The notes beneath the pieces are model-generated. The model made no database searches, had not been told where the DNA came from, and was given only the letters and a program-made list of their open reading frames with translations. This document shows, piece by piece, positions 1 to 45,590 of a DNA stretch of 45,590 nt. How positions within the stretch are numbered: the first letter of the stretch is position 1; the number at the start of each line of letters is the position of its first letter. Origin of the DNA: a virus; the IMG/VR virus record IMGVR_UViG_3300031578_000091, positions 1 through 45,590 of that record. One strand, written 5' to 3'. The position numbers and the translations under genes are program-made.

Positions 1-137
1 TCGAGACGGAACAACAGACTCCCCGCGTTCGAGGGCTTCTCCTCGTTGAGAGGTCCTATGAAGATCCGTGTCCTCACGTGCTCACCATAGAGCTTGTACT
101 TGACTATGATCCGGTGCTTCTTCTCTTCGTCTACCAT
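1..137 (-). CDS. Partial small hypothetical protein (C-terminus off the left edge)
   Basis: Leftward gene whose ATG (135-137) overlaps the TAG stop of the upstream gene (131-133), the close-packed arrangement used through this operon. The visible 45 codons begin MVDEEKKHRIIVKYKLYGEH and continue through a mixed hydrophobic/charged stretch that looks like beta strands. The reading frame is open to the window edge. I do not recognise the family. Confidence 0.6.
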   Translation of the reverse strand, partial: MVDEEKKHRIIVKYKLYGEHVRTRIFIGPLNEEKPSNAGSLLFRL

Positions 138-742
138 CCGATCTCCTTGCTGATCTCCGGTGTCATACCTCCGGCCTCCTCGAACCTCTCGAGGATCCTT
201 TCGAGGATCTTCCCCTCTTCCTCCAGACGCTCGTTGAACTCTAGAGTCCCTATTGCTGCAGCGCCTGGTGAGTTGAGGTACCTGCTCCATCGAGCGAGCT
301 GGACGCGGTCAGCTCCCTCAACCTCCTCGGGTGTCGGATACTTCATGCTGGTCTCCTTGAGCTTTTGTCTTAGTGCTCTGTGTGCATCCTGGAGCTGAGG
401 GACTGGTCCTGTCAGGAGGGATGTACCCTCTAAGACCTGGCACTTGTCCATCAGGTCCAGGAGTCTCTTGATGTTCTGGGAGATCCTCATGTGGAAGAGG
501 ACAAGCCTCTCAGCTGAGGTGAGCGCGGAGCACTGGTTGAGCACCAGCTGCCATAGTCTCATGTTCTCAAGCTCCAAGTGTTGACCGTACTGTAGTAACT
601 CCAGCGCCTTCGGATCTTCATCGAAGCAGTCACACGCGGAGTCGGTTGCTCGGATCTGCTTCCTGCCGGAGAGATCACAGTTGCACCAGAGTCCTTGCTT
701 GTTCGGTCTGGTTCCCTTCCAGTTGCATAGTCCACAGATCAT
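131..742 (-). CDS. Hypothetical protein with N-terminal Cys cluster, 203 aa
   Basis: ATG at 740-742, preceded by GGAG in the message. The N-terminus has a CxxC (residues 3 and 6), a CxC about 15 residues later and a further CDC, which suggests a small metal-binding knuckle. The remainder is mostly helical and charged, with a Glu/Arg-rich C-terminal helix. It overlaps the preceding small gene by 4 bases and the next by 7, so it is part of the leftward operon. Function unknown; no motif tied to an enzyme was seen. Confidence 0.75.
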   Translation of the reverse strand: MICGLCNWKGTRPNKQGLWCNCDLSGRKQIRATDSACDCFDEDPKALELLQYGQHLELENMRLWQLVLNQCSALTSAERLVLFHMRISQNIKRLLDLMDKCQVLEGTSLLTGPVPQLQDAHRALRQKLKETSMKYPTPEEVEGADRVQLARWSRYLNSPGAAAIGTLEFNERLEEEGKILERILERFEEAGGMTPEISKEIGW

Positions 743-894
743 GTCCGCTCCCTCTCCCTTGCCTTCTCGAGTTCTGCCTCGAGTGCTCTACAGGATGCAC
801 ACTCAGGATCCTTCTTCATCCTGCCGTGTGTTATCCTCCAGTGTTGTAGTATTCTGTGACGGATCTGGTTCGCCGTCTCTGGTTCTTTTTTCAT
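739..894 (-). CDS. Small hypothetical CxxC protein, 51 aa
   Basis: Short frame beginning MKKEPETANQIRHRILQHWR, with a CxxC (CASC) in its second half and a charged helical tail ending at a TGA that overlaps the next ATG (ATGA at 739-742). An AGAGG-type ribosome site precedes the ATG at 892-894. It overlaps the C-terminus of the 803-1063 gene by about 90 bases, which is long for this operon. A shorter form could start at the in-frame ATG at 817-819. The stop/start overlap is the main evidence that it is real. Confidence 0.45.
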   Translation of the reverse strand: MKKEPETANQIRHRILQHWRITHGRMKKDPECASCRALEAELEKARERERT

Positions 895-1063
895 CTCGAC
901 CTCTCTGTCTCCAGGAGTCGAGCTCAGTATCTATGTGTTGCCTAACTTCATCGAGAGTGAGGTCTGGGTGTTTTTGGAAGTGTTCCCTGCTGTCAAGAAT
1001 GAGCGTGTGCTGGTCCTCCCCAGTGAGCTCTACCCGGATATGTAGATCTTTTTTATTGCTCAT
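803..1063 (-). CDS. Hypothetical protein, 86 aa
   Basis: ATG at 1061-1063 with GGAG about nine bases upstream. An in-frame GTG just before it (1064-1066) is a less likely start. The N-terminal part, starting MSNKKDLHIRVELTGEDQ, looks like a compact beta/alpha domain; the C-terminal third is hydrophilic and low in hydrophobic residues. The start overlaps the stop of the upstream gene (1053) by 11 bases. Unknown function. Confidence 0.65.
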   Translation of the reverse strand: MSNKKDLHIRVELTGEDQHTLILDSREHFQKHPDLTLDEVRQHIDTELDSWRQRGRDEKRTRDGEPDPSQNTTTLEDNTRQDEEGS

Positions 1064-1388
1064 CACTGGTCTCCTGCTTTGCTAGTTTCTTCTTGAGTTC
1101 TTCGTTCTCCTTCTCAATCTCACGGACATACTTCTCAATCAGTCCTTCCTTCCCGTTCTCCTGCTGGATCTCGTGGAGCTTCTTCATGAACCACGGCCTC
1201 CATAGCAGCCCTGACTCACGGAGCTTCTTGAGCAGTAGAAGGAGCTGACGTGCTGAGAAGTAAGCGTTCCTCCCTCTGTGGAACGAGTTCATCTGACGCT
1301 CGAGCAGTTCTGTCATGCTCGGGTATTGATCGAAGAGGATCTCATATATGTCCTCTGGTAGTTTGTACTCTTCCTTCTTATCTGTCAC
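1053..1388 (-). CDS. Hypothetical protein with C-terminal coiled coil, 111 aa
   Basis: I place the start at a GTG (1386-1388), because it has an AGGAGG about seven bases upstream and lies 11 bases after the upstream stop. The in-frame ATG at 1424 would overlap the upstream gene and has no ribosome site. The protein is rich in Leu, Lys and Glu. Its last 35 residues (EKYVREIEKENEELKKKL) form a convincing coiled coil, and the mid part has aromatic and basic residues. It may be a DNA- or protein-binding adaptor, but no family is recognised. Confidence 0.7.
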   Translation of the reverse strand: MTDKKEEYKLPEDIYEILFDQYPSMTELLERQMNSFHRGRNAYFSARQLLLLLKKLRESGLLWRPWFMKKLHEIQQENGKEGLIEKYVREIEKENEELKKKLAKQETSDEQ

Positions 1389-1399
1389 AATCCGGCCTC

Positions 1400-1708
1400 C
1401 TAGAGTGTTCTGCACGCGAAGCATCTATACCGTTTATCTATACCGAGAGCGAACTTTTCACCCTCTGAGATCGGAGCGATAGTCTCCCGGATCCCACAAC
1501 GTCCGCACTCCATCACCTTGATGACGTGCATGTGGACCTGCTTCTTCTCTGTGAGCTCCTGCAGGATCTGTCTGGTCCTCGATTCTCCCAGGATCCTGAA
1601 GTAGTGATACAGTCCGACAACGGTGGTGATCGAGTCCCAGACTGCATCTAGCTTCTCAAGCTCACGGGCTTCCTTGAGTGTCACCGGCATGTGGATCTCT
1701 TCGTTCAC
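1400..1708 (-). CDS. Small protein with C-terminal zinc ribbon, 102 aa
   Basis: GTG start at 1706-1708 behind a clear AGGAGGAG site. Residues 1-60 are helical. The C-terminal third carries two CxxC pairs (CGRC and CFAC) about 25 residues apart, the usual zinc-ribbon spacing. It overlaps the upstream gene by 47 bases. Zinc ribbons of this size in phages are often transcription or protein-interaction modules, but nothing here fixes the partner. Confidence 0.7.
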   Translation of the reverse strand: MNEEIHMPVTLKEARELEKLDAVWDSITTVVGLYHYFRILGESRTRQILQELTEKKQVHMHVIKVMECGRCGIRETIAPISEGEKFALGIDKRYRCFACRTL

Positions 1709-2264
1709 TGCTCTCCTCCTGAGGTTTCTCCTCAGATTGTACCTTGAAGTGGAGCGCGTCTGTCAATGCCTTCTTGATTTTCATGGTCCCCACTGGGAAT
1801 GGCATCTCAGCGAGTGCCTGCCTTACTGCACGCCGGAGCCGGGTGTTCTGCCCCCGAATCCGCTCAGCTGAGGCCAGGTTCTTCTTGAGATGCTCGAGGT
1901 CCTTGAGCGCCTGGTTCTTCTCGGCGGTGATCTCCTCGGTCTGCTCCTTCACCTCTTCCCTGGTCACTTCGCTGGTGTAGTCCTCAAACTCTGAGATCAC
2001 AGCGGACGGGCAGGTCATGTGTTTGCTGACTCTGCCTCCGGTGACAGCGCTGTAGACCTGAGGGACGTTCTGCATCAGAACCCAGAAGTCATAGAGTTCC
2101 TTCTTCGCCTGGGTGATGCTGAAGTCGGTGACTCCCCGCTGCACTCGTTGTCCCTCATCCGGGTTTGTCTCGAGGATAGGCTTCCAGAAGGTATCATAGA
2201 CTCGGTTGACATCCTCCTCGGTCACCCCTTCTCTGCTGGTCTTCGGTTGCATCTTCTCTTCCAT
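1662..2264 (-). CDS. Hypothetical coiled-coil protein, 200 aa
   Basis: Start chosen at the ATG at 2262-2264 because AGGAGA lies immediately upstream; longer in-frame forms reaching 2381 lack a ribosome site and would cross the intercistronic hairpin. The N-terminal half has mixed helices. Residues about 100-150 (TREEVKEQTEEITAEKNQ and on) form a long charged coiled coil, followed by a basic Arg-rich segment and a hydrophilic tail. It overlaps the following gene by 47 bases. Unknown function. Confidence 0.7.
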   Translation of the reverse strand: MEEKMQPKTSREGVTEEDVNRVYDTFWKPILETNPDEGQRVQRGVTDFSITQAKKELYDFWVLMQNVPQVYSAVTGGRVSKHMTCPSAVISEFEDYTSEVTREEVKEQTEEITAEKNQALKDLEHLKKNLASAERIRGQNTRLRRAVRQALAEMPFPVGTMKIKKALTDALHFKVQSEEKPQEESSERRDPHAGDTQGSP

Positions 2265-2281
2265 CGGTGTCTCCTTTGTTC

Positions 2282-2329
2282 GGGAGCGAGCGTCCTCACG
2301 TGTTGGCAATACGCCGGTCACTCGCTCCC
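2282..2329 (-). other. Intercistronic hairpin
   Basis: Arms GGGAGCGAG (2282-2290) and CTCGCTCCC (2321-2329) form a 9-bp stem with a 30-base loop, overlapping the stop codon of the 2318-2551 gene. No T-tract follows, so it is more likely an mRNA-stability or attenuation element inside the operon than a true terminator. Confidence 0.4.
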
Positions 2330-2551
2330 TTCCATGTTCTTCGTCAGCGCTTCGAGGATCTGCTCTGTGGTGTCCATGCACCTCGGGCAGAGAGTCCTAT
2401 GGAAGTCAGCTCCCTCATCCTTCGGCTTCGTTTTCCTCCAGGTCTTCTTGACCTTCGTTCCGTGGAGGACCATGTAGTCCGCTGCATCGGCATGAGAGAT
2501 CGGAGCGCTCTTCTTGCAGATGTCACACGTGTAGACTTCCTGCTTCGGCAT
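2318..2551 (-). CDS. Small zinc-binding protein, 77 aa
   Basis: ATG at 2549-2551, whose first bases overlap the TGA of the upstream membrane-protein gene. It has an N-terminal CxxC (CDIC, about residue 9) and a second CxxC (CPRC, about residue 55), with His and basic residues between: a simple zinc knuckle. Its message starts at GAGGAGTGATG, so ribosome site and coupling act together. Function unknown. Confidence 0.7.
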   Translation of the reverse strand: MPKQEVYTCDICKKSAPISHADAADYMVLHGTKVKKTWRKTKPKDEGADFHRTLCPRCMDTTEQILEALTKNMEGSE

Positions 2552-2703
2552 CACTCCTCCTCGAGCAGTCGCTCGGTTGCAAGGTAGATCCTGTCTCTGA
2601 GATCCTCGATGTCGCTCTCGATCTTCGCCCAGCGCCGGAGCAGGACGTACCTTGCAACGAACAGCCCCAGGACGAAGGCTCCCAAGTGTGTCAATACAGT
2701 CAT
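2551..2703 (-). CDS. Small single-span membrane protein, 50 aa
   Basis: Short gene starting MTVLTHLGAFVLGLFVARYV. Residues 4-22 form a hydrophobic membrane segment, followed by a basic stop-transfer patch (LLRRWAK) and a charged amphipathic helix predicted to face the cytoplasm. ATGA overlap with the upstream gene (2700-2703) and TGATG overlap with the downstream gene indicate translational coupling. The size and topology resemble small phage membrane proteins that alter the host envelope, but no family is recognised. Confidence 0.65.
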   Translation of the reverse strand: MTVLTHLGAFVLGLFVARYVLLRRWAKIESDIEDLRDRIYLATERLLEEE

Positions 2704-2930
2704 CCGGTCTTCCTTGTTGCTCTGAGGATCCTCTTCCCTCGGGCTCTCTTCCCGTACTCATCGATAGGGATCCCCTGCCAGTGTAGATCTAGTTTGTCAG
2801 CGTACTCCTGCAGGCACTCGAGCGCGTGCTCCTCACACATACCTCCTCCGGGGATCTTCACGTTCCCATCATGGAGCATGTACTCTGCAGTCCGCTCACA
2901 CTTCCGGCCTTGTCCGTCCGTGCACTTCAC
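2700..2930 (-). CDS. Small zinc-binding protein, 76 aa
   Basis: GTG start at 2928-2930 chosen because it forms a GTGA overlap with the stop of the upstream 38-aa gene; an in-frame TTG at 2951 is weaker. Starts VKCTDGQGRKCERTAEYML, then MCEEHALECLQEY. The C-x7-C ... C-x2-H-x3-C pattern is typical of small phage zinc-finger proteins in which the second half reads CxxHA. Basic C-terminus. Role unknown. Confidence 0.65.
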   Translation of the reverse strand: MKCTDGQGRKCERTAEYMLHDGNVKIPGGGMCEEHALECLQEYADKLDLHWQGIPIDEYGKRARGKRILRATRKTG

Positions 2931-3043
2931 TCTTCGTCTTCCTCGACACAATCACGCGGACGGTTGTTGAAGGATCCTTCACCATAACACTTGCCGGTGA
3001 CATAGCGCTCCTTGTGTGGATCCCAGTAGATAGGCTCGTTCAT
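2927..3043 (-). CDS. Very small hypothetical protein, 38 aa
   Basis: ATG at 3041-3043 overlaps the stop of the exonuclease gene (ATGA), and its TGA overlaps the next GTG (GTGA). Sequence starts MNEPIYWDPHKERYVTGKCY and ends in an acidic tail. Both junctions match the coupling pattern of the operon, which is the main reason to accept so short a gene. Confidence 0.55.
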   Translation of the reverse strand: MNEPIYWDPHKERYVTGKCYGEGSFNNRPRDCVEEDEE

Positions 3044-3621
3044 ATACTGACCTCCAGATCCTTCAGCATGAGTGAAGTGACACCGGCCTGGAACATAGCG
3101 TCATGCAGAGCGTGGTGCTCTACCCTGTCCTCCATGTTCTCGAGCTCGCGGTGCACGTCAGAGACACTATGTCCCTGGGCTGCATAGATCAGCTCGAGTG
3201 TCCTCATGCACCGATCCTTCCTGAAGTTCCAGGGACAGGGCTTTCCCATAGTACGGTAAGCCTCACGGAGGATGACGTTGTCGAAGCCTGGTCCGCGTCC
3301 CCAGATGAAGGGCTCACAGCTCTCCTTCTTCTTGATGTCCTCTAGGAAGAGCGTAAAGCGGTCGAGGACCAGTCCGATCTCCTGACAGTTCATGTGGAGC
3401 TCAAGACGTGCCTTCGTGTCCTGGTGCATCCACCAGTCCACCGTCTCTGCTCCTATGTGGAGACCAGCCTGCTCACAGCTCTTCAAGTGGATGGTATGGT
3501 AGAAGAGGGAGACCGGTGCTGCAATCTGACCGGCAGAGTTGAATGGTACAGCGCCGATTGATACGATTGCAGCGTTCGGTCTCCTGCTCATTGTCTCGAT
3601 GTCTAGCATGACGTGCTTCAT
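3040..3621 (-). CDS. DEDDh-family 3'-5' exonuclease (DexA / Rv2179c-like), 193 aa
   Basis: Predicted 3'-5' exonuclease of the RNase H-like DEDDh superfamily. Motif I is MLDIET with D7 and E9; motif II is GFDN with D114; motif III is HHALHDA with H169 and D174, so all four acidic metal ligands and the general-base His are present. The N-terminal MLDIETMSRRPNAAIVSIGA closely resembles exonuclease VIII-like and T4 DexA-like phage proteins. The length (193 aa) is normal for the catalytic domain alone. ATG at 3619-3621 with AGGAGA upstream. Possible roles are RNA or DNA turnover during replication. It sits between small unknown genes in the sigma70-driven operon. Confidence 0.85.
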   Translation of the reverse strand: MKHVMLDIETMSRRPNAAIVSIGAVPFNSAGQIAAPVSLFYHTIHLKSCEQAGLHIGAETVDWWMHQDTKARLELHMNCQEIGLVLDRFTLFLEDIKKKESCEPFIWGRGPGFDNVILREAYRTMGKPCPWNFRKDRCMRTLELIYAAQGHSVSDVHRELENMEDRVEHHALHDAMFQAGVTSLMLKDLEVSI

Positions 3622-3629
3622 TGTGTCTC

Positions 3630-3896
3630 CTATCTGACTACGATGAACCCGTTCTCCCTCATCTCATCCCACCAGGAGGACGGCATGGAGACTCCGGTGT
3701 ACCTGTCGAGCTCTCGCTCCTCGAGCAGTTGCCAGTGTCCGCAACGGGAGCACTCCTTGAAGCGCTGCTCATAGTCTATGCAGACGGAGCGAAACTCATG
3801 TGTCTCACGCCGGATCCTCCTGGATCCTTCTCTGTATTTATGTCCTAAGCGCTTGCACTTCAGCGCGGGATCTCTGAGCTCTCTCCACCATCTCAT
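3630..3896 (-). CDS. Small basic protein with CxxC, 88 aa
   Basis: ATG at 3894-3896 overlaps the TGA of the upstream gene (ATGA), which excludes the longer in-frame forms. Starts MRWWRELRDPALKCKRLGHK. A Cys-x6-His in the first 20 residues and a C...CxxCGHW segment (CSRCGHW) near residue 50 suggest one zinc site; the first half is strongly basic. May bind nucleic acid. Family not recognised. Confidence 0.65.
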   Translation of the reverse strand: MRWWRELRDPALKCKRLGHKYREGSRRIRRETHEFRSVCIDYEQRFKECSRCGHWQLLEERELDRYTGVSMPSSWWDEMRENGFIVVR

Positions 3897-4087
3897 GTCT
3901 TCTCCTCCGTCTCCTTCGCTCCGTCCAGATCCTCGTTGAACTGGATCATGGTCTTCCTCCAGGCTATGTCGAGCATGAGACTCTCTCGGCCTGGTTTGCA
4001 CCCTATCGTAGAGGTGAAGGTAGTAGTGACACCATCGACCGTGATGGACGCTGCTGCACATACCATGCTCTCAGGAGTGCTGCTCAT
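3893..4087 (-). CDS. Hypothetical protein, 64 aa
   Basis: ATG at 4085-4087 with GGAGG about eight bases upstream; a GTG three codons earlier is a weaker alternative. Begins MSSTPESMVCAAASITVDGV, a beta-rich N-terminus, and ends in a charged helix. It overlaps the upstream gene by 17 bases and the next by 4. No family recognised. Confidence 0.6.
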   Translation of the reverse strand: MSSTPESMVCAAASITVDGVTTTFTSTIGCKPGRESLMLDIAWRKTMIQFNEDLDGAKETEEKT

Positions 4088-4394
4088 CCTGCTCACCTCC
4101 GAACCGTGAACGGTCAGGAGCGTCTGCCTCTCCTACACCTCGGACAGTAACAATGTCCTTCTCGATGTCATCGAACACAGGGAGACGGCGCTGCACCTTG
4201 AGCAGGTGCTGCTTCTCCTCATCGAGCTTGTCGAGGTCGATCTCATAGTAGTCAGCGAGTAGATCTGAGATCGACTTCGGTAGTTGAACGTGATGCACGT
4301 CCCTCAACCATTCGAGGAACTCACCGATCCGGTTGTTCGTTCCGTCCAGCCTTGCAATCTTCTCGTGTTCCGGGTATCGGACTCCTTTGTTCAT
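4071..4394 (-). CDS. Conserved-looking phage hypothetical protein, 107 aa
   Basis: ATG at 4392-4394 with AAGGAGA upstream. The N-terminus MNKGVRYPEHEKIARLDGTN followed by NRIGEFLEWLRD resembles a small-protein pattern common in phage early regions (YPEHEKL...IGEFLEWL). The rest is helical and acidic with a DLDKLDEEKQ segment. Role unknown in the relatives I can recall. Confidence 0.7.
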   Translation of the reverse strand: MNKGVRYPEHEKIARLDGTNNRIGEFLEWLRDVHHVQLPKSISDLLADYYEIDLDKLDEEKQHLLKVQRRLPVFDDIEKDIVTVRGVGEADAPDRSRFGGEQDEQHS

Positions 4395-4403
4395 GTGGTC
4401 TCC

Positions 4404-4628
4404 TTATTCAAGCAGGCTCTTCCTCTCCTTGACTCTGTACTTCGAGACATAGCGGATCCTCGAGCGAGATCCTCCCCAGTACCTGTTGCCATAGACGCGG
4501 ACCTTGACCCTTCCTCCCGGCATCTCCTTCAGCACGTCACATGGCATCTGATAGTCGAACCCGTTCCGGCAGATCTGGTGCCTGCAGGTCAACCAGTGAG
4601 TTGATGGATGTAGAACTCCTCTGCTCAT
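4404..4628 (-). CDS. Small basic hypothetical protein, 74 aa
   Basis: ATG at 4626-4628 overlaps the TGA of the upstream gene (ATGA). Contains three Cys (CRHQIC, then C about ten residues on) and a basic beta-rich C-terminal half (GGRVKVRVYGNRYWGGSRSR). It may be an RNA/DNA-binding fold, but this rests only on charge and predicted strands. Confidence 0.6.
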   Translation of the reverse strand: MSRGVLHPSTHWLTCRHQICRNGFDYQMPCDVLKEMPGGRVKVRVYGNRYWGGSRSRIRYVSKYRVKERKSLLE

Positions 4629-4840
4629 GCCTCCTCCGGTGTATAAAGATCCTCTACTGACCTAGTGACTTCCTGGATGTGGTCTCGATACCACTGCAGA
4701 TTGAGTCTCCAGGTATCATCGAACGTCATCTCACCTAAGTCGAGAGCGGTCTGGTGCAGGAACTCGAACCCCGTGAGCTCCTCGAACTCCTTCATGAGCT
4801 GGGACTGTTCGGCTGTAGCTGACTTACTGTAGACGGTCAT
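4625..4840 (-). CDS. Hypothetical protein, 71 aa
   Basis: ATG at 4838-4840 in an ATGA overlap with the upstream stop. Helical acidic protein beginning MTVYSKSATAEQSQLMKEFE, with three conserved-looking Trp/Tyr in DTWRLNLQWYRDHI. No Cys cluster or membrane segment. Unknown. Confidence 0.65.
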   Translation of the reverse strand: MTVYSKSATAEQSQLMKEFEELTGFEFLHQTALDLGEMTFDDTWRLNLQWYRDHIQEVTRSVEDLYTPEEA

Positions 4841-5319
4841 CCTTCCTTCTCCTCTTCCTCTATCACTATAGGATCCGCTGCTGTGACGCGGACCCTGTTC
4901 TCTCCTATAACCTGTATTATGAGAGCAGCGTTCTCCGGTATGTGAGGGACATCCAGCTCGAGTTGACGTGTCTCGGAGCTGAGGATCACCATCCCTTCCG
5001 GGTGTGGTGTCACCTCTGCAAGGCGCTTCATCAGAGCCCAGAGGAGCACGGACTCAGGAGTCCACTTCCCCTCAGCTGTCATCAGCCTGGTGTCGTTGAC
5101 GAACTCCCTTGCTATGATCGGTATGGTCCTCTCGATGACTCCGAGGTAGATCCTTCGGAACTCTTCTCTCACAGCCTTACGTGCCAGAGCCCTCCCAGCG
5201 AACTCAGCAGCGAAGCGATAGATCTCACTGTCCCACCTACTGAGATCCGTGAACCCTTCTTCCTCGAGGAGCTCTCTACATATAGCTGCAATCTCATTGT
5301 GATTCATCGCTGTGGTCAT
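4837..5319 (-). CDS. Hypothetical protein, 160 aa
   Basis: ATG at 5317-5319 overlaps the stop of the upstream membrane-protein gene; a second in-frame ATG follows four codons later. The N-terminal 110 residues are helical (EIAAICRELLEEEGFTDLSR). The C-terminal 50 are beta-rich, with VILSSETRQLELDVPHIPEN and an acidic EEEEKEG end. Unknown function. Confidence 0.7.
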   Translation of the reverse strand: MTTAMNHNEIAAICRELLEEEGFTDLSRWDSEIYRFAAEFAGRALARKAVREEFRRIYLGVIERTIPIIAREFVNDTRLMTAEGKWTPESVLLWALMKRLAEVTPHPEGMVILSSETRQLELDVPHIPENAALIIQVIGENRVRVTAADPIVIEEEEKEG

Positions 5320-5453
5320 CCTGTCCCCTTCCTCTTGAGCGCTGAGTATACATCCATGAATAGGGGAACCAGGAACCCTCGAGTGAATGGTACCAGGACA
5401 GTGTAGAGGATCCAGAGCAGTAATATCTCTCGAGTGGTGAGATCGATGGTCAT
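5316..5453 (-). CDS. Small membrane protein, 45 aa
   Basis: Starts MTIDLTTREILLLWILYTVL. Residues 9-32 are hydrophobic, with one break at PFTRG and then another hydrophobic stretch, and a short basic C-terminus (ALKRKG). ATGA overlaps at both ends (with the 5450 stop and the 5317 start) support translation. This is the second small membrane protein in the operon. Confidence 0.6.
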   Translation of the reverse strand: MTIDLTTREILLLWILYTVLVPFTRGFLVPLFMDVYSALKRKGTG

Positions 5454-5851
5454 GACGTGCTCTCCAGATTGACAATGTCCAGTGCAGTGATCCTGAGCTT
5501 CACCACTCCCTTGTAGGCTGGATCCTCGATCCGCTCACCAATCTTGATCCCCTCTCCCTTGTCGTTCTCGATCTCCTCGAAGTGTGTCTCAAATCCTGCC
5601 TTGAAGAGAACGATATTGATTGCATTGTTGAGGCTCTCAGTGAGCGCCTTGAGCATAGCGTCCCGGATCACTCTCCCCAGAACAAGATTGACTAGGCCCT
5701 CCACTCCACCAGGCTCGGTCTCACTGAGCACTACCTCGGGGAACTGCTGCTCCGTGTCGAGGAGGATCTTCTCAACGTGCCTGGTGTACTTGTCAGGGAT
5801 CCCTGGGTGTCCCCGTACTAGCTCGAGGATCTGAGTGTAGTCTGCTCTCAT
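5450..5851 (-). CDS. Hypothetical protein, paralogue of the adjacent upstream gene, 133 aa
   Basis: Begins MRADYTQILELVRGHPGIPD and ends LRITALDIVNLESTS. The start, a central AINI-centred helix and the C-terminal RIT-A-x-I-N/V-N-x-E segment align with the 5848-6306 product, so the two are tandem duplicates that have diverged. ATG at 5849-5851 in an ATGA overlap with the stop of its paralogue. The C-terminal half looks like a beta-rich domain. No known family recognised. Confidence 0.75.
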   Translation of the reverse strand: MRADYTQILELVRGHPGIPDKYTRHVEKILLDTEQQFPEVVLSETEPGGVEGLVNLVLGRVIRDAMLKALTESLNNAINIVLFKAGFETHFEEIENDKGEGIKIGERIEDPAYKGVVKLRITALDIVNLESTS

Positions 5852-6306
5852 GACATGTTCTCCATGTTTATGATGTTCGCTGCAGTGATACGGATCCGCG
5901 TGAGCTCTGGGTGTTTTGGATCCTGGGTGTGTTGTCCCATAGAGAGGCCTGCACCGGAGTCATCCTCGAGCTCAATGAACTTGCACTCAGGACCCTCATA
6001 CTTCACCAGGATATTGATTGCCTTCTCGAGTTTCCCACCGAGCACTGCAAGCATTGCCCGTTCATATCTCTGACGCTCCTTCTCGAGACGTTCCCTGACA
6101 ATAGCTCGGATCACTTCACGCTGATCCCCAGGAAGCTCATCCAGAGGAGACGGCAACAAGACCTCTCTGACCTTCATCTCTGTAGGTATGTCCTCAGCAC
6201 GTCCCTCTGCTTCAAGTAGGATCCCTCTGAGATAGTCCTCTGCATTGTCAGTGAACCTAGGATGCTCCCCTGCCTGCTGTAGAATCCATCGGTAGTCATC
6301 TCTCAT
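5848..6306 (-). CDS. Hypothetical protein, paralogue of the adjacent downstream gene, 152 aa
   Basis: Start chosen at the ATG at 6304-6306 (MRDDYRWILQQAGEHP), because it aligns with the start of the paralogue and has GAGGAG upstream; an in-frame ATG ten codons earlier is less likely. Shared landmarks with the 5450-5851 product: MR-D-Y--IL N-terminus, a KLEKAINI helix, and RIRITAANIINMENMS at the C-terminus. Central helices are strongly charged. Function unknown. Confidence 0.75.
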   Translation of the reverse strand: MRDDYRWILQQAGEHPRFTDNAEDYLRGILLEAEGRAEDIPTEMKVREVLLPSPLDELPGDQREVIRAIVRERLEKERQRYERAMLAVLGGKLEKAINILVKYEGPECKFIELEDDSGAGLSMGQHTQDPKHPELTRIRITAANIINMENMS

Positions 6307-6448
6307 TAGAGTCACTCTCCTCAAGTACATGAACAATAAATTTTCCCAGCGCTGCTGCAGGTATCACAACCCGTCTGGTAGGAGATCCCTGCTCCTCGAT
6401 GTGGATCTTCACTGCACCGGAGAAGACACCCTGGTAGTCAAAGAGCAC
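6296..6448 (-). CDS. Small hypothetical protein, possibly the 3' part of a broken gene, 50 aa
   Basis: A GTG start at 6446-6448 gives MLFDYQGVFSGAVKIHIEEQ and on, overlapping the next ATG by 11 bases. The best ribosome site in the area (GGAGG) instead precedes an ATG at 6497-6499, whose frame meets a TAA at 6464-6466 and then continues directly into this sequence (GKDITVLFDYQG). The +1-shifted frame between them reads sensibly (GTVQLDGEDFIREG). This looks like a roughly 65-residue gene interrupted by two compensating single-base changes, or a sequence error. Beta-rich; function unknown. Confidence 0.45.
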   Translation of the reverse strand: MLFDYQGVFSGAVKIHIEEQGSPTRRVVIPAAALGKFIVHVLEESDSNER

Positions 6449-6500
6449 CGTGATGTCCTTCCCTTATGAAGTCTTCCCCGTCCAGTTGAACTGTCCCATT

Positions 6501-6746
6501 CTATCCTCCATCACTCTCCGACTCGTGCATGATCTCATACCCCTCACCGAGAACAACCAGCTCAACCATGTTAAGATCTACTGGTATGCAACAGAGCTTC
6601 CCTTCTTGAGCAGTGATCCTGATCCCATTGACATTCCCTTCCTGGATCCAGACAACACCACTCTGAGTCTCAATCCTCACAGCATGGACACTGCCCAGTG
6701 GTGACGCTTCCTCTCCATGCTTGTGTTTTCTCAGATGTATTTTCAC
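6501..6746 (-). CDS. Hypothetical beta-rich protein, 81 aa
   Basis: GTG start at 6744-6746 behind AGGGGGG, 12 bases after the upstream stop. Contains alternating hydrophobic residues (VVWIQEGNVNGIRITAQEGK) that suggest a small beta barrel, and an acidic end. The next small gene appears to carry a related beta segment. Unknown. Confidence 0.65.
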   Translation of the reverse strand: MKIHLRKHKHGEEASPLGSVHAVRIETQSGVVWIQEGNVNGIRITAQEGKLCCIPVDLNMVELVVLGEGYEIMHESESDGG

Positions 6747-6757
6747 CGTGGTCCCCC

Positions 6758-6898
6758 CTATAGTTCATCGAAGATCTCATCAAGATCATCATTGACCGCG
6801 TCCAGATCTACACCATCACCCGTGCCGTACTTCCCAGCCTCGACTGCAGCAGCGGTCTCATGCAATCTCTGAGCAAGTGAAGTCTGTTTGTCTGACAT
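6758..6898 (-). CDS. Small acidic protein, first gene of the leftward operon, 46 aa
   Basis: The ATG at 6896-6898 follows AGGAGGGACCAC and is the first start downstream of the strong promoter at 6941-6970. Begins MSDKQTSLAQRLHETAAAVE. The last 20 residues are Asp/Glu rich (GDGVDLDAVNDDLDEIFDEL), giving a very acidic protein. Acidic mini-proteins encoded first in phage early operons are often inhibitors of host enzymes or DNA mimics, but that is only a suggestion here. Confidence 0.65.
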   Translation of the reverse strand: MSDKQTSLAQRLHETAAAVEAGKYGTGDGVDLDAVNDDLDEIFDEL

Positions 6899-6940
6899 GT
6901 GGTCCCTCCTCAATCTGTTCAGAGTAAAATGTATTTTTCG

Positions 6941-6970
6941 ATTATATAATATTGAGCGCTTGACTGTCAA
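6941..6970 (-). promoter_or_regulatory. Strong sigma70 promoter of the leftward operon
   Basis: On the minus strand TTGACA (6965-6970) and TATAAT (6941-6946) are both perfect consensus, with an 18-base spacer. A 40-base leader leads to the AGGAGG of the 46-aa gene. It drives the more than 20-gene leftward operon. A shared ATAATCG end of the -10 region also occurs in the clamp promoter at 16192. Confidence 0.85.
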
Positions 6971-7024
6971 CACCTAAAATGAGCCCGAGCGCTGATCTTC
7001 CTAACTATCGGCATTGTTCACACA

Positions 7025-7253
7025 CGTCCACTTATGCCACTTATGAGTAATATTGACATTGACAACAACTTAGCTCACTCAAATAGACACTTTTCAACGT
7101 CCAATTATGGGAAATTATGGAGACAACCTTGCAACCCACTGTCCCCTATGCACTTATACATAAGTGGACGCATGTCCATAAGTGGACCATAAGTGGACCC
7201 TATACATATAGACATAAACACTTATATAATAATAATATATACATAAGTGGACG
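7025..7253. repeat. Iteron cluster with AT-rich element (candidate origin or operator)
   Basis: CATAAGTGGAC[G/C] occurs on the plus strand at 7159-7170, 7177-7188, 7188-7199 and 7242-7253. Inverted copies (CGTCCACTTATG) lie at 7025-7036, a one-mismatch copy at 7098-7109 and a shorter one at 7037-7045. Between the third and fourth forward copies is an AT-only-like run (7201-7246). The cluster sits in the 650-base gap between divergent operons. Clustered iterons beside an AT-rich stretch are typical of replication origins bound by an initiator, but a regulator binding array would look the same. No initiator gene is visible in the window. Confidence 0.6.
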
Positions 7254-7515
7254 TTGAGTGAGTGTGTTGCACTGCTGAGTTGAGACACCCGAGTTCAGAC
7301 AGGGGTGAGAAGTGAGCAGATGAGGCCTGAGGGCAGGCCTGAGACCTCTAGACAAGCACCTCCCTCCCAAACTTGCACCTCCCCTCCTGGATCCTGCACT
7401 CCCTCGCTCGTTCCGTGCACCTAGTCACCTACTGGATCCGGTGCTCGAGATGCGCTCCTGTGGATCCGTTCGATCAAGATCCCTGTCCCCGGTTTTCGAT
7501 TATGTCAAATTGTGC
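7254..7515. other. Non-coding spacer before the rightward block
   Basis: No credible gene on either strand. It contains several short CT-rich tracts (CACCTCCCTCCC, CACCTCCCCTCC) and GGATCC/CTCGAG words common in this genome. A TTCGATTATGTCAAAT segment at about 7496 resembles the ATAATCGAA promoter end seen at 6939 and 16190, but without a good -35 partner. Confidence 0.4.
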
Positions 7516-7545
7516 TTGACATGGATCCGAGCACTCAGGTAGTAT
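7516..7545 (+). promoter_or_regulatory. Rightward sigma70-like promoter
   Basis: TTGACA at 7516-7521 and TAGTAT at 7540-7545, spacer 18 bases. The -35 is perfect and the -10 matches 4 of 6. It is placed to transcribe the 7630-11363 block, with a start near 7552 and a structured leader of about 75 bases. Confidence 0.6.
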
Positions 7546-7567
7546 TGAAGGGAACATCTGAAGAGGG

Positions 7568-7626
7568 CTGCTCGGTGGTCCCATTGTTAAGAGCACCGGG
7601 CAGTCCACCATTGAACTGAGGGGACC
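7568..7626 (+). promoter_or_regulatory. Possible H-type pseudoknot over a ribosome binding site
   Basis: Stem 1 pairs CTGCTCGGTG (7568-7577) with CACCGGGCAG (7594-7603), with one G-U pair. GTCCC in its loop (7578-7582) can pair with GGGAC (7621-7625), just before the ATG at 7630. The second pairing covers the GAGGGGA ribosome site (7618-7624), so folding would block translation of the first gene. This arrangement resembles T4 gene 32-type autoregulation. It is seen by complementarity only. Confidence 0.45.
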
Positions 7627-7629
7627 TTC

Positions 7630-7884
7630 ATGAACAGAACGAAGTCAAAGGTGCTTAGGAGAGCAGCCTCGATCCTTGCGGACAAGAAGAGCAAGCTCAC
7701 CTGGAACGGTATGGGATCTCGAGTCTACCCGAAGAGCAGTGCACGGGCAATCTACCAGCGTCTCAAGATTGAGGCTCGAGATCTCAAGAGATACCGGGAG
7801 CTCCAGGCTCTCGTTGAACGTCACAAGAGAACCCAGGCCGTAGATGCAGCAAGATCCCTACCGATAGAGATGAGCTCACGGTAG
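7630..7884 (+). CDS. Small basic hypothetical protein, 84 aa
   Basis: First gene of the rightward block, starting MNRTKSKVLRRAASILADKK. Very basic (Lys/Arg throughout) and mostly helical, with no Cys or membrane segment, so a nucleic-acid-binding role is plausible. Its ribosome site lies inside the predicted pseudoknot, suggesting translational control, possibly by its own product. Followed by a hairpin at 7898-7933. Family not recognised. Confidence 0.65.
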   Translation: MNRTKSKVLRRAASILADKKSKLTWNGMGSRVYPKSSARAIYQRLKIEARDLKRYRELQALVERHKRTQAVDAARSLPIEMSSR

Positions 7885-7897
7885 ACGTGCCTGGTCC

Positions 7898-7933
7898 GGG
7901 AGCTGGGTGTAGTCCCCTCAGCACTCAGCTCCC
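7898..7933 (+). other. Intergenic hairpin
   Basis: GGGAGCTG (7898-7905) pairs with CAGCTCCC (7926-7933). No T-run follows, so it could be a partial terminator or an mRNA-processing site separating the basic protein from the exported-protein genes. Confidence 0.35.
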
Positions 7934-7954
7934 ACAACTACAAGGAGACTCACT

Positions 7955-8512
7955 ATGAAGACACTCATCCTGCTCACCCTAGTCCTCTGCTTCGTGTCCT
8001 GTGGATGCAAGGACGGCAAGGTCGAGATCCTGAACAAACCACTCTACAACGGAGAGGGCTGGAGCATCTGGACCGCTCAACCTGGTGACGTGATTGTCTA
8101 CTACTATTACACCAGGCCTCTGTCAGCAATGCCTGAGGCAGCGCGTGCCCAGCTCCCTGACAACTTCGGTGAAGTGTTCAGACAGATGGAACGAGATGGA
8201 GCTTTCAAGTACTTCGGCTTCGTCATCACATCGACCGGTGGGACCTCGTTCTGGTCTGATCGGAGCTCGATCCTGATGACTTACATAGAGCGAGGGGACA
8301 CCCTGCAGATCGAGAGTGATGAACTCTTCATCATTCAGAAGTGTGATCTGCAACCGGTGTGCTCGGATGAGAGGATGCTCCAGATCCCTACAGGGCAGGA
8401 TGACATCTTCGACACACCGAGAGGGCAGCAGGTCCTGTTCGCAAAGTTTCCCTTGACTTCACAGCCGGACGCGGTCCTATACTGTGAAGCAATCAATACT
8501 CTCTCACACTAA
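7955..8512 (+). CDS. Predicted lipoprotein, 185 aa
   Basis: N-terminus MKTLILLTLVLCFVSCGCKD is a lipoprotein signal peptide: Lys, a hydrophobic core, then FVSC with the lipidated Cys at residue 16. The mature part (about 170 residues) is acidic to neutral and beta-rich, with aromatic clusters (EGWSIWTAQPGDVIVYYYYT) and four further Cys that could form disulfides. ATG at 7955 with AAGGAGA upstream. It is the first of three adjacent exported proteins. Phage lipoproteins are often superinfection-exclusion or lysogenic-conversion factors, which is an inference from location and topology rather than homology. Confidence 0.75.
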   Translation: MKTLILLTLVLCFVSCGCKDGKVEILNKPLYNGEGWSIWTAQPGDVIVYYYYTRPLSAMPEAARAQLPDNFGEVFRQMERDGAFKYFGFVITSTGGTSFWSDRSSILMTYIERGDTLQIESDELFIIQKCDLQPVCSDERMLQIPTGQDDIFDTPRGQQVLFAKFPLTSQPDAVLYCEAINTLSH

Positions 8513-8524
8513 GGAGGTGACCTC

Positions 8525-8797
8525 ATGAGGAACATCCTCATCACCTTGCTGCTTGCAGCGCTGGTCTTTGTGATGGTAGCAATACCACTGCAGGCCAGTA
8601 TCTATTGCAAGTATGCAGCCTATAATCCAGGGTACGCTGTGATCTGCTTCTGGGAGATCATGATGGATTGCTGGGATCCCCTGGACTGGGGTGACGGAGA
8701 CGCTGATGACTACGGATCCGGCAACGTGATCCTGGAGGAGGTCGAGTTCCACTACTGTATGAACTTGACTTTCACCGAGATCCCGAGAGCAGGCTAA
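8525..8797 (+). CDS. Small secreted Cys-containing protein, 90 aa
   Basis: Starts MRNILITLLLAALVFVMVAI, a clear Sec signal or membrane anchor, with likely cleavage after PLQA near residue 24. The mature part of about 65 residues is acidic (GDGDADDYGSG), with four Cys (YCKY, VICF, MDCW, HYCM) that could pair once exported. Its AAGGAGG site overlaps the end of the preceding gene's region. No family recognised; exported with its neighbours. Confidence 0.7.
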   Translation: MRNILITLLLAALVFVMVAIPLQASIYCKYAAYNPGYAVICFWEIMMDCWDPLDWGDGDADDYGSGNVILEEVEFHYCMNLTFTEIPRAG

Positions 8798-8819
8798 CAG
8801 CGCCTGATCTGGTGGCAAG

Positions 8820-8859
8820 AGGTGCAGGAGGTTGAGCTCATACTCAGTCCCCTGCACCT
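8820..8859 (+). terminator. Hairpin between exported-protein genes, possible terminator
   Basis: AGGTGCAGG (8820-8828) pairs with CCTGCACCT (8851-8859), a 9-bp stem with a 22-base loop, followed by TCTTCTATTC. The short pyrimidine run makes it a weak intrinsic terminator or attenuator. Confidence 0.45.
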
Positions 8860-8890
8860 TCTTCTATTCACACAACGGAAGGAGACCGCA

Positions 8891-9403
8891 ATGAAGAGAG
8901 CACTGCTGCTCTGCCTGCTCCTGGTCCTGACGGTGACCGGGAGCGCGTTCGCTCAGTTCGCTCTGGGCTGGACTGATGAGAATGATCCACCGGCTGACTA
9001 CTTCATCCTCTACAGGAGCGCTCACCCTGACACCGGGTACCTGATGCTCGACTTCGTCACACCACTCGAGGGGACAGTCGAGTACATGTACTATGACAGC
9101 ACCACGGTCAAGAGCACTCCCTACTACTACAAGATTGCAGCGGTCCGGGATCTCGCAATGTCAGACCTGAGTGTCTGGTCCCGTGCACGCTGGGAGGACA
9201 TGAGCGCCGGATCCTATCCCTTCTATGAGTTCGAGCACTGGCCTGGAATGGAGCAACGGAACATGCTGATTGTGTTCACTCCACTCGAGGACTGTGAGCT
9301 CCTCTGGCAATTCAGGTACCTGGATCCTGATCTCATAGCGGTCAAGTGTGCACCGTTCACCGGGACCGTGCCTCCGATCTCGATCACACCGAGGAGCCCT
9401 TGA
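8891..9403 (+). CDS. Secreted protein with fibronectin type III-like domain, 170 aa
   Basis: Start at the ATG at 8891 (AAGGAGACCGCA upstream). Residues 1-21 (MKRALLLCLLLVLTVTGSAF, then A) form a Sec signal peptide with an AFA|Q cleavage site. Residues about 24-80 show the FN3 pattern: LGWTDENDPPADYFILYRS ... YYYKIAAVRD. The remaining 90 residues are a second beta-rich region with two Cys. It acts in the periplasm or outside the cell. Such secreted FN3 proteins are not standard virion parts in this position. Envelope modification or host-fitness roles are possible, unproven. Confidence 0.75.
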   Translation: MKRALLLCLLLVLTVTGSAFAQFALGWTDENDPPADYFILYRSAHPDTGYLMLDFVTPLEGTVEYMYYDSTTVKSTPYYYKIAAVRDLAMSDLSVWSRARWEDMSAGSYPFYEFEHWPGMEQRNMLIVFTPLEDCELLWQFRYLDPDLIAVKCAPFTGTVPPISITPRSP

Positions 9404-9405
9404 TT

Positions 9406-9726
9406 ATGCCTGTGAGAAAACCATGTGCAGAGTGCGGTCATGACTACAACCTTCACCGGATGAGGAAGATGGTGCACGGGAAGGAGAAGAGTGTCCCGTG
9501 TTCTTGCACCCAGGACGGTTGTACGTGTCAGGTCTACATAGCGCCCGAGACGAAGAAGGGCAAGAAGAGATCCCACGGCAAGAAGAGCGGGAAGGTCCCT
9601 GTCCCTCGAGAGATCACCCTCCCACTCAAGGCCAGGGTCCTGAAGGCGGTGCTGACGCTTGAGCTCACTATAGGTGACCAGGTCATCCAGTCCGAGGTCG
9701 AGATCCCAGGGGATCAGTTGAAGTGA
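9406..9726 (+). CDS. Cys-rich zinc-binding protein, 106 aa
   Basis: ATG at 9406-9408 with GAGGAG about ten bases upstream. Begins MPVRKPCAECGHDYNLHRMR, with CxxCxxxYxxH and then CSCTQDGCTC, giving six Cys plus His in the first 45 residues: probably one or two zinc sites. A Lys/Gly-rich linker (KKGKKRSHGKKSGK) joins it to a beta-rich tail. Its TGA overlaps the GTG of the HNH gene (GTGA). Confidence 0.65.
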   Translation: MPVRKPCAECGHDYNLHRMRKMVHGKEKSVPCSCTQDGCTCQVYIAPETKKGKKRSHGKKSGKVPVPREITLPLKARVLKAVLTLELTIGDQVIQSEVEIPGDQLK

Positions 9727-10133
9727 CGGATCCAGCAGAAGAGATCCTCCAGGTAGTCATCCTCGAGGAGCTCCCGAACCATGAGATCCATCGAGACGGT
9801 AGGGTCTTCAGGGTAAAGGGACCGAAGCAGGGAGAGGTCCGCTCCCACCAGGGCAACCAGTACGGACACCGGAAGATCAGGATCATGCACGCGGGGATCC
9901 GTCACACCTACTGGTTGCACCGTCTCATCTGCAAGGCCTTCCACGGGGATCCTCCACTGTATGACGGAGAGGAAGCTCACGTCAGGCACCTGGACGGGGA
10001 TCCCTCGAACAATCACGCTGACAACTTGCGCTATGGATCCAGGAGCGAGAACGAGCGGGACAAGAAGCGCTTCTATGGTCCCCTGATCTCGAGACGCTAC
10101 ACCGAGGAGTATGACGCTGAGTTCTTCGGTTGA
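9723..10133 (+). CDS. HNH endonuclease, 136 aa
   Basis: GTG start overlaps the upstream stop. The HNH core is LHRLICKAFHGDPP ... HVRHLDGDPSNNHADNLRYG, about residues 63-105: the first His, the HLDGDPSNN loop and the NHADNLR segment match HNH homing-type nucleases. The preceding residues (EIHRDGRVFRVKG) resemble a NUMOD4-like strand. It would cut double-stranded DNA, as a free-standing homing enzyme or a packaging/processing nuclease. Its composition is like the neighbours, unlike the second HNH at 23741. Confidence 0.8.
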   Translation: MTDPAEEILQVVILEELPNHEIHRDGRVFRVKGPKQGEVRSHQGNQYGHRKIRIMHAGIRHTYWLHRLICKAFHGDPPLYDGEEAHVRHLDGDPSNNHADNLRYGSRSENERDKKRFYGPLISRRYTEEYDAEFFG

Positions 10134-10194
10134 CTCGCGTGCTCTCCTGTGGTATGACTCGCTCGAGTACCAGGATACCAGGAAGGAGAGACCG

Positions 10195-10280
10195 GTGAAC
10201 ACGAACCACCGGACACCGTTGTCAAGGTAGACACCCTACAGGTCGAGAAGGACGGGAAGTGGTGGAACCCGTTCGACTAG
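10195..10280 (+). pseudogene. Possible frameshifted mini-gene
   Basis: AAGGAGAG precedes a GTG (10195-10197) whose frame ends at a TAG after 11 codons. A second frame without a start codon reads EHEPPDTVVKVDTLQVEKDG and then KWWNPFD before a TAG at 10278-10280, which looks like real protein. One single-base change would join them. Could be a decayed small gene, a programmed shift, or chance. Confidence 0.3.
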
Positions 10281-10304
10281 ACCACAGACAGAACAGGAGA
10301 CCAC

Positions 10305-10526
10305 ATGCCTCAAGGAAAGAAGAGAGCGGTTGTCATCACTAAGACCGTGAGACCAGTGATGACTCAGGCCGGTCCTGCAACGAAGCAGGTTGATCTCACT
10401 CAAGTCTTCGAGATCAACACCACACTCGAGGAGCTCCTCGGGTACCTCAAGGACAAGGACACGAACGTCCTCACAGTCATCTTCGAGAGTGAAGCGCCGG
10501 AGATGCCGAGAGAGGAGAGTGACTGA
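10305..10526 (+). CDS. Hypothetical protein, 73 aa
   Basis: ATG at 10305 behind AGGAGACCAC. Starts MPQGKKRAVVITKTVRPVMT: a basic N-terminus followed by a short alpha/beta segment (VFEINTTLEELLGYLKDKDT) and an acidic end. The next gene starts two bases after its stop. Unknown function. Confidence 0.6.
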   Translation: MPQGKKRAVVITKTVRPVMTQAGPATKQVDLTQVFEINTTLEELLGYLKDKDTNVLTVIFESEAPEMPREESD

Positions 10527-10527
10527 T

Positions 10528-10893
10528 ATGCCGGAGAAGTATGACGAACTGAAGAGCGCGTTCCAGAAGCTCCTCTATGGTGGGGAACTCACTCCAGATC
10601 TGCAGGCCGTCCTGGTGGAGCACGGGATCATGTCAGTCCCCTGTATCGATCCTAGCATGACAACCCGGTGTGCTACATTCCTGAGCACGCTGAAGGAACC
10701 GATGAGGGATGACGAACTCGGGATCAAGGCGCGGACCGAGATACCTGTCATTGCAGGTACGCTGCTCCAGGTGCTCCCTGTGGTCAGGTCCGCTGTTGTT
10801 TGGAGGAGCAAGATCGGAACCGTGCCCTCGAACACCGAAGCTCAGCGCCTGGTTGAGCAGGTCGATACCTTCCTCCGGGGAGCGTGCAAGTAG
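10528..10893 (+). CDS. Hypothetical protein, 121 aa
   Basis: The ATG at 10528-10530 follows directly after the upstream TGA, with GAGAG upstream. Begins MPEKYDELKSAFQKLLYGGE; mostly helical with three Cys spread out, no signal peptide. A longer in-frame form would overlap the previous gene completely and is rejected. Unknown. Confidence 0.6.
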   Translation: MPEKYDELKSAFQKLLYGGELTPDLQAVLVEHGIMSVPCIDPSMTTRCATFLSTLKEPMRDDELGIKARTEIPVIAGTLLQVLPVVRSAVVWRSKIGTVPSNTEAQRLVEQVDTFLRGACK

Positions 10894-10896
10894 GAC

Positions 10897-10925
10897 TTGA
10901 CACTATAGAGCTCTAGCATTAGGCT
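10897..10925 (+). promoter_or_regulatory. Weak promoter candidate
   Basis: TTGACA (10897-10902), 17-base spacer, then TAGGCT (10920-10925), in the 50-base gap before the membrane-anchored protein gene. The -10 is poor. The same stretch contains TGACACTATAGA, which resembles SP6-type promoters. Confidence 0.3.
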
Positions 10926-10943
10926 CCCAGGAGGAGGTGCATC

Positions 10944-11363
10944 ATGAACAAGAAGTTCAAGATCTTACTCGCTGCAGTCCTGGTGGTAGTGGCAACGGCA
11001 TTGCTCTTGATGTTCGATGTCCCTCCTCCACCGGATGACGCACACGCGAGGATTGACCGTCCTCCCGGATACCCTTACTTCGGGACAGCACTATGGAGAC
11101 CAGGGACTGACGGGGTTCCTGAAGCGCTCGATCACTCGAGTAGGTTCTGGAGACTCACTGTCAAGGTAGGATCGAACGCGGTGGACTCGGTCCAGGTGAA
11201 GATCAAGGATGTAGGATCAGGGACCTGGAGGACGCTCACCTACCCTGGGGGAGTGGTCATCACTCAGACCTATGACATGATGTTCTACGGTCCTGAGATC
11301 GACTCGGTCGAGGTGTTCACCGGGACAGCTGCATACTGCATCCTGGACTACTGGTATGAGTAG
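10944..11363 (+). CDS. Membrane-anchored or secreted protein, 139 aa
   Basis: ATG at 10944 with AGGAGGAG upstream. Residues 5-24 (FKILLAAVLVVVATALLLMF) form an N-terminal membrane anchor after a basic start, followed by a Pro-rich linker (DVPPPPDDAH). The outer domain is beta-rich with many aromatics (GYPYFGTALWRPG ... YCILDYWYE). It is the fourth exported product in this block and the last gene before the terminator at 11388. Confidence 0.7.
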   Translation: MNKKFKILLAAVLVVVATALLLMFDVPPPPDDAHARIDRPPGYPYFGTALWRPGTDGVPEALDHSSRFWRLTVKVGSNAVDSVQVKIKDVGSGTWRTLTYPGGVVITQTYDMMFYGPEIDSVEVFTGTAAYCILDYWYE

Positions 11364-11387
11364 CAGGGGAGCCTAGCGGACAGAAGA

Positions 11388-11417
11388 AGAGCTCCTATCC
11401 TCACGGACGGGAGCTCT
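11388..11417. terminator. Terminator between convergent blocks
   Basis: AGAGCTCC (11388-11395) pairs with GGAGCTCT (11410-11417) around a 14-base loop. It lies between the end of the rightward block (11363) and the end of the leftward block (11439), so it probably serves both directions. The T-run is weak. Confidence 0.55.
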
Positions 11418-11438
11418 CTCTGTGTCTGGACCAGAGGT

Positions 11439-11753
11439 TCACATCCTCACGTCTAGGTCAAGGTCCTCTATCTCTACTTCAATAGCCGGGTGGGGGTTCC
11501 TTTCCACCTCTGCTACTCCCCTCTCGACCCGTACTTTTACAGGTTCAGTGGAGAAACGATCGAAGACGCGCCCTACTGGTTCCTCGTGCACTGCGCCGCA
11601 CTCCGCGCACTCCATTGACTCTATCGTATGGTCGAGGGATGCCTCTATACCGGAAACCACCATTGTCCCCTCATCGTCAAAGCGTCCCTCTGCATTGAGG
11701 CCAAGTAGGAGGTAGAAACGATTCCCCCCACACTGTTCACATCTTTTCATCAT
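11439..11753 (-). CDS. Zinc-ribbon protein, 104 aa
   Basis: Starts MMKRCEQCGGNRFYLLLGLN. CxxCGG near the N-terminus and CAECG at about residue 53 make a complete ribbon, with a beta-rich acidic tail (VEIEDLDLDV). The ATG at 11751-11753 follows GGAGGTG closely; a second ATG is the next codon. It is the last gene of the leftward block, probably cotranscribed with the 53-aa gene under the sigma54 promoter at 11989. The pattern suggests a regulatory or adaptor protein. Confidence 0.7.
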   Translation of the reverse strand: MMKRCEQCGGNRFYLLLGLNAEGRFDDEGTMVVSGIEASLDHTIESMECAECGAVHEEPVGRVFDRFSTEPVKVRVERGVAEVERNPHPAIEVEIEDLDLDVRM

Positions 11754-11788
11754 GCACCTCCGTGTCAGTTACTTCCGGTTAGTGTCCA

Positions 11789-11950
11789 TTAACGGTAGTT
11801 GCTGAAGCTCATCTCTCGAGCGTGACGGACTCTGTCATGTAGACTCTCAACGGTCTCGATCTTCCCAGGTCTCAGATCTGCAACCGGCATCTCGATCTCC
11901 CAGAGATCCTTGACCGTCAGGTTGTCTTTTATTTTCGTTTCGTTCGTCAT
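11789..11950 (-). CDS. Small hypothetical protein under sigma54 control, 53 aa
   Basis: Too short for usual gene calling, but it has AAGGAG six to eight bases before its ATG (11948-11950) and starts right after a sigma54 promoter leader. Sequence begins MTNETKIKDNLTVKDLWEIE and ends in a basic helix (DRVRHAREMSFSNYR). Unknown function. Confidence 0.65.
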   Translation of the reverse strand: MTNETKIKDNLTVKDLWEIEMPVADLRPGKIETVESLHDRVRHAREMSFSNYR

Positions 11951-11988
11951 CTCGATCTCCTTCTTGTTTGCGTTCTACCTATAGTCAT

Positions 11989-12004
11989 AGCAAGCGCCGT
12001 GCCA
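11989..12004 (-). promoter_or_regulatory. Sigma54 (-24/-12) promoter, site a
   Basis: Minus strand CTGGCACGGCGCTTGCTA: TGGCAC at 11999-12004 and TTGCT at 11989-11993, with GG and GC exactly 10 bases apart. A G lies 11-12 bases downstream of GC as a start point. Leader contains TAGAACGCAAACA before AAGGAG. Drives 11950 to 11439. Confidence 0.8.
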
Positions 12005-12083
12005 GTCAGCGGGTGTTGATATATAACAAGTTACAGGAGCGGGGATCCCCGGTACCGGTCGAGATCCCGTGCAGGTTGCACTC

Positions 12084-12151
12084 TGGTAGTTTTGTTTTGC
12101 AATGGGAAAGTAAACTACCAGGGGAGCCCGTTCGAGATCTCGAGCTCCCCT
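12084..12151 (-). terminator. Two tandem hairpins after the Zn/OB gene
   Basis: Read leftward after the stop at 12164: AGGGGAGC/GCTCCCCT (12120-12127 with 12144-12151), then TGGTAGTTT/AAACTACCA (12084-12092 with 12112-12120), the two sharing a base at 12120. They separate this gene from the next sigma54 unit. The rest of the gap holds the upstream region of site a. Confidence 0.55.
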
Positions 12152-12163
12152 CCTGTGGATCTC

Positions 12164-13006
12164 TTAGAGGACCTCACCCTTGACCGGTCTCGAGAAGAAG
12201 CTGAACCCCTGGTCATCAGCTCTTTTGACCGTACCGGTGAAGCGGACAGTGCAGCCCTTGAGATCCTGCAGGCTGAAGTAGGGCGCGTCCGTGATGCTCT
12301 TCGGGACGGTCCCCCAGGTCTTCCAGGATCCGGCCTCAGTATCGACCTTGACCAGCATCTTGTAGGTCATCCCGTAGGGGCCCTCATCGACCCTGGCGCT
12401 GAGCACGGTGCCGATGATCTCGAAGCGTCCCTCAGGGGCATCGATCCAGGTCTCAGCGGCCTGCTCATCGGCTCTCTTCTTGAGGGTCCTGAGGAGCTCG
12501 ATCTGCTTCATGCTGATGGTCCCGAACTGGATGAACCTGGACCGGATGTCGCGGGTGACTTCGTTGTCAACCTTGAAGGCCTCCCTGAGATCCGGGTAGT
12601 TGCTCATGATGTTCCTCATCGATCTCCAGGCCTGGATCCTGCGAGCTCTCCTGACGGCCTTCGTGATGTGAGCCTGGTAGACACTGTCATAGTGACTGTA
12701 GTCAGTGACCAGGTTGTACTTCGCCGCGCACTCGTGACCGATGGTGGTGTACTTCCCGCTCGGGATGTGGTACCAGACCTCACCGTGCACGTAGTGAGCG
12801 CCGCACACGTCACACTGGAAGATCGAGTTGTGAATGTTCACGAGCTCCCCGGCCTTCTTCATCTCGATGACCACGTCCACATACATCGGGGGGATAGGCC
12901 AACCGTCCACAGTCGAGGCCCCGCTGAAGCTCATGTGGTACTCATAATCCTCGGGGTTGATTGCTCCGACTCGGTGGGGATCTGTTCTCTTGCTGGTTCC
13001 GTTCAT
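12164..13006 (-). CDS. Zinc-finger protein with possible C-terminal OB fold, 280 aa
   Basis: Start fixed at the ATG at 13004-13006: AGGAGG lies six to nine bases upstream, while the longer in-frame form to 13048 would begin inside the sigma54 promoter. Residues 65-95 show CDVCGAHYVHGEVWYH ... IGHEC, a treble-clef/zinc-finger pattern found in phage and plasmid proteins. The middle is helical and basic. Residues about 195-275 are beta-rich with alternating hydrophobics (GTVLSARVDEGPYGMTYKML ... CTVRFTGTVKRADDQG), consistent with an OB fold. A single-stranded-DNA or replication role is plausible, given clamp and topoisomerase-like neighbours. Confidence 0.75.
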   Translation of the reverse strand: MNGTSKRTDPHRVGAINPEDYEYHMSFSGASTVDGWPIPPMYVDVVIEMKKAGELVNIHNSIFQCDVCGAHYVHGEVWYHIPSGKYTTIGHECAAKYNLVTDYSHYDSVYQAHITKAVRRARRIQAWRSMRNIMSNYPDLREAFKVDNEVTRDIRSRFIQFGTISMKQIELLRTLKKRADEQAAETWIDAPEGRFEIIGTVLSARVDEGPYGMTYKMLVKVDTEAGSWKTWGTVPKSITDAPYFSLQDLKGCTVRFTGTVKRADDQGFSFFSRPVKGEVL

Positions 13007-13043
13007 CTCTTGACCTCCTGTTTGCGTTCCTACCCTATACCAT

Positions 13044-13059
13044 AGCAAGGCCTGTGCCA
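13044..13059 (-). promoter_or_regulatory. Sigma54 promoter, site b
   Basis: Minus strand CTGGCACAGGCCTTGCTA: TGGCAC (13054-13059) and TTGCT (13044-13048), GG-N10-GC. Start point at the G's 11-12 bases after GC; leader TAGGAACGCAAACAGGAGG. Drives the 280-aa gene. Confidence 0.8.
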
Positions 13060-13072
13060 GTCCCTCCCGGCT

Positions 13073-13152
13073 CGCCTCGAGGAGAAAATCGGGCTGTAAT
13101 AAGCTGTTATTACATAGGGTTATACGGGGGGTCTTTTCGCCTCGAGGAGAAC
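13073..13152. repeat. Direct repeat and perfect palindrome upstream of sigma54 site b
   Basis: CGCCTCGAGGAGAA occurs at 13073-13086 and 13139-13152. Between them a perfect inverted repeat, TGTAATAA-GCTG-TTATTACA (13095-13114), begins 37 bases beyond the -24 GG of site b, a fitting place for an activator or repressor. The rest of the gap up to 13264 has GC-rich palindromes (CGGGGGCCCCGG) and repeated GTGCA words but no gene. Confidence 0.5.
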
Positions 13153-13264
13153 GGGGGCCCCGGATCCTGCAGCTGCAGAGTGCAAAGTGCAGAGATTTAC
13201 TGCAAAAAGAGAGCCCGGATCCTGTGGACCCGAGCTCCCCGAACGCGGCACCCTGGTTGAGATC

Positions 13265-13744
13265 TCAGAGTGCACAGGAGGTCCTGACCTGCCGTCCCTC
13301 GACCTCGAACACCACGGTCAGACGGACGGACTCGGTGGGGTTGCCGAAGATCTCGATCATGTGGTCGATCTTCTTGACCTTCTTGCCGTAGGTCTCGGAG
13401 GCCTTCTTCAGGAGAGCCTTGATCTCCCTGGTGATCTCCTGAGCCGAGTAGCTGCTGCATCTCTTCGAGCTCGGAGCCTTGACCTCCTCGAGGATAGTCA
13501 TCAGAACCTGATAGGCCTCCTCTATGGCCTCATCACTGCTGTCCCTGACGTGTGACCAGTCCCACTCGATCCCGAGCTCCTGGAGCTGCTCAGCGCTCAT
13601 CCTACCGAACCCGTCACACCTGGTGACTACGTCCATGTGACCCTGATCGGTGAGCTCCTCGTGATGCTCTCCCCAGGCACAGACATACTGGTGAAGGACC
13701 TTGACCATCTCGGCGTGTATCTTATCTCTGGTGAAGTTTTCCAT
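13265..13744 (-). CDS. Hypothetical protein under sigma54 control, 159 aa
   Basis: ATG at 13742-13744 with AGGAGG in a conserved leader from site c. Begins MENFTRDKIHAEMVKVLHQY; helical for about 110 residues with WDWSH and a Ser-rich linker. The last 50 residues (KKVKKIDHMIEIFGNPTESV and on) are beta-strand-like. Four Cys are scattered. No family recognised; single-gene unit between sigma54 promoters. Confidence 0.7.
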   Translation of the reverse strand: MENFTRDKIHAEMVKVLHQYVCAWGEHHEELTDQGHMDVVTRCDGFGRMSAEQLQELGIEWDWSHVRDSSDEAIEEAYQVLMTILEEVKAPSSKRCSSYSAQEITREIKALLKKASETYGKKVKKIDHMIEIFGNPTESVRLTVVFEVEGRQVRTSCAL

Positions 13745-13784
13745 CTCAAGCCTCCTGTTGTTTGCGTTCCTAACTATAGGCTAT

Positions 13785-13800
13785 AGCAGGGACCGTGCCA
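13785..13800 (-). promoter_or_regulatory. Sigma54 promoter, site c
   Basis: Minus strand TTGGCACGGTCCCTGCTA: TGGCAC (13795-13800) and CTGCT (13785-13789), GG-N10-GC. G at +1 in CTATAG; leader TTAGGAACGCAAACAACAGG. An alternative reading as a sigma70 promoter (TTGGCA, 17, TATAGT) is possible at this site. Confidence 0.75.
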
Positions 13801-13824
13801 ATTTCAGGAGATCCAGACATGGAA

Positions 13825-13874
13825 AGACCCTCCCCGTAAGTTATTGAGTGCCAGCTCTCTACGGTGGAGGGTCT
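13825..13874 (-). terminator. Strong hairpin terminator
   Basis: AGACCCTCCCCGTA (13825-13838) pairs with TACGGTGGAGGGTCT (13860-13874), a 14-bp stem with one bulge. Leftward it is followed by TTTCC. It closes the clamp / zinc ribbon / topoisomerase-like unit before site c. Confidence 0.65.
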
Positions 13875-13950
13875 CTCAGGGCCTCGGAGGGATCCGCTCA
13901 GGAGGTGTCAAGCGGACGTGCAGAACGCAATCAACAGGAGGATCTTTGCA

Positions 13951-14817
13951 CTATCCCTCGAGCCCGGCAACGGTCTTCTTCAGGAGCCGCTTGTCTCGCT
14001 CCTCCTTCTGGATCACTCCGCTGTAGAGCGTGAGATCCAGGACGCTCTCGATCTTCTCGGAGATGAGCTGCTCGAGTACTGCAGGAGGGAGAGCATCGAC
14101 CTCCCAGGACTCGTGACCATACCGGGCAATGAAGTCAGCTGCTCGAGGGTCCGTGATCTTCGCGGGGTTCGGGGGAGGCTGGTGCTCCTGGACCTGCTCC
14201 ATTGTGAGCGCTATCTTCTCGACCTGGACATCAGCATTGAACTCAGCGAGCCGGTCCGAGATGTCCCTGACCATGTCCTCACCGGAGGGGTCGAGATCCC
14301 CCAGGTAGAAGAGCGTGCAGTCCTGGTCCCTGTGGTCGAGGAAGCGCTTCGCCGCGTCATACATTGCCGAGGCGCTCGAGTACCCTCTGTTGACCATCAG
14401 GACCACGTGGTACTTCCGGGCCAGGGGACGGAGCACGGAGGCCAGAGCATCCTTCTCGACCCAGAGCTCGGCATAGTACTCCTGACCGTCCCAGCGCGGG
14501 AGTCTGTAGGATCTCAGCGCGGCCTCCACCAGGTCCTTGAGGTTGTTGAACTCAGGAGGGAAGTCCGGCTGTCGAACACGGTCCTCGATTGCATCCCAGT
14601 CCAGGATCCCGGCGAGCCTGGCGCGGGTGACTGCCCGGCTGAGGTTCTTGTAGGATCTCTCCTCGTTCGTGATGATGTTCCTCGAGACCAGCTGGTAGTA
14701 GAGCTGCCGGAGGGTGAGCCTGTAAGCGCTGAGCTCCTCGAGGATCTGAGCACACTGGGCAACGAGGGCCCTGGTGCTGTCGTTCGGGTTCCAGTCTCTG
14801 AAGTATTCGCGGGCCAT
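13951..14817 (-). CDS. Spo11/Topo VI-A-like protein (Topo mini-A type), 288 aa
   Basis: Resembles stand-alone A-subunit-like proteins of type IIB topoisomerases. A winged-helix-like segment contains LTLRQLYYQLVSRNIIT, where Y41 matches the catalytic Tyr of the R-x-x-[FY]-Y motif. A Toprim domain follows: E121 in ELWVEKDALA, and D174/D176 in YLGDLDPSGED, the usual metal ligands. The length of 288 aa is shorter than Topo VI A (about 350-390), as for mini-A proteins. No B (ATPase) subunit is visible. ATG at 14815-14817 with AAGGAGA. Cotranscribed with a zinc ribbon and the sliding clamp, suggesting a role in replication, recombination or DNA breakage. A simple Toprim nuclease is the alternative. 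Confidence 0.75.
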   Translation of the reverse strand: MAREYFRDWNPNDSTRALVAQCAQILEELSAYRLTLRQLYYQLVSRNIITNEERSYKNLSRAVTRARLAGILDWDAIEDRVRQPDFPPEFNNLKDLVEAALRSYRLPRWDGQEYYAELWVEKDALASVLRPLARKYHVVLMVNRGYSSASAMYDAAKRFLDHRDQDCTLFYLGDLDPSGEDMVRDISDRLAEFNADVQVEKIALTMEQVQEHQPPPNPAKITDPRAADFIARYGHESWEVDALPPAVLEQLISEKIESVLDLTLYSGVIQKEERDKRLLKKTVAGLEG

Positions 14818-14826
14818 GATGTCTCC

Positions 14827-15036
14827 TTACCAGTAGTTGCTCAGGTATGCCAGGCACTTCTTGCAGTAGGACCTGGACTTGCTCTTCCTCTTCGTTCCAC
14901 ACCTCACACAGCGCTCGTTCCTCTTGTGCCTGCCGTAGCGTCTCTTCGATCTCGCTGCTCCGACTTCCCTGCAGTGCTTGCACTGTTTGAAGCGCTCCGA
15001 GCGGTTCCTCTTCCCACAGGTGGTGCACTTCCTCAT
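14827..15036 (-). CDS. Double zinc-ribbon basic protein, 69 aa
   Basis: Starts MRKCTTCGKRNRSERFKQCK and has four Cys pairs: CTTC, CKHC, CVRC and CKKC, i.e. two tandem ribbons joined by a very basic linker (SKRRYGRHKRNER). ATG at 15034-15036, one base after the clamp stop, with GGAGG inside the clamp gene's end. It probably binds nucleic acid or RNA polymerase; position suggests the clamp/topoisomerase unit. Confidence 0.7.
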   Translation of the reverse strand: MRKCTTCGKRNRSERFKQCKHCREVGAARSKRRYGRHKRNERCVRCGTKRKSKSRSYCKKCLAYLSNYW

Positions 15037-15037
15037 G

Positions 15038-16162
15038 TCATCCCTCCAGTCTCAGCGGCATGACAATCACCATGTGCTTGATCTCCTCGAGCTCCTCCTG
15101 GATAAGTGCGGCAGTGTCCGGTCTCTCCAGGTTGAGCGTGAGCTCCTCGCTCTCGAGGGTGCTCAGGGCCTGCTGCAGGTAGAGGGCATTGTATCCGACT
15201 GTGACCGTGCTGTTCGCTGTACACTCGAGATCTTCGGAGGCCTTGCCGAGCTCCTCATTCTCAGCGCTCAGAGAGATCTTCTTCGGCTGGACCTCGAACT
15301 TGATCTGATTAGTCGGCTTGTTCGAGAACACCGAGAGTCTCTTGACGGACGCGAGGAGATCCTCACGCGAGAACGTGCAGGTCTTGTCTGTGTGCTGAGG
15401 GATGACGTTCTCGAACTTCGGAAAAGGTCCCTCGATGAGCCTGGAGCGGAGTTGCATGACTCCCTTGCCTTCATTGTCATAGGTTGAGAACTGCATCCAA
15501 TCCGGGCCGATGTAAGCCCAGAGTGTGCCGTCCTTCTCCGCGTGGTCCTGGAGGATCTTCAGGCTCTTTGACGGGATGATGATGTCTTGGGGTTTCCTGG
15601 TGTCATGGATCTTGACCGCTCCAGTCTCGATCTTGCAGAGCCGGTGCCCGTCTGTGGAGACCACAGTGAGCCTGCCTTTGCTGAGACGGAACAGGACCCC
15701 GGTGAGCGCGGGTCTGGTGAGGTCTGTGGAGACGGCATACAGGGACTTCTTCAGGATCTCGGTCATGAGGAAGGGATCGATCTCGAGGCCGAACTCGGAG
15801 TTGACCTTCGGAATCTGAGGGAAGTCCTCGAGCGGCCTGGTCTCCATCTCGAGGGTTGTCTTCCCGCACTTCATGAAGACCTTGTTCCCCTCGAGGGTGA
15901 TGGTGACGGAGCTGCCAGGGAGGGCTTTCAGCGCCTTGTCCATCTTCCTGACTGGCAAGATCCCCTTGCCTGCCTTCTCGATCTTCCCGTGGATCCTGAC
16001 GGTGACCCACTGGTCGAGATCGGTGGAGGAGATCCCGGTCCCGAGCTTGTCCGTCTCGATCAGAGCGTACTGCAGGATCGGGAGGGTTGTCTTCCCTGGT
16101 GTCACTGAGCAGACCTTCTTCAGGGACAGGAGCAGTTCCTTCTTGCTGACTGTGATCTTCAT
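15038..16162 (-). CDS. dnaN: DNA polymerase III beta sliding clamp, 374 aa
   Basis: Clear DnaN. N-terminal MKITVSKKELLLSLKKVCSV, the KTTLPILQYALIE segment, and the domain-3 end with PLRLEG (family: MPMR/LRL) are diagnostic. The three repeated clamp domains are present at normal length (about 366-378 aa in bacteria). It forms a ring dimer tethering DNA polymerase to DNA. A phage-coded clamp without a visible loader suggests use of the host clamp loader, or genes outside the window. ATG at 16160-16162 with AGGAGG, under its own sigma70 promoter. Confidence 0.95.
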   Translation of the reverse strand: MKITVSKKELLLSLKKVCSVTPGKTTLPILQYALIETDKLGTGISSTDLDQWVTVRIHGKIEKAGKGILPVRKMDKALKALPGSSVTITLEGNKVFMKCGKTTLEMETRPLEDFPQIPKVNSEFGLEIDPFLMTEILKKSLYAVSTDLTRPALTGVLFRLSKGRLTVVSTDGHRLCKIETGAVKIHDTRKPQDIIIPSKSLKILQDHAEKDGTLWAYIGPDWMQFSTYDNEGKGVMQLRSRLIEGPFPKFENVIPQHTDKTCTFSREDLLASVKRLSVFSNKPTNQIKFEVQPKKISLSAENEELGKASEDLECTANSTVTVGYNALYLQQALSTLESEELTLNLERPDTAALIQEELEEIKHMVIVMPLRLEG

Positions 16163-16191
16163 TGCGGCCTCCTGGTTGAGTGTGTCCTTCG

Positions 16192-16220
16192 ATTATATCA
16201 AATCGAGTGTTAGAGTTCAA
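16192..16220 (-). promoter_or_regulatory. Sigma70 promoter of the clamp gene
   Basis: Minus strand TTGAAC (16215-16220), 17-base spacer, TATAAT (16192-16197). Immediately follows the terminator of the upstream gene. The -10 and following bases (TATAATCGAA) match the early leftward promoter at 6941. Confidence 0.8.
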
Positions 16221-16261
16221 GAGGGAAGTGCCGAGGACCCGAAGATCCCCGGCACTCCCTC
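16221..16261 (-). terminator. Hairpin terminator abutting the clamp promoter
   Basis: GAGGGAAGTGCCG (16221-16233) pairs with CGGCACTCCCTC (16250-16261), a 12-bp stem with one bulged A. Leftward the stem runs straight into TTGAAC, the -35 of the clamp promoter. Closes the 16274-16738 gene. Confidence 0.65.
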
Positions 16262-16273
16262 CGGTCGGCTGGG

Positions 16274-16738
16274 TTATACCCTTATAGGCATGATGCATCC
16301 TACGTACCTCTTCCCCTGGTATAGTGCAACTGGGGCCCATTGACTCGTTGTTTTGAATGTTAGGCCTTTTCCAAAAAAGAACGCAGTATACTGAAGATAC
16401 TTTCTCTGTACGGGTATCTGTAACACCCCAGTGGAATCAACTAAAAGGCGCACAATATAGTCCCCGTGCCTTATTGCTCTCTTTTCCACTGTGAGAGAGA
16501 CACAGCTCTCATCCCTGAGGTACCTAGACAAAGCACGTCGAAGGGGAATAGGGAAGGGGGTGTCTATGCCCTCTTCCCAGCACCCGTAACCCCTGATAGG
16601 GAGGTGAAATTTTTGTGGTATCTGATCCAAAGGGAGGATGAACAGGCACTCCCCGTTGCTGACCACTTCTCTGCTCTCGCTTCTCCTATGTACCCAGAGC
16701 TTTGCACTCCTAAAGAAAGTACTAAATCTATTTGCCAT
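16274..16738 (-). CDS. Hypothetical protein under sigma54 control, 154 aa
   Basis: ATG at 16736-16738 with AGGAGG upstream and a sigma54 site behind it; the longer in-frame form starts upstream of the promoter and is rejected. Begins MANRFSTFFRSAKLWVHRRS. Basic, beta-rich, with a single Cys pair. Codon choice differs from neighbours (few GAGCTC/CGAG words, more mixed third positions), hinting at separate acquisition. Flanked by its own promoter and terminator, so it behaves as an independent cassette. Unknown function. Confidence 0.65.
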   Translation of the reverse strand: MANRFSTFFRSAKLWVHRRSESREVVSNGECLFILPLDQIPQKFHLPIRGYGCWEEGIDTPFPIPLRRALSRYLRDESCVSLTVEKRAIRHGDYIVRLLVDSTGVLQIPVQRKYLQYTAFFFGKGLTFKTTSQWAPVALYQGKRYVGCIMPIRV

Positions 16739-16774
16739 CCTGGGACCTCCTGTTGAAGTTCTACCCTGGAGAGC

Positions 16775-16790
16775 AGCAACTCCTGTGCCA
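16775..16790 (-). promoter_or_regulatory. Sigma54 promoter, site d
   Basis: Minus strand ATGGCACAGGAGTTGCTG: TGGCAC (16785-16790) and TTGCT (16775-16779), GG-N10-GC. It lacks the TATAG seen at other sites but keeps G's at +1 and the GGGTAGAAC leader start, then AGGAGG. Confidence 0.75.
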
Positions 16791-16825
16791 TATTCCCTGA
16801 CGTGTCCAGTCACTACCTATCACTT

Positions 16826-16837
16826 CCTGTGGTTCCT
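16826..16837. promoter_or_regulatory. Shared upstream element at sigma54 site d
   Basis: CCTGTGGTTCCT lies 37 bases beyond the -24 GG. The identical 12-mer is at 18811-18822, also exactly 37 bases beyond the -24 GG of site e. In both, further TTCC copies surround it. Candidate activator-binding site. The gap 16791-16882 holds nothing else. Confidence 0.5.
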
Positions 16838-16882
16838 TATCGTTCCTCGATCCATATCTCACTGTGTTGCAAAGTCCGAGAA

Positions 16883-17143
16883 CTAGAGTGCAATCTGCTC
16901 CTGCATCTCTTCGAGGATCCCGGTTGCAATAGCGAGAGCAGCCTTGTCAGTGAACTGCTCAGGGCTGCAGGTGTTGAGCTGGTTGATCGATCCCTGGAGC
17001 GCTAGAGCTGCAAGAGCTTTGCCTTCCATCATGACCTTGTTCTTGATCTGCCGTCCGATGACCTTTGATCTGTGGTCCAGGTTCCGGTGCTGGATCCTGA
17101 TGTCCTCGAGCGTGCTCTCAATCAGTTCCTGTCTTCTACTCAT
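16883..17143 (-). CDS. Hypothetical helical protein, 86 aa
   Basis: ATG at 17141-17143 in an ATGA overlap with the upstream stop, AAGGAG upstream. Starts MSRRQELIESTLEDIRIQHR; helical, basic in the first half, with KALAALALQGSINQLNTCSP. Last gene of the site-g unit. Unknown. Confidence 0.65.
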   Translation of the reverse strand: MSRRQELIESTLEDIRIQHRNLDHRSKVIGRQIKNKVMMEGKALAALALQGSINQLNTCSPEQFTDKAALAIATGILEEMQEQIAL

Positions 17144-17289
17144 ATCTCTACTCCTTCGACTGGGACAACGGTCCCTCCGATCAGATCCGCGTCCTCTGTT
17201 GCTTCCTTCTTCTTCGTGTAGATGAGTGGTCCTAGACCAGTCCGCCCACCAGGGAGATCTACTTCAACAACCCAGGAGGGTCTCCTCAC
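17140..17289 (-). CDS. Small hypothetical protein, 49 aa
   Basis: GTG start at 17287-17289 chosen because it makes a GTGA overlap with the upstream stop; an in-frame ATG at 17394 would overlap the upstream gene by 109 bases. Begins VRRPSWVVEVDLPGGRTGLG; beta-rich with a KKKE patch. The stop overlaps the next ATG (ATGA). Unknown. Confidence 0.5.
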   Translation of the reverse strand: MRRPSWVVEVDLPGGRTGLGPLIYTKKKEATEDADLIGGTVVPVEGVEI

Positions 17290-17516
17290 TTCGAGAACTG
17301 TGAAGTGAGTCTCTTGATTACAGAGGAGTGCAACTCTCGGAGTGACCTGCTCCTCTGCTCTGCTCTCTTGATATAATCCTCGTAGAGAATCCATCTCACT
17401 GACGCTCCTTCCTGCTCGAGTCTCTCGTTCTCAGCAGCTGCACACTCTTCGGACATGTAGTCCACGTTGCAGCCTGCCTGGATGTCTTCGTCATATAGAA
17501 CGTAGTGTCTGTTCAT
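17286..17516 (-). CDS. Hypothetical protein under sigma54 control, 76 aa
   Basis: ATG at 17514-17516 after AAGGAGAGACCG. Begins MNRHYVLYDEDIQAGCNVDY, two or three Cys, charged helix in the middle (AAAENERLEQEGAS), basic C-terminus. First gene after sigma54 site g, coupled to the next two genes. Confidence 0.65.
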   Translation of the reverse strand: MNRHYVLYDEDIQAGCNVDYMSEECAAAENERLEQEGASVRWILYEDYIKRAEQRSRSLRELHSSVIKRLTSQFSK

Positions 17517-17552
17517 CGGTCTCTCCTTTTTTCAAGTCCACTCTCGAGGACC

Positions 17553-17568
17553 TGCAAGGCGCGTGCCA
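17553..17568 (-). promoter_or_regulatory. Sigma54 promoter, site g
   Basis: Minus strand CTGGCACGCGCCTTGCAG: TGGCAC (17563-17568) and TTGCA (17553-17557), GG-N10-GC, the best match to the TGGCACG-N4-TTGCA consensus in the window. It lies directly after the stop of the 17571 gene. Its leader lacks the AACGCAAACA block. Confidence 0.75.
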
Positions 17569-17570
17569 GG

Positions 17571-18029
17571 TCAGGCTCTGCTCTGATCGAGCATGATCCT
17601 GAACCCGTCCTGCACGGTGTACTTCGAGATCATCCCGAGTTGCCTGTTCATGTCCTCCCAGGACTCATAGTGTCTCTTCTGAGCGAACAGGTCGAGCGCT
17701 CCCTGGGCTGTCCGAGCGCTCTCCGTGCCCAGCGTCATCCCGGAGCGTCCCATGATTTGAAACATCCTGGAGGGCTGCTTCTCCTCGAGCTCTTCCTTCT
17801 GGATCTCCTCGAGCTTCTTCTTCCCGAGCATCACTGCTTCAGTGTTCTGCAGACAGTTGAAAAACCAGTCCACAGGCTCTCGGTGTGCACGGAAGCATTG
17901 CACTTTGAATCCTGCCGGGTTGCCGTACCAGGAGCGAGCGGTGACTATGAACTTCACCTTCTCCCCTCCGATCTGCATGGTCCGCTGGATCCGTGGTCTC
18001 TTGACGTTCATGATCTTCCCCTTCCTCAT
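17571..18029 (-). CDS. Hypothetical protein, 152 aa
   Basis: ATG at 18027-18029 in an ATGA overlap with the upstream stop; an alternative ATG six codons later has a better AGGAAGGGG site. Begins MRKGKIMNVKRPRIQRTMQI. The N-terminal 60 residues are basic and beta-like; the middle (KKKLEEIQKEELEEK) is a charged helix. The C-terminus MISKYTVQDGFRIMLDQSRA resembles alpha/beta packing. Unknown function. Confidence 0.65.
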   Translation of the reverse strand: MRKGKIMNVKRPRIQRTMQIGGEKVKFIVTARSWYGNPAGFKVQCFRAHREPVDWFFNCLQNTEAVMLGKKKLEEIQKEELEEKQPSRMFQIMGRSGMTLGTESARTAQGALDLFAQKRHYESWEDMNRQLGMISKYTVQDGFRIMLDQSRA

Positions 18030-18268
18030 TCAGCTCCGATCAGGAACCTGATGACTGCCTTCCCATTCAGGTCCCTGTCGTTCTCGGTGTATACTGGGAA
18101 CCCGTCCTCGAGTGCTCCATAGTATGCAGCAGGGCTGTCCTTGATCCCTCTGTTCCTGAGCTGTCTCAGAACGAGTCCCTTCCCTCTCGAGCGCCGGAGC
18201 GCTGTCACGAACTTCCTGACATCTCCGTTCGCTCTTGCCTTCTTGATCCTCTGCTTCTTGTCTCTCAT
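18026..18268 (-). CDS. Small very basic protein, 80 aa
   Basis: ATG at 18266-18268 after TAGGAGATCAC. Starts MRDKKQRIKKARANGDVRKF. The N-terminal 45 residues are Lys/Arg-rich and helical; the rest is acidic/neutral. Likely nucleic-acid-binding by charge. It is in the unit read from sigma54 site e. Confidence 0.65.
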   Translation of the reverse strand: MRDKKQRIKKARANGDVRKFVTALRRSRGKGLVLRQLRNRGIKDSPAAYYGALEDGFPVYTENDRDLNGKAVIRFLIGAE

Positions 18269-18276
18269 GTGATCTC

Positions 18277-18501
18277 CTACATCACTACAACGGTGTTCTG
18301 ACCGTCAGGGTGATGGATCTCGAGACCGGAGGCTCCGTACACTCTGACAAGGAACTTCGCTCTCGCAACCGCTCCCTTGACAGTCCCGGTGACCTCTTCC
18401 TGGTGGACCGGCATCTCCGAGATCTCGATGTCCGTGTAGATCTCGATTGTGTGAGTGCCTTCTCCGATCCAGATCTCAACCTTCAACTGTTCCTTCTTCA
18501 T
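18277..18501 (-). CDS. Hypothetical beta-rich protein, 74 aa
   Basis: ATG at 18499-18501 with AGGAGGAGAAG upstream. Begins MKKEQLKVEIWIGEGTHTIE; alternating hydrophobic residues throughout suggest a small beta sandwich, ending VVVM. Unknown. Confidence 0.65.
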   Translation of the reverse strand: MKKEQLKVEIWIGEGTHTIEIYTDIEISEMPVHQEEVTGTVKGAVARAKFLVRVYGASGLEIHHPDGQNTVVVM

Positions 18502-18540
18502 CTCTTCTCCTCCTGCTGATGTTCTCTCTGTTTCCTGTGA

Positions 18541-18708
18541 CTAGCGCTTCCTGATGACTCTCTTTGTGAACCTGAACTGAAGACCACAGTGAGGGCACTT
18601 CACCCAGTCACCCATCTCCGCGTCCACTTCGATGATCGAGCTGCAGTCCGTGCAGTAAGTCATCTTCTTCGTCTCTTCCTTTTTTTCTTTTTTCGTTATT
18701 GTGAACAT
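18541..18708 (-). CDS. Zinc-ribbon protein, first gene after sigma54 site e, 55 aa
   Basis: Begins MFTITKKEKKEETKKMTYCT. CTDC and CPHCG pairs 16-18 residues apart form a classical zinc ribbon, followed by a basic tail (FRFTKRVIRKR). The ATG at 18706-18708 has AGGAGG upstream. Small ribbons of this kind resemble transcription-factor or RNA-polymerase-binding modules; its position suggests a regulatory role. Confidence 0.75.
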   Translation of the reverse strand: MFTITKKEKKEETKKMTYCTDCSSIIEVDAEMGDWVKCPHCGLQFRFTKRVIRKR

Positions 18709-18759
18709 CTCTTTTCCTCCTGTTCGGTGCCTTCTTGTTGCGTTCTACCTATATACATC

Positions 18760-18775
18760 AGCAAGCACCGTGCCA
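18760..18775 (-). promoter_or_regulatory. Sigma54 promoter, site e
   Basis: Minus strand TTGGCACGGTGCTTGCTG: TGGCAC (18770-18775) and TTGCT (18760-18764), GG-N10-GC; G of TATATAG at +1; leader GTAGAACGCAACAAGAAGGC. Drives the unit 18708 to 17571. Confidence 0.8.
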
Positions 18776-18810
18776 AATGTCCCCGAGGATCCCAGGGCTC
18801 CAGAGCGTTC

Positions 18811-18822
18811 CCTGTGGTTCCT
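18811..18822. promoter_or_regulatory. Shared upstream element at sigma54 site e
   Basis: CCTGTGGTTCCT, identical to the copy at 16826-16837 and at the same 37-base distance from the -24 GG. It is followed by CGTTGTTCCC, also similar to the other copy. Confidence 0.5.
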
Positions 18823-18866
18823 CGTTGTTCCCTCCTTCAGATCCTCGAGTAGTGCAGATATGGGAA

Positions 18867-18892
18867 GGGCAGGTGCAATCTGCAGCCTGCCC
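18867..18892 (-). terminator. Hairpin terminator
   Basis: GGGCAGG (18867-18873) and CCTGCCC (18886-18892) with a 12-base loop, downstream of the 18920 gene when read leftward, followed by TTCCC. The loop itself can extend pairing (TGCA...TGCA). Confidence 0.5.
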
Positions 18893-18919
18893 AGGGTGAA
18901 GGAGGTCTTCTTCGAGGAT

Positions 18920-19216
18920 CTATTCTATCTTCATCCAGGCTCCTGAGAAGCTCGAGGGTTCACCATCACCGACAAACTCGATCCTCACTCTGACGGCCTT
19001 CGGACCGTTGAATCCCCAGGGCCTCTGGAAGGTCCGTCCCGTAACTGTAATATTGACAGCAGCTGTGGTGTTGTGTCTGCCGGTGACGAAGAAGTCTGCC
19101 TTGTCCCACCAGTCACAGTCACCGAGTCTCGATCCGTATCCGTCCCATCCGTCAGGCCAGATGTAGGATCCTACTTCAGCCTTCGTTCCTTCTTCTATCG
19201 CGTTCCACTTTGTCAT
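18920..19216 (-). CDS. Hypothetical beta-sandwich-like protein, 98 aa
   Basis: ATG at 19214-19216 chosen because AGGAGG precedes it and it lies right after the sigma54 leader; the longer frame to 19381 runs through the promoter. Begins MTKWNAIEEGTKAEVGSYIW. Trp/Tyr-rich, with NITVTGRTFQRPWGFNGPKA and RVRIEFVGDGEP: probable small beta fold. Single-gene unit between site f and a terminator. Confidence 0.7.
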   Translation of the reverse strand: MTKWNAIEEGTKAEVGSYIWPDGWDGYGSRLGDCDWWDKADFFVTGRHNTTAAVNITVTGRTFQRPWGFNGPKAVRVRIEFVGDGEPSSFSGAWMKIE

Positions 19217-19253
19217 CTCGGTCCTCCTTGTTTGCGTTCTAACTATAGGACGT

Positions 19254-19269
19254 AGCAGGGACCGTGCCA
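19254..19269 (-). promoter_or_regulatory. Sigma54 promoter, site f
   Basis: Minus strand CTGGCACGGTCCCTGCTA: TGGCAC (19264-19269) and CTGCT (19254-19258), GG-N10-GC; G at the end of CTATAG as start; leader TTAGAACGCAAACAAGGAGG. Confidence 0.78.
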
Positions 19270-19568
19270 GAAAAACACCAGGAGGAAGAGTGTTGTGTGG
19301 CAATGACTTACCTGCTACGTCCGAGGGGAGCCCAAAGAGATCCGGGTGTCCCGTGCTGCATATTGCAGACTTTCTCTTCACTTTGCATTGTCTACCAGGT
19401 GCAACGTCCAGATCCCTCTAGGATCCGATGGACCAGGTCTCTCAGTAGTCTAGCTATCATGACCTACTCCTTGTTGAATATCTCGACAGGGATCTTTGCA
19501 GGATCTGTTCCAGTCCGCTCTCGATTATATAATATCAAATAAGTCAACGAGTTATTATTAATTAAGTA
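19270..19568. other. Divergent non-coding region between leftward and late blocks
   Basis: No solid gene. A leftward 22-codon frame (19392-19460, starting MIARLLRDLVHRILEGSGRC) has AAGGAG upstream and a TATAATCG element near 19525 behind it, so a leader peptide is possible but weak. The right end (19525-19568) is very AT-rich and may act as an UP element for the late promoter. Confidence 0.35.
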
Positions 19569-19598
19569 TTGACAGATCTCCTGGGCTGTGTCTATTTT
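19569..19598 (+). promoter_or_regulatory. Late promoter (sigma70-like)
   Basis: TTGACA (19569-19574), 18-base spacer, TATTTT (19593-19598), preceded by an AT-rich tract (TTATTATTAATTAAG). Transcription would begin near 19605, only a few bases before the terS ATG at 19609. No other promoter is evident before the long late operon. Confidence 0.55.
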
Positions 19599-19608
19599 GC
19601 AATCAGAT

Positions 19609-20022
19609 ATGTCAAAAAGCAACAGACCTATAGTGAAGACGGCTGATGTCGAGAAGCTGGGGAGGTTGCAGTGCACTAAACGGGAAGCTGCAGCGTTCCT
19701 GGGGATCCGTGTCACTACGTTCGATACTCTACTCAAGAAGGACAAGCGGATCCGTCAGGCCTGGGAGCGCGGGAAGAGTCTAGGCCTCCTGAGTCTCCGA
19801 AGGAAACAGATGAGACTAGCGGGTGTCAATGCTCAAATGGCAATCTTCCTCGGGAAGAACTTACTGGGACAGAGAGATGTGTCTACTACTCAACTCACAG
19901 GCGAAGACGGAGGTCCTATTGACATCGATGTGAGTAAACTGGATGCAGGGGATAGGAATGATCTCAGACAGCTCCTTAATAGAGCAACTCGAACCAGGAG
20001 ACGCTCAGAGGATCCTCGATGA
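19609..20022 (+). CDS. Terminase small subunit, 137 aa
   Basis: Recognises phage DNA and hands it to the large subunit during packaging. Starts MSKSNRPIVKTADVEKLGRL; residues about 20-60 (CTKREAAAFLGIRVTTFDTL) form a helix-turn-helix, followed by a helical, basic segment and a C-terminal acidic/Arg tail. Assigned mainly because it lies directly before terL with this HTH layout. ATG at 19609 preferred; a GTG at 19588 is possible. Neither has a clear ribosome site, consistent with a nearly leaderless message. Confidence 0.75.
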   Translation: MSKSNRPIVKTADVEKLGRLQCTKREAAAFLGIRVTTFDTLLKKDKRIRQAWERGKSLGLLSLRRKQMRLAGVNAQMAIFLGKNLLGQRDVSTTQLTGEDGGPIDIDVSKLDAGDRNDLRQLLNRATRTRRRSEDPR

Positions 20023-21448
20023 TCTCGACCGTGTTGACTCGGCTGAGAGTCTCCTAAGTTTCATTAAGCTCGGCTGGCACGTCCTGGAACCGAAGAGAAA
20101 ATTTGTCCCCGGCTGGCACATTGAAGCAATCTGTGAACACCTCGAAGCAGTAAGTGACGGAGAGATCATCCGTCTTCTCATAAACATCCCTCCCGGTTGT
20201 ATGAAGTCTCTGACCACAGATGTCTTCTGGCCTGCCTGGGAGTGGGGACCTCGCAATCAACCCGGCCTCCGTTATGTCAGCGCGTCCTACTCTGAAGCAC
20301 TCACTATCAGAGACAATCGAAGATGCAGGAACCTCCTCAGGTCTGACTGGTATCAGAGACTCTGGGGACATCGGTTTCAACTTGTAGGAGACCAGAACGC
20401 GAAGGTCCGCTATGACACCGATCACTATGGTTTCAAGATAGCAACCTCAGTCGGTGGTCTCGGTACAGGTGAGCGCGGGGATCGGTTCATCATTGATGAT
20501 CCTCACAATGTGATTGAAGGAGAGAGTGACGCGAAAAGAAGAGCAGTGCTCCTGTGGTTCAACGAGTCAGTCACTACTCGAGTCAATGATCCAGAGACCT
20601 CCGCTATTGTTGTAATTATGCAGCGCGTCCATGACAAGGATGTATCAGGAGACATCATATCAAGGGAGCTGGGATACACTCATCTCTGTCTCCCTATGGA
20701 GTTCGAGCCTGAGTCCAGGTGCAAGACTTACTTCTTCAGAGATCCACGGAAGAAGGAGAACGAGCTCCTCTGGCCTGCTCGGATGTCCGAGGAGGTTGTA
20801 GAGCGAGACAAGAAGAACATGGGAACCTATGCTGTAGCATCTCAGTTCCAGCAGCGTCCTACTCCTCGCGGTGGTGGTATGTTCAAGAGGGACTGGTTCG
20901 AGATTGTAGATGCTGCTCCTGCCTCCGGGACTGTTGTCAGAGGCTGGGATCTAGCTGCATCAGAGACCATCTCTGCAGCCTTCACTTCTGGTGTGAGGAT
21001 GAGGAGAACATCAGAGGGGATCTTCTACGTTGAGGACGTTATACGCTTCAGAGGGTCCCCAGGGAAAGTTGACCAGGCGCTCAAAAACACAACGTCACAG
21101 GACGGATACATGGTGAGAGTAGATCTCCCTCAGGATCCTGGACAGGCCGGGAAGTCTCAGGTCAAATATTTTGTTAGACTGTTAGCAGGGTACAATGTAA
21201 GATGCTCCACTGAAACAGGGAGCAAGGAGACCAGAGCAGAGCCCTACAGCGCTCAGGCCGAGGCTGGAAACGTCAAGCTCGTTCGAGGCTTATGGAATGA
21301 TGAATATCTCGATGAGCTCTGTCTGTTCCCCTTCAGTGACTTCAAGGATCAAGTGGACGCTTCAAGCAGAGCGTTCTCTGCACTGATCCCGAAGAAGAGT
21401 GACGAACAAATTCCACAGAGCCCGGAGGTAGTGACTTCTCATGGATAA
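19958..21448 (+). CDS. Terminase large subunit, 496 aa
   Basis: ATPase/nuclease motor that packages DNA into the prohead. Walker A-type NIPPGCMKSLTT at residues 76-87, Walker B FIIDDPHN at 177-184, coupling region SATSVGG-like (IATSVGGLGTGERGDR). The C-terminal nuclease domain begins at VVRGWDLAASE, the first metal-ligand Asp. Layout and length match TerL proteins of the kind annotated psiM2 ORF9 / Terminase_6C. Start at 19958 preferred for its AGGGGA site; a start at 19943 is possible. Overlaps terS by 65 bases and the portal gene by 8. After GWDLA the usual D-x-T is less clear (AAFTSG). Confidence 0.93.
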   Translation: MISDSSLIEQLEPGDAQRILDDLDRVDSAESLLSFIKLGWHVLEPKRKFVPGWHIEAICEHLEAVSDGEIIRLLINIPPGCMKSLTTDVFWPAWEWGPRNQPGLRYVSASYSEALTIRDNRRCRNLLRSDWYQRLWGHRFQLVGDQNAKVRYDTDHYGFKIATSVGGLGTGERGDRFIIDDPHNVIEGESDAKRRAVLLWFNESVTTRVNDPETSAIVVIMQRVHDKDVSGDIISRELGYTHLCLPMEFEPESRCKTYFFRDPRKKENELLWPARMSEEVVERDKKNMGTYAVASQFQQRPTPRGGGMFKRDWFEIVDAAPASGTVVRGWDLAASETISAAFTSGVRMRRTSEGIFYVEDVIRFRGSPGKVDQALKNTTSQDGYMVRVDLPQDPGQAGKSQVKYFVRLLAGYNVRCSTETGSKETRAEPYSAQAEAGNVKLVRGLWNDEYLDELCLFPFSDFKDQVDASSRAFSALIPKKSDEQIPQSPEVVTSHG

Positions 21449-22832
21449 TCCACTCAATATGTTCAGGAAAAAAGCACCACCGGTGAAACCTACTCAGACA
21501 GTGGGTGTCGGTGGTACTGCAATCTACGGAGGCTATGTTCAGACCATAGAGAAGAACGCGGACCTCCAGGGGAGCAAGAAGTATATCACCTTCTCTCAGA
21601 ACCTGGTCAATATTGCAATCGTAGGAGCTGGAGTCAGATACTTCCTCAACCTGATTGCTAAGGCAGGCTGGACCGTCACTCCTGCAGATGAGACTCCGGC
21701 AGCAGCGGAGGCAGCGGAGTTCATGGACGGGATTCTCTATGACATGAAGAGTCCCTGGACTCGGGTTGTTCGCCGTGCTGCAATGTATAAGTTCTACGGG
21801 TTCAGCATCCAGGAGTGGACAGCGAAAAGTAGAGAGGACGGGAAGATCGGTATGTTCGATATATCTCCGCGTCCTCAATCTACCATTGAGCGCTGGGAGA
21901 AGGAAGACGAACACGGGGAGATCATCGGTGTCTACCAGAGGAACCCTCAGACTGGTCAGGAGATATTCCTCCCCAGGAACAAGGTTGTCTATGTGGTTGA
22001 TGACAGTCTCAGTGACAGCCCAGAAGGTCTCGGGATCTTCCGTCACATTGCTCCTGATGCAGAGCGTCTTCAACGGTATATCCAGCTTGAAGGATATGGA
22101 GTGGAAACGGATCTTCGGGGGATCCCTATCCTGAGAGCTCCGCTCGCTCTCTTGCAGAAGCTCGTTGATGAGAATAAGATCTCGGAGGCTAAGAAGAACG
22201 AGATGGTCCAGGTCCTCAAGGACTTCATAGATAATCATATCAGAGCACCGGAGTCAGGACTCCTGCTCGATTCGATCCCATACAGGACAGAGGATGAGAA
22301 GGGAACACCCAGTTCGGAGAAGCAGTGGGACGTGGAGCTCCTCAAGGGAACCATCTCCTCACTCCCGGAGCTGAGCAAGGCAATAGATCGGAGCATCAGG
22401 ATGATTGCAATCTTGCTCGGAGTAGAGCATCTGCTTCTGGGCAGTGACAGCAAGGGATCCTATGCTCTCGCACGGGACAAGACGAACAACTTCTTCCTCA
22501 TTGTGGACTCTACTCTCCGGGAGCTCGGTGAGTCATTCGATCAGGATCTGGTTGATCCTATATGGAAACTCAACGGACTGGATCCGAAGCTGAAACCCTC
22601 TCTCACTCCTGAACCTACAAAGTTCAGTGATGTCGAGCTGGTCACTGGAGCTCTTCGAGATCTCGCTCAGGCCGGTGCTGTCCTGGATCCAGATGATCCG
22701 GCAATCGATGAGGTCAGGGAGATGGTGGGACTTTCCAGGAGAGACCTTGCAGCTATTGAAGAGGATGCAATGGTGACTCCGAAGGATCGGAAACCTGACC
22801 CGGAAGATATGCCTGAAGAGGAGGAGGAGTAG
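21441..22832 (+). CDS. Portal protein, Mu gp29-like (DUF935), 463 aa
   Basis: Forms the dodecameric DNA gate at the head vertex. Recognisable DUF935-type features: KYGFSIQEW-like segment (KFYGFSIQEWTAKSREDGKI), the LGIFRHIAPDAERLQRYIQL helix, and HLLLGSDSKGSYALARDKTN near residue 335, typical of this portal family. Acidic C-terminal tail (DPEDMPEEEEE). Normal length. Translationally linked to terL. Confidence 0.9.
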   Translation: MDNPLNMFRKKAPPVKPTQTVGVGGTAIYGGYVQTIEKNADLQGSKKYITFSQNLVNIAIVGAGVRYFLNLIAKAGWTVTPADETPAAAEAAEFMDGILYDMKSPWTRVVRRAAMYKFYGFSIQEWTAKSREDGKIGMFDISPRPQSTIERWEKEDEHGEIIGVYQRNPQTGQEIFLPRNKVVYVVDDSLSDSPEGLGIFRHIAPDAERLQRYIQLEGYGVETDLRGIPILRAPLALLQKLVDENKISEAKKNEMVQVLKDFIDNHIRAPESGLLLDSIPYRTEDEKGTPSSEKQWDVELLKGTISSLPELSKAIDRSIRMIAILLGVEHLLLGSDSKGSYALARDKTNNFFLIVDSTLRELGESFDQDLVDPIWKLNGLDPKLKPSLTPEPTKFSDVELVTGALRDLAQAGAVLDPDDPAIDEVREMVGLSRRDLAAIEEDAMVTPKDRKPDPEDMPEEEEE

Positions 22833-22834
22833 AC

Positions 22835-23368
22835 ATGGCACTAGAGGTCGGAGTGAATTGTTACATCACGAGAGCGGACGCGGTCACCTACTTCACGGAT
22901 CTGATCCACGGTGCTGACTTCATCAGCGCTACTACCACGGTGCAGGACCAGGCGCTTGTAACTGCAACGAAGATGCTGGACCGGCAGGAGTGGATGGGAT
23001 CGAAGACTTCTGACTCTCAGGATCTTGACTGGCCTCGGACCGGTGTCACAGATCCAGAGGGGAACGCGGTTGCATCTGATGTGGTTCCTCAGTTTATCCT
23101 GGATGCAACGTGTGAGCTCGCTCTGGCACTGATCCAGGATCTCACGGTGCAGACGAACTCTGACACCAGCACGAACATCAAAGCGCTGAAGGCAGGTAGT
23201 GCTGAGATCCAGTACTTCAGAGGGGAGTCCGGTCCCAGGTTCCCCACTATCATCCATGAGTTGATAGGTCACTATCTCTCTGGAGCCTCTGCATACACGT
23301 CTCCCTACTACGGAGCGAGTGAGGCAGAGACAGGACTCACGGATCATGATCTGAGCGGAGGGTACTAA
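22835..23368 (+). CDS. Head completion / adaptor protein (DnaT-like ssDNA-binding family name), 177 aa
   Basis: Sits right after the portal. The pattern NCYITRADAVTYFTDLIHG ... ALVTATKMLDRQEWMGSKTS ... LDWPRTGV matches the phage neck/head-completion family often labelled 'putative DnaT-like'. It closes the head and joins the tail; there is no evidence of a DNA replication role. ATG at 22835, two bases after the portal stop, AGGAGGAG upstream. Confidence 0.8.
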   Translation: MALEVGVNCYITRADAVTYFTDLIHGADFISATTTVQDQALVTATKMLDRQEWMGSKTSDSQDLDWPRTGVTDPEGNAVASDVVPQFILDATCELALALIQDLTVQTNSDTSTNIKALKAGSAEIQYFRGESGPRFPTIIHELIGHYLSGASAYTSPYYGASEAETGLTDHDLSGGY

Positions 23369-23740
23369 GTGCCTGACATATTCGGTGCAGATATAGCTGG
23401 GAAGATCCACAATGCTCTGAAGGGGAAAGTTTTCGACATCACCCTGACGAAGGTTGCACCTGGGACAAGAACTCCAGGATCTCTGACTGGTGGTACTAAT
23501 CCGGCAGAGACCACTCACACGGTGAAGGGCTTCGTTGATGAGTACCAGGACAAGCACATAGATGGAACACTGATAAAACGGGGTGACAGGAAGGTTGTCA
23601 TACTCGGTGGATCTCTTCCTAGTGGAACAGTCCCAGAACCCAGTGACAAGATCACAGCAGAAGGGGAGACCAGGACCATAGTAGAAGACGGAGTCAAGAG
23701 AGATCCGGCAGGTGCCACGTACATCTGCCAGGTGAGGTAA
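23369..23740 (+). CDS. Head closure / head-tail connector protein, 123 aa
   Basis: GTG start follows the upstream stop directly. The sequence HTVKGFVDEYQDKHIDGTLI ... RKVVILGGSLPSGTVPEPSD ... DPAGATYICQVR is the conserved beta-barrel pattern of phage head-closure (stopper) proteins. Normal size. Followed immediately by an inserted HNH gene. Confidence 0.75.
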   Translation: MPDIFGADIAGKIHNALKGKVFDITLTKVAPGTRTPGSLTGGTNPAETTHTVKGFVDEYQDKHIDGTLIKRGDRKVVILGGSLPSGTVPEPSDKITAEGETRTIVEDGVKRDPAGATYICQVR

Positions 23741-24235
23741 ATGGAACACGCAATTAACAAGATACCTATCAATACTTTGAAGGATAACTTTGAAGTAGAT
23801 AGTTCTACAGGAGTACTTTATAGGATAAAAGTAACGAACGGGGCTCCTATAGGAAAAGTTGGCTATGATAATTGTAGGGGTTACCTCAGGGTTTACTTTA
23901 AGGGAAAACATTATCTGGTACATCAAATAATATGGAGGCTGGTACATAGGGGATCAATTCCAGAAGATAGAGTGCTCGACCACATCAATAGAAATACTAA
24001 GGACAATAGGCCAGAGAACCTTAGAGCAATCACACCATCGGACAATAAGCTAAATGCAGGACCCTACAATACAAATAAAACAGGAAAGCGGGGGGTTACT
24101 CTTAACAAAGGTAAAAACAAATACGAGAGTACACTTACTATCAACCGAAAAAGGGTGTGGCTTGGTCAATACAGTACTGTGGAAGAGGCTATATCAGCGA
24201 GGGAACATGCTGAGAAATTGTATGGAGTAGCGTAG
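23741..24235 (+). CDS. HNH homing endonuclease with AP2-like domain, 164 aa
   Basis: Intruding gene within the head operon. HNH core: VHQIIWRLVHRGSIPEDRVL then DHINRNTKDNRPENLRAIT; the C-terminal GKRGVTLNKGKNKYESTLTI ... RVWLGQYSTVEEAISAREHA segment is an AP2-type DNA-binding fold, a common pairing in phage homing enzymes. The DNA is visibly AT-rich, unlike both neighbours, and lacks the GATC/CTCGAG words, so it is a recent arrival. It starts next to the preceding stop and ends next to the following start, so it does not break a gene. Confidence 0.9.
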   Translation: MEHAINKIPINTLKDNFEVDSSTGVLYRIKVTNGAPIGKVGYDNCRGYLRVYFKGKHYLVHQIIWRLVHRGSIPEDRVLDHINRNTKDNRPENLRAITPSDNKLNAGPYNTNKTGKRGVTLNKGKNKYESTLTINRKRVWLGQYSTVEEAISAREHAEKLYGVA

Positions 24236-25213
24236 GTGTTAAGTTTGTTAGCATACGATTTTATGAAGGCCGACTTCATAGATCCGGCGAAGAGGATCTT
24301 TGATCTCATCGACAAGTATGAGGTGAGATTGAACCGTCAATTCCTGGTGATGGTGAACAGCATCAAGGATGAGATGGTACTCAAGGAGATCGAGCAGCTG
24401 ATTATATCCGGCAGGATCAATGAAGCTGTCACCTCTGCAGAGGCCTATGTGAATAGGTTCGCCGGTCAGATCAACAACGTATTTGTTGCATCTGGGGAGA
24501 GTACTGCAGAGATCCTAGGCAGTCTCGCTGTGATTGACTTCGACATCACGAACATCAGAGCAGTGAATATCATGAGACTCAACAAGCTCGAGTTCGTGAG
24601 GGAGTTCATGGCAGAACAGAGACTGGCAACCAGGTACGCTCTCATGGACGGGATCGAGAGAGGGCTTAATCCGATTGACCAGGCAAGAGCCTTCAGGGAT
24701 TCAATAGGACTGACTGTGAGACAGCAGAGCGCGGTGTCAAACTATCGGAGACTTCTCACCGAGGGCAGCGCTGAAGCACTTAATAGAAGACTCCGGGACG
24801 GTCGGTTCGACAGGACTGTCATCTCAGCAATCAGGGACGGTAGATCTCTCTCACCGGAACAGATTGATAGAATGGTAGGACGTTATCAAGAACGATACGT
24901 CAAATATAGGAGTGAGGTCATTGCACGGACTGAGTCTCTCTCAGCGGTGCACGAAGGAAAGGAGGAGATGTACCAGCAAGCCTTCGACAGCGGCACGCTG
25001 GACCCAGAGAAGTGCATCAGAAAATGGCATCCGGCAAGAGATGCAAGAGTACGTGATACTCACTGGCCTATGTCAGGACAAGAGCGGAAAGTGGGTGAAC
25101 CCTTCACAACAGGAGCAGGGGTTAAAATCATGTACCCAGGGGACCGGAACGCTCCAGCGAAGGAACGGATTCAATGCAGGTGTGCAACAAGCACAACTAT
25201 CAAGAAGGAGTAG
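24236..25213 (+). CDS. Mu F-like minor head (head morphogenesis) protein, 325 aa
   Basis: Involved in prohead assembly or DNA injection (SPP1 gp7 / Mu F family). C-terminal diagnostic segment: VIARTESLSAVHEGKEEMYQ ... KWHPARDARVRDTHWPMSGQ ... GVKIMYPGD ... ERIQCRCAT, with the conserved Cys/His motif. GTG at 24236 directly after the HNH stop; the more internal ATG at 24263 may be the ancestral start. The first codons are AT-rich like the HNH gene, suggesting the insertion remodelled this start. Confidence 0.88.
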   Translation: MLSLLAYDFMKADFIDPAKRIFDLIDKYEVRLNRQFLVMVNSIKDEMVLKEIEQLIISGRINEAVTSAEAYVNRFAGQINNVFVASGESTAEILGSLAVIDFDITNIRAVNIMRLNKLEFVREFMAEQRLATRYALMDGIERGLNPIDQARAFRDSIGLTVRQQSAVSNYRRLLTEGSAEALNRRLRDGRFDRTVISAIRDGRSLSPEQIDRMVGRYQERYVKYRSEVIARTESLSAVHEGKEEMYQQAFDSGTLDPEKCIRKWHPARDARVRDTHWPMSGQERKVGEPFTTGAGVKIMYPGDRNAPAKERIQCRCATSTTIKKE

Positions 25214-25217
25214 TACC

Positions 25218-25814
25218 ATGTCACACAAGATCAAGAATAGGGTTTACCTCCCTAACGTCCAGGAGTTGAACTTGGCAGACGTAGATCTCGCGGTGGGGAC
25301 ACACGGAACAGCGGGGACCGATGTCACCCAGACGAAGCTGAGCTCCCTGCTTGTCACCGAAGAGTTGGAGATCAGCACCACTGTTGACATCACCGATGTA
25401 GGGGATGCTAACGGAGGCTATGGAGCACACGCTCTTGTGACTCTGGCAGAGTCAGACATCCTGCTCATCGGAGCTCACATCGACATAGCAATCACCGGGG
25501 ACGGTGTGAACATCGGTGCAACAGCTGCAGTCGATGTCGGAGTGGGAACGGCTGCTGAGGCAGCAAACTCCACCATCGATGGGACCTCTGCTGACATCAT
25601 CGGAAAGATCGATGCTCCCCTCGTTGACAGCGAGGGGGTTGCTGTAGGACCTGGTCCTCCGTCCGGGACTCCTGTGGTCATCGATGCAACCGGAGGAACA
25701 CAGGGGATCTACCTCAACTTCGGTGTTCCTGACGCTGACATCTCAGCGAACGGGACAATCGTTGTGGTGGGGACCGTCCGTCTGATCTACCTGGACATCA
25801 CAAAGGGAGCCTGA
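25218..25814 (+). CDS. Hypothetical virion-associated protein, 198 aa
   Basis: ATG at 25218-25220 with AAGGAGTAGTACC. Begins MSHKIKNRVYLPNVQELNLA. Low in Trp and basic residues, very rich in Ala, Gly, Val, Asp, Thr and Ile: regular beta structure likely. Sits between the Mu F-like protein and the protease. Perhaps a decoration or head-fibre protein; no family recognised. Confidence 0.6.
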   Translation: MSHKIKNRVYLPNVQELNLADVDLAVGTHGTAGTDVTQTKLSSLLVTEELEISTTVDITDVGDANGGYGAHALVTLAESDILLIGAHIDIAITGDGVNIGATAAVDVGVGTAAEAANSTIDGTSADIIGKIDAPLVDSEGVAVGPGPPSGTPVVIDATGGTQGIYLNFGVPDADISANGTIVVVGTVRLIYLDITKGA

Positions 25815-25819
25815 TCGAC

Positions 25820-26866
25820 ATGAGCACGTTGAAGACTTTCCGTCCTCCGCAAGATGTCCTGGATCTGGTGGACTCAGGGAGCAAGGTAGGGGTTGAAGTC
25901 CAGAAGGACTCTCCCCTCTCGCTCGGAGAAGTGCAGAGGATGTACCATCACCTCTCCAGGACAGAAGGAGATCTCTCTGGGATCCGCTGGGCACGTAGGA
26001 TCCTGAGACAGGAAGGTCTTCTCAAGGCCTCGAACACGGGAGACCTGCAGATCCCCGAGGTCATAGATCTACAACTCGGTCCCGAGATTTTCGCTGGTGT
26101 GATCCACAAGAGCTGTGATGACGTGGTGACCGCTCTCAGCAAGGCTGGGGTTCCCTCTTCGTGCCTGTCTGTGGAAGAGGGGACTCTGGCCTTCTTCTCG
26201 AAGGATGCAAGACCGGTACCGGACCAGCTCGAGCTCTCTGAGTTCCCTATGGAGAAGTGTGCACTCGAGGATCTCGAGCTGGTAGACAGCAGCGGATCGA
26301 GACTTCGCTCAATAGTTAAGTTTGCAGGGACAAGATCCTCTAGCGTCTCCTGCTACACTCTCCCGGATCCTGGGACTGTTGCAGGTCTGGATCTCGAGGA
26401 GCTCTACCTCCTCAAGGCAGCGGATCGAGTGGAGTATGATGCTGAAGTTCTCAAGGTTGATGACACTCTCGGGATTGTTCTGGGCTGGGCAATAATCTGT
26501 AATACGGGAGTGAGCATCTCGAAGGGTGAGAATGGTGAGCCCTACTTTGACAAACAAGGAGACCACATTCCAGAGTACTCAATGCTTGATGCAACCACGG
26601 ACTTCATGCTAAATAGTAGGAAGGCCGGGGAGATGCACTGGAAAAATGAAAAGGGTGAAGCAATAGGGAAGGGTGTGGTGGTCTTCGCTTGGCCTATGAC
26701 TGTGGAGATTGCAAAGGCCTTTGGGCTGGAGACGAAGCAGACAGGGCTGATGATTGCAATGAAGCCTGACAGTGATGAGATCCTCGAGAAGTTCCGCAAC
26801 GGGGAGTATAAAGGCTTCTCTATCGGTGGGAATTATATCCCGGAACACACCGAGGAGGTAGAGTGA
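25820..26866 (+). CDS. XkdF-like prohead protease, 348 aa
   Basis: Predicted capsid maturation protease. The C-terminal half, DDTLGIVLGWAIICNTGVSI ... YFDKQGDHIPEYSMLDATTD ... GVVVFAWPMT ... GLMIAMKPDSDEILEKFRNG EYKGFSIGG, matches XkdF / S78_2-type prohead serine proteases. The N-terminal 180 residues are an extra domain containing a PVSSCLSVEEG-like region, longer than the classical family. It precedes the scaffold gene, the usual order. Confidence 0.82.
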   Translation: MSTLKTFRPPQDVLDLVDSGSKVGVEVQKDSPLSLGEVQRMYHHLSRTEGDLSGIRWARRILRQEGLLKASNTGDLQIPEVIDLQLGPEIFAGVIHKSCDDVVTALSKAGVPSSCLSVEEGTLAFFSKDARPVPDQLELSEFPMEKCALEDLELVDSSGSRLRSIVKFAGTRSSSVSCYTLPDPGTVAGLDLEELYLLKAADRVEYDAEVLKVDDTLGIVLGWAIICNTGVSISKGENGEPYFDKQGDHIPEYSMLDATTDFMLNSRKAGEMHWKNEKGEAIGKGVVVFAWPMTVEIAKAFGLETKQTGLMIAMKPDSDEILEKFRNGEYKGFSIGGNYIPEHTEEVE

Positions 26867-26867
26867 T

Positions 26868-28289
26868 ATGCCAACAGACAAGAAGAAAAAGATCATGCAC
26901 AAGTTCAGGATGAAGGAGATCAGCGCTGTCGATGGTATGGCCCAGGGCGGTGCTAAAATGGTGTTGATGAAGAGAGACACCGAGGATCCTGAAGAGCTGG
27001 CAAAGATTATGTTCAATGACGCTCTCGAAGGACTCGAGCTCCAGGAAGACATCGATGAAGCAACTCGTGGGATGTGGCAATACAACGAAGCTCTCAGGAG
27101 ATCCATCCGGGAGATAATGGAGGATAAAAAGACTTACCCGGACACTATGTCAGCTGTCCGAGAGTCTTTGCAGGAGTTCGCGTCCGCTGTGTCCTCAATG
27201 ATCGAGAACGCTGTAGAAGAGATCGAGGAAGGAGCGGAGGAAGAGGTCTCGAAAGAGAAACCCATGAAGACGGAGGGCAGCAATAAATTTCCTGCCACGG
27301 ACTACGCCTATGTGCCTGATCCGAAGAAGCCGTCAACGTGGAAGCTCAGATTGACATCAACCCCAGGTGGTGACCCTGACCAGAGGATCGTAGGAGCTGC
27401 TGTTGCAGCGCTCGGTCCAGGTTTCCGAGGACAGAAGGTGCAGATCCCCTCGGATGATCTAGCCGGAGTCACTGCTCGTGTTCGCTCTGCCTGGTTGAAA
27501 GCAAACCCAGACAAGGGCAAGGAGGATCTGCCAAAAGTTCTCAAGGAGAAGAAGAAGAAGAAGGAGGCAAGTGCAATGCCGGATGACAAGAAGAAAACCA
27601 CCGAAGAGCTCGAGAAGAGTCTCGAAGAGAAGGACACCGAGCTCAAGAAGGTCCAGGATGAGCTCGAGGTAGTGAAGGCAATCAGCGTTCTCACGGACGC
27701 GGAGAAGGCTCACTACAACACCCTCGGTGATGAGGAGAAGGCTTCCTTCCTGAAGCTCGATGCTGACGGAAGGAACAAGGAGCTCGAGAAGCTCCAGGCT
27801 TCGGATCCTGTGGTCTACACGGATGAGGCAGGGACCGAGTACAAGAAGTCAGATGATCCCAGGCTGGTCCAGATGGCGAAGGACCGGGACGAAGACCGCA
27901 AGCTGGCGAAGGCTGACAGGGAGAAGAGTGAGAGACTCGAGCTCGAGAAGAGAGCGGACGCGGATCTCAAGCATCTCCCCGGTGACCAGGCCGTCAAGGT
28001 TGCTGTCCTCAAGGCCGTGGACGGGATCGAAGACGAAGAGGTCAGGAAGTCCGCTCACGAGATGCTCAAGGCTCAGAACGAGTCCCACAAGGGAGCCTTC
28101 GAGGAGATCGGATCCCGTGGAGAGGGCTTCAAGAAGGCCTCCGATGAGCTCGATGCTCTGGCGAAGAAGCACGCTGCTGAGAACAAGATGTCATACGCTA
28201 CGGCCTATGACGCTGTTCTCAAGACCGAGGAAGGCAAAAAGCTCTATGAGCAGACGCTTCCTCAGCAGCAGACCGATCACCAGGGATAG
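26868..28289 (+). CDS. Scaffold-type capsid assembly protein, long form, 473 aa
   Basis: ATG at 26868, one base after the protease stop. Residues 1-140: helical head (NDALEGLELQEDIDEATRGM). Residues about 143-225: FPATDYAYVPDPKKPSTWKL ... PGFRGQKVQIPSDDLAGVTA, a domain seen in phage protease/scaffold proteins. Residues 237-473: long Lys/Glu coiled coil typical of scaffolds, with a Gln-rich end. An internal start (27576) may make the scaffold part alone. Located between protease and capsid genes. Confidence 0.78.
   Translation: MPTDKKKKIMHKFRMKEISAVDGMAQGGAKMVLMKRDTEDPEELAKIMFNDALEGLELQEDIDEATRGMWQYNEALRRSIREIMEDKKTYPDTMSAVRESLQEFASAVSSMIENAVEEIEEGAEEEVSKEKPMKTEGSNKFPATDYAYVPDPKKPSTWKLRLTSTPGGDPDQRIVGAAVAALGPGFRGQKVQIPSDDLAGVTARVRSAWLKANPDKGKEDLPKVLKEKKKKKEASAMPDDKKKTTEELEKSLEEKDTELKKVQDELEVVKAISVLTDAEKAHYNTLGDEEKASFLKLDADGRNKELEKLQASDPVVYTDEAGTEYKKSDDPRLVQMAKDRDEDRKLAKADREKSERLELEKRADADLKHLPGDQAVKVAVLKAVDGIEDEEVRKSAHEMLKAQNESHKGAFEEIGSRGEGFKKASDELDALAKKHAAENKMSYATAYDAVLKTEEGKKLYEQTLPQQQTDHQG
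27576..28289 (+). CDS. Nested scaffold protein from an internal start, 237 aa
   Basis: In-frame ATG (27576-27578) preceded by AAGGAGG at 27561-27567, a ribosome site as strong as any true start here. The product MPDDKKKTTEELEKSLEEKD and on is entirely the coiled-coil scaffold part. This copies the lambda C/Nu3 arrangement, in which the scaffold is encoded inside a longer gene. Confidence 0.55.
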   Translation: MPDDKKKTTEELEKSLEEKDTELKKVQDELEVVKAISVLTDAEKAHYNTLGDEEKASFLKLDADGRNKELEKLQASDPVVYTDEAGTEYKKSDDPRLVQMAKDRDEDRKLAKADREKSERLELEKRADADLKHLPGDQAVKVAVLKAVDGIEDEEVRKSAHEMLKAQNESHKGAFEEIGSRGEGFKKASDELDALAKKHAAENKMSYATAYDAVLKTEEGKKLYEQTLPQQQTDHQG

Positions 28290-28358
28290 GAAAACCGACC
28301 GGAGCAGAGAAGCTGCACGAGCAGACTCTCTCACCGAGTCCGTTATAGATTAATTAGC

Positions 28359-28374
28359 GCCTGCTCATGCAGGC
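28359..28374 (+). other. Short hairpin between scaffold and cement genes
   Basis: GCCTGC-TCAT-GCAGGC, a perfect 6-bp stem with a tetraloop. No T-run. Possible RNA processing or stabilising element before the highly expressed capsid genes. Confidence 0.4.
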
Positions 28375-28405
28375 ACTGGCAAAGGTTCTTGAGAAAGGGA
28401 ACGAC

Positions 28406-28786
28406 ATGTCAACAGAGGAGAAGGTGAACACCATCTCTCTCCCCGTTGCTGCAGACTATTCGTCTTATCAGTACTGCTGTGTCAAATCAGTGGCTGGTGT
28501 GGCGACTCTGTGTGCATCTCAGGGAGAGGATGGGATCGGGATCCTTTACACGAACCCGGACACGGCGGGGAAGGCTGCAACAATCGCAATGCTCAACGGC
28601 AGTGCGGTTGTCAAGGTCAAGCTCGGTGCCACTCTCGCTGCTGATGCTCTCGTGACTCCCGAGGCAACTACCGGGAGGATGGGTGCCGTTGCCACAGGCG
28701 ACTACGTCTGGGGACGGCTGAAGACTGGCGGGGTTGACGGAGACATCGTAGAGATGTATCCCGCTCCGATGTACGTCTCTGCCTGA
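28406..28786 (+). CDS. Capsid decoration (cement) protein, 126 aa
   Basis: ATG at 28406-28408 (AAGGGA upstream). Begins MSTEEKVNTISLPVAADYSS. Repeating Gly/Ala/Val pattern with GEDGIGILYTNPDTAGKAAT and LAADALVTPEATTGRMGAVA is typical of DUF2190-like capsid cement proteins. It sits directly before the major capsid gene, the usual place. Binds the outside of mature heads. Confidence 0.72.
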   Translation: MSTEEKVNTISLPVAADYSSYQYCCVKSVAGVATLCASQGEDGIGILYTNPDTAGKAATIAMLNGSAVVKVKLGATLAADALVTPEATTGRMGAVATGDYVWGRLKTGGVDGDIVEMYPAPMYVSA

Positions 28787-28859
28787 TCCTGATAGGGCTG
28801 ACGGGGATGAGGAAGAGTGAAGTCAACAATGCTCTAACTTTCACGAGGAGGATGAAGAG

Positions 28860-29846
28860 ATGAAACCGACTCCGGGAGATGTTCACGTAAACACTCCCCT
28901 CACGAATATCTCGATTGCCTATCTTCAGGCAGCGAGTAACTTCGTTGCGGACCAGATCTTCCCGAACGTGCCGGTGACGAAGCAGTCCGATAGGTACTAC
29001 ACCTATGATCGGGGCTACTTCAACCGGGACGAGATGAAGGTCCGTGCTCCTGCAACGGAGAGCGCCGGAGGGCACTACTCGGTGGACAACACACCGACCT
29101 ACTACGCTCCGGTGTACGCCTTCCATCACGACATTGATGACCAGCGCCGGAGCAATTCGGACGCGGTCCTCGATCCTGACAGGGAGGCAACAGAGATCTG
29201 CACTCAGAAGGCCCTCATCAAGCGTGAGGTCCTCTGGGTGAGCAAGTACTTCGTCACGGGTGTCTGGACCACCGAGTACACTGGAGTCTCCGGGACTCCG
29301 ACCGGTGCCCAGTTCAAGCAGTGGAACGATGCTGCTTCCACACCCATCGAGGACATCCGTCACCGGAAGACCGACATCCTGAAGCTCACCGGCTTCGAGC
29401 CTAATACGCTGGTTGTCGGTCAGGAAGTGTTCGATTCTCTGATCGATCACCCGGACATCGTTGACCGCGTCAAATACGGTCAGACGGCTCCCGGTCCTGC
29501 AATGGTGGATGCTCCAGAGCTCGCTGCTCTGTTCAAGATCCCCAGGGTGTTCGTGATGAAGGCAATCCAGAACACGGCGAATGAGGGTGCATCGAACGTG
29601 CACGCCTTCATCGGTGGGAAAGCAGCGCTGCTCTGCTACTCCACACCGTCACCGGCGCTCATGACTCCGACTGCCGGGTATACGTTCTCATGGACGGGAT
29701 ACCTCGGAGCTGCTCCTCAGGGACAGCGGATCATGAGGTTCCGTATGCAGCCTATCAAGTCCGACAGAGTCGAGATCGAAATGGCCTTCGATCAGAAGCT
29801 CGTTTCAGCAGACCTCGGCTGCTGGTTCGGTTCGGCTGTCGCTTAA
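28860..29846 (+). CDS. Major capsid protein, 328 aa
   Basis: HK97-fold head subunit, inferred from position (protease - scaffold - cement - MCP - connectors) and sequence style. Begins MKPTPGDVHVNTPLTNISIA; contains QIFPNVPVTKQSDRYYTYDR and PNTLVVGQEVFDSLIDHPDI, which recur in MCPs of long-tailed phages with this layout; ends with IEMAFDQKLVSADLGCWFGS. Ribosome site GAGGAGG. No large N-terminal delta domain is present, in line with a separate scaffold. Confidence 0.85.
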   Translation: MKPTPGDVHVNTPLTNISIAYLQAASNFVADQIFPNVPVTKQSDRYYTYDRGYFNRDEMKVRAPATESAGGHYSVDNTPTYYAPVYAFHHDIDDQRRSNSDAVLDPDREATEICTQKALIKREVLWVSKYFVTGVWTTEYTGVSGTPTGAQFKQWNDAASTPIEDIRHRKTDILKLTGFEPNTLVVGQEVFDSLIDHPDIVDRVKYGQTAPGPAMVDAPELAALFKIPRVFVMKAIQNTANEGASNVHAFIGGKAALLCYSTPSPALMTPTAGYTFSWTGYLGAAPQGQRIMRFRMQPIKSDRVEIEMAFDQKLVSADLGCWFGSAVA

Positions 29847-29869
29847 CAGTGAAGGGAGTTGTTGTCATT

Positions 29870-30406
29870 ATGACAAAGGAGACCCGACAGCCCTTCACTC
29901 AGACAGGTGAGTATCACGCTCGGCGCGGGTTCCGGTTTCATGGCCGGGACTACGCGCCGGGTGATGAGTTCCCCTGGAGACAGCTGAGCTGTTCAGCACG
30001 CAAGCTGAAGCTGCTCTATGAAGGGCGATTCATTGACCCTGGTCCTGCACCGGCTGAAGAGCCTGAAGCTCCTCCTGTGGAACCAGAGACTCCTGTGATC
30101 GATGAGATCGAGCAGGAAGAGAAGGAGACCACAACAGGAGAGGGAGCTGAGGATCCTGGTGTATCTGAGGAGAAGGATGAGGAGACGAAGGAACCTGAAG
30201 AGAAGGTTGAAGAGCCTGAGAAGAAGGATCCTCAGAGCTTCAAATTCAATCCGAAGAAGCACAAGGTAGTGAGTGTAGGATCCGGGGGATGGAAGGTCAC
30301 CACGAAGAGCGGGAAGCACCGTCTCTCGGTGACCTCAAAGGAGGCGCAACGACTGAAGAAGGTCAAAAAGACCACGGAGGTCAGGCCTGAAGAGATCGTT
30401 GAGTAG
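29870..30406 (+). CDS. Hypothetical virion-region protein with acidic middle, 178 aa
   Basis: ATG at 29870-29872. N-terminal domain (about 55 residues, FRFHGRDYAPGDEFPWRQLS) resembles small SH3-like head/fibre domains. The middle 80 residues are Glu/Pro/Thr rich and disordered. The C-terminal 50 residues are basic (FNPKKHKVVSVGSGGWKVTT). May link the capsid to DNA or a neighbour protein. Unrecognised. Confidence 0.6.
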   Translation: MTKETRQPFTQTGEYHARRGFRFHGRDYAPGDEFPWRQLSCSARKLKLLYEGRFIDPGPAPAEEPEAPPVEPETPVIDEIEQEEKETTTGEGAEDPGVSEEKDEETKEPEEKVEEPEKKDPQSFKFNPKKHKVVSVGSGGWKVTTKSGKHRLSVTSKEAQRLKKVKKTTEVRPEEIVE

Positions 30407-30412
30407 AAACTG

Positions 30413-30802
30413 ATGGGAGCAGAAGCGGACCGGGTGATGGGGGAGTTCTTTCGGGCTCTACAGAAGGAAGTCAAGATCATAGCTCTCGACATCAACGAGG
30501 GACTGATAGACAAGACTCCTGTGGATACCGGCTGGGCAAGAGCAAACTGGATCCTCAATATAGGTACACCATTTGAGGGTCCGATAGGTACCAGGGACTC
30601 CTTCAATACTGGACAACAAGAAGTTGGAATGGCAGCGGTTGCTAGTCAGTACCAGCTCAGTGACGGTCCTGTGTTTATAAGTAACAACGTGCCATACATC
30701 GAGTCACTTAATGCAGGTAAGTCAGACCAGGCTCCGGCAGGTTTCATCGAAGAGATCATTGATCGAGTTGTCGAAGAGTCGAACAGGAGGATCCTGAAGT
30801 GA
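30413..30802 (+). CDS. Tail completion / neck protein, HK97 gp10-like, 129 aa
   Basis: Joins tail to head. Diagnostic pattern TPVDTGWARANWILNIGTPF ... ISNNVPYIESLNAGKSDQAP AGFIEEIIDRV, as in gp10-like connectors. Normal size; the stop overlaps the next GTG. Confidence 0.8.
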   Translation: MGAEADRVMGEFFRALQKEVKIIALDINEGLIDKTPVDTGWARANWILNIGTPFEGPIGTRDSFNTGQQEVGMAAVASQYQLSDGPVFISNNVPYIESLNAGKSDQAPAGFIEEIIDRVVEESNRRILK

Positions 30803-31221
30803 CAATAAACGAAGCAAGGGAGATAATTTATCAATACCTTGTGAGTAACTGGTCACCTCCGTCTCCTACTGTTCCGTACACCTTCGATGGTGAGAGCTTC
30901 GACTCTAAGGGAAAAGCTGAGTACATCCGTCTCTCTGTCCATCAGGCAGGTAGAGATCAGCACACGCTCGGTGGTATTAATAACCGAGTGTTCAGGAGTC
31001 GAGGGTTCGTCTTGATTCAGATTTTTGTCCAAGCTGATCGAGGTCTCCTGCGGCTGGACGCGCTGGGCAAGACAGCCCTCGACCTTTATGAAGGGAAGAC
31101 AATCAGTCAAGTAGCATTTAATGCTGGACAATACCGTGAAAGACCTGATGAGAACAAGTCTGACGGGACCTGGAGAAGAGGCAATGTCACGGTACCTTTT
31201 ACCTATGATGAGATCAAGTAG
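30799..31221 (+). CDS. Tail terminator protein (DUF4128-like), 140 aa
   Basis: GTG start in a GTGA overlap. Starts VTINEAREIIYQYLVSNWSP; a small alpha/beta protein with RLSVHQAGRDQHTLGG and IQIFVQADRGLLRLDALG, typical of tail terminators directly before the tail-tube gene. Caps tail growth. Confidence 0.75.
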   Translation: MTINEAREIIYQYLVSNWSPPSPTVPYTFDGESFDSKGKAEYIRLSVHQAGRDQHTLGGINNRVFRSRGFVLIQIFVQADRGLLRLDALGKTALDLYEGKTISQVAFNAGQYRERPDENKSDGTWRRGNVTVPFTYDEIK

Positions 31222-31235
31222 GAGGTGTAGCTTCG

Positions 31236-32741
31236 ATGAGCAAGGTATCAACTAACACGGTTTCACTGGCAGTCGCTCGAGAGGATTCTCTCGCTGTACT
31301 CCCAGGGAGTCCGAAGTGGGAGCTGCTCGAACCGAACAGTATAGGATCTTACGGAGCAACCATCAACACGGTTTCCCGAAATCCTATCTCAAAGGATCGG
31401 CAGCGAAAGAAGGGGACCATCACCGATCTCGACAGTGCAGTCGAGTTCGAGGCTGATCTCACAATGGAACACGTCACCACGTTCCTTGCAGCGTTCGTGT
31501 TCGCTCTTCCGAACGGACCGAACGTATACGGGGACCAGGAGACAGACACCATCACCGGAGTTGATGGAACGGCAGAGGAGTATGATGTCAGCGCGAACGG
31601 AGACCTCGCTGCAGGACAGCTCATCTACTGCCGAGGTTTCACAAACTCTGACAACAACGGTCTCAAGACTGTGGCAGCTGGTTCCACAGGAACAGCTATT
31701 GCTGTTGAGGAAGACCTGGTGACAGAGGGATCCCCACCAGACAATGCACGGATAGAGGTCTGTGGATTTGAGGGAGCGGCGGGTGACCTCGAGATCGATG
31801 CAAGCGGTAACCTCATCAGCACTGTCCTGGACTTCACCACTCTCGACCTCACGGTCGGTCAGGTGATCTGGATCGGCGGTACTGCTACGCTGAACCGGTT
31901 CGCTCTGGACATCTCGAGCAGTGTCAACAGAGGCTGGGCAAGGATCACTGCAATAGCAGCGAACGAGCTCACTCTCGACAAGAAGACCAGCACCTACCAG
32001 ACCGACAACGGAGCAGCGAAAGAGATCCACGTCTACTTCGGACACTTCATCCGTAACGTCTCAGTGGATGACGTGGACTATGATGAAGCAAGTTATCAGT
32101 TCGAGCTCACACTGCCGGATCTCGAAGCAGTGGGAACTGATTGCTATGAGTACGCGAAGGGGAACTACTGCAACACCCTGGCCTTCAGTCTCCCTCTCGC
32201 TGACAAGGCAACGTGCTCCTTCGGTTTCGTGGGAACGGACACGGAGCCTCCTGACACTTCGCGTGCTACAGGAGCGGACACTCCGCTGCTTCCGGTGCAG
32301 ACAACGGCGTTCAATACGTCAGCTGACATTGCACGTCTGAGGATCACCGAGGTAGATGAGACCGGGCTCACTACCTACTTCAAGAGCCTCACTCTGACGC
32401 TCAACAACAATGCCTCCCCGGAGAAGGCGCTCGCTAATCTGGGAGCAGTCTTCATGAACGTGGGGAACTTCGATGTCAATATCGAGGCTCAGGTCCTGTT
32501 CACGAACAAGGCAGTCCCTGCAGCGATACGGGCAAACACTACCGTCACTATGGACTTCAGCTTGCGTAATGATGACGGTGGTCTGTTCTTCGATCTCCCC
32601 GCTATGACGCTCGGTGGAGGAGACAAGGAACTCCCGGAGAACGAGACGGTGCTCATGAATACACCGGCGCAAGCGTTCGAGGATCCGACACTCGGGACAT
32701 CAATCGGTATCTCGCTCTTCCCCTACCTGCCCAGCTCGTAG
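31236..32741 (+). CDS. Major tail tube protein, 501 aa
   Basis: Long tail tube subunit. Start MSKVSTNTVSLAVAREDSLA; GATINTVSRNPISKDRQRKK and the alternating Thr/Asp/Gly beta pattern match phage tail-tube family 2. It is longer than the usual 200-350 residues. Residues about 150-260 look like an extra Ig-like or decorating domain inserted before the C-terminal tube part. ATG after AGGAGGTG. Followed by a hairpin and the chaperone pair. Confidence 0.82.
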   Translation: MSKVSTNTVSLAVAREDSLAVLPGSPKWELLEPNSIGSYGATINTVSRNPISKDRQRKKGTITDLDSAVEFEADLTMEHVTTFLAAFVFALPNGPNVYGDQETDTITGVDGTAEEYDVSANGDLAAGQLIYCRGFTNSDNNGLKTVAAGSTGTAIAVEEDLVTEGSPPDNARIEVCGFEGAAGDLEIDASGNLISTVLDFTTLDLTVGQVIWIGGTATLNRFALDISSSVNRGWARITAIAANELTLDKKTSTYQTDNGAAKEIHVYFGHFIRNVSVDDVDYDEASYQFELTLPDLEAVGTDCYEYAKGNYCNTLAFSLPLADKATCSFGFVGTDTEPPDTSRATGADTPLLPVQTTAFNTSADIARLRITEVDETGLTTYFKSLTLTLNNNASPEKALANLGAVFMNVGNFDVNIEAQVLFTNKAVPAAIRANTTVTMDFSLRNDDGGLFFDLPAMTLGGGDKELPENETVLMNTPAQAFEDPTLGTSIGISLFPYLPSS

Positions 32742-32759
32742 GACTAGGTGAGATAGATA

Positions 32760-32786
32760 TGAGGCTCTAGTCGGAAGAGAGTCTCA
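32760..32786 (+). other. Hairpin between tail tube and chaperone genes
   Basis: TGAGGCTCT (32760-32768) pairs with AGAGTCTCA (32778-32786), including one G-U pair, 9-base loop. No T-run; probably lowers expression of downstream genes relative to the tail tube. Confidence 0.4.
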
Positions 32787-32810
32787 CAGGAGACCACAAA
32801 GGAGACCGAC

Positions 32811-33272
32811 ATGACAATGTCGTTTAATCAGCTGAAGGCACTCGAGCTCAACGATGAGATGACCGCTGAGCTCACACTGCATGACATTGAGAACCCAGAC
32901 GGAACGTCCCCTACTTTGTTCCTCGCTCCTGCAACCGAGGTGAACAAGGGATATTTCAACGGGCTGCTCCGTAGATCCAGGAAGAACATGAGGAACATCC
33001 AGGAGCAGAACTTCGATACCTCAATGATAAAGGACAATCGAGACAATGACCGTGTGCTCTATGCGAAGTACATAGTCAAGGGCTGGAAGAACGTGAAGGA
33101 TGACAAGGGCAAGGATGTCCCCTTCAATGAAGAGAACTGTCAGGGGTTCCTAGAGGCGCTCCCTGACTGGCTCTTCGACAAGGTCCGCAACTTTGCAACG
33201 ATTGTCAGGAACTTCGTCACCGGTGATATGCCTGACGCGGAGACGACCTCAAAAAACTTGCAGGAAGGCTGA
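32811..33272 (+). CDS. Tail assembly chaperone, G-like short form, 153 aa
   Basis: ATG with AGGAGACCGAC. Starts MTMSFNQLKALELNDEMTAE; a small alpha/beta chaperone between tail tube and tape measure, the universal place. Ends shortly after a slippery A AAA AAC, so some ribosomes make the longer form. Confidence 0.82.
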   Translation: MTMSFNQLKALELNDEMTAELTLHDIENPDGTSPTLFLAPATEVNKGYFNGLLRRSRKNMRNIQEQNFDTSMIKDNRDNDRVLYAKYIVKGWKNVKDDKGKDVPFNEENCQGFLEALPDWLFDKVRNFATIVRNFVTGDMPDAETTSKNLQEG

Positions 33273-33592
33273 AGTGGGAGCTTGAATGGGAGGAAAAGGG
33301 ATTTGTTGCGAAGGCAGCTGCAGAACGTGGTCAACCAATCCCGGAGTGGTTGCAGAATGAACCAATCCTCCTCCCAGGAGACAACTTCTATCTGACAGCC
33401 TTCTATGAGTTGAGTACGTGCCGAGCTTTCGGCTGGACTCTGGGACCTATACCCTGGAGGGATCTTGTTTTCTATGCTCAATATGCAGGGCTCGAGGAAG
33501 ATCTCTTTCCGGTGTTTGTCCTCACTCTCCGTGCAATGGACGCGGTCTATCTGGAGCACTCGAAGAAGAGACTTGCTTCAGAGGGGAAGTAG
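32811..33592 (+). CDS. Tail assembly chaperone, GT-like frameshift product, about 260 aa
   Basis: Reading slips back one base at A AAA AAC (33251-33257, codons TCA AAA AAC). The -1 frame continues SKKLAGRLKWELEWEEKGFV and on through LPGDNFYLTAFYELSTCRAF to a TAG at 33590-33592. The second part has no ribosome site of its own, and the only in-frame start (TTG near 33350) lies far inside the domain, so frameshifting is the natural explanation. It loads the tape measure during tail assembly. Confidence 0.8.
33251..33257 (+). other. -1 programmed frameshift slippery site
   Basis: A AAA AAC in the correct phase (X XXY YYZ), 15 bases before the zero-frame TGA. Matches the slippery sequence used by many G/GT tail chaperones. 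Confidence 0.8.
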
Positions 33593-33595
33593 ATA

Positions 33596-36394
33596 ATGGC
33601 TGAGTTCTGGGTGAAGGTAAAGGTCGATCCCTCCGGCGCTCAACGAGGAGCGAAGCAGGTCAAGGGAGCTCTCGGTGGAGTAGAACAGCGAGCAAAGCAG
33701 CTGCACGGGATGCTCATGAGGACCTTCGGAGCAATCGGTCTCGCTGCCGGTGTAGGTGTAACTATTAAGACACTCGCTGACTTCTCTCAGGAGATGTCAA
33801 CGGTCCGTGCTATTACTCAGGCAACGGCTGCTGACTTCACCCAGCTCCGAGAAGTGGCAAAGGATCTCGGAGCAACTACCCGGTTCAGCGCTTCCCAGGC
33901 TGCAGAGGGGATGAAGTTCCTCGCTCGTTCAGGATTCTCTGTTGCAGAGGTAGCAGAGACAATCGATGATACTCTCCGACTTGCCCAGGCTGGAGCCTTA
34001 GGACTCGGTGAAGCATCAAGTATCTCAGCAAATGTCCTCCGAGGGTTCCGTCTGGAGGCCGATGAAGCAGGCAGGGTTGTAGACACTCTTGCTCTTGCAG
34101 CTAACTCAGCAAACACCGATGTCAGACAGCTCGGAGATGCAATGAGCTTTGTTGCTCCTGTGGCAGCTGGAGTGGGGATCGAGATAGAGACGGCCTCTGC
34201 TGCAATAGGGGCTCTGTCAGATGCAGGGCTTCAGGCAAGTATGGCAGGCACTGGTCTCAGGAGAGTGCTGTCAACTCTTGAGGCTCCTACATCTAATGAG
34301 ACGAAGCTGCTCAAGGCAATGGGAATATCTGCTGAAGAGGTACGTGTGAGTCAGGTAGGGCTGATCCAGTCCCTCCAGCGCCTGCAGGATGCTGGGATTG
34401 ATACGGGGAAGGCACTCGAGCTCTTCGGTGATCGAGGAGGTCCGGCCTTCGAGGTCATGGTCAAGAACATCCCGAAGATTGTAGAGCTTGAGCAGAAACT
34501 AAACAACTCTGCAGGGACAGCGAAGAGGATCTCAGACATCATGGATGACAATCTCAAGGGAGCTCTCTTTGCCGTCAAATCAGCGTTTGAGGCTGTCATC
34601 ATTGCAATGGGAGAGACGGGATCAGAGACAGGGCTCACTCAGTTCCTTCGTGGTACTGCTGACACTCTTCGGTTCCTCGCACGGAATATGGACACCTTAG
34701 TCCACACAACTAAGGCGCTGGGGATTGCTTTTGCAATCACGTTCGCTCCTCAGCTCCTGGGACAGGCCATCACTCTGGTTGCACGGTTGACTCAGGGACT
34801 GGTGACTCTCTCAGCTAGTATGACAGCGCTGTCAGCGAAGGCTGCTGCAACGTCTATCTCAATGGGAAGAGTATCAGGTGCAACGATTGCCTTCCGTATA
34901 GCAGCCGTGAAACTGGGAGCAGCACTCAAGTCTCTCTGGGCTGTTATCATAGCGAACCCTCTCCTTGCAGTGGGAGCTGTGGCAATCGCTGGGTTCACTT
35001 TCATGTTCGATCAGATGAACAAGAAAATGGCAGAGGCTGAGGCTCAGCAGGATCGAGCTCACGCTAATGCACTGAAGATGATCCGAGCTCAGCTCAGGGA
35101 AGTACAGGCTCGAGTCCAGGCGAACAAGAACCTTGAGCAATATATCGCTGCAATGAAGAGGGAGAACACTCTGCTCGGGTTGACTATTGAGAAGCGCAAT
35201 GAGGAGACAGCAATCACGAAGGCGCTTGAACTTGCAAAGCGTCCTCTCACAGATATTGAACGAGAGACAATCATCAATCTCCTGAAGCAGAAGGAAGCAA
35301 TCGAGGCTCAGAACCAGGTGCTCAGGGAAGAGGCTTCTCTCCTCAATGAGATCTTAGGTCCTCAGAAGCAGTATGAGCACCAGCTAGGCCTTCTGGATTC
35401 TCTGCTCAAGAAGGGATCTATCTCTCTGGAACAATACAAGACAAAGCTCCAGGAGATGCAGGATACCTATGGGATTGCTGGGACAAGTGCTATGGATGAG
35501 TATCTGGATCGACTGAGGGAAGAGAACACCTTGCTCAAGATGAACCAGGAAGAGCAAGAACTCACGCGAGCTCTGATGTCAGCTCGAGCTGCTGCTGGTG
35601 GAGATCTCACTGTTCAACAGACAGCTGCTGTTGAAGCGCTGGTCAGAGAGAGGCAAGCTATACAAGACACAAACGATCAGCTCGCTGACTACAACAACCT
35701 ACTCATGCAGATCAAGGGTCCACAGATGGAGTTCACATATCAGACCGAGATATTGAAGCAGTTACTGTATGAAGGTAAGATCACTCTTGAGGAGTACATC
35801 CTAAAGTACAAGGAGCTACAGGAGACTATGCTGTCAGGAGGGGAGCTGCTTCCTCCTGGACTCGAAAGAGGGCTGCAGCGTCTCAAGGCCGAGATCACCG
35901 ATGTAGGAGGCCTTGCAGAGAATACTCTGGTCAATGCCTTCCACGGAGCTCAGGACGCTCTGACATCCTTCATCACTACTGGGGAGATGAACTTCAAGGG
36001 CTTCGTTGATGGGATCCTGGCAAATCTCACCAGGCTCCTGATGAACAAGCTGCTCATGAGCCTGATCCCAGGACTCGGTGGAGCTGGTGGAGCATCTGCC
36101 GGTGGTGGTACTGTACCTATCCCAGGCTTCCAGCATGGAGGAGGCTTCAAGGTAGGAGGAAGCGGTGGACCGGACAGCAAAATGGTTGCAATGAGACTTA
36201 CTCCTGGTGAGCGTGTAGATGTCTCACGTCCAGGAGAGTCCCCGAACGTCAATGTGGAAGCTCCCCAGGTTAACGTGAAGGTTGTCAATGTAGAGGACCA
36301 GTCCACGTCCCTTTCTGCTCTGGGATCCACTGAGGGTGAAAAAATCATCATGAACACGGTGAGAAGAAATATGAGTTCAATCAGGAGGATGTAA
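33596..36394 (+). CDS. Tape measure protein, 932 aa
   Basis: Sets tail length and helps DNA entry. The N-terminal third has the TP901-like core (AAEGMKFLARSGFSVAEVAE ... SFVAPVAAGVGIEIETASAA IGALSDAGLQ). Two hydrophobic segments at residues about 375-395 and 440-465 (VIIANPLLAVGAVAIAGFTF); long coiled coils follow, with an internal repeat at about 510-560 and 640-700 (REENTLLKMNQEEQELTRAL). Gly/Pro-rich C-terminus. At about 0.15 nm per residue it implies a tail of roughly 130-140 nm. Confidence 0.93.
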   Translation: MAEFWVKVKVDPSGAQRGAKQVKGALGGVEQRAKQLHGMLMRTFGAIGLAAGVGVTIKTLADFSQEMSTVRAITQATAADFTQLREVAKDLGATTRFSASQAAEGMKFLARSGFSVAEVAETIDDTLRLAQAGALGLGEASSISANVLRGFRLEADEAGRVVDTLALAANSANTDVRQLGDAMSFVAPVAAGVGIEIETASAAIGALSDAGLQASMAGTGLRRVLSTLEAPTSNETKLLKAMGISAEEVRVSQVGLIQSLQRLQDAGIDTGKALELFGDRGGPAFEVMVKNIPKIVELEQKLNNSAGTAKRISDIMDDNLKGALFAVKSAFEAVIIAMGETGSETGLTQFLRGTADTLRFLARNMDTLVHTTKALGIAFAITFAPQLLGQAITLVARLTQGLVTLSASMTALSAKAAATSISMGRVSGATIAFRIAAVKLGAALKSLWAVIIANPLLAVGAVAIAGFTFMFDQMNKKMAEAEAQQDRAHANALKMIRAQLREVQARVQANKNLEQYIAAMKRENTLLGLTIEKRNEETAITKALELAKRPLTDIERETIINLLKQKEAIEAQNQVLREEASLLNEILGPQKQYEHQLGLLDSLLKKGSISLEQYKTKLQEMQDTYGIAGTSAMDEYLDRLREENTLLKMNQEEQELTRALMSARAAAGGDLTVQQTAAVEALVRERQAIQDTNDQLADYNNLLMQIKGPQMEFTYQTEILKQLLYEGKITLEEYILKYKELQETMLSGGELLPPGLERGLQRLKAEITDVGGLAENTLVNAFHGAQDALTSFITTGEMNFKGFVDGILANLTRLLMNKLLMSLIPGLGGAGGASAGGGTVPIPGFQHGGGFKVGGSGGPDSKMVAMRLTPGERVDVSRPGESPNVNVEAPQVNVKVVNVEDQSTSLSALGSTEGEKIIMNTVRRNMSSIRRM

Positions 36395-36405
36395 GGAGAC
36401 TCAAT

Positions 36406-37590
36406 ATGGCAACAACTACAGGAACAGCCTCGAACCACAATGACCTTCTGGACAAGCTCCAGACCTGGCTGGTGGGGACTGCCGGATGGACTCAGCTCGA
36501 GTACACCGAAGTAGACAAGGAGGCAACGGCTGTTGCAATCAATGGTGGAGGCACCGGATACGCTGTGGATGATGTGCTCACTGTCTCCGGTGGAACCTAC
36601 ACCACTCAGACAACCTTGACAGTCACCTCGGTCTCCGGTGGAGTCATTGACGGGATCGAAGTCACTGAGCCTGGTCAGTACTCCGCACTTCCGAGCAACC
36701 CGGTCAGTGTCACCGGTGGAACTGGATCCGGTGCTACATTCAATATGACTTATGACTTCATCACCACTCTGGACATGACTCTCTCCCTACAAGCTCCAGG
36801 CAACGGAGCGAGCGCTCGAGTGTATATCAATATCAACACAGAGCATGATGAAGGAGATGCCTTCTACTCATGGAAGATCTTCGGTGCAACAGGCTATGAT
36901 GCCGGGGAGGTTTATGGATCCATGCCCGGAGCTGGGGGACCTACCTACTTCAACCTGTGGCAGAACGTCATCACCTACTGGTTCTATGCTAATGACCGGC
37001 GCGTGATAGTTGTAGCAAAGTGCTCAACGAACTACATGAGCATGTATGCAGGCTTCTTCCTTCCGTTCGCTCTTCCTACGGAGTACCCCTTCCCTCTGGC
37101 AATCATTGCAAGTTATCCTGACATTGAAGCGCCGGATCTGAACAATGCAAGGAACTCCATGATTGCAGATCCTGGATCCGGTGGAGCTGCCTGGTACAGG
37201 AGAAGAACTACAGGGACTTGGGTACAGATTGAGAACCAGAACAGCTCTGTTGTATCCATTGCTCCTGCTTCCGGGCAGAGGCCGTTCATCTGGCCTCATA
37301 AGACAGGAAGGATTGAAACCTCGTTCACTCCGAGCAACCCGAACTTCTGGGGACCAAATGGGTTCCACACCATGAAGCTGAACGCTAACAATGAGAGTGT
37401 TCTGATGCAGTGTCACATTGTGGATCTGGATGATCTCACTGCTGTAGGAGCTCTCGAGGGAGTCTTCTCCACCACAGGATTCAATAGAACGACAGAACAG
37501 GTGCTCACTCTAGGAGCTCGAACATTCAAACTATTTCAGAGGGCTTTCCGCAATCAGCCCGGTGACTTCTTCGCCGTTGAGGAGGTATAG
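36406..37590 (+). CDS. Tail virion protein with Gly-rich insert, 394 aa
   Basis: Starts MATTTGTASNHNDLLDKLQT. The core resembles the neighbouring 37595 product: start with DLL..L..W/F...GWTQ, then WFYANDRRVIVVAKCSTNYM and a PLAIIAS segment, as in distal-tail virion proteins of some siphoviruses. Residues about 38-120 are an insert with repeated GGGTGYAVDDVLTVSGG-type motifs. Direct role not known; perhaps a tail-tip or adhesin component. Confidence 0.7.
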   Translation: MATTTGTASNHNDLLDKLQTWLVGTAGWTQLEYTEVDKEATAVAINGGGTGYAVDDVLTVSGGTYTTQTTLTVTSVSGGVIDGIEVTEPGQYSALPSNPVSVTGGTGSGATFNMTYDFITTLDMTLSLQAPGNGASARVYININTEHDEGDAFYSWKIFGATGYDAGEVYGSMPGAGGPTYFNLWQNVITYWFYANDRRVIVVAKCSTNYMSMYAGFFLPFALPTEYPFPLAIIASYPDIEAPDLNNARNSMIADPGSGGAAWYRRRTTGTWVQIENQNSSVVSIAPASGQRPFIWPHKTGRIETSFTPSNPNFWGPNGFHTMKLNANNESVLMQCHIVDLDDLTAVGALEGVFSTTGFNRTTEQVLTLGARTFKLFQRAFRNQPGDFFAVEEV

Positions 37591-37594
37591 AAGT

Positions 37595-38620
37595 ATGTCC
37601 TACCTACAGACCTCGTGCACTGACTACGATGACCTTCTCGATGATCTGGTGACTTTCGCTGTTGCGGACGGCTGGACTCAGTCATACAATGCAGCAGGAC
37701 CTCCCAGACAGATAGGGATCTACAAAGGGAACTGTCACATCTCTCTCGGAGCTCGCTCCGGTGAGAACCCTCTCAGTAAAGGAGGAGGACAGAACGATGC
37801 AATCATCAATGCTGCTCTTGCTACTTCACTGACTCCAGGGACTACTCAATACTGGGGACACCCTGGATCCATTGTGACAACTGACACTGACTCTGATAGG
37901 ATTCGAGTCAACGATCTATATGGATCTCTCACGAACGTCTGGTTCTTTTCAGGGAATGGTGTCTCGGATCCTGACTACATCCATGTAGTAGTTCAAGCCG
38001 GGGGAGAGAGGTATACTCACTTCGGCTTCGGGATCCTTGATGCAATGGGACAGACTCACTCTGATGTAGCGTTCGCGTGTGGAGGTTATTATGAGTGGTG
38101 GGACGCGAGCACCTACTGTCATGATCCTTCTGCAAGTTATCATGACTTCGGTCATCTCGCTGATGAGAACTATGCTCAAATATATGTCCCTAGTGGAGTG
38201 CTCCCGGTAGGGTACCCTGCAGCGGGGATATATAGAACAGAGACTCAGATGACTCTGGTGATGACACGGGCTGACCAGGATGCAGATCACTGGTCTAATG
38301 AGCCTGGGAAGATCCTTGACTTCATGTTCCCTGTTGGAAACCAACTCACCACCGGAGGCAACGTGCTCTACTCGCTCCCGTGGTTGTTCCAGGAGACGGT
38401 GAGTGGAGGCTCTCATGTTCACCTCGGAAGGATCCCAGGGATCCGTGTAGGGAACATTGCTGACTTCGCTCCGGCAACTGAGCTTGACTTCGGATCTGAC
38501 ACATGGACCATCTTCCCGTGGAAGAGGAAGGGGTTGAAGGACCAGCTCAAGGTCGGTGGAGATCCGGTCCAGATATGCAATACAGCACATTGTGCATGGG
38601 CTTATGAGAAGAATTTATAG
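37595..38620 (+). CDS. Tail virion protein, paralogue of the preceding gene, 341 aa
   Basis: ATG at 37595-37597 with AGGAGG upstream; the longer frame overlaps the previous gene. Begins MSYLQTSCTDYDDLLDDLVT. Shares the DDLLDDL...DGWTQ start and the NVWFFSGNG ... DYIHVVVQAGGERYTHFGFG segment with its neighbour but lacks the Gly-rich insert. Likely a tail-tip component. Several Cys and Trp. Confidence 0.72.
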   Translation: MSYLQTSCTDYDDLLDDLVTFAVADGWTQSYNAAGPPRQIGIYKGNCHISLGARSGENPLSKGGGQNDAIINAALATSLTPGTTQYWGHPGSIVTTDTDSDRIRVNDLYGSLTNVWFFSGNGVSDPDYIHVVVQAGGERYTHFGFGILDAMGQTHSDVAFACGGYYEWWDASTYCHDPSASYHDFGHLADENYAQIYVPSGVLPVGYPAAGIYRTETQMTLVMTRADQDADHWSNEPGKILDFMFPVGNQLTTGGNVLYSLPWLFQETVSGGSHVHLGRIPGIRVGNIADFAPATELDFGSDTWTIFPWKRKGLKDQLKVGGDPVQICNTAHCAWAYEKNL

Positions 38621-38631
38621 GAGAAGTTTTG

Positions 38632-39099
38632 ATGGGATCTGAGATTGTAGTTCCTGTCTCTGATAGCAGTCCGCTCCAGTGGACAACTATACCGAGCATT
38701 CCGATAATTCACTGGATGGCAGTCGATGAGGGGACGGTACTCGGAGGGTCCACACCAAGTGACGATGACGCTCTGGAGACTCAGACACCAGGCAATGCAG
38801 AACAGCTTGCGCTGGGGAACCTCTCAGCTGCTGCTACTGGCGGAGTCATCACCAGGATAGATGTGAACTGGAGGGGCTGGGTTGATGACGATGACGGAGA
38901 GACAGACTCCTACATCGAGTTGAGGTTGTATCACTCAGGAGGAACTCCTGTCACTGGGAACCTGAAGACAATCAACTCTACCGATCTCGGTGGACAGCGT
39001 GTGATTGCAGAAGTGACTAAGAGCTGGACAGGACTCACATTGACGAAGACACAAGCGGACTCGCTAGAAATAAAAATGACTTTGGTAGATCCTTCATAA
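38632..39099 (+). CDS. Small beta-rich tail protein, 155 aa
   Basis: ATG at 38632 with AGGAGA upstream (a TTG one codon earlier is unlikely). Begins MGSEIVVPVSDSSPLQWTTI. Its W-start and C-terminal SWTGLTLTKTQADSLEIKMT match the 39507 protein, so the two are duplicates. Probable jelly-roll domain of a tail fibre or tip. A single gene lies between them. Confidence 0.65.
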   Translation: MGSEIVVPVSDSSPLQWTTIPSIPIIHWMAVDEGTVLGGSTPSDDDALETQTPGNAEQLALGNLSAAATGGVITRIDVNWRGWVDDDDGETDSYIELRLYHSGGTPVTGNLKTINSTDLGGQRVIAEVTKSWTGLTLTKTQADSLEIKMTLVDPS

Positions 39100-39112
39100 G
39101 AGGGAGGATATA

Positions 39113-39514
39113 GTGGGACAGATCTACATAGTACACTACGGAACCAGGGACACAGCCCTCACTCCAATCAACAATGCCGTGTATGCTGCAAAGGTTGCTG
39201 CAGGACTTCGCCGTATTGCAGACATGCTGGAAGATCCTGAAACTGAGTTCCTCACTGCTCGTGACTTCAAGGAGACTGACACTGACAACACATGGTTGCA
39301 TGTCTCGATGGTCACTGAGTCAGGAGAAGTACCACCAGATCCGGGGGACCTTGAAAACCCGAGAACACGAGACATCCAGCCTCGGTCACAGTTTAACGTG
39401 CACCTTATGATAAAACACGTCACTGATGAGAATGAGCTTGCAGAGGGGTTGACCACGGCTGAAGTTTTGGGGGGACTGGATAAGATCGATGGAGGGGAGG
39501 ACGTGAGTGGGTGA
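39113..39514 (+). CDS. Hypothetical tail-region protein, 133 aa
   Basis: GTG start with GGAGGATATA. Begins VGQIYIVHYGTRDTALTPIN; contains one clear helical segment (AAGLRRIADMLEDPETEFLT) and a mixed beta region. Its end overlaps the next GTG. Unrecognised. Confidence 0.6.
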   Translation: MGQIYIVHYGTRDTALTPINNAVYAAKVAAGLRRIADMLEDPETEFLTARDFKETDTDNTWLHVSMVTESGEVPPDPGDLENPRTRDIQPRSQFNVHLMIKHVTDENELAEGLTTAEVLGGLDKIDGGEDVSG

Positions 39515-39956
39515 ACAGATTAGTAAACCGACAGGAGACATCACAACTCAGTGGAGCATCACTCCCAGCTCTCCTACTTCACATTATACGAAGATAGAGG
39601 AGAACTGGCCTGGTAATACCTCTGACTATATTCACGAGATAGTAAACTATCAAATTGACGCTTTCTCTTTTCCTGCTGATGGTCCTGCTGCAATGGTGAC
39701 TGTTCACACCGTTCATGTAGATTTATATTTGAACACAACAAACATTACTCAGATCCCTGGTCTTGTTATACTCTTATATCTAGGCACCTCGTTTCACTCA
39801 AGTAGAACATTTCAGGTTGATACTGGTGGAACATGGAAGAGGTACAGGTTCACCTTCACCGGACTGAGTCTCACGAAGGCTCAGTATAATACTCTGAGGG
39901 TACATCTTCTCACGGCAGTAGGGGATCCTGGATGGCCTGTTCCTGAGCTGCAGTAA
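39507..39956 (+). CDS. Small beta-rich tail protein, paralogue of 38632-39099, 149 aa
   Basis: GTG start at 39507. Begins VGEQISKPTGDITTQWSITP. The C-terminal RFTFTGLSLTKAQYNTLRVH pairs with WTGLTLTKTQADSLEIKMTL of the 38632 protein; both are probably receptor- or sugar-binding beta domains. Base composition slightly more AT-rich than surroundings. Confidence 0.65.
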   Translation: MGEQISKPTGDITTQWSITPSSPTSHYTKIEENWPGNTSDYIHEIVNYQIDAFSFPADGPAAMVTVHTVHVDLYLNTTNITQIPGLVILLYLGTSFHSSRTFQVDTGGTWKRYRFTFTGLSLTKAQYNTLRVHLLTAVGDPGWPVPELQ

Positions 39957-39968
39957 TAGGGAGAGATA

Positions 39969-41747
39969 GTGGCAGGATCAACCTGGAAAGTATCAACCCT
40001 TAGAAGAGTAGCAGTCTTCCACTCTACTGACGCTCGATGCACAGCGCTCGATGCCTGTATCACCTTCTCAGTGGGACTTGAGTGGGATGACATGTTCATA
40101 GGAACAACCGGAGCTGTGGTTGCTGCAGTTCCCAGTACCTATGTCACTGCTTCTCTGTTCCCTGATGACGAAACCGGATCAGATACCGGTGCAGTCCCTG
40201 ATGTAGCAGTTCCCTCCCTCCCCTCGAACGCGGTAGGGGAGGATCGGTTCTACTTGGGTGACGTGTACTATAGGATCTGGTGTGTGCCTAACTTCATGAG
40301 ACCACAGAACCCAGAGCTCAACACAGACATCCCCTTCACCATCTGGAACGCTTACCCGGTCCCTCCGGTGAATACCATGAACTCCATAGGAGGATCCGGG
40401 CAGGCTGGGCTGACTCTGGATCTCTCCGCTCCTCGGGACTTCGATGCCATTGAAGAGCTCGAGGTCAACCTGCAGATCACAGACTCCGCTCCTGTGGACA
40501 TCAGTGCAACGTACCTCTTCAACTTCGACTATGGAACAGGGACCTTCCTCTTCGAGACCAGCATTGCTGACTGGATCAAGATCCAGCCGGAACAACCTGT
40601 TGTGGAGACCTGGGAATGGTTGAGTGATGTGATCGGAGGCTGGGATTCTACAGAGCAGAGGATCAGCGTGAGGAGACAGCCTCGGAGAAGGATCGAGTAT
40701 AGTATCCTGCTCGAGGATGACATTGCTCGACAGCGTGAATATGCTCGCTGGTATAGCAGACTCGCTGGATCCATTGTGATCCCCTTCTATCAGTACTCAA
40801 CGAAGATCAACCAGACCAGTGTCATCACTGACACAAAGATCTACTTCAACCCGGATCGGACAGACATGAGGGACGGGGAGCTTGTTGTGATCTACAGAGG
40901 CTCCTCCGATGAGTCCTTCCTACTTAGACTGGATGAGGTAGAGTCAGACGGTGCAACCCTGGCAAGTCCTCTCACTGTGGACATCGATGTCGGTGACATA
41001 GTTGCACCGGCCTTCTCTTGCAGATTAGACAATCAAACAGGTCCACAGATGACCTCAGTCTCTGGACAACTCCGAGTCCATGCCTCTGTCACAGAGTTCA
41101 GGGAGAGCTTTGACAGACCAGAGAGTACTGCAGTCATCACCGAGTATGATAGTCTTCCTGTGATGGATCGGATACCTCTTGCAAGGAACTCAGCTGCAGA
41201 AGTGTTTGACATAAATCCCACAATCTTCGATACTGGATCCGGTATACATGACCAGCGCTCAGCCTGGTTGCACGCCTTCATAGGAGGTATGCGACAATTC
41301 ACCATCCCCAGGAGAAGAGATCCGGCTGAGATGGACTACTGGAGGGACTTCCTCACAGCGCTGGTGGGGATGAGGGAGCCCTTCCTACTTCCTACTTTCA
41401 GGAAGGATCTCTTTCTTGCTCAGACTCCGAACCCTGGGGACTACTTGCTTCAGATCGAGGGAGCGAACTATGGAAGTCAGTACTGGCCTCATGATACATA
41501 CAAGAGGCTGCAGTTCTGGAACTCTTCCGGGGAGATAATATACAGGAAGGTTGATGCTGTTGCTGATCTACCTGGAGGGATCACCCAGATCACTTTGAAT
41601 GATCCCCTCCCGTTGAGTTTCAACTGGGCAGAGAATTTCACCATCTCCTTCCTGAACAAGGTGAGACTGGCCTCCGATGAGGTCCAGCTGAGTCACTTTG
41701 AGATGTATACAATACTCGAGATTGCAGTGAGGACAACAGACCAGTGA
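39969..41747 (+). CDS. Large distal tail / virion protein, 592 aa
   Basis: GTG start after GGGAGAGATA. Begins VAGSTWKVSTLRRVAVFHST. The middle contains IGGWDSTEQRISVRRQPRRR IEYSILLEDDIARQREYARW, and the C-terminus MREPFLLPTFRKDLFLAQTP then LQIEGANYGSQYWPHDTYK, a pattern seen in tail proteins upstream of the hub. Probably the distal tail ring/connector between tube and hub. The stop overlaps the next GTG (GTGA). Confidence 0.7.
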   Translation: MAGSTWKVSTLRRVAVFHSTDARCTALDACITFSVGLEWDDMFIGTTGAVVAAVPSTYVTASLFPDDETGSDTGAVPDVAVPSLPSNAVGEDRFYLGDVYYRIWCVPNFMRPQNPELNTDIPFTIWNAYPVPPVNTMNSIGGSGQAGLTLDLSAPRDFDAIEELEVNLQITDSAPVDISATYLFNFDYGTGTFLFETSIADWIKIQPEQPVVETWEWLSDVIGGWDSTEQRISVRRQPRRRIEYSILLEDDIARQREYARWYSRLAGSIVIPFYQYSTKINQTSVITDTKIYFNPDRTDMRDGELVVIYRGSSDESFLLRLDEVESDGATLASPLTVDIDVGDIVAPAFSCRLDNQTGPQMTSVSGQLRVHASVTEFRESFDRPESTAVITEYDSLPVMDRIPLARNSAAEVFDINPTIFDTGSGIHDQRSAWLHAFIGGMRQFTIPRRRDPAEMDYWRDFLTALVGMREPFLLPTFRKDLFLAQTPNPGDYLLQIEGANYGSQYWPHDTYKRLQFWNSSGEIIYRKVDAVADLPGGITQITLNDPLPLSFNWAENFTISFLNKVRLASDEVQLSHFEMYTILEIAVRTTDQ

Positions 41748-42556
41748 CAGTCTATGAAGACACAGAACAGAGTGCTCATGATGGTTCCCCGGTAGAAGCA
41801 TACAGATTCACCGGCACCTTCGAGAACTACTACTATACCAGCGCGGAGCTTGATGTCACTATCAGCGGACAGGTATACACCACAGCTGAGATCACCAGAC
41901 AGGCAATCAACACAGGAACCCAGGAAGATAGCAACCTAGAGCTCGAGCTTGAGGTCCCCTTTGATCTCCCTCTGGTTGCTGACTATGCCTTCCAGGTGTC
42001 TCCTCCAGATCTCACTGTTGAGATCCTGAGGTATCATGAAGGAACCAATCCTGCAACGGACTGGGTTATTGTGTGGAAGGGCATTGTCACCTCATTCTCG
42101 AGTACGGGGCATAGTGTGAAGATCCTTGTCCCTAGTATTTTCACCGTCATCCTCAATGGAGAAGTCCCGAGCGTGTACTATCAGAACATGTGCAACCACG
42201 TTCTCTATGATGACCGCTGCAAGCTGGTGAAGGCTTCCTATCAGCAAGACACAACCATCAGTGCAATAGGAACAGGCACTGTGGATGTAGTTGCTGACGG
42301 CTTCGATGACAACTACCTTCAGGCGGGGGAGATCATCAACACATCGAAGAACGAGCGCCGTCTTATCATTGACAATGTCGCTGATGTCATCACCATAAAC
42401 TTCCCATTTTTCAATGCCGAAGTGGGAGACAGCGTGTCCCTGTTCGCAGGGTGCAATCACGCCTTCTCAACGTGCAAGGACAAATTCAGCAATTCCATCA
42501 ACTATGGTGGGTTCCCTTACGTACCAGCGGACAACCCATTCGAGAGTGAGTTATGA
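41744..42556 (+). CDS. Baseplate hub protein (BR0599/DUF2163, lambda L / GTA gp13-like), 270 aa
   Basis: GTG start in a GTGA overlap. Ends GCNHAFSTCKDKFSNSINYG GFPYVPADNP, the signature of the phage_BR0599 family. The four Cys (NMCNHVLYDDRC and GCNHAFSTC) match the set that binds an Fe-S cluster in lambda gpL and the GTA hub. It forms the baseplate hub onto which the central fibre docks. Normal length. Confidence 0.88.
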   Translation: MTVYEDTEQSAHDGSPVEAYRFTGTFENYYYTSAELDVTISGQVYTTAEITRQAINTGTQEDSNLELELEVPFDLPLVADYAFQVSPPDLTVEILRYHEGTNPATDWVIVWKGIVTSFSSTGHSVKILVPSIFTVILNGEVPSVYYQNMCNHVLYDDRCKLVKASYQQDTTISAIGTGTVDVVADGFDDNYLQAGEIINTSKNERRLIIDNVADVITINFPFFNAEVGDSVSLFAGCNHAFSTCKDKFSNSINYGGFPYVPADNPFESEL

Positions 42557-45500
42557 TCTGGTTCACCTTGATAATGTTTGCAGTCAGCTTCTTTGCTTCT
42601 GTGTTCCTCACTCCGAAGCCTGACCTGGAGAACGCGAGACCAGGCAAGCTCGGTGATATACGCTGGCCTATTGCAGACGAAGGATCTCCGGTTCCTATTA
42701 TCTTCGGCAGGGTGAGATTGAGGTCCCCTAATTGTATCTGGTACGGAGATTTCAGAACAAGAGCAACGAAGAAAAAGGTCAAGACAGGGATGTTCAGCTC
42801 AGAGAAGGTGACCACAGGATACCGGTATTATGTGGGGTTCCATCTTGCTCTATGTCTAGGTCCTGGAGTAGTGCTCAAGAAGATCTGGTGTGAGAAGAAG
42901 CTCCTCTATCAAACTGGAGTAGGACTAGGACCAGCTCCTACAGGATTCTCAATATCGAAGAGCGGCATTTTCGGAGGAAGTAAGCGCGGAGGAGGCTTCG
43001 CCGGATACTGCACCTACTATGGTGGGGAGTTCTCTCAGGCAAGGAACTCTTACCTTGAGAGTGCAATAGGCGCTGATGTCCCAGGGTACGCTGGGATTGC
43101 TCACATAGTCTTCCATAGGCCCTACATCGGAACAAGTCCATCACTCCGTCCTCTTAGCTTTGAGCTTGAGAGATACCCTGATGAGCTCGGTCTGGATCCT
43201 GGGGATCTTCTTATAGGAGATGATCTCAATCCTATGGAGGTCCTCTATGCTGCACTCACAGAGTCCTGGGGAAGTGTAGGAGCTGATCCTTCGAGTATTG
43301 ATACAACGTCCTGGATTGCTGCCGGTGCTACTTTGGCAACCGAGGGGAACGGGATGAGCTTTGTAGTGAGTGCAGCTAATGACGCGAAGTCTATTGTGGA
43401 GGAAGTGCTCAGGCAGATAGATGGGATCCTCTACCAGGACCCTGAGACAGGGAAGATAGTAGTCAAGTTGATCCGGGAAGACTACGTCATCGAAGATCTT
43501 CCTGTCTTCAATGAGAGCAATGTGCACGCTGTAAGAGACTTCAGCCGAACCAGCTGGGCAGAGACAGTCAACCAGGTCAGAGCAACTTTCACATATAGGG
43601 ACAAGAAGTATGAAAAGGCTTCCGCGTTCGCTCAGGACATGGCAAACATCAATATGCAGGGCAGGATCAGAAGTGCAACCATGTCCTTCCCCGGATGCAC
43701 GGAAGGATCCACTGCAGTCAAGCTCGCAACTAGGGAGCTCTCTCAGCTCAGTGTCCCACTGTTCAAGGCTGCACTGGAGATGAACAGGGAGGGCAGTCAG
43801 CTCCGTCCTGGGGATCCTTTCGTCTTCTCCTGGGATGACTACGGTCTCAGCAATATAGTGATGAGATGTCAGCGCTTCAACCTCGGGGAACTTCTCAATG
43901 GGAAGATAGTAGTAGACGTTCTACAGGACAAGTTCGCTGCATCGAATACTCTCTACACGGGTCCTGAGGACACTCTCTGGGATGAGATCCCTCGGACTGT
44001 GGTCCCTATCACGGACTTCAAGGTGATGGAGTGTCCCTACTGGATCCTGCAGCAGGTCAGGGACCTTGAGATCCCTGCAGATAGTTCGTTCCTCTGGGGA
44101 CTTGCTAGGAACCCTGGGGAGATGCAGACTTATGACTTTGTTACATCAGATGACAGCTTCGTTGATGACCTTGCTGTGGATCTCGATCAGCCGAACTTCA
44201 CCCACTCTGCTCTCCTGGACGGAGATCTTCACACTAACATGGGACAGCCTAACGGAGTCCTTGACAAGATCACAGTCAGAGAAACGGATCCCAGCCCTGA
44301 TGATTATTTCGGCTGGTGGGAAGAGGAAGATATACTTGAGGACACCGACACTTCTGGAGTCAGAGAGGGGAGGAACCTCTGTGTCATAAACGGTGAGCTG
44401 TTTGCTTATGAGACTCACACCAGTCTAGGTGACGGAGTCTATGAACTGAAGACGGTACGCCGAGCTCTCCTGGACACTCAGTTCGAGAACCATGTGGACG
44501 GGGATGTAATTTTCTTCCTTAGCAGCCTTGACTGGTGGAGCAGAAATTACAGAGATGACCAGGATATAATCTACTATAAATTTCTCAGCTATAGTGACCA
44601 GGATGCTCAGGACATCAATGATGTAGTTGCAAGCAATATCACAACGGATCAGCGTTATGATCGACCGCTCCCTCCTGACATGCTGGAGATCGAGAGTATC
44701 AGATGTCCGATTGAGGTAGTAGGACAGAACACGGTTGACATCACTGACTTCTACCAGAGGAACAGGACCTCTCCTGACCAGGTTGTTCTTGTCAATGACT
44801 CCTCAGACACACCGGAAGGATCCACAACCTACAATGCGAGACTCTATCTTGATGGAGTGGAGCTCGAGGAAAAGACCGGGCTCACCTATGCAAGTCTTCC
44901 TATACAGTTCACAGGAGTTGAAGGAGCAGGAGTTGTTCGTGTAGAACTCGAGGCAGAGGTGGGAGGACTAGCAAGCTGGACTCCTGATCTCGTTGAGTTC
45001 AACTTTGCATACTATCAGAACCTCTCCTCAGAGCTGGTGACTAACGGAGATTTCGAGTCAGGTACTTCAGGATGGGTTCCTGTGGGGGGATCCTGGAGTG
45101 GTGAGACTACAGAGTATCCTCTTGATCCAATCCCACCAGGAACTGACCATGCTCAGTCTACAAGCGGAGGGCTCTGGCAGGACGTGAGTGTAGGATCCTA
45201 TGGAGGAAGCGCTGGAGTGTTCAGGATCTACCGAGGAGGTCTGAACGATACATCAACCAGTCAAGTCATCCTGGAACTCAGGACAGGGATTGCCCTGCTT
45301 GATACCATCTCCACTCCTCTTGAAGCTCCGGCAGATGTCGGAAAGTGGGGACTGATCGAGATCCCAGTACCTATTCACTCCACTGCAACCATCCTGAGGA
45401 TCAAGCTCGAGGCTGGAGGAGCTGACGCTGTCTTCGACAATGCCTCCTTCAAAGCGAACACGGTCAGTCCTACGACAGCAATGAAGTATGACACCATCTC

Positions 45501-45590
45501 AGGGCTGACTGTAGTGGGAGCCTGGGGACTGAGACAGCTTGACTCCGGGTACTCTGGACCTCTGGTGACTATCCGGGACACTTATGATGA
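42553..45590 (+). CDS. Central tail fibre / host-specificity (J-like, megatron) protein, truncated by the window, at least 1012 aa
   Basis: ATG overlaps the hub stop (ATGA). Begins MIWFTLIMFAVSFFASVFLT, an unusual N-terminal hydrophobic anchor, followed by PIIFGRVRLRSPN and IGDDLNPMEVLYAALTESWG, typical of J-like phage tail proteins. Residues about 825-965 form a carbohydrate-binding-like jelly roll (LVTNGDFESGTSGWVPVGGS ... FDNASFKAN). It then enters GAWGLRQLDSGYSGPLVTIR, a beta-trefoil/arabinofuranosidase-like repeat common in receptor-binding tail proteins. Open to the end of the window. Confidence 0.85.
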   Translation, partial: MIWFTLIMFAVSFFASVFLTPKPDLENARPGKLGDIRWPIADEGSPVPIIFGRVRLRSPNCIWYGDFRTRATKKKVKTGMFSSEKVTTGYRYYVGFHLALCLGPGVVLKKIWCEKKLLYQTGVGLGPAPTGFSISKSGIFGGSKRGGGFAGYCTYYGGEFSQARNSYLESAIGADVPGYAGIAHIVFHRPYIGTSPSLRPLSFELERYPDELGLDPGDLLIGDDLNPMEVLYAALTESWGSVGADPSSIDTTSWIAAGATLATEGNGMSFVVSAANDAKSIVEEVLRQIDGILYQDPETGKIVVKLIREDYVIEDLPVFNESNVHAVRDFSRTSWAETVNQVRATFTYRDKKYEKASAFAQDMANINMQGRIRSATMSFPGCTEGSTAVKLATRELSQLSVPLFKAALEMNREGSQLRPGDPFVFSWDDYGLSNIVMRCQRFNLGELLNGKIVVDVLQDKFAASNTLYTGPEDTLWDEIPRTVVPITDFKVMECPYWILQQVRDLEIPADSSFLWGLARNPGEMQTYDFVTSDDSFVDDLAVDLDQPNFTHSALLDGDLHTNMGQPNGVLDKITVRETDPSPDDYFGWWEEEDILEDTDTSGVREGRNLCVINGELFAYETHTSLGDGVYELKTVRRALLDTQFENHVDGDVIFFLSSLDWWSRNYRDDQDIIYYKFLSYSDQDAQDINDVVASNITTDQRYDRPLPPDMLEIESIRCPIEVVGQNTVDITDFYQRNRTSPDQVVLVNDSSDTPEGSTTYNARLYLDGVELEEKTGLTYASLPIQFTGVEGAGVVRVELEAEVGGLASWTPDLVEFNFAYYQNLSSELVTNGDFESGTSGWVPVGGSWSGETTEYPLDPIPPGTDHAQSTSGGLWQDVSVGSYGGSAGVFRIYRGGLNDTSTSQVILELRTGIALLDTISTPLEAPADVGKWGLIEIPVPIHSTATILRIKLEAGGADAVFDNASFKANTVSPTTAMKYDTISGLTVVGAWGLRQLDSGYSGPLVTIRDTYD

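Follow-up and report, generated by a model that had tools for sequence, protein, structure and literature searches.

Seven putative sigma-54 (-24/-12) promoters in the leftward accessory block of a phage genome

The window analysed here, the whole 45,590-nucleotide stretch of IMG/VR record IMGVR_UViG_3300031578_000091, carries seven near-perfect -24/-12 elements. We consider it probable (roughly 0.8) that they are sigma-54 promoters used by the host RpoN–RNA polymerase, with a host activator acting from an upstream dyad. Phage use of sigma-54 is already known from phage YuA.

The promoter core

A scan of both strands of the window with the pattern TGGCAC-N5-YTGCW gave seven matches, every one on the minus strand and intergenic. 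The core is asymmetric and in each case points towards a gene, with a ribosome site just downstream, as had been noted earlier.

19254..19269, minus strand, putative sigma-54 core TGGCACGGTCCCTGCT; leader AGAACGCAAACAAGGAGG; predicted +1 G near 19243; before ORF 18920-19216
18760..18775, minus strand, putative sigma-54 core TGGCACGGTGCTTGCT; before ORFs 18541-18708 (Zn ribbon), 18277-18501, 18026-18268 and 17571-18029
17553..17568, minus strand, putative sigma-54 core TGGCACGCGCCTTGCA; 12/12 against the consensus; before ORF 17286-17516
16775..16790, minus strand, putative sigma-54 core TGGCACAGGAGTTGCT; before ORF 16274-16738; leader only partial and TATAG absent
13785..13800, minus strand, putative sigma-54 core TGGCACGGTCCCTGCT; before ORF 13265-13744
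13044..13059, minus strand, putative sigma-54 core TGGCACAGGCCTTGCT; before ORF 12164-13006
11989..12004, minus strand, putative sigma-54 core TGGCACGGCGCTTGCT; before an ORF of 53 aa with its start at 11950; predicted +1 G near 11978

These are exactly the places given in the original prediction, which also held that the other TGGCAC words it had checked in the window do not keep the spacing; no further match to the pattern was found there. It had proposed a comparison with shuffled sequence, and dinucleotide shuffles give an expectation of 0.12 sites, with seven reached in none of 100. A relaxed scan using only GG-N10-GC and a consensus score ranked the same seven at the top with 11–12 out of 12, the runner-up scoring 10. 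The spacing was also left free, allowing YTGCW to follow TGGCA[CT] at all gaps from 0 to 15 over the whole genome: seven cases fell at gap 5, the only other case was one at gap 8 and no other spacing was enriched. GG and GC stand exactly 10 bases apart within TGGCACR-N4-YTGCW throughout the set, as predicted, and with the same gaps allowed the -24/-12 spacing is invariant in this genome (G001) and in three others (G057, G013 and G014). The sites match the published RpoN consensus, TGGCACnnTTnTTGC, which bacterial RpoN regulons such as E. coli RpoN/NtrC combine with upstream activator sites (PMC8743547).

Leader and predicted start

A leader common to six sites had been described. An independent search with the leader alone did recover six copies, all 28–30 nt after a -24/-12 element, but the full form, [AG]GAACGCAA(A)CAAGGAGG, is present at only five sites (11989, 13044, 13785, 18760 and 19254), that at 16775 being partial (AGAACTTCAACAGGAGG). 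At the leader sites a G occupies about the predicted +1 position, some 12 nt past the GC of the -12 element, a geometry that would fit a sigma-54 start. Site 17553 has neither leader nor TATAG nor upstream dyad.

Upstream dyad

At five of the seven sites a candidate enhancer, a dyad of the form TGCA-N16/17-TGCA, lies 98–146 bp upstream. The enhancer of a sigma-54 promoter is usually found about 80–200 bp upstream, and the dyads fall in this usual place.

12076..12102, minus strand, putative enhancer dyad TTGCA-N17-TGCAA, at 98 bp from the -24 TGG of site 11989 on its upstream side
13180..13205, minus strand, putative enhancer dyad TTGCA-N16-TGCAC, 146 bp upstream
13925..13951, minus strand, a weak, degenerate dyad, GTGCA-N17-TGCGT, read from the sequence 151 bp upstream of site 13785
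16867..16893, minus strand, putative enhancer dyad TTGCA-N17-TGCAA, 103 bp upstream
18852..18878, minus strand, putative enhancer dyad TTGCA-N17-TGCAC, 103 bp upstream
19363..19388, minus strand, putative enhancer dyad ATGCA-N16-TGCAA, 119 bp upstream

The degenerate dyad was left out of the statistics; with it, six of the seven sites would be served. Where five of the seven sites have a dyad, shuffles would give 0.02 and random segments of the genome 0.18 (0/5000 in each), figures that are post hoc, the dyad having been spotted by inspecting these same sequences. The divergent relative G057 offers the more independent test: three of its six sites have the same dyad 80–102 bp upstream, a number equalled in 8 of 5000 trials. 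Across the 13 upstream regions a gap of 17 forms a peak of six, and in 1000 random sets the best gap did not exceed four. A few dyad-like pairs lie away from the sigma-54 sites, at window positions 42477, 34226 and 7399-7420. We know of no activator site to which the dyad corresponds. It is not the NtrC box, TGCACCA-N3-TGGTGCA (PMC8743547).

Relatives and other genomes

The structural proteins of G057 are 31–68% identical, and its six promoters carry the same leader. The gene behind site 19254 has an orthologue in G057, 49% identical, that also stands behind one of these promoters. Core and leader are conserved in G057, but the TATAG box, a mimic of a sigma-70 -10 element, is not. We dropped TATAG as part of the motif because the scan that suggested it had required it and G057 lacks it.

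Sets of this size had been called unusual in a phage, which needs qualifying. Larger arrays, of up to 16 sites, some of them apparently leaderless, occur in unrelated uncultured IMG/VR phages. Against the seven sites here, G057 has six, G058 five, G014 12 and G013 16. The array is missing from almost all of the 49 viral records searched, mostly terminase relatives, and is therefore not a general trait of the clade. Searches with the short DNA element against cultured phages gave nothing convincing, and the strict pattern had no site in YuA or in Shewanella phage S0112.

Among bacteria, one Desulfococcaceae genome of 6.6 Mb has 42 sites against nine control sites, a far lower density than seven in 60 kb. 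A pattern scan of genome contigs found 19 scattered single bacterial sites, several of them deltaproteobacterial or Bdellovibrio-like, and a scan for dyad plus promoter in 395 genomes of one phylum gave three scattered matches. The window contains no tRNA. The nearest cultured relatives infect diverse Proteobacteria, the capsid protein being 57% identical to that of KPP23/RSP and 53% to that of RDJL phages.

Genes behind the promoters

The sites had been thought to drive a block of DNA-metabolism genes. This is not supported: the DnaN and TOPRIM genes have a sigma-70-like promoter of their own and the replicative genes (PolA, primase/helicase, Sak4, exonuclease and helicase) lie elsewhere in the genome. 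The genes behind the sigma-54 sites are mostly small, and most have no assigned function.

16192..16220, minus strand, sigma-70-like promoter TTGAAC-N17-TATAAT with TG before the second hexamer; serves the DnaN/TOPRIM operon
15038..16162, minus strand, DnaN-like sliding clamp (phrog_947, E=9e-66), behind this promoter
13951..14817, minus strand, topoisomerase-like (TOPRIM-type) protein (phrog_6247 'DNA topoisomerase', E=5e-86), in the clamp operon

The promoter at 16192..16220 provides an internal contrast to the sigma-54 set. Homologue searches with the DnaN protein and with the 12164-13009 protein, behind site 13044, returned only a near-identical record.

Sigma factor and activator

The genome (60,642 bp) is apparently complete or closed, with a terminal 143-bp repeat. 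A search of the rest of it for a sigma-54-interacting AAA+ protein had been proposed, and neither PF00158 nor PF04552 was found in it, that is, no enhancer-binding AAA+ (bEBP) domain and no sigma-54. Both would therefore presumably be supplied by the host, and the fixed spacing, the conservation in G057 and the enhancer-like dyads likewise favour the prediction of sigma-54 promoters with an activator from outside the phage. In G009 a PF00158 match was weak and under the cut-off. An AAA+ match in G464 (L165) was considered as a bEBP and rejected; it reads as a primase/helicase-type protein.

Alternative explanations

The sites might instead be sigma-70 promoters with a TTGGCA-like -35, a spacer of 15–18 nt and a TATAG -10, the TGC between being incidental or an extended element. 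TATAG is present at five of the seven sites, and 13785 and 19254 score 10/12 and 9/12 against the sigma-70 consensus with a 17-nt spacer. These are, however, the only two of the seven to pass a consensus scan. Sites 16775 and 17553 lack TATAG, and the six G057 sites do not have it in common, so that a -10 at 16–18 nt is not found in every member, whereas TGGCAC-N5-YTGC is invariant; the distance from GC to TATAG varies while that from GG to GC is fixed. Where the phage has clear sigma-70-like promoters, they are of another appearance (TTGAC/TTGAAC...TATAATCG), and the upstream dyads are left unexplained. At 20 of the 28 sites in G013 and G014 the start codon follows the -12 C by 12–14 nt, and transcripts from a TATAG -10 would therefore begin within the gene. 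We regard this explanation as improbable. Recognition of a sigma-54-like sequence by a phage-encoded or phage-modified polymerase, or by a phage factor, seems still less probable. Repeated phage-specific promoters ahead of early operons are common, and YuA has five copies of a different repeat that are annotated as sigma-70 promoters needing a phage cofactor. Against this, no single-subunit RNA polymerase was recognised in the phage, whose two largest proteins are an intein-containing PolA and the tape measure, and the sequence is the bacterial RpoN consensus, an element shared with unrelated phages and bacterial genomes.

That the repeats are operators or start-associated sites, for repressor binding or translation, we judge very improbable indeed. 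Spread, co-oriented repeats beside gene starts do exist in some phages, the start-associated sequences of mycobacteriophages being an example, but the elements here are asymmetric and directed at genes, have the -24/-12 consensus and spacing, stand 28–30 nt before the leader and, at leaderless site 17553, keep the promoter core. A variant of the sigma-54 reading, in which the activator works from solution or another site and the dyad serves a different regulator, is unlikely but deserves more weight than these. Some bEBPs act without specific DNA sites, and no clear dyad is seen at 17553 or at half of the G057 sites. Against this variant, two phages that are divergent from each other both show enrichment of the dyad at the distance of an enhancer. 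As for the preferred reading, sigma-54 promoters with a dyad-bound activator, the points against it include 17553 with no dyad or leader, the fit of 13785 and 19254 to sigma-70, the dyad's mismatch to the activator sites known to us, the dyad-like pairs elsewhere, the post hoc nature of the window statistics and the missing array in almost all of the 49 viral records.

Proposed mechanism

The sequence itself shows the elements at their fixed spacing, kept in a divergent relative, with the dyads, in a phage that has neither sigma-54 nor bEBP domains; host RpoN, the activator, the start site, the timing and the signal are inferred. A closed complex of host RpoN–RNA polymerase would wait at each promoter. 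A host enhancer-binding AAA+ activator would bind the TGCA-N16/17-TGCA dyad some 100–150 bp upstream, loop over, hydrolyse ATP and open the complex. Transcription would then begin at the G that lies about 12 nt past the -12 GC, giving messages with the short shared leader AGAACG-CAACAAGGAGG. One host signal would in this way turn on all seven units, made up mostly of small accessory genes, apart from the sigma-70-like promoters of the phage.

Comparison with YuA

YuA is the only phage documented as sigma-54-dependent in the literature that we searched. PMC5053324 calls phage use of sigma-54 rare, with YuA as the one example cited, and states that YuA development depends on host sigma-54 (citing Ceyssens et al., 2008). 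YuA is a Yuavirus (Mesyanzhinovviridae), and three -24/-12 promoters of high activity are annotated in its record, AM749441. The capsid matches to KPP23, RSP and RDJL phages would place the window phage broadly in the siphophage assemblage of YuA; YuA is not among the best capsid matches listed. The three YuA sites lie in the structural/lysis region and fit the consensus weakly (within the annotated forward segments the highest GG/GC score is 8/12). In the window there are seven near-perfect sites with a shared leader and upstream dyads, none in the structural/lysis region and all in the opposite, leftward accessory block. The 28-bp repeats of YuA resemble the array in that several operons each have their own copy of the promoter, which keeps them co-expressed, but they are annotated as sigma-70, whereas we read the window sites as sigma-54.

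Biological implications

Sigma-54 promoters fire only with an ATP-driven activator that answers a specific signal, such as nitrogen, envelope stress or motility. With seven units under such promoters and a common dyad, the physiological state of the host would decide their expression. The data suggest arrays in several phage lineages, and core, dyad and leader are defined elements that can be tested with reporters. We lean, with some reserve, towards the view that phages from several unrelated lineages have arrays of promoters for host sigma-54 but, in the sequence examined, no activator of their own, so that a host enhancer-binding protein and the signal it answers would gate blocks of phage genes. 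In one of these lineages fusion of the promoters to start codons would make the messages leaderless. If true, such regulatory coupling between phage and host would be widespread and largely undescribed.

Seven sites of fixed spacing

The pattern TGGCAC-N5-YTGCW, a -24/-12 core with GG and GC ten bases apart, occurs seven times in the 45,590 bases of the window, on the minus strand only and all within 11,989-19,269, against a chance expectation of 0.12 from dinucleotide shuffles of the window.

11989, minus strand, -24/-12 element
13044, minus strand, -24/-12 element
13785, minus strand, -24/-12 element
16775, minus strand, -24/-12 element
17553, minus strand, -24/-12 element
18760, minus strand, -24/-12 element
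19254, minus strand, -24/-12 element
16220-16192, sigma-70-like promoter (TTGAAC-N17-TATAAT) of the DnaN/topoisomerase-like operon

A relaxed scan requiring just GG-N10-GC returned the same seven as top scorers (11-12 of 12 consensus positions; runner-up 10). With all gaps from 0 to 15 allowed between TGGCA[CT] and YTGCW, a gap of 5 accounted for seven of eight pairs across the whole genome of the phage, 6/6 in G057, a divergent relative, and 16/17 and 12/13 in the unrelated phages G013 and G014. Sequence and spacing are those of the published RpoN consensus, TGGCACnnTTnTTGC (PMC8743547). The original observation of seven sites with constant GG-N10-GC spacing is borne out, and it is very likely that they are sigma-54 promoters.

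Genomic context

The window corresponds to 45.6 kb of a 60,642 bp IMG/VR record (3300031673_000043; G001), to which it is about 99.9% identical. That genome carries a 143-bp direct repeat at both ends and so looks complete. The terminase, portal, capsid and tail genes form a rightward block, and all seven sites lie inside the leftward block (11.4 to 19.3 kb), immediately upstream of small genes, the majority without an assigned function. The sole clear DNA-metabolism operon of the leftward block, encoding DnaN and a topoisomerase-like protein, is preceded by a separate sigma-70-like promoter; the principal genes for replication, for PolA (with an intein), primase/helicase, Sak4, exonuclease and helicase, are located in the other 15 kb (L093). 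The claim that sigma-54 drives the DNA-metabolism block was therefore too broad; the sites precede units interspersed among DNA-metabolism genes. In L093, an intein-like stretch at about residues 520-790, which matches HNH endonucleases, interrupts PolA (4737-8081). Several (GT)CCACTTATG copies in both orientations occupy the intergenic stretch at 7040-7300 of the window, perhaps an origin or operator region.

Conservation and the nature of the promoters

G057 (30.7 kb) was found by pattern scan. Its structural proteins are 31-68% identical to those of the window phage, most above 40%, and its six sites are all directed away from the structural block. A 102-aa gene downstream of site 27313 is orthologous (49% identity, E=2e-23) to window gene 18920-19216, which is downstream of site 19254. 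The two phages have in common the core and a leader, AGAACG-CAACAAAGGAG. A search with the leader alone recovered five copies in G057 and, as expected from the six window sites said to share it, six in the window, each 28-30 nt after a -24/-12 element. A tyrosine integrase-like gene (phrog_216; G057 27678-28301, L255) is the second gene downstream of one such promoter.

The sites might instead be sigma-70 promoters of the TTGACA-N17-TATAAT type, which 13785 and 19254 match at 10/12 and 9/12 positions. However, the -10-like TATAG, present at five window sites, is absent at 16775 and 17553 and is not conserved at the six sites compared in G057, and its distance from the core varies whereas the GG-GC distance is constant. 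In G013 and G014, 20 of the 28 sites have the start codon 12-14 nt past the -12 C, and a TATAG -10 would put the start inside the gene; if driven by sigma-54, these messages would have little or no leader.

Activator and candidate enhancers

Domain searches found neither the sigma-54 domain PF04552 nor the activator AAA+ domain PF00158 in G001 or G057, and no convincing match in the other array-bearing records searched; control genomes gave matches. The phage therefore presumably borrows both sigma-54 and its activator from the host. A host signal or an activator from outside the window had been anticipated.

In the regions preceding the promoters, the density of TGCA is about 2.4-2.6 times that of the genomes, and the tetramer is paired as a dyad, TGCA-N16/17-TGCA, some two helical turns centre to centre. 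Five window sites have the dyad, which precedes the -24 by 98, 103, 103, 119 and 146 bp, against expectations per set of seven of 0.02 sites (shuffles) and 0.18 (random genome segments), five being reached in 0/5000, although these statistics are post hoc because the dyad was first noticed by eye in the window. It is found at three of the six G057 sites (102, 80 and 80 bp), a count reached by 8/5000 random sets, and over the 13 upstream regions of the two phages a gap of 17 stands out (six regions; best gap in 1000 random sets at most four). The related locus L006, read once the dyad rule was already set, carries one at -102 and is a more independent check. This position is the usual place of an enhancer-binding protein site, and a host activator likely acts through the putative dyad. 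The dyad does not match the NtrC box (PMC8743547).

Related phages share an element, GGAACCACAGG(G)AA, that precedes sigma-54 sites by about 35-60 bp (about 16810-16850 and 18800-18830 in the window; upstream of 4657 in L006 and of 14819 in G057) and is possibly the site of a second factor. Three TGCA cores at steps of about 21-22 bp (window 7377-7425) lie upstream of the other leftward block, with no recognisable sigma-54 site nearby.

Occurrence in other phages

Among 49 viral records (terminase relatives, YuA and Shewanella phage S0112), only G001 and G004 have two or more strict sites. Among the matches listed in an IMG/VR scan for the core plus a ribosome site, 79 additional loci (697 kb) carried 25 more sites, against two for the reversed pattern, with new arrays of 3-5 sites (L148, L181, L211, L201, L174 and L161). 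G013 (L094, L095) has 16 sigma-54-like promoters in about 8 kb and G014 (L096, L097) has 12 in about 4 kb. Many small genes are each preceded by one, the predicted +1 falls at about the ATG, and the messages would apparently be leaderless; G+C-rich hairpin-like sequences often stand immediately upstream of the promoter. In G058 (L129/L256), a 40-kb phage contig of 60% G+C, a stretch of 2.7 kb contains five sigma-54-like sites that read TGGCACGCGTCTTGC[CT] or a variant of it. Arrays are thus uncommon in this clade and recurrent in unrelated phages, so that the view of such sets as unusual needs qualification.

In L130 (IMGVR 3300048121_000720), around 2455-2600, a sigma-54-like site has TTGCACCCATGTGGTGC upstream, closely resembling an NtrC box. 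In bacterial contigs (L102-L120), sigma-54-like sites are followed by TATAG[AG]TAG at the start region; G or A follows TGGCAC in 16/19 and TTGCT is present in 18/19, neither demanded by the search pattern, which suggests a real promoter subtype.

Pseudomonas phage YuA has reportedly been tested in an rpoN mutant. Three -24/-12 promoters are marked within the structural region of its GenBank record (AM749441). One paper describes strict dependence of YuA on host sigma-54 (PMC5053324), the sole documented case in the literature searched. Compared with those of YuA, the promoters of the window phage are more numerous, better conserved and differently placed, and have a candidate enhancer. The sequences provide evidence that phages may use sigma-54 promoters more broadly than has been recorded.
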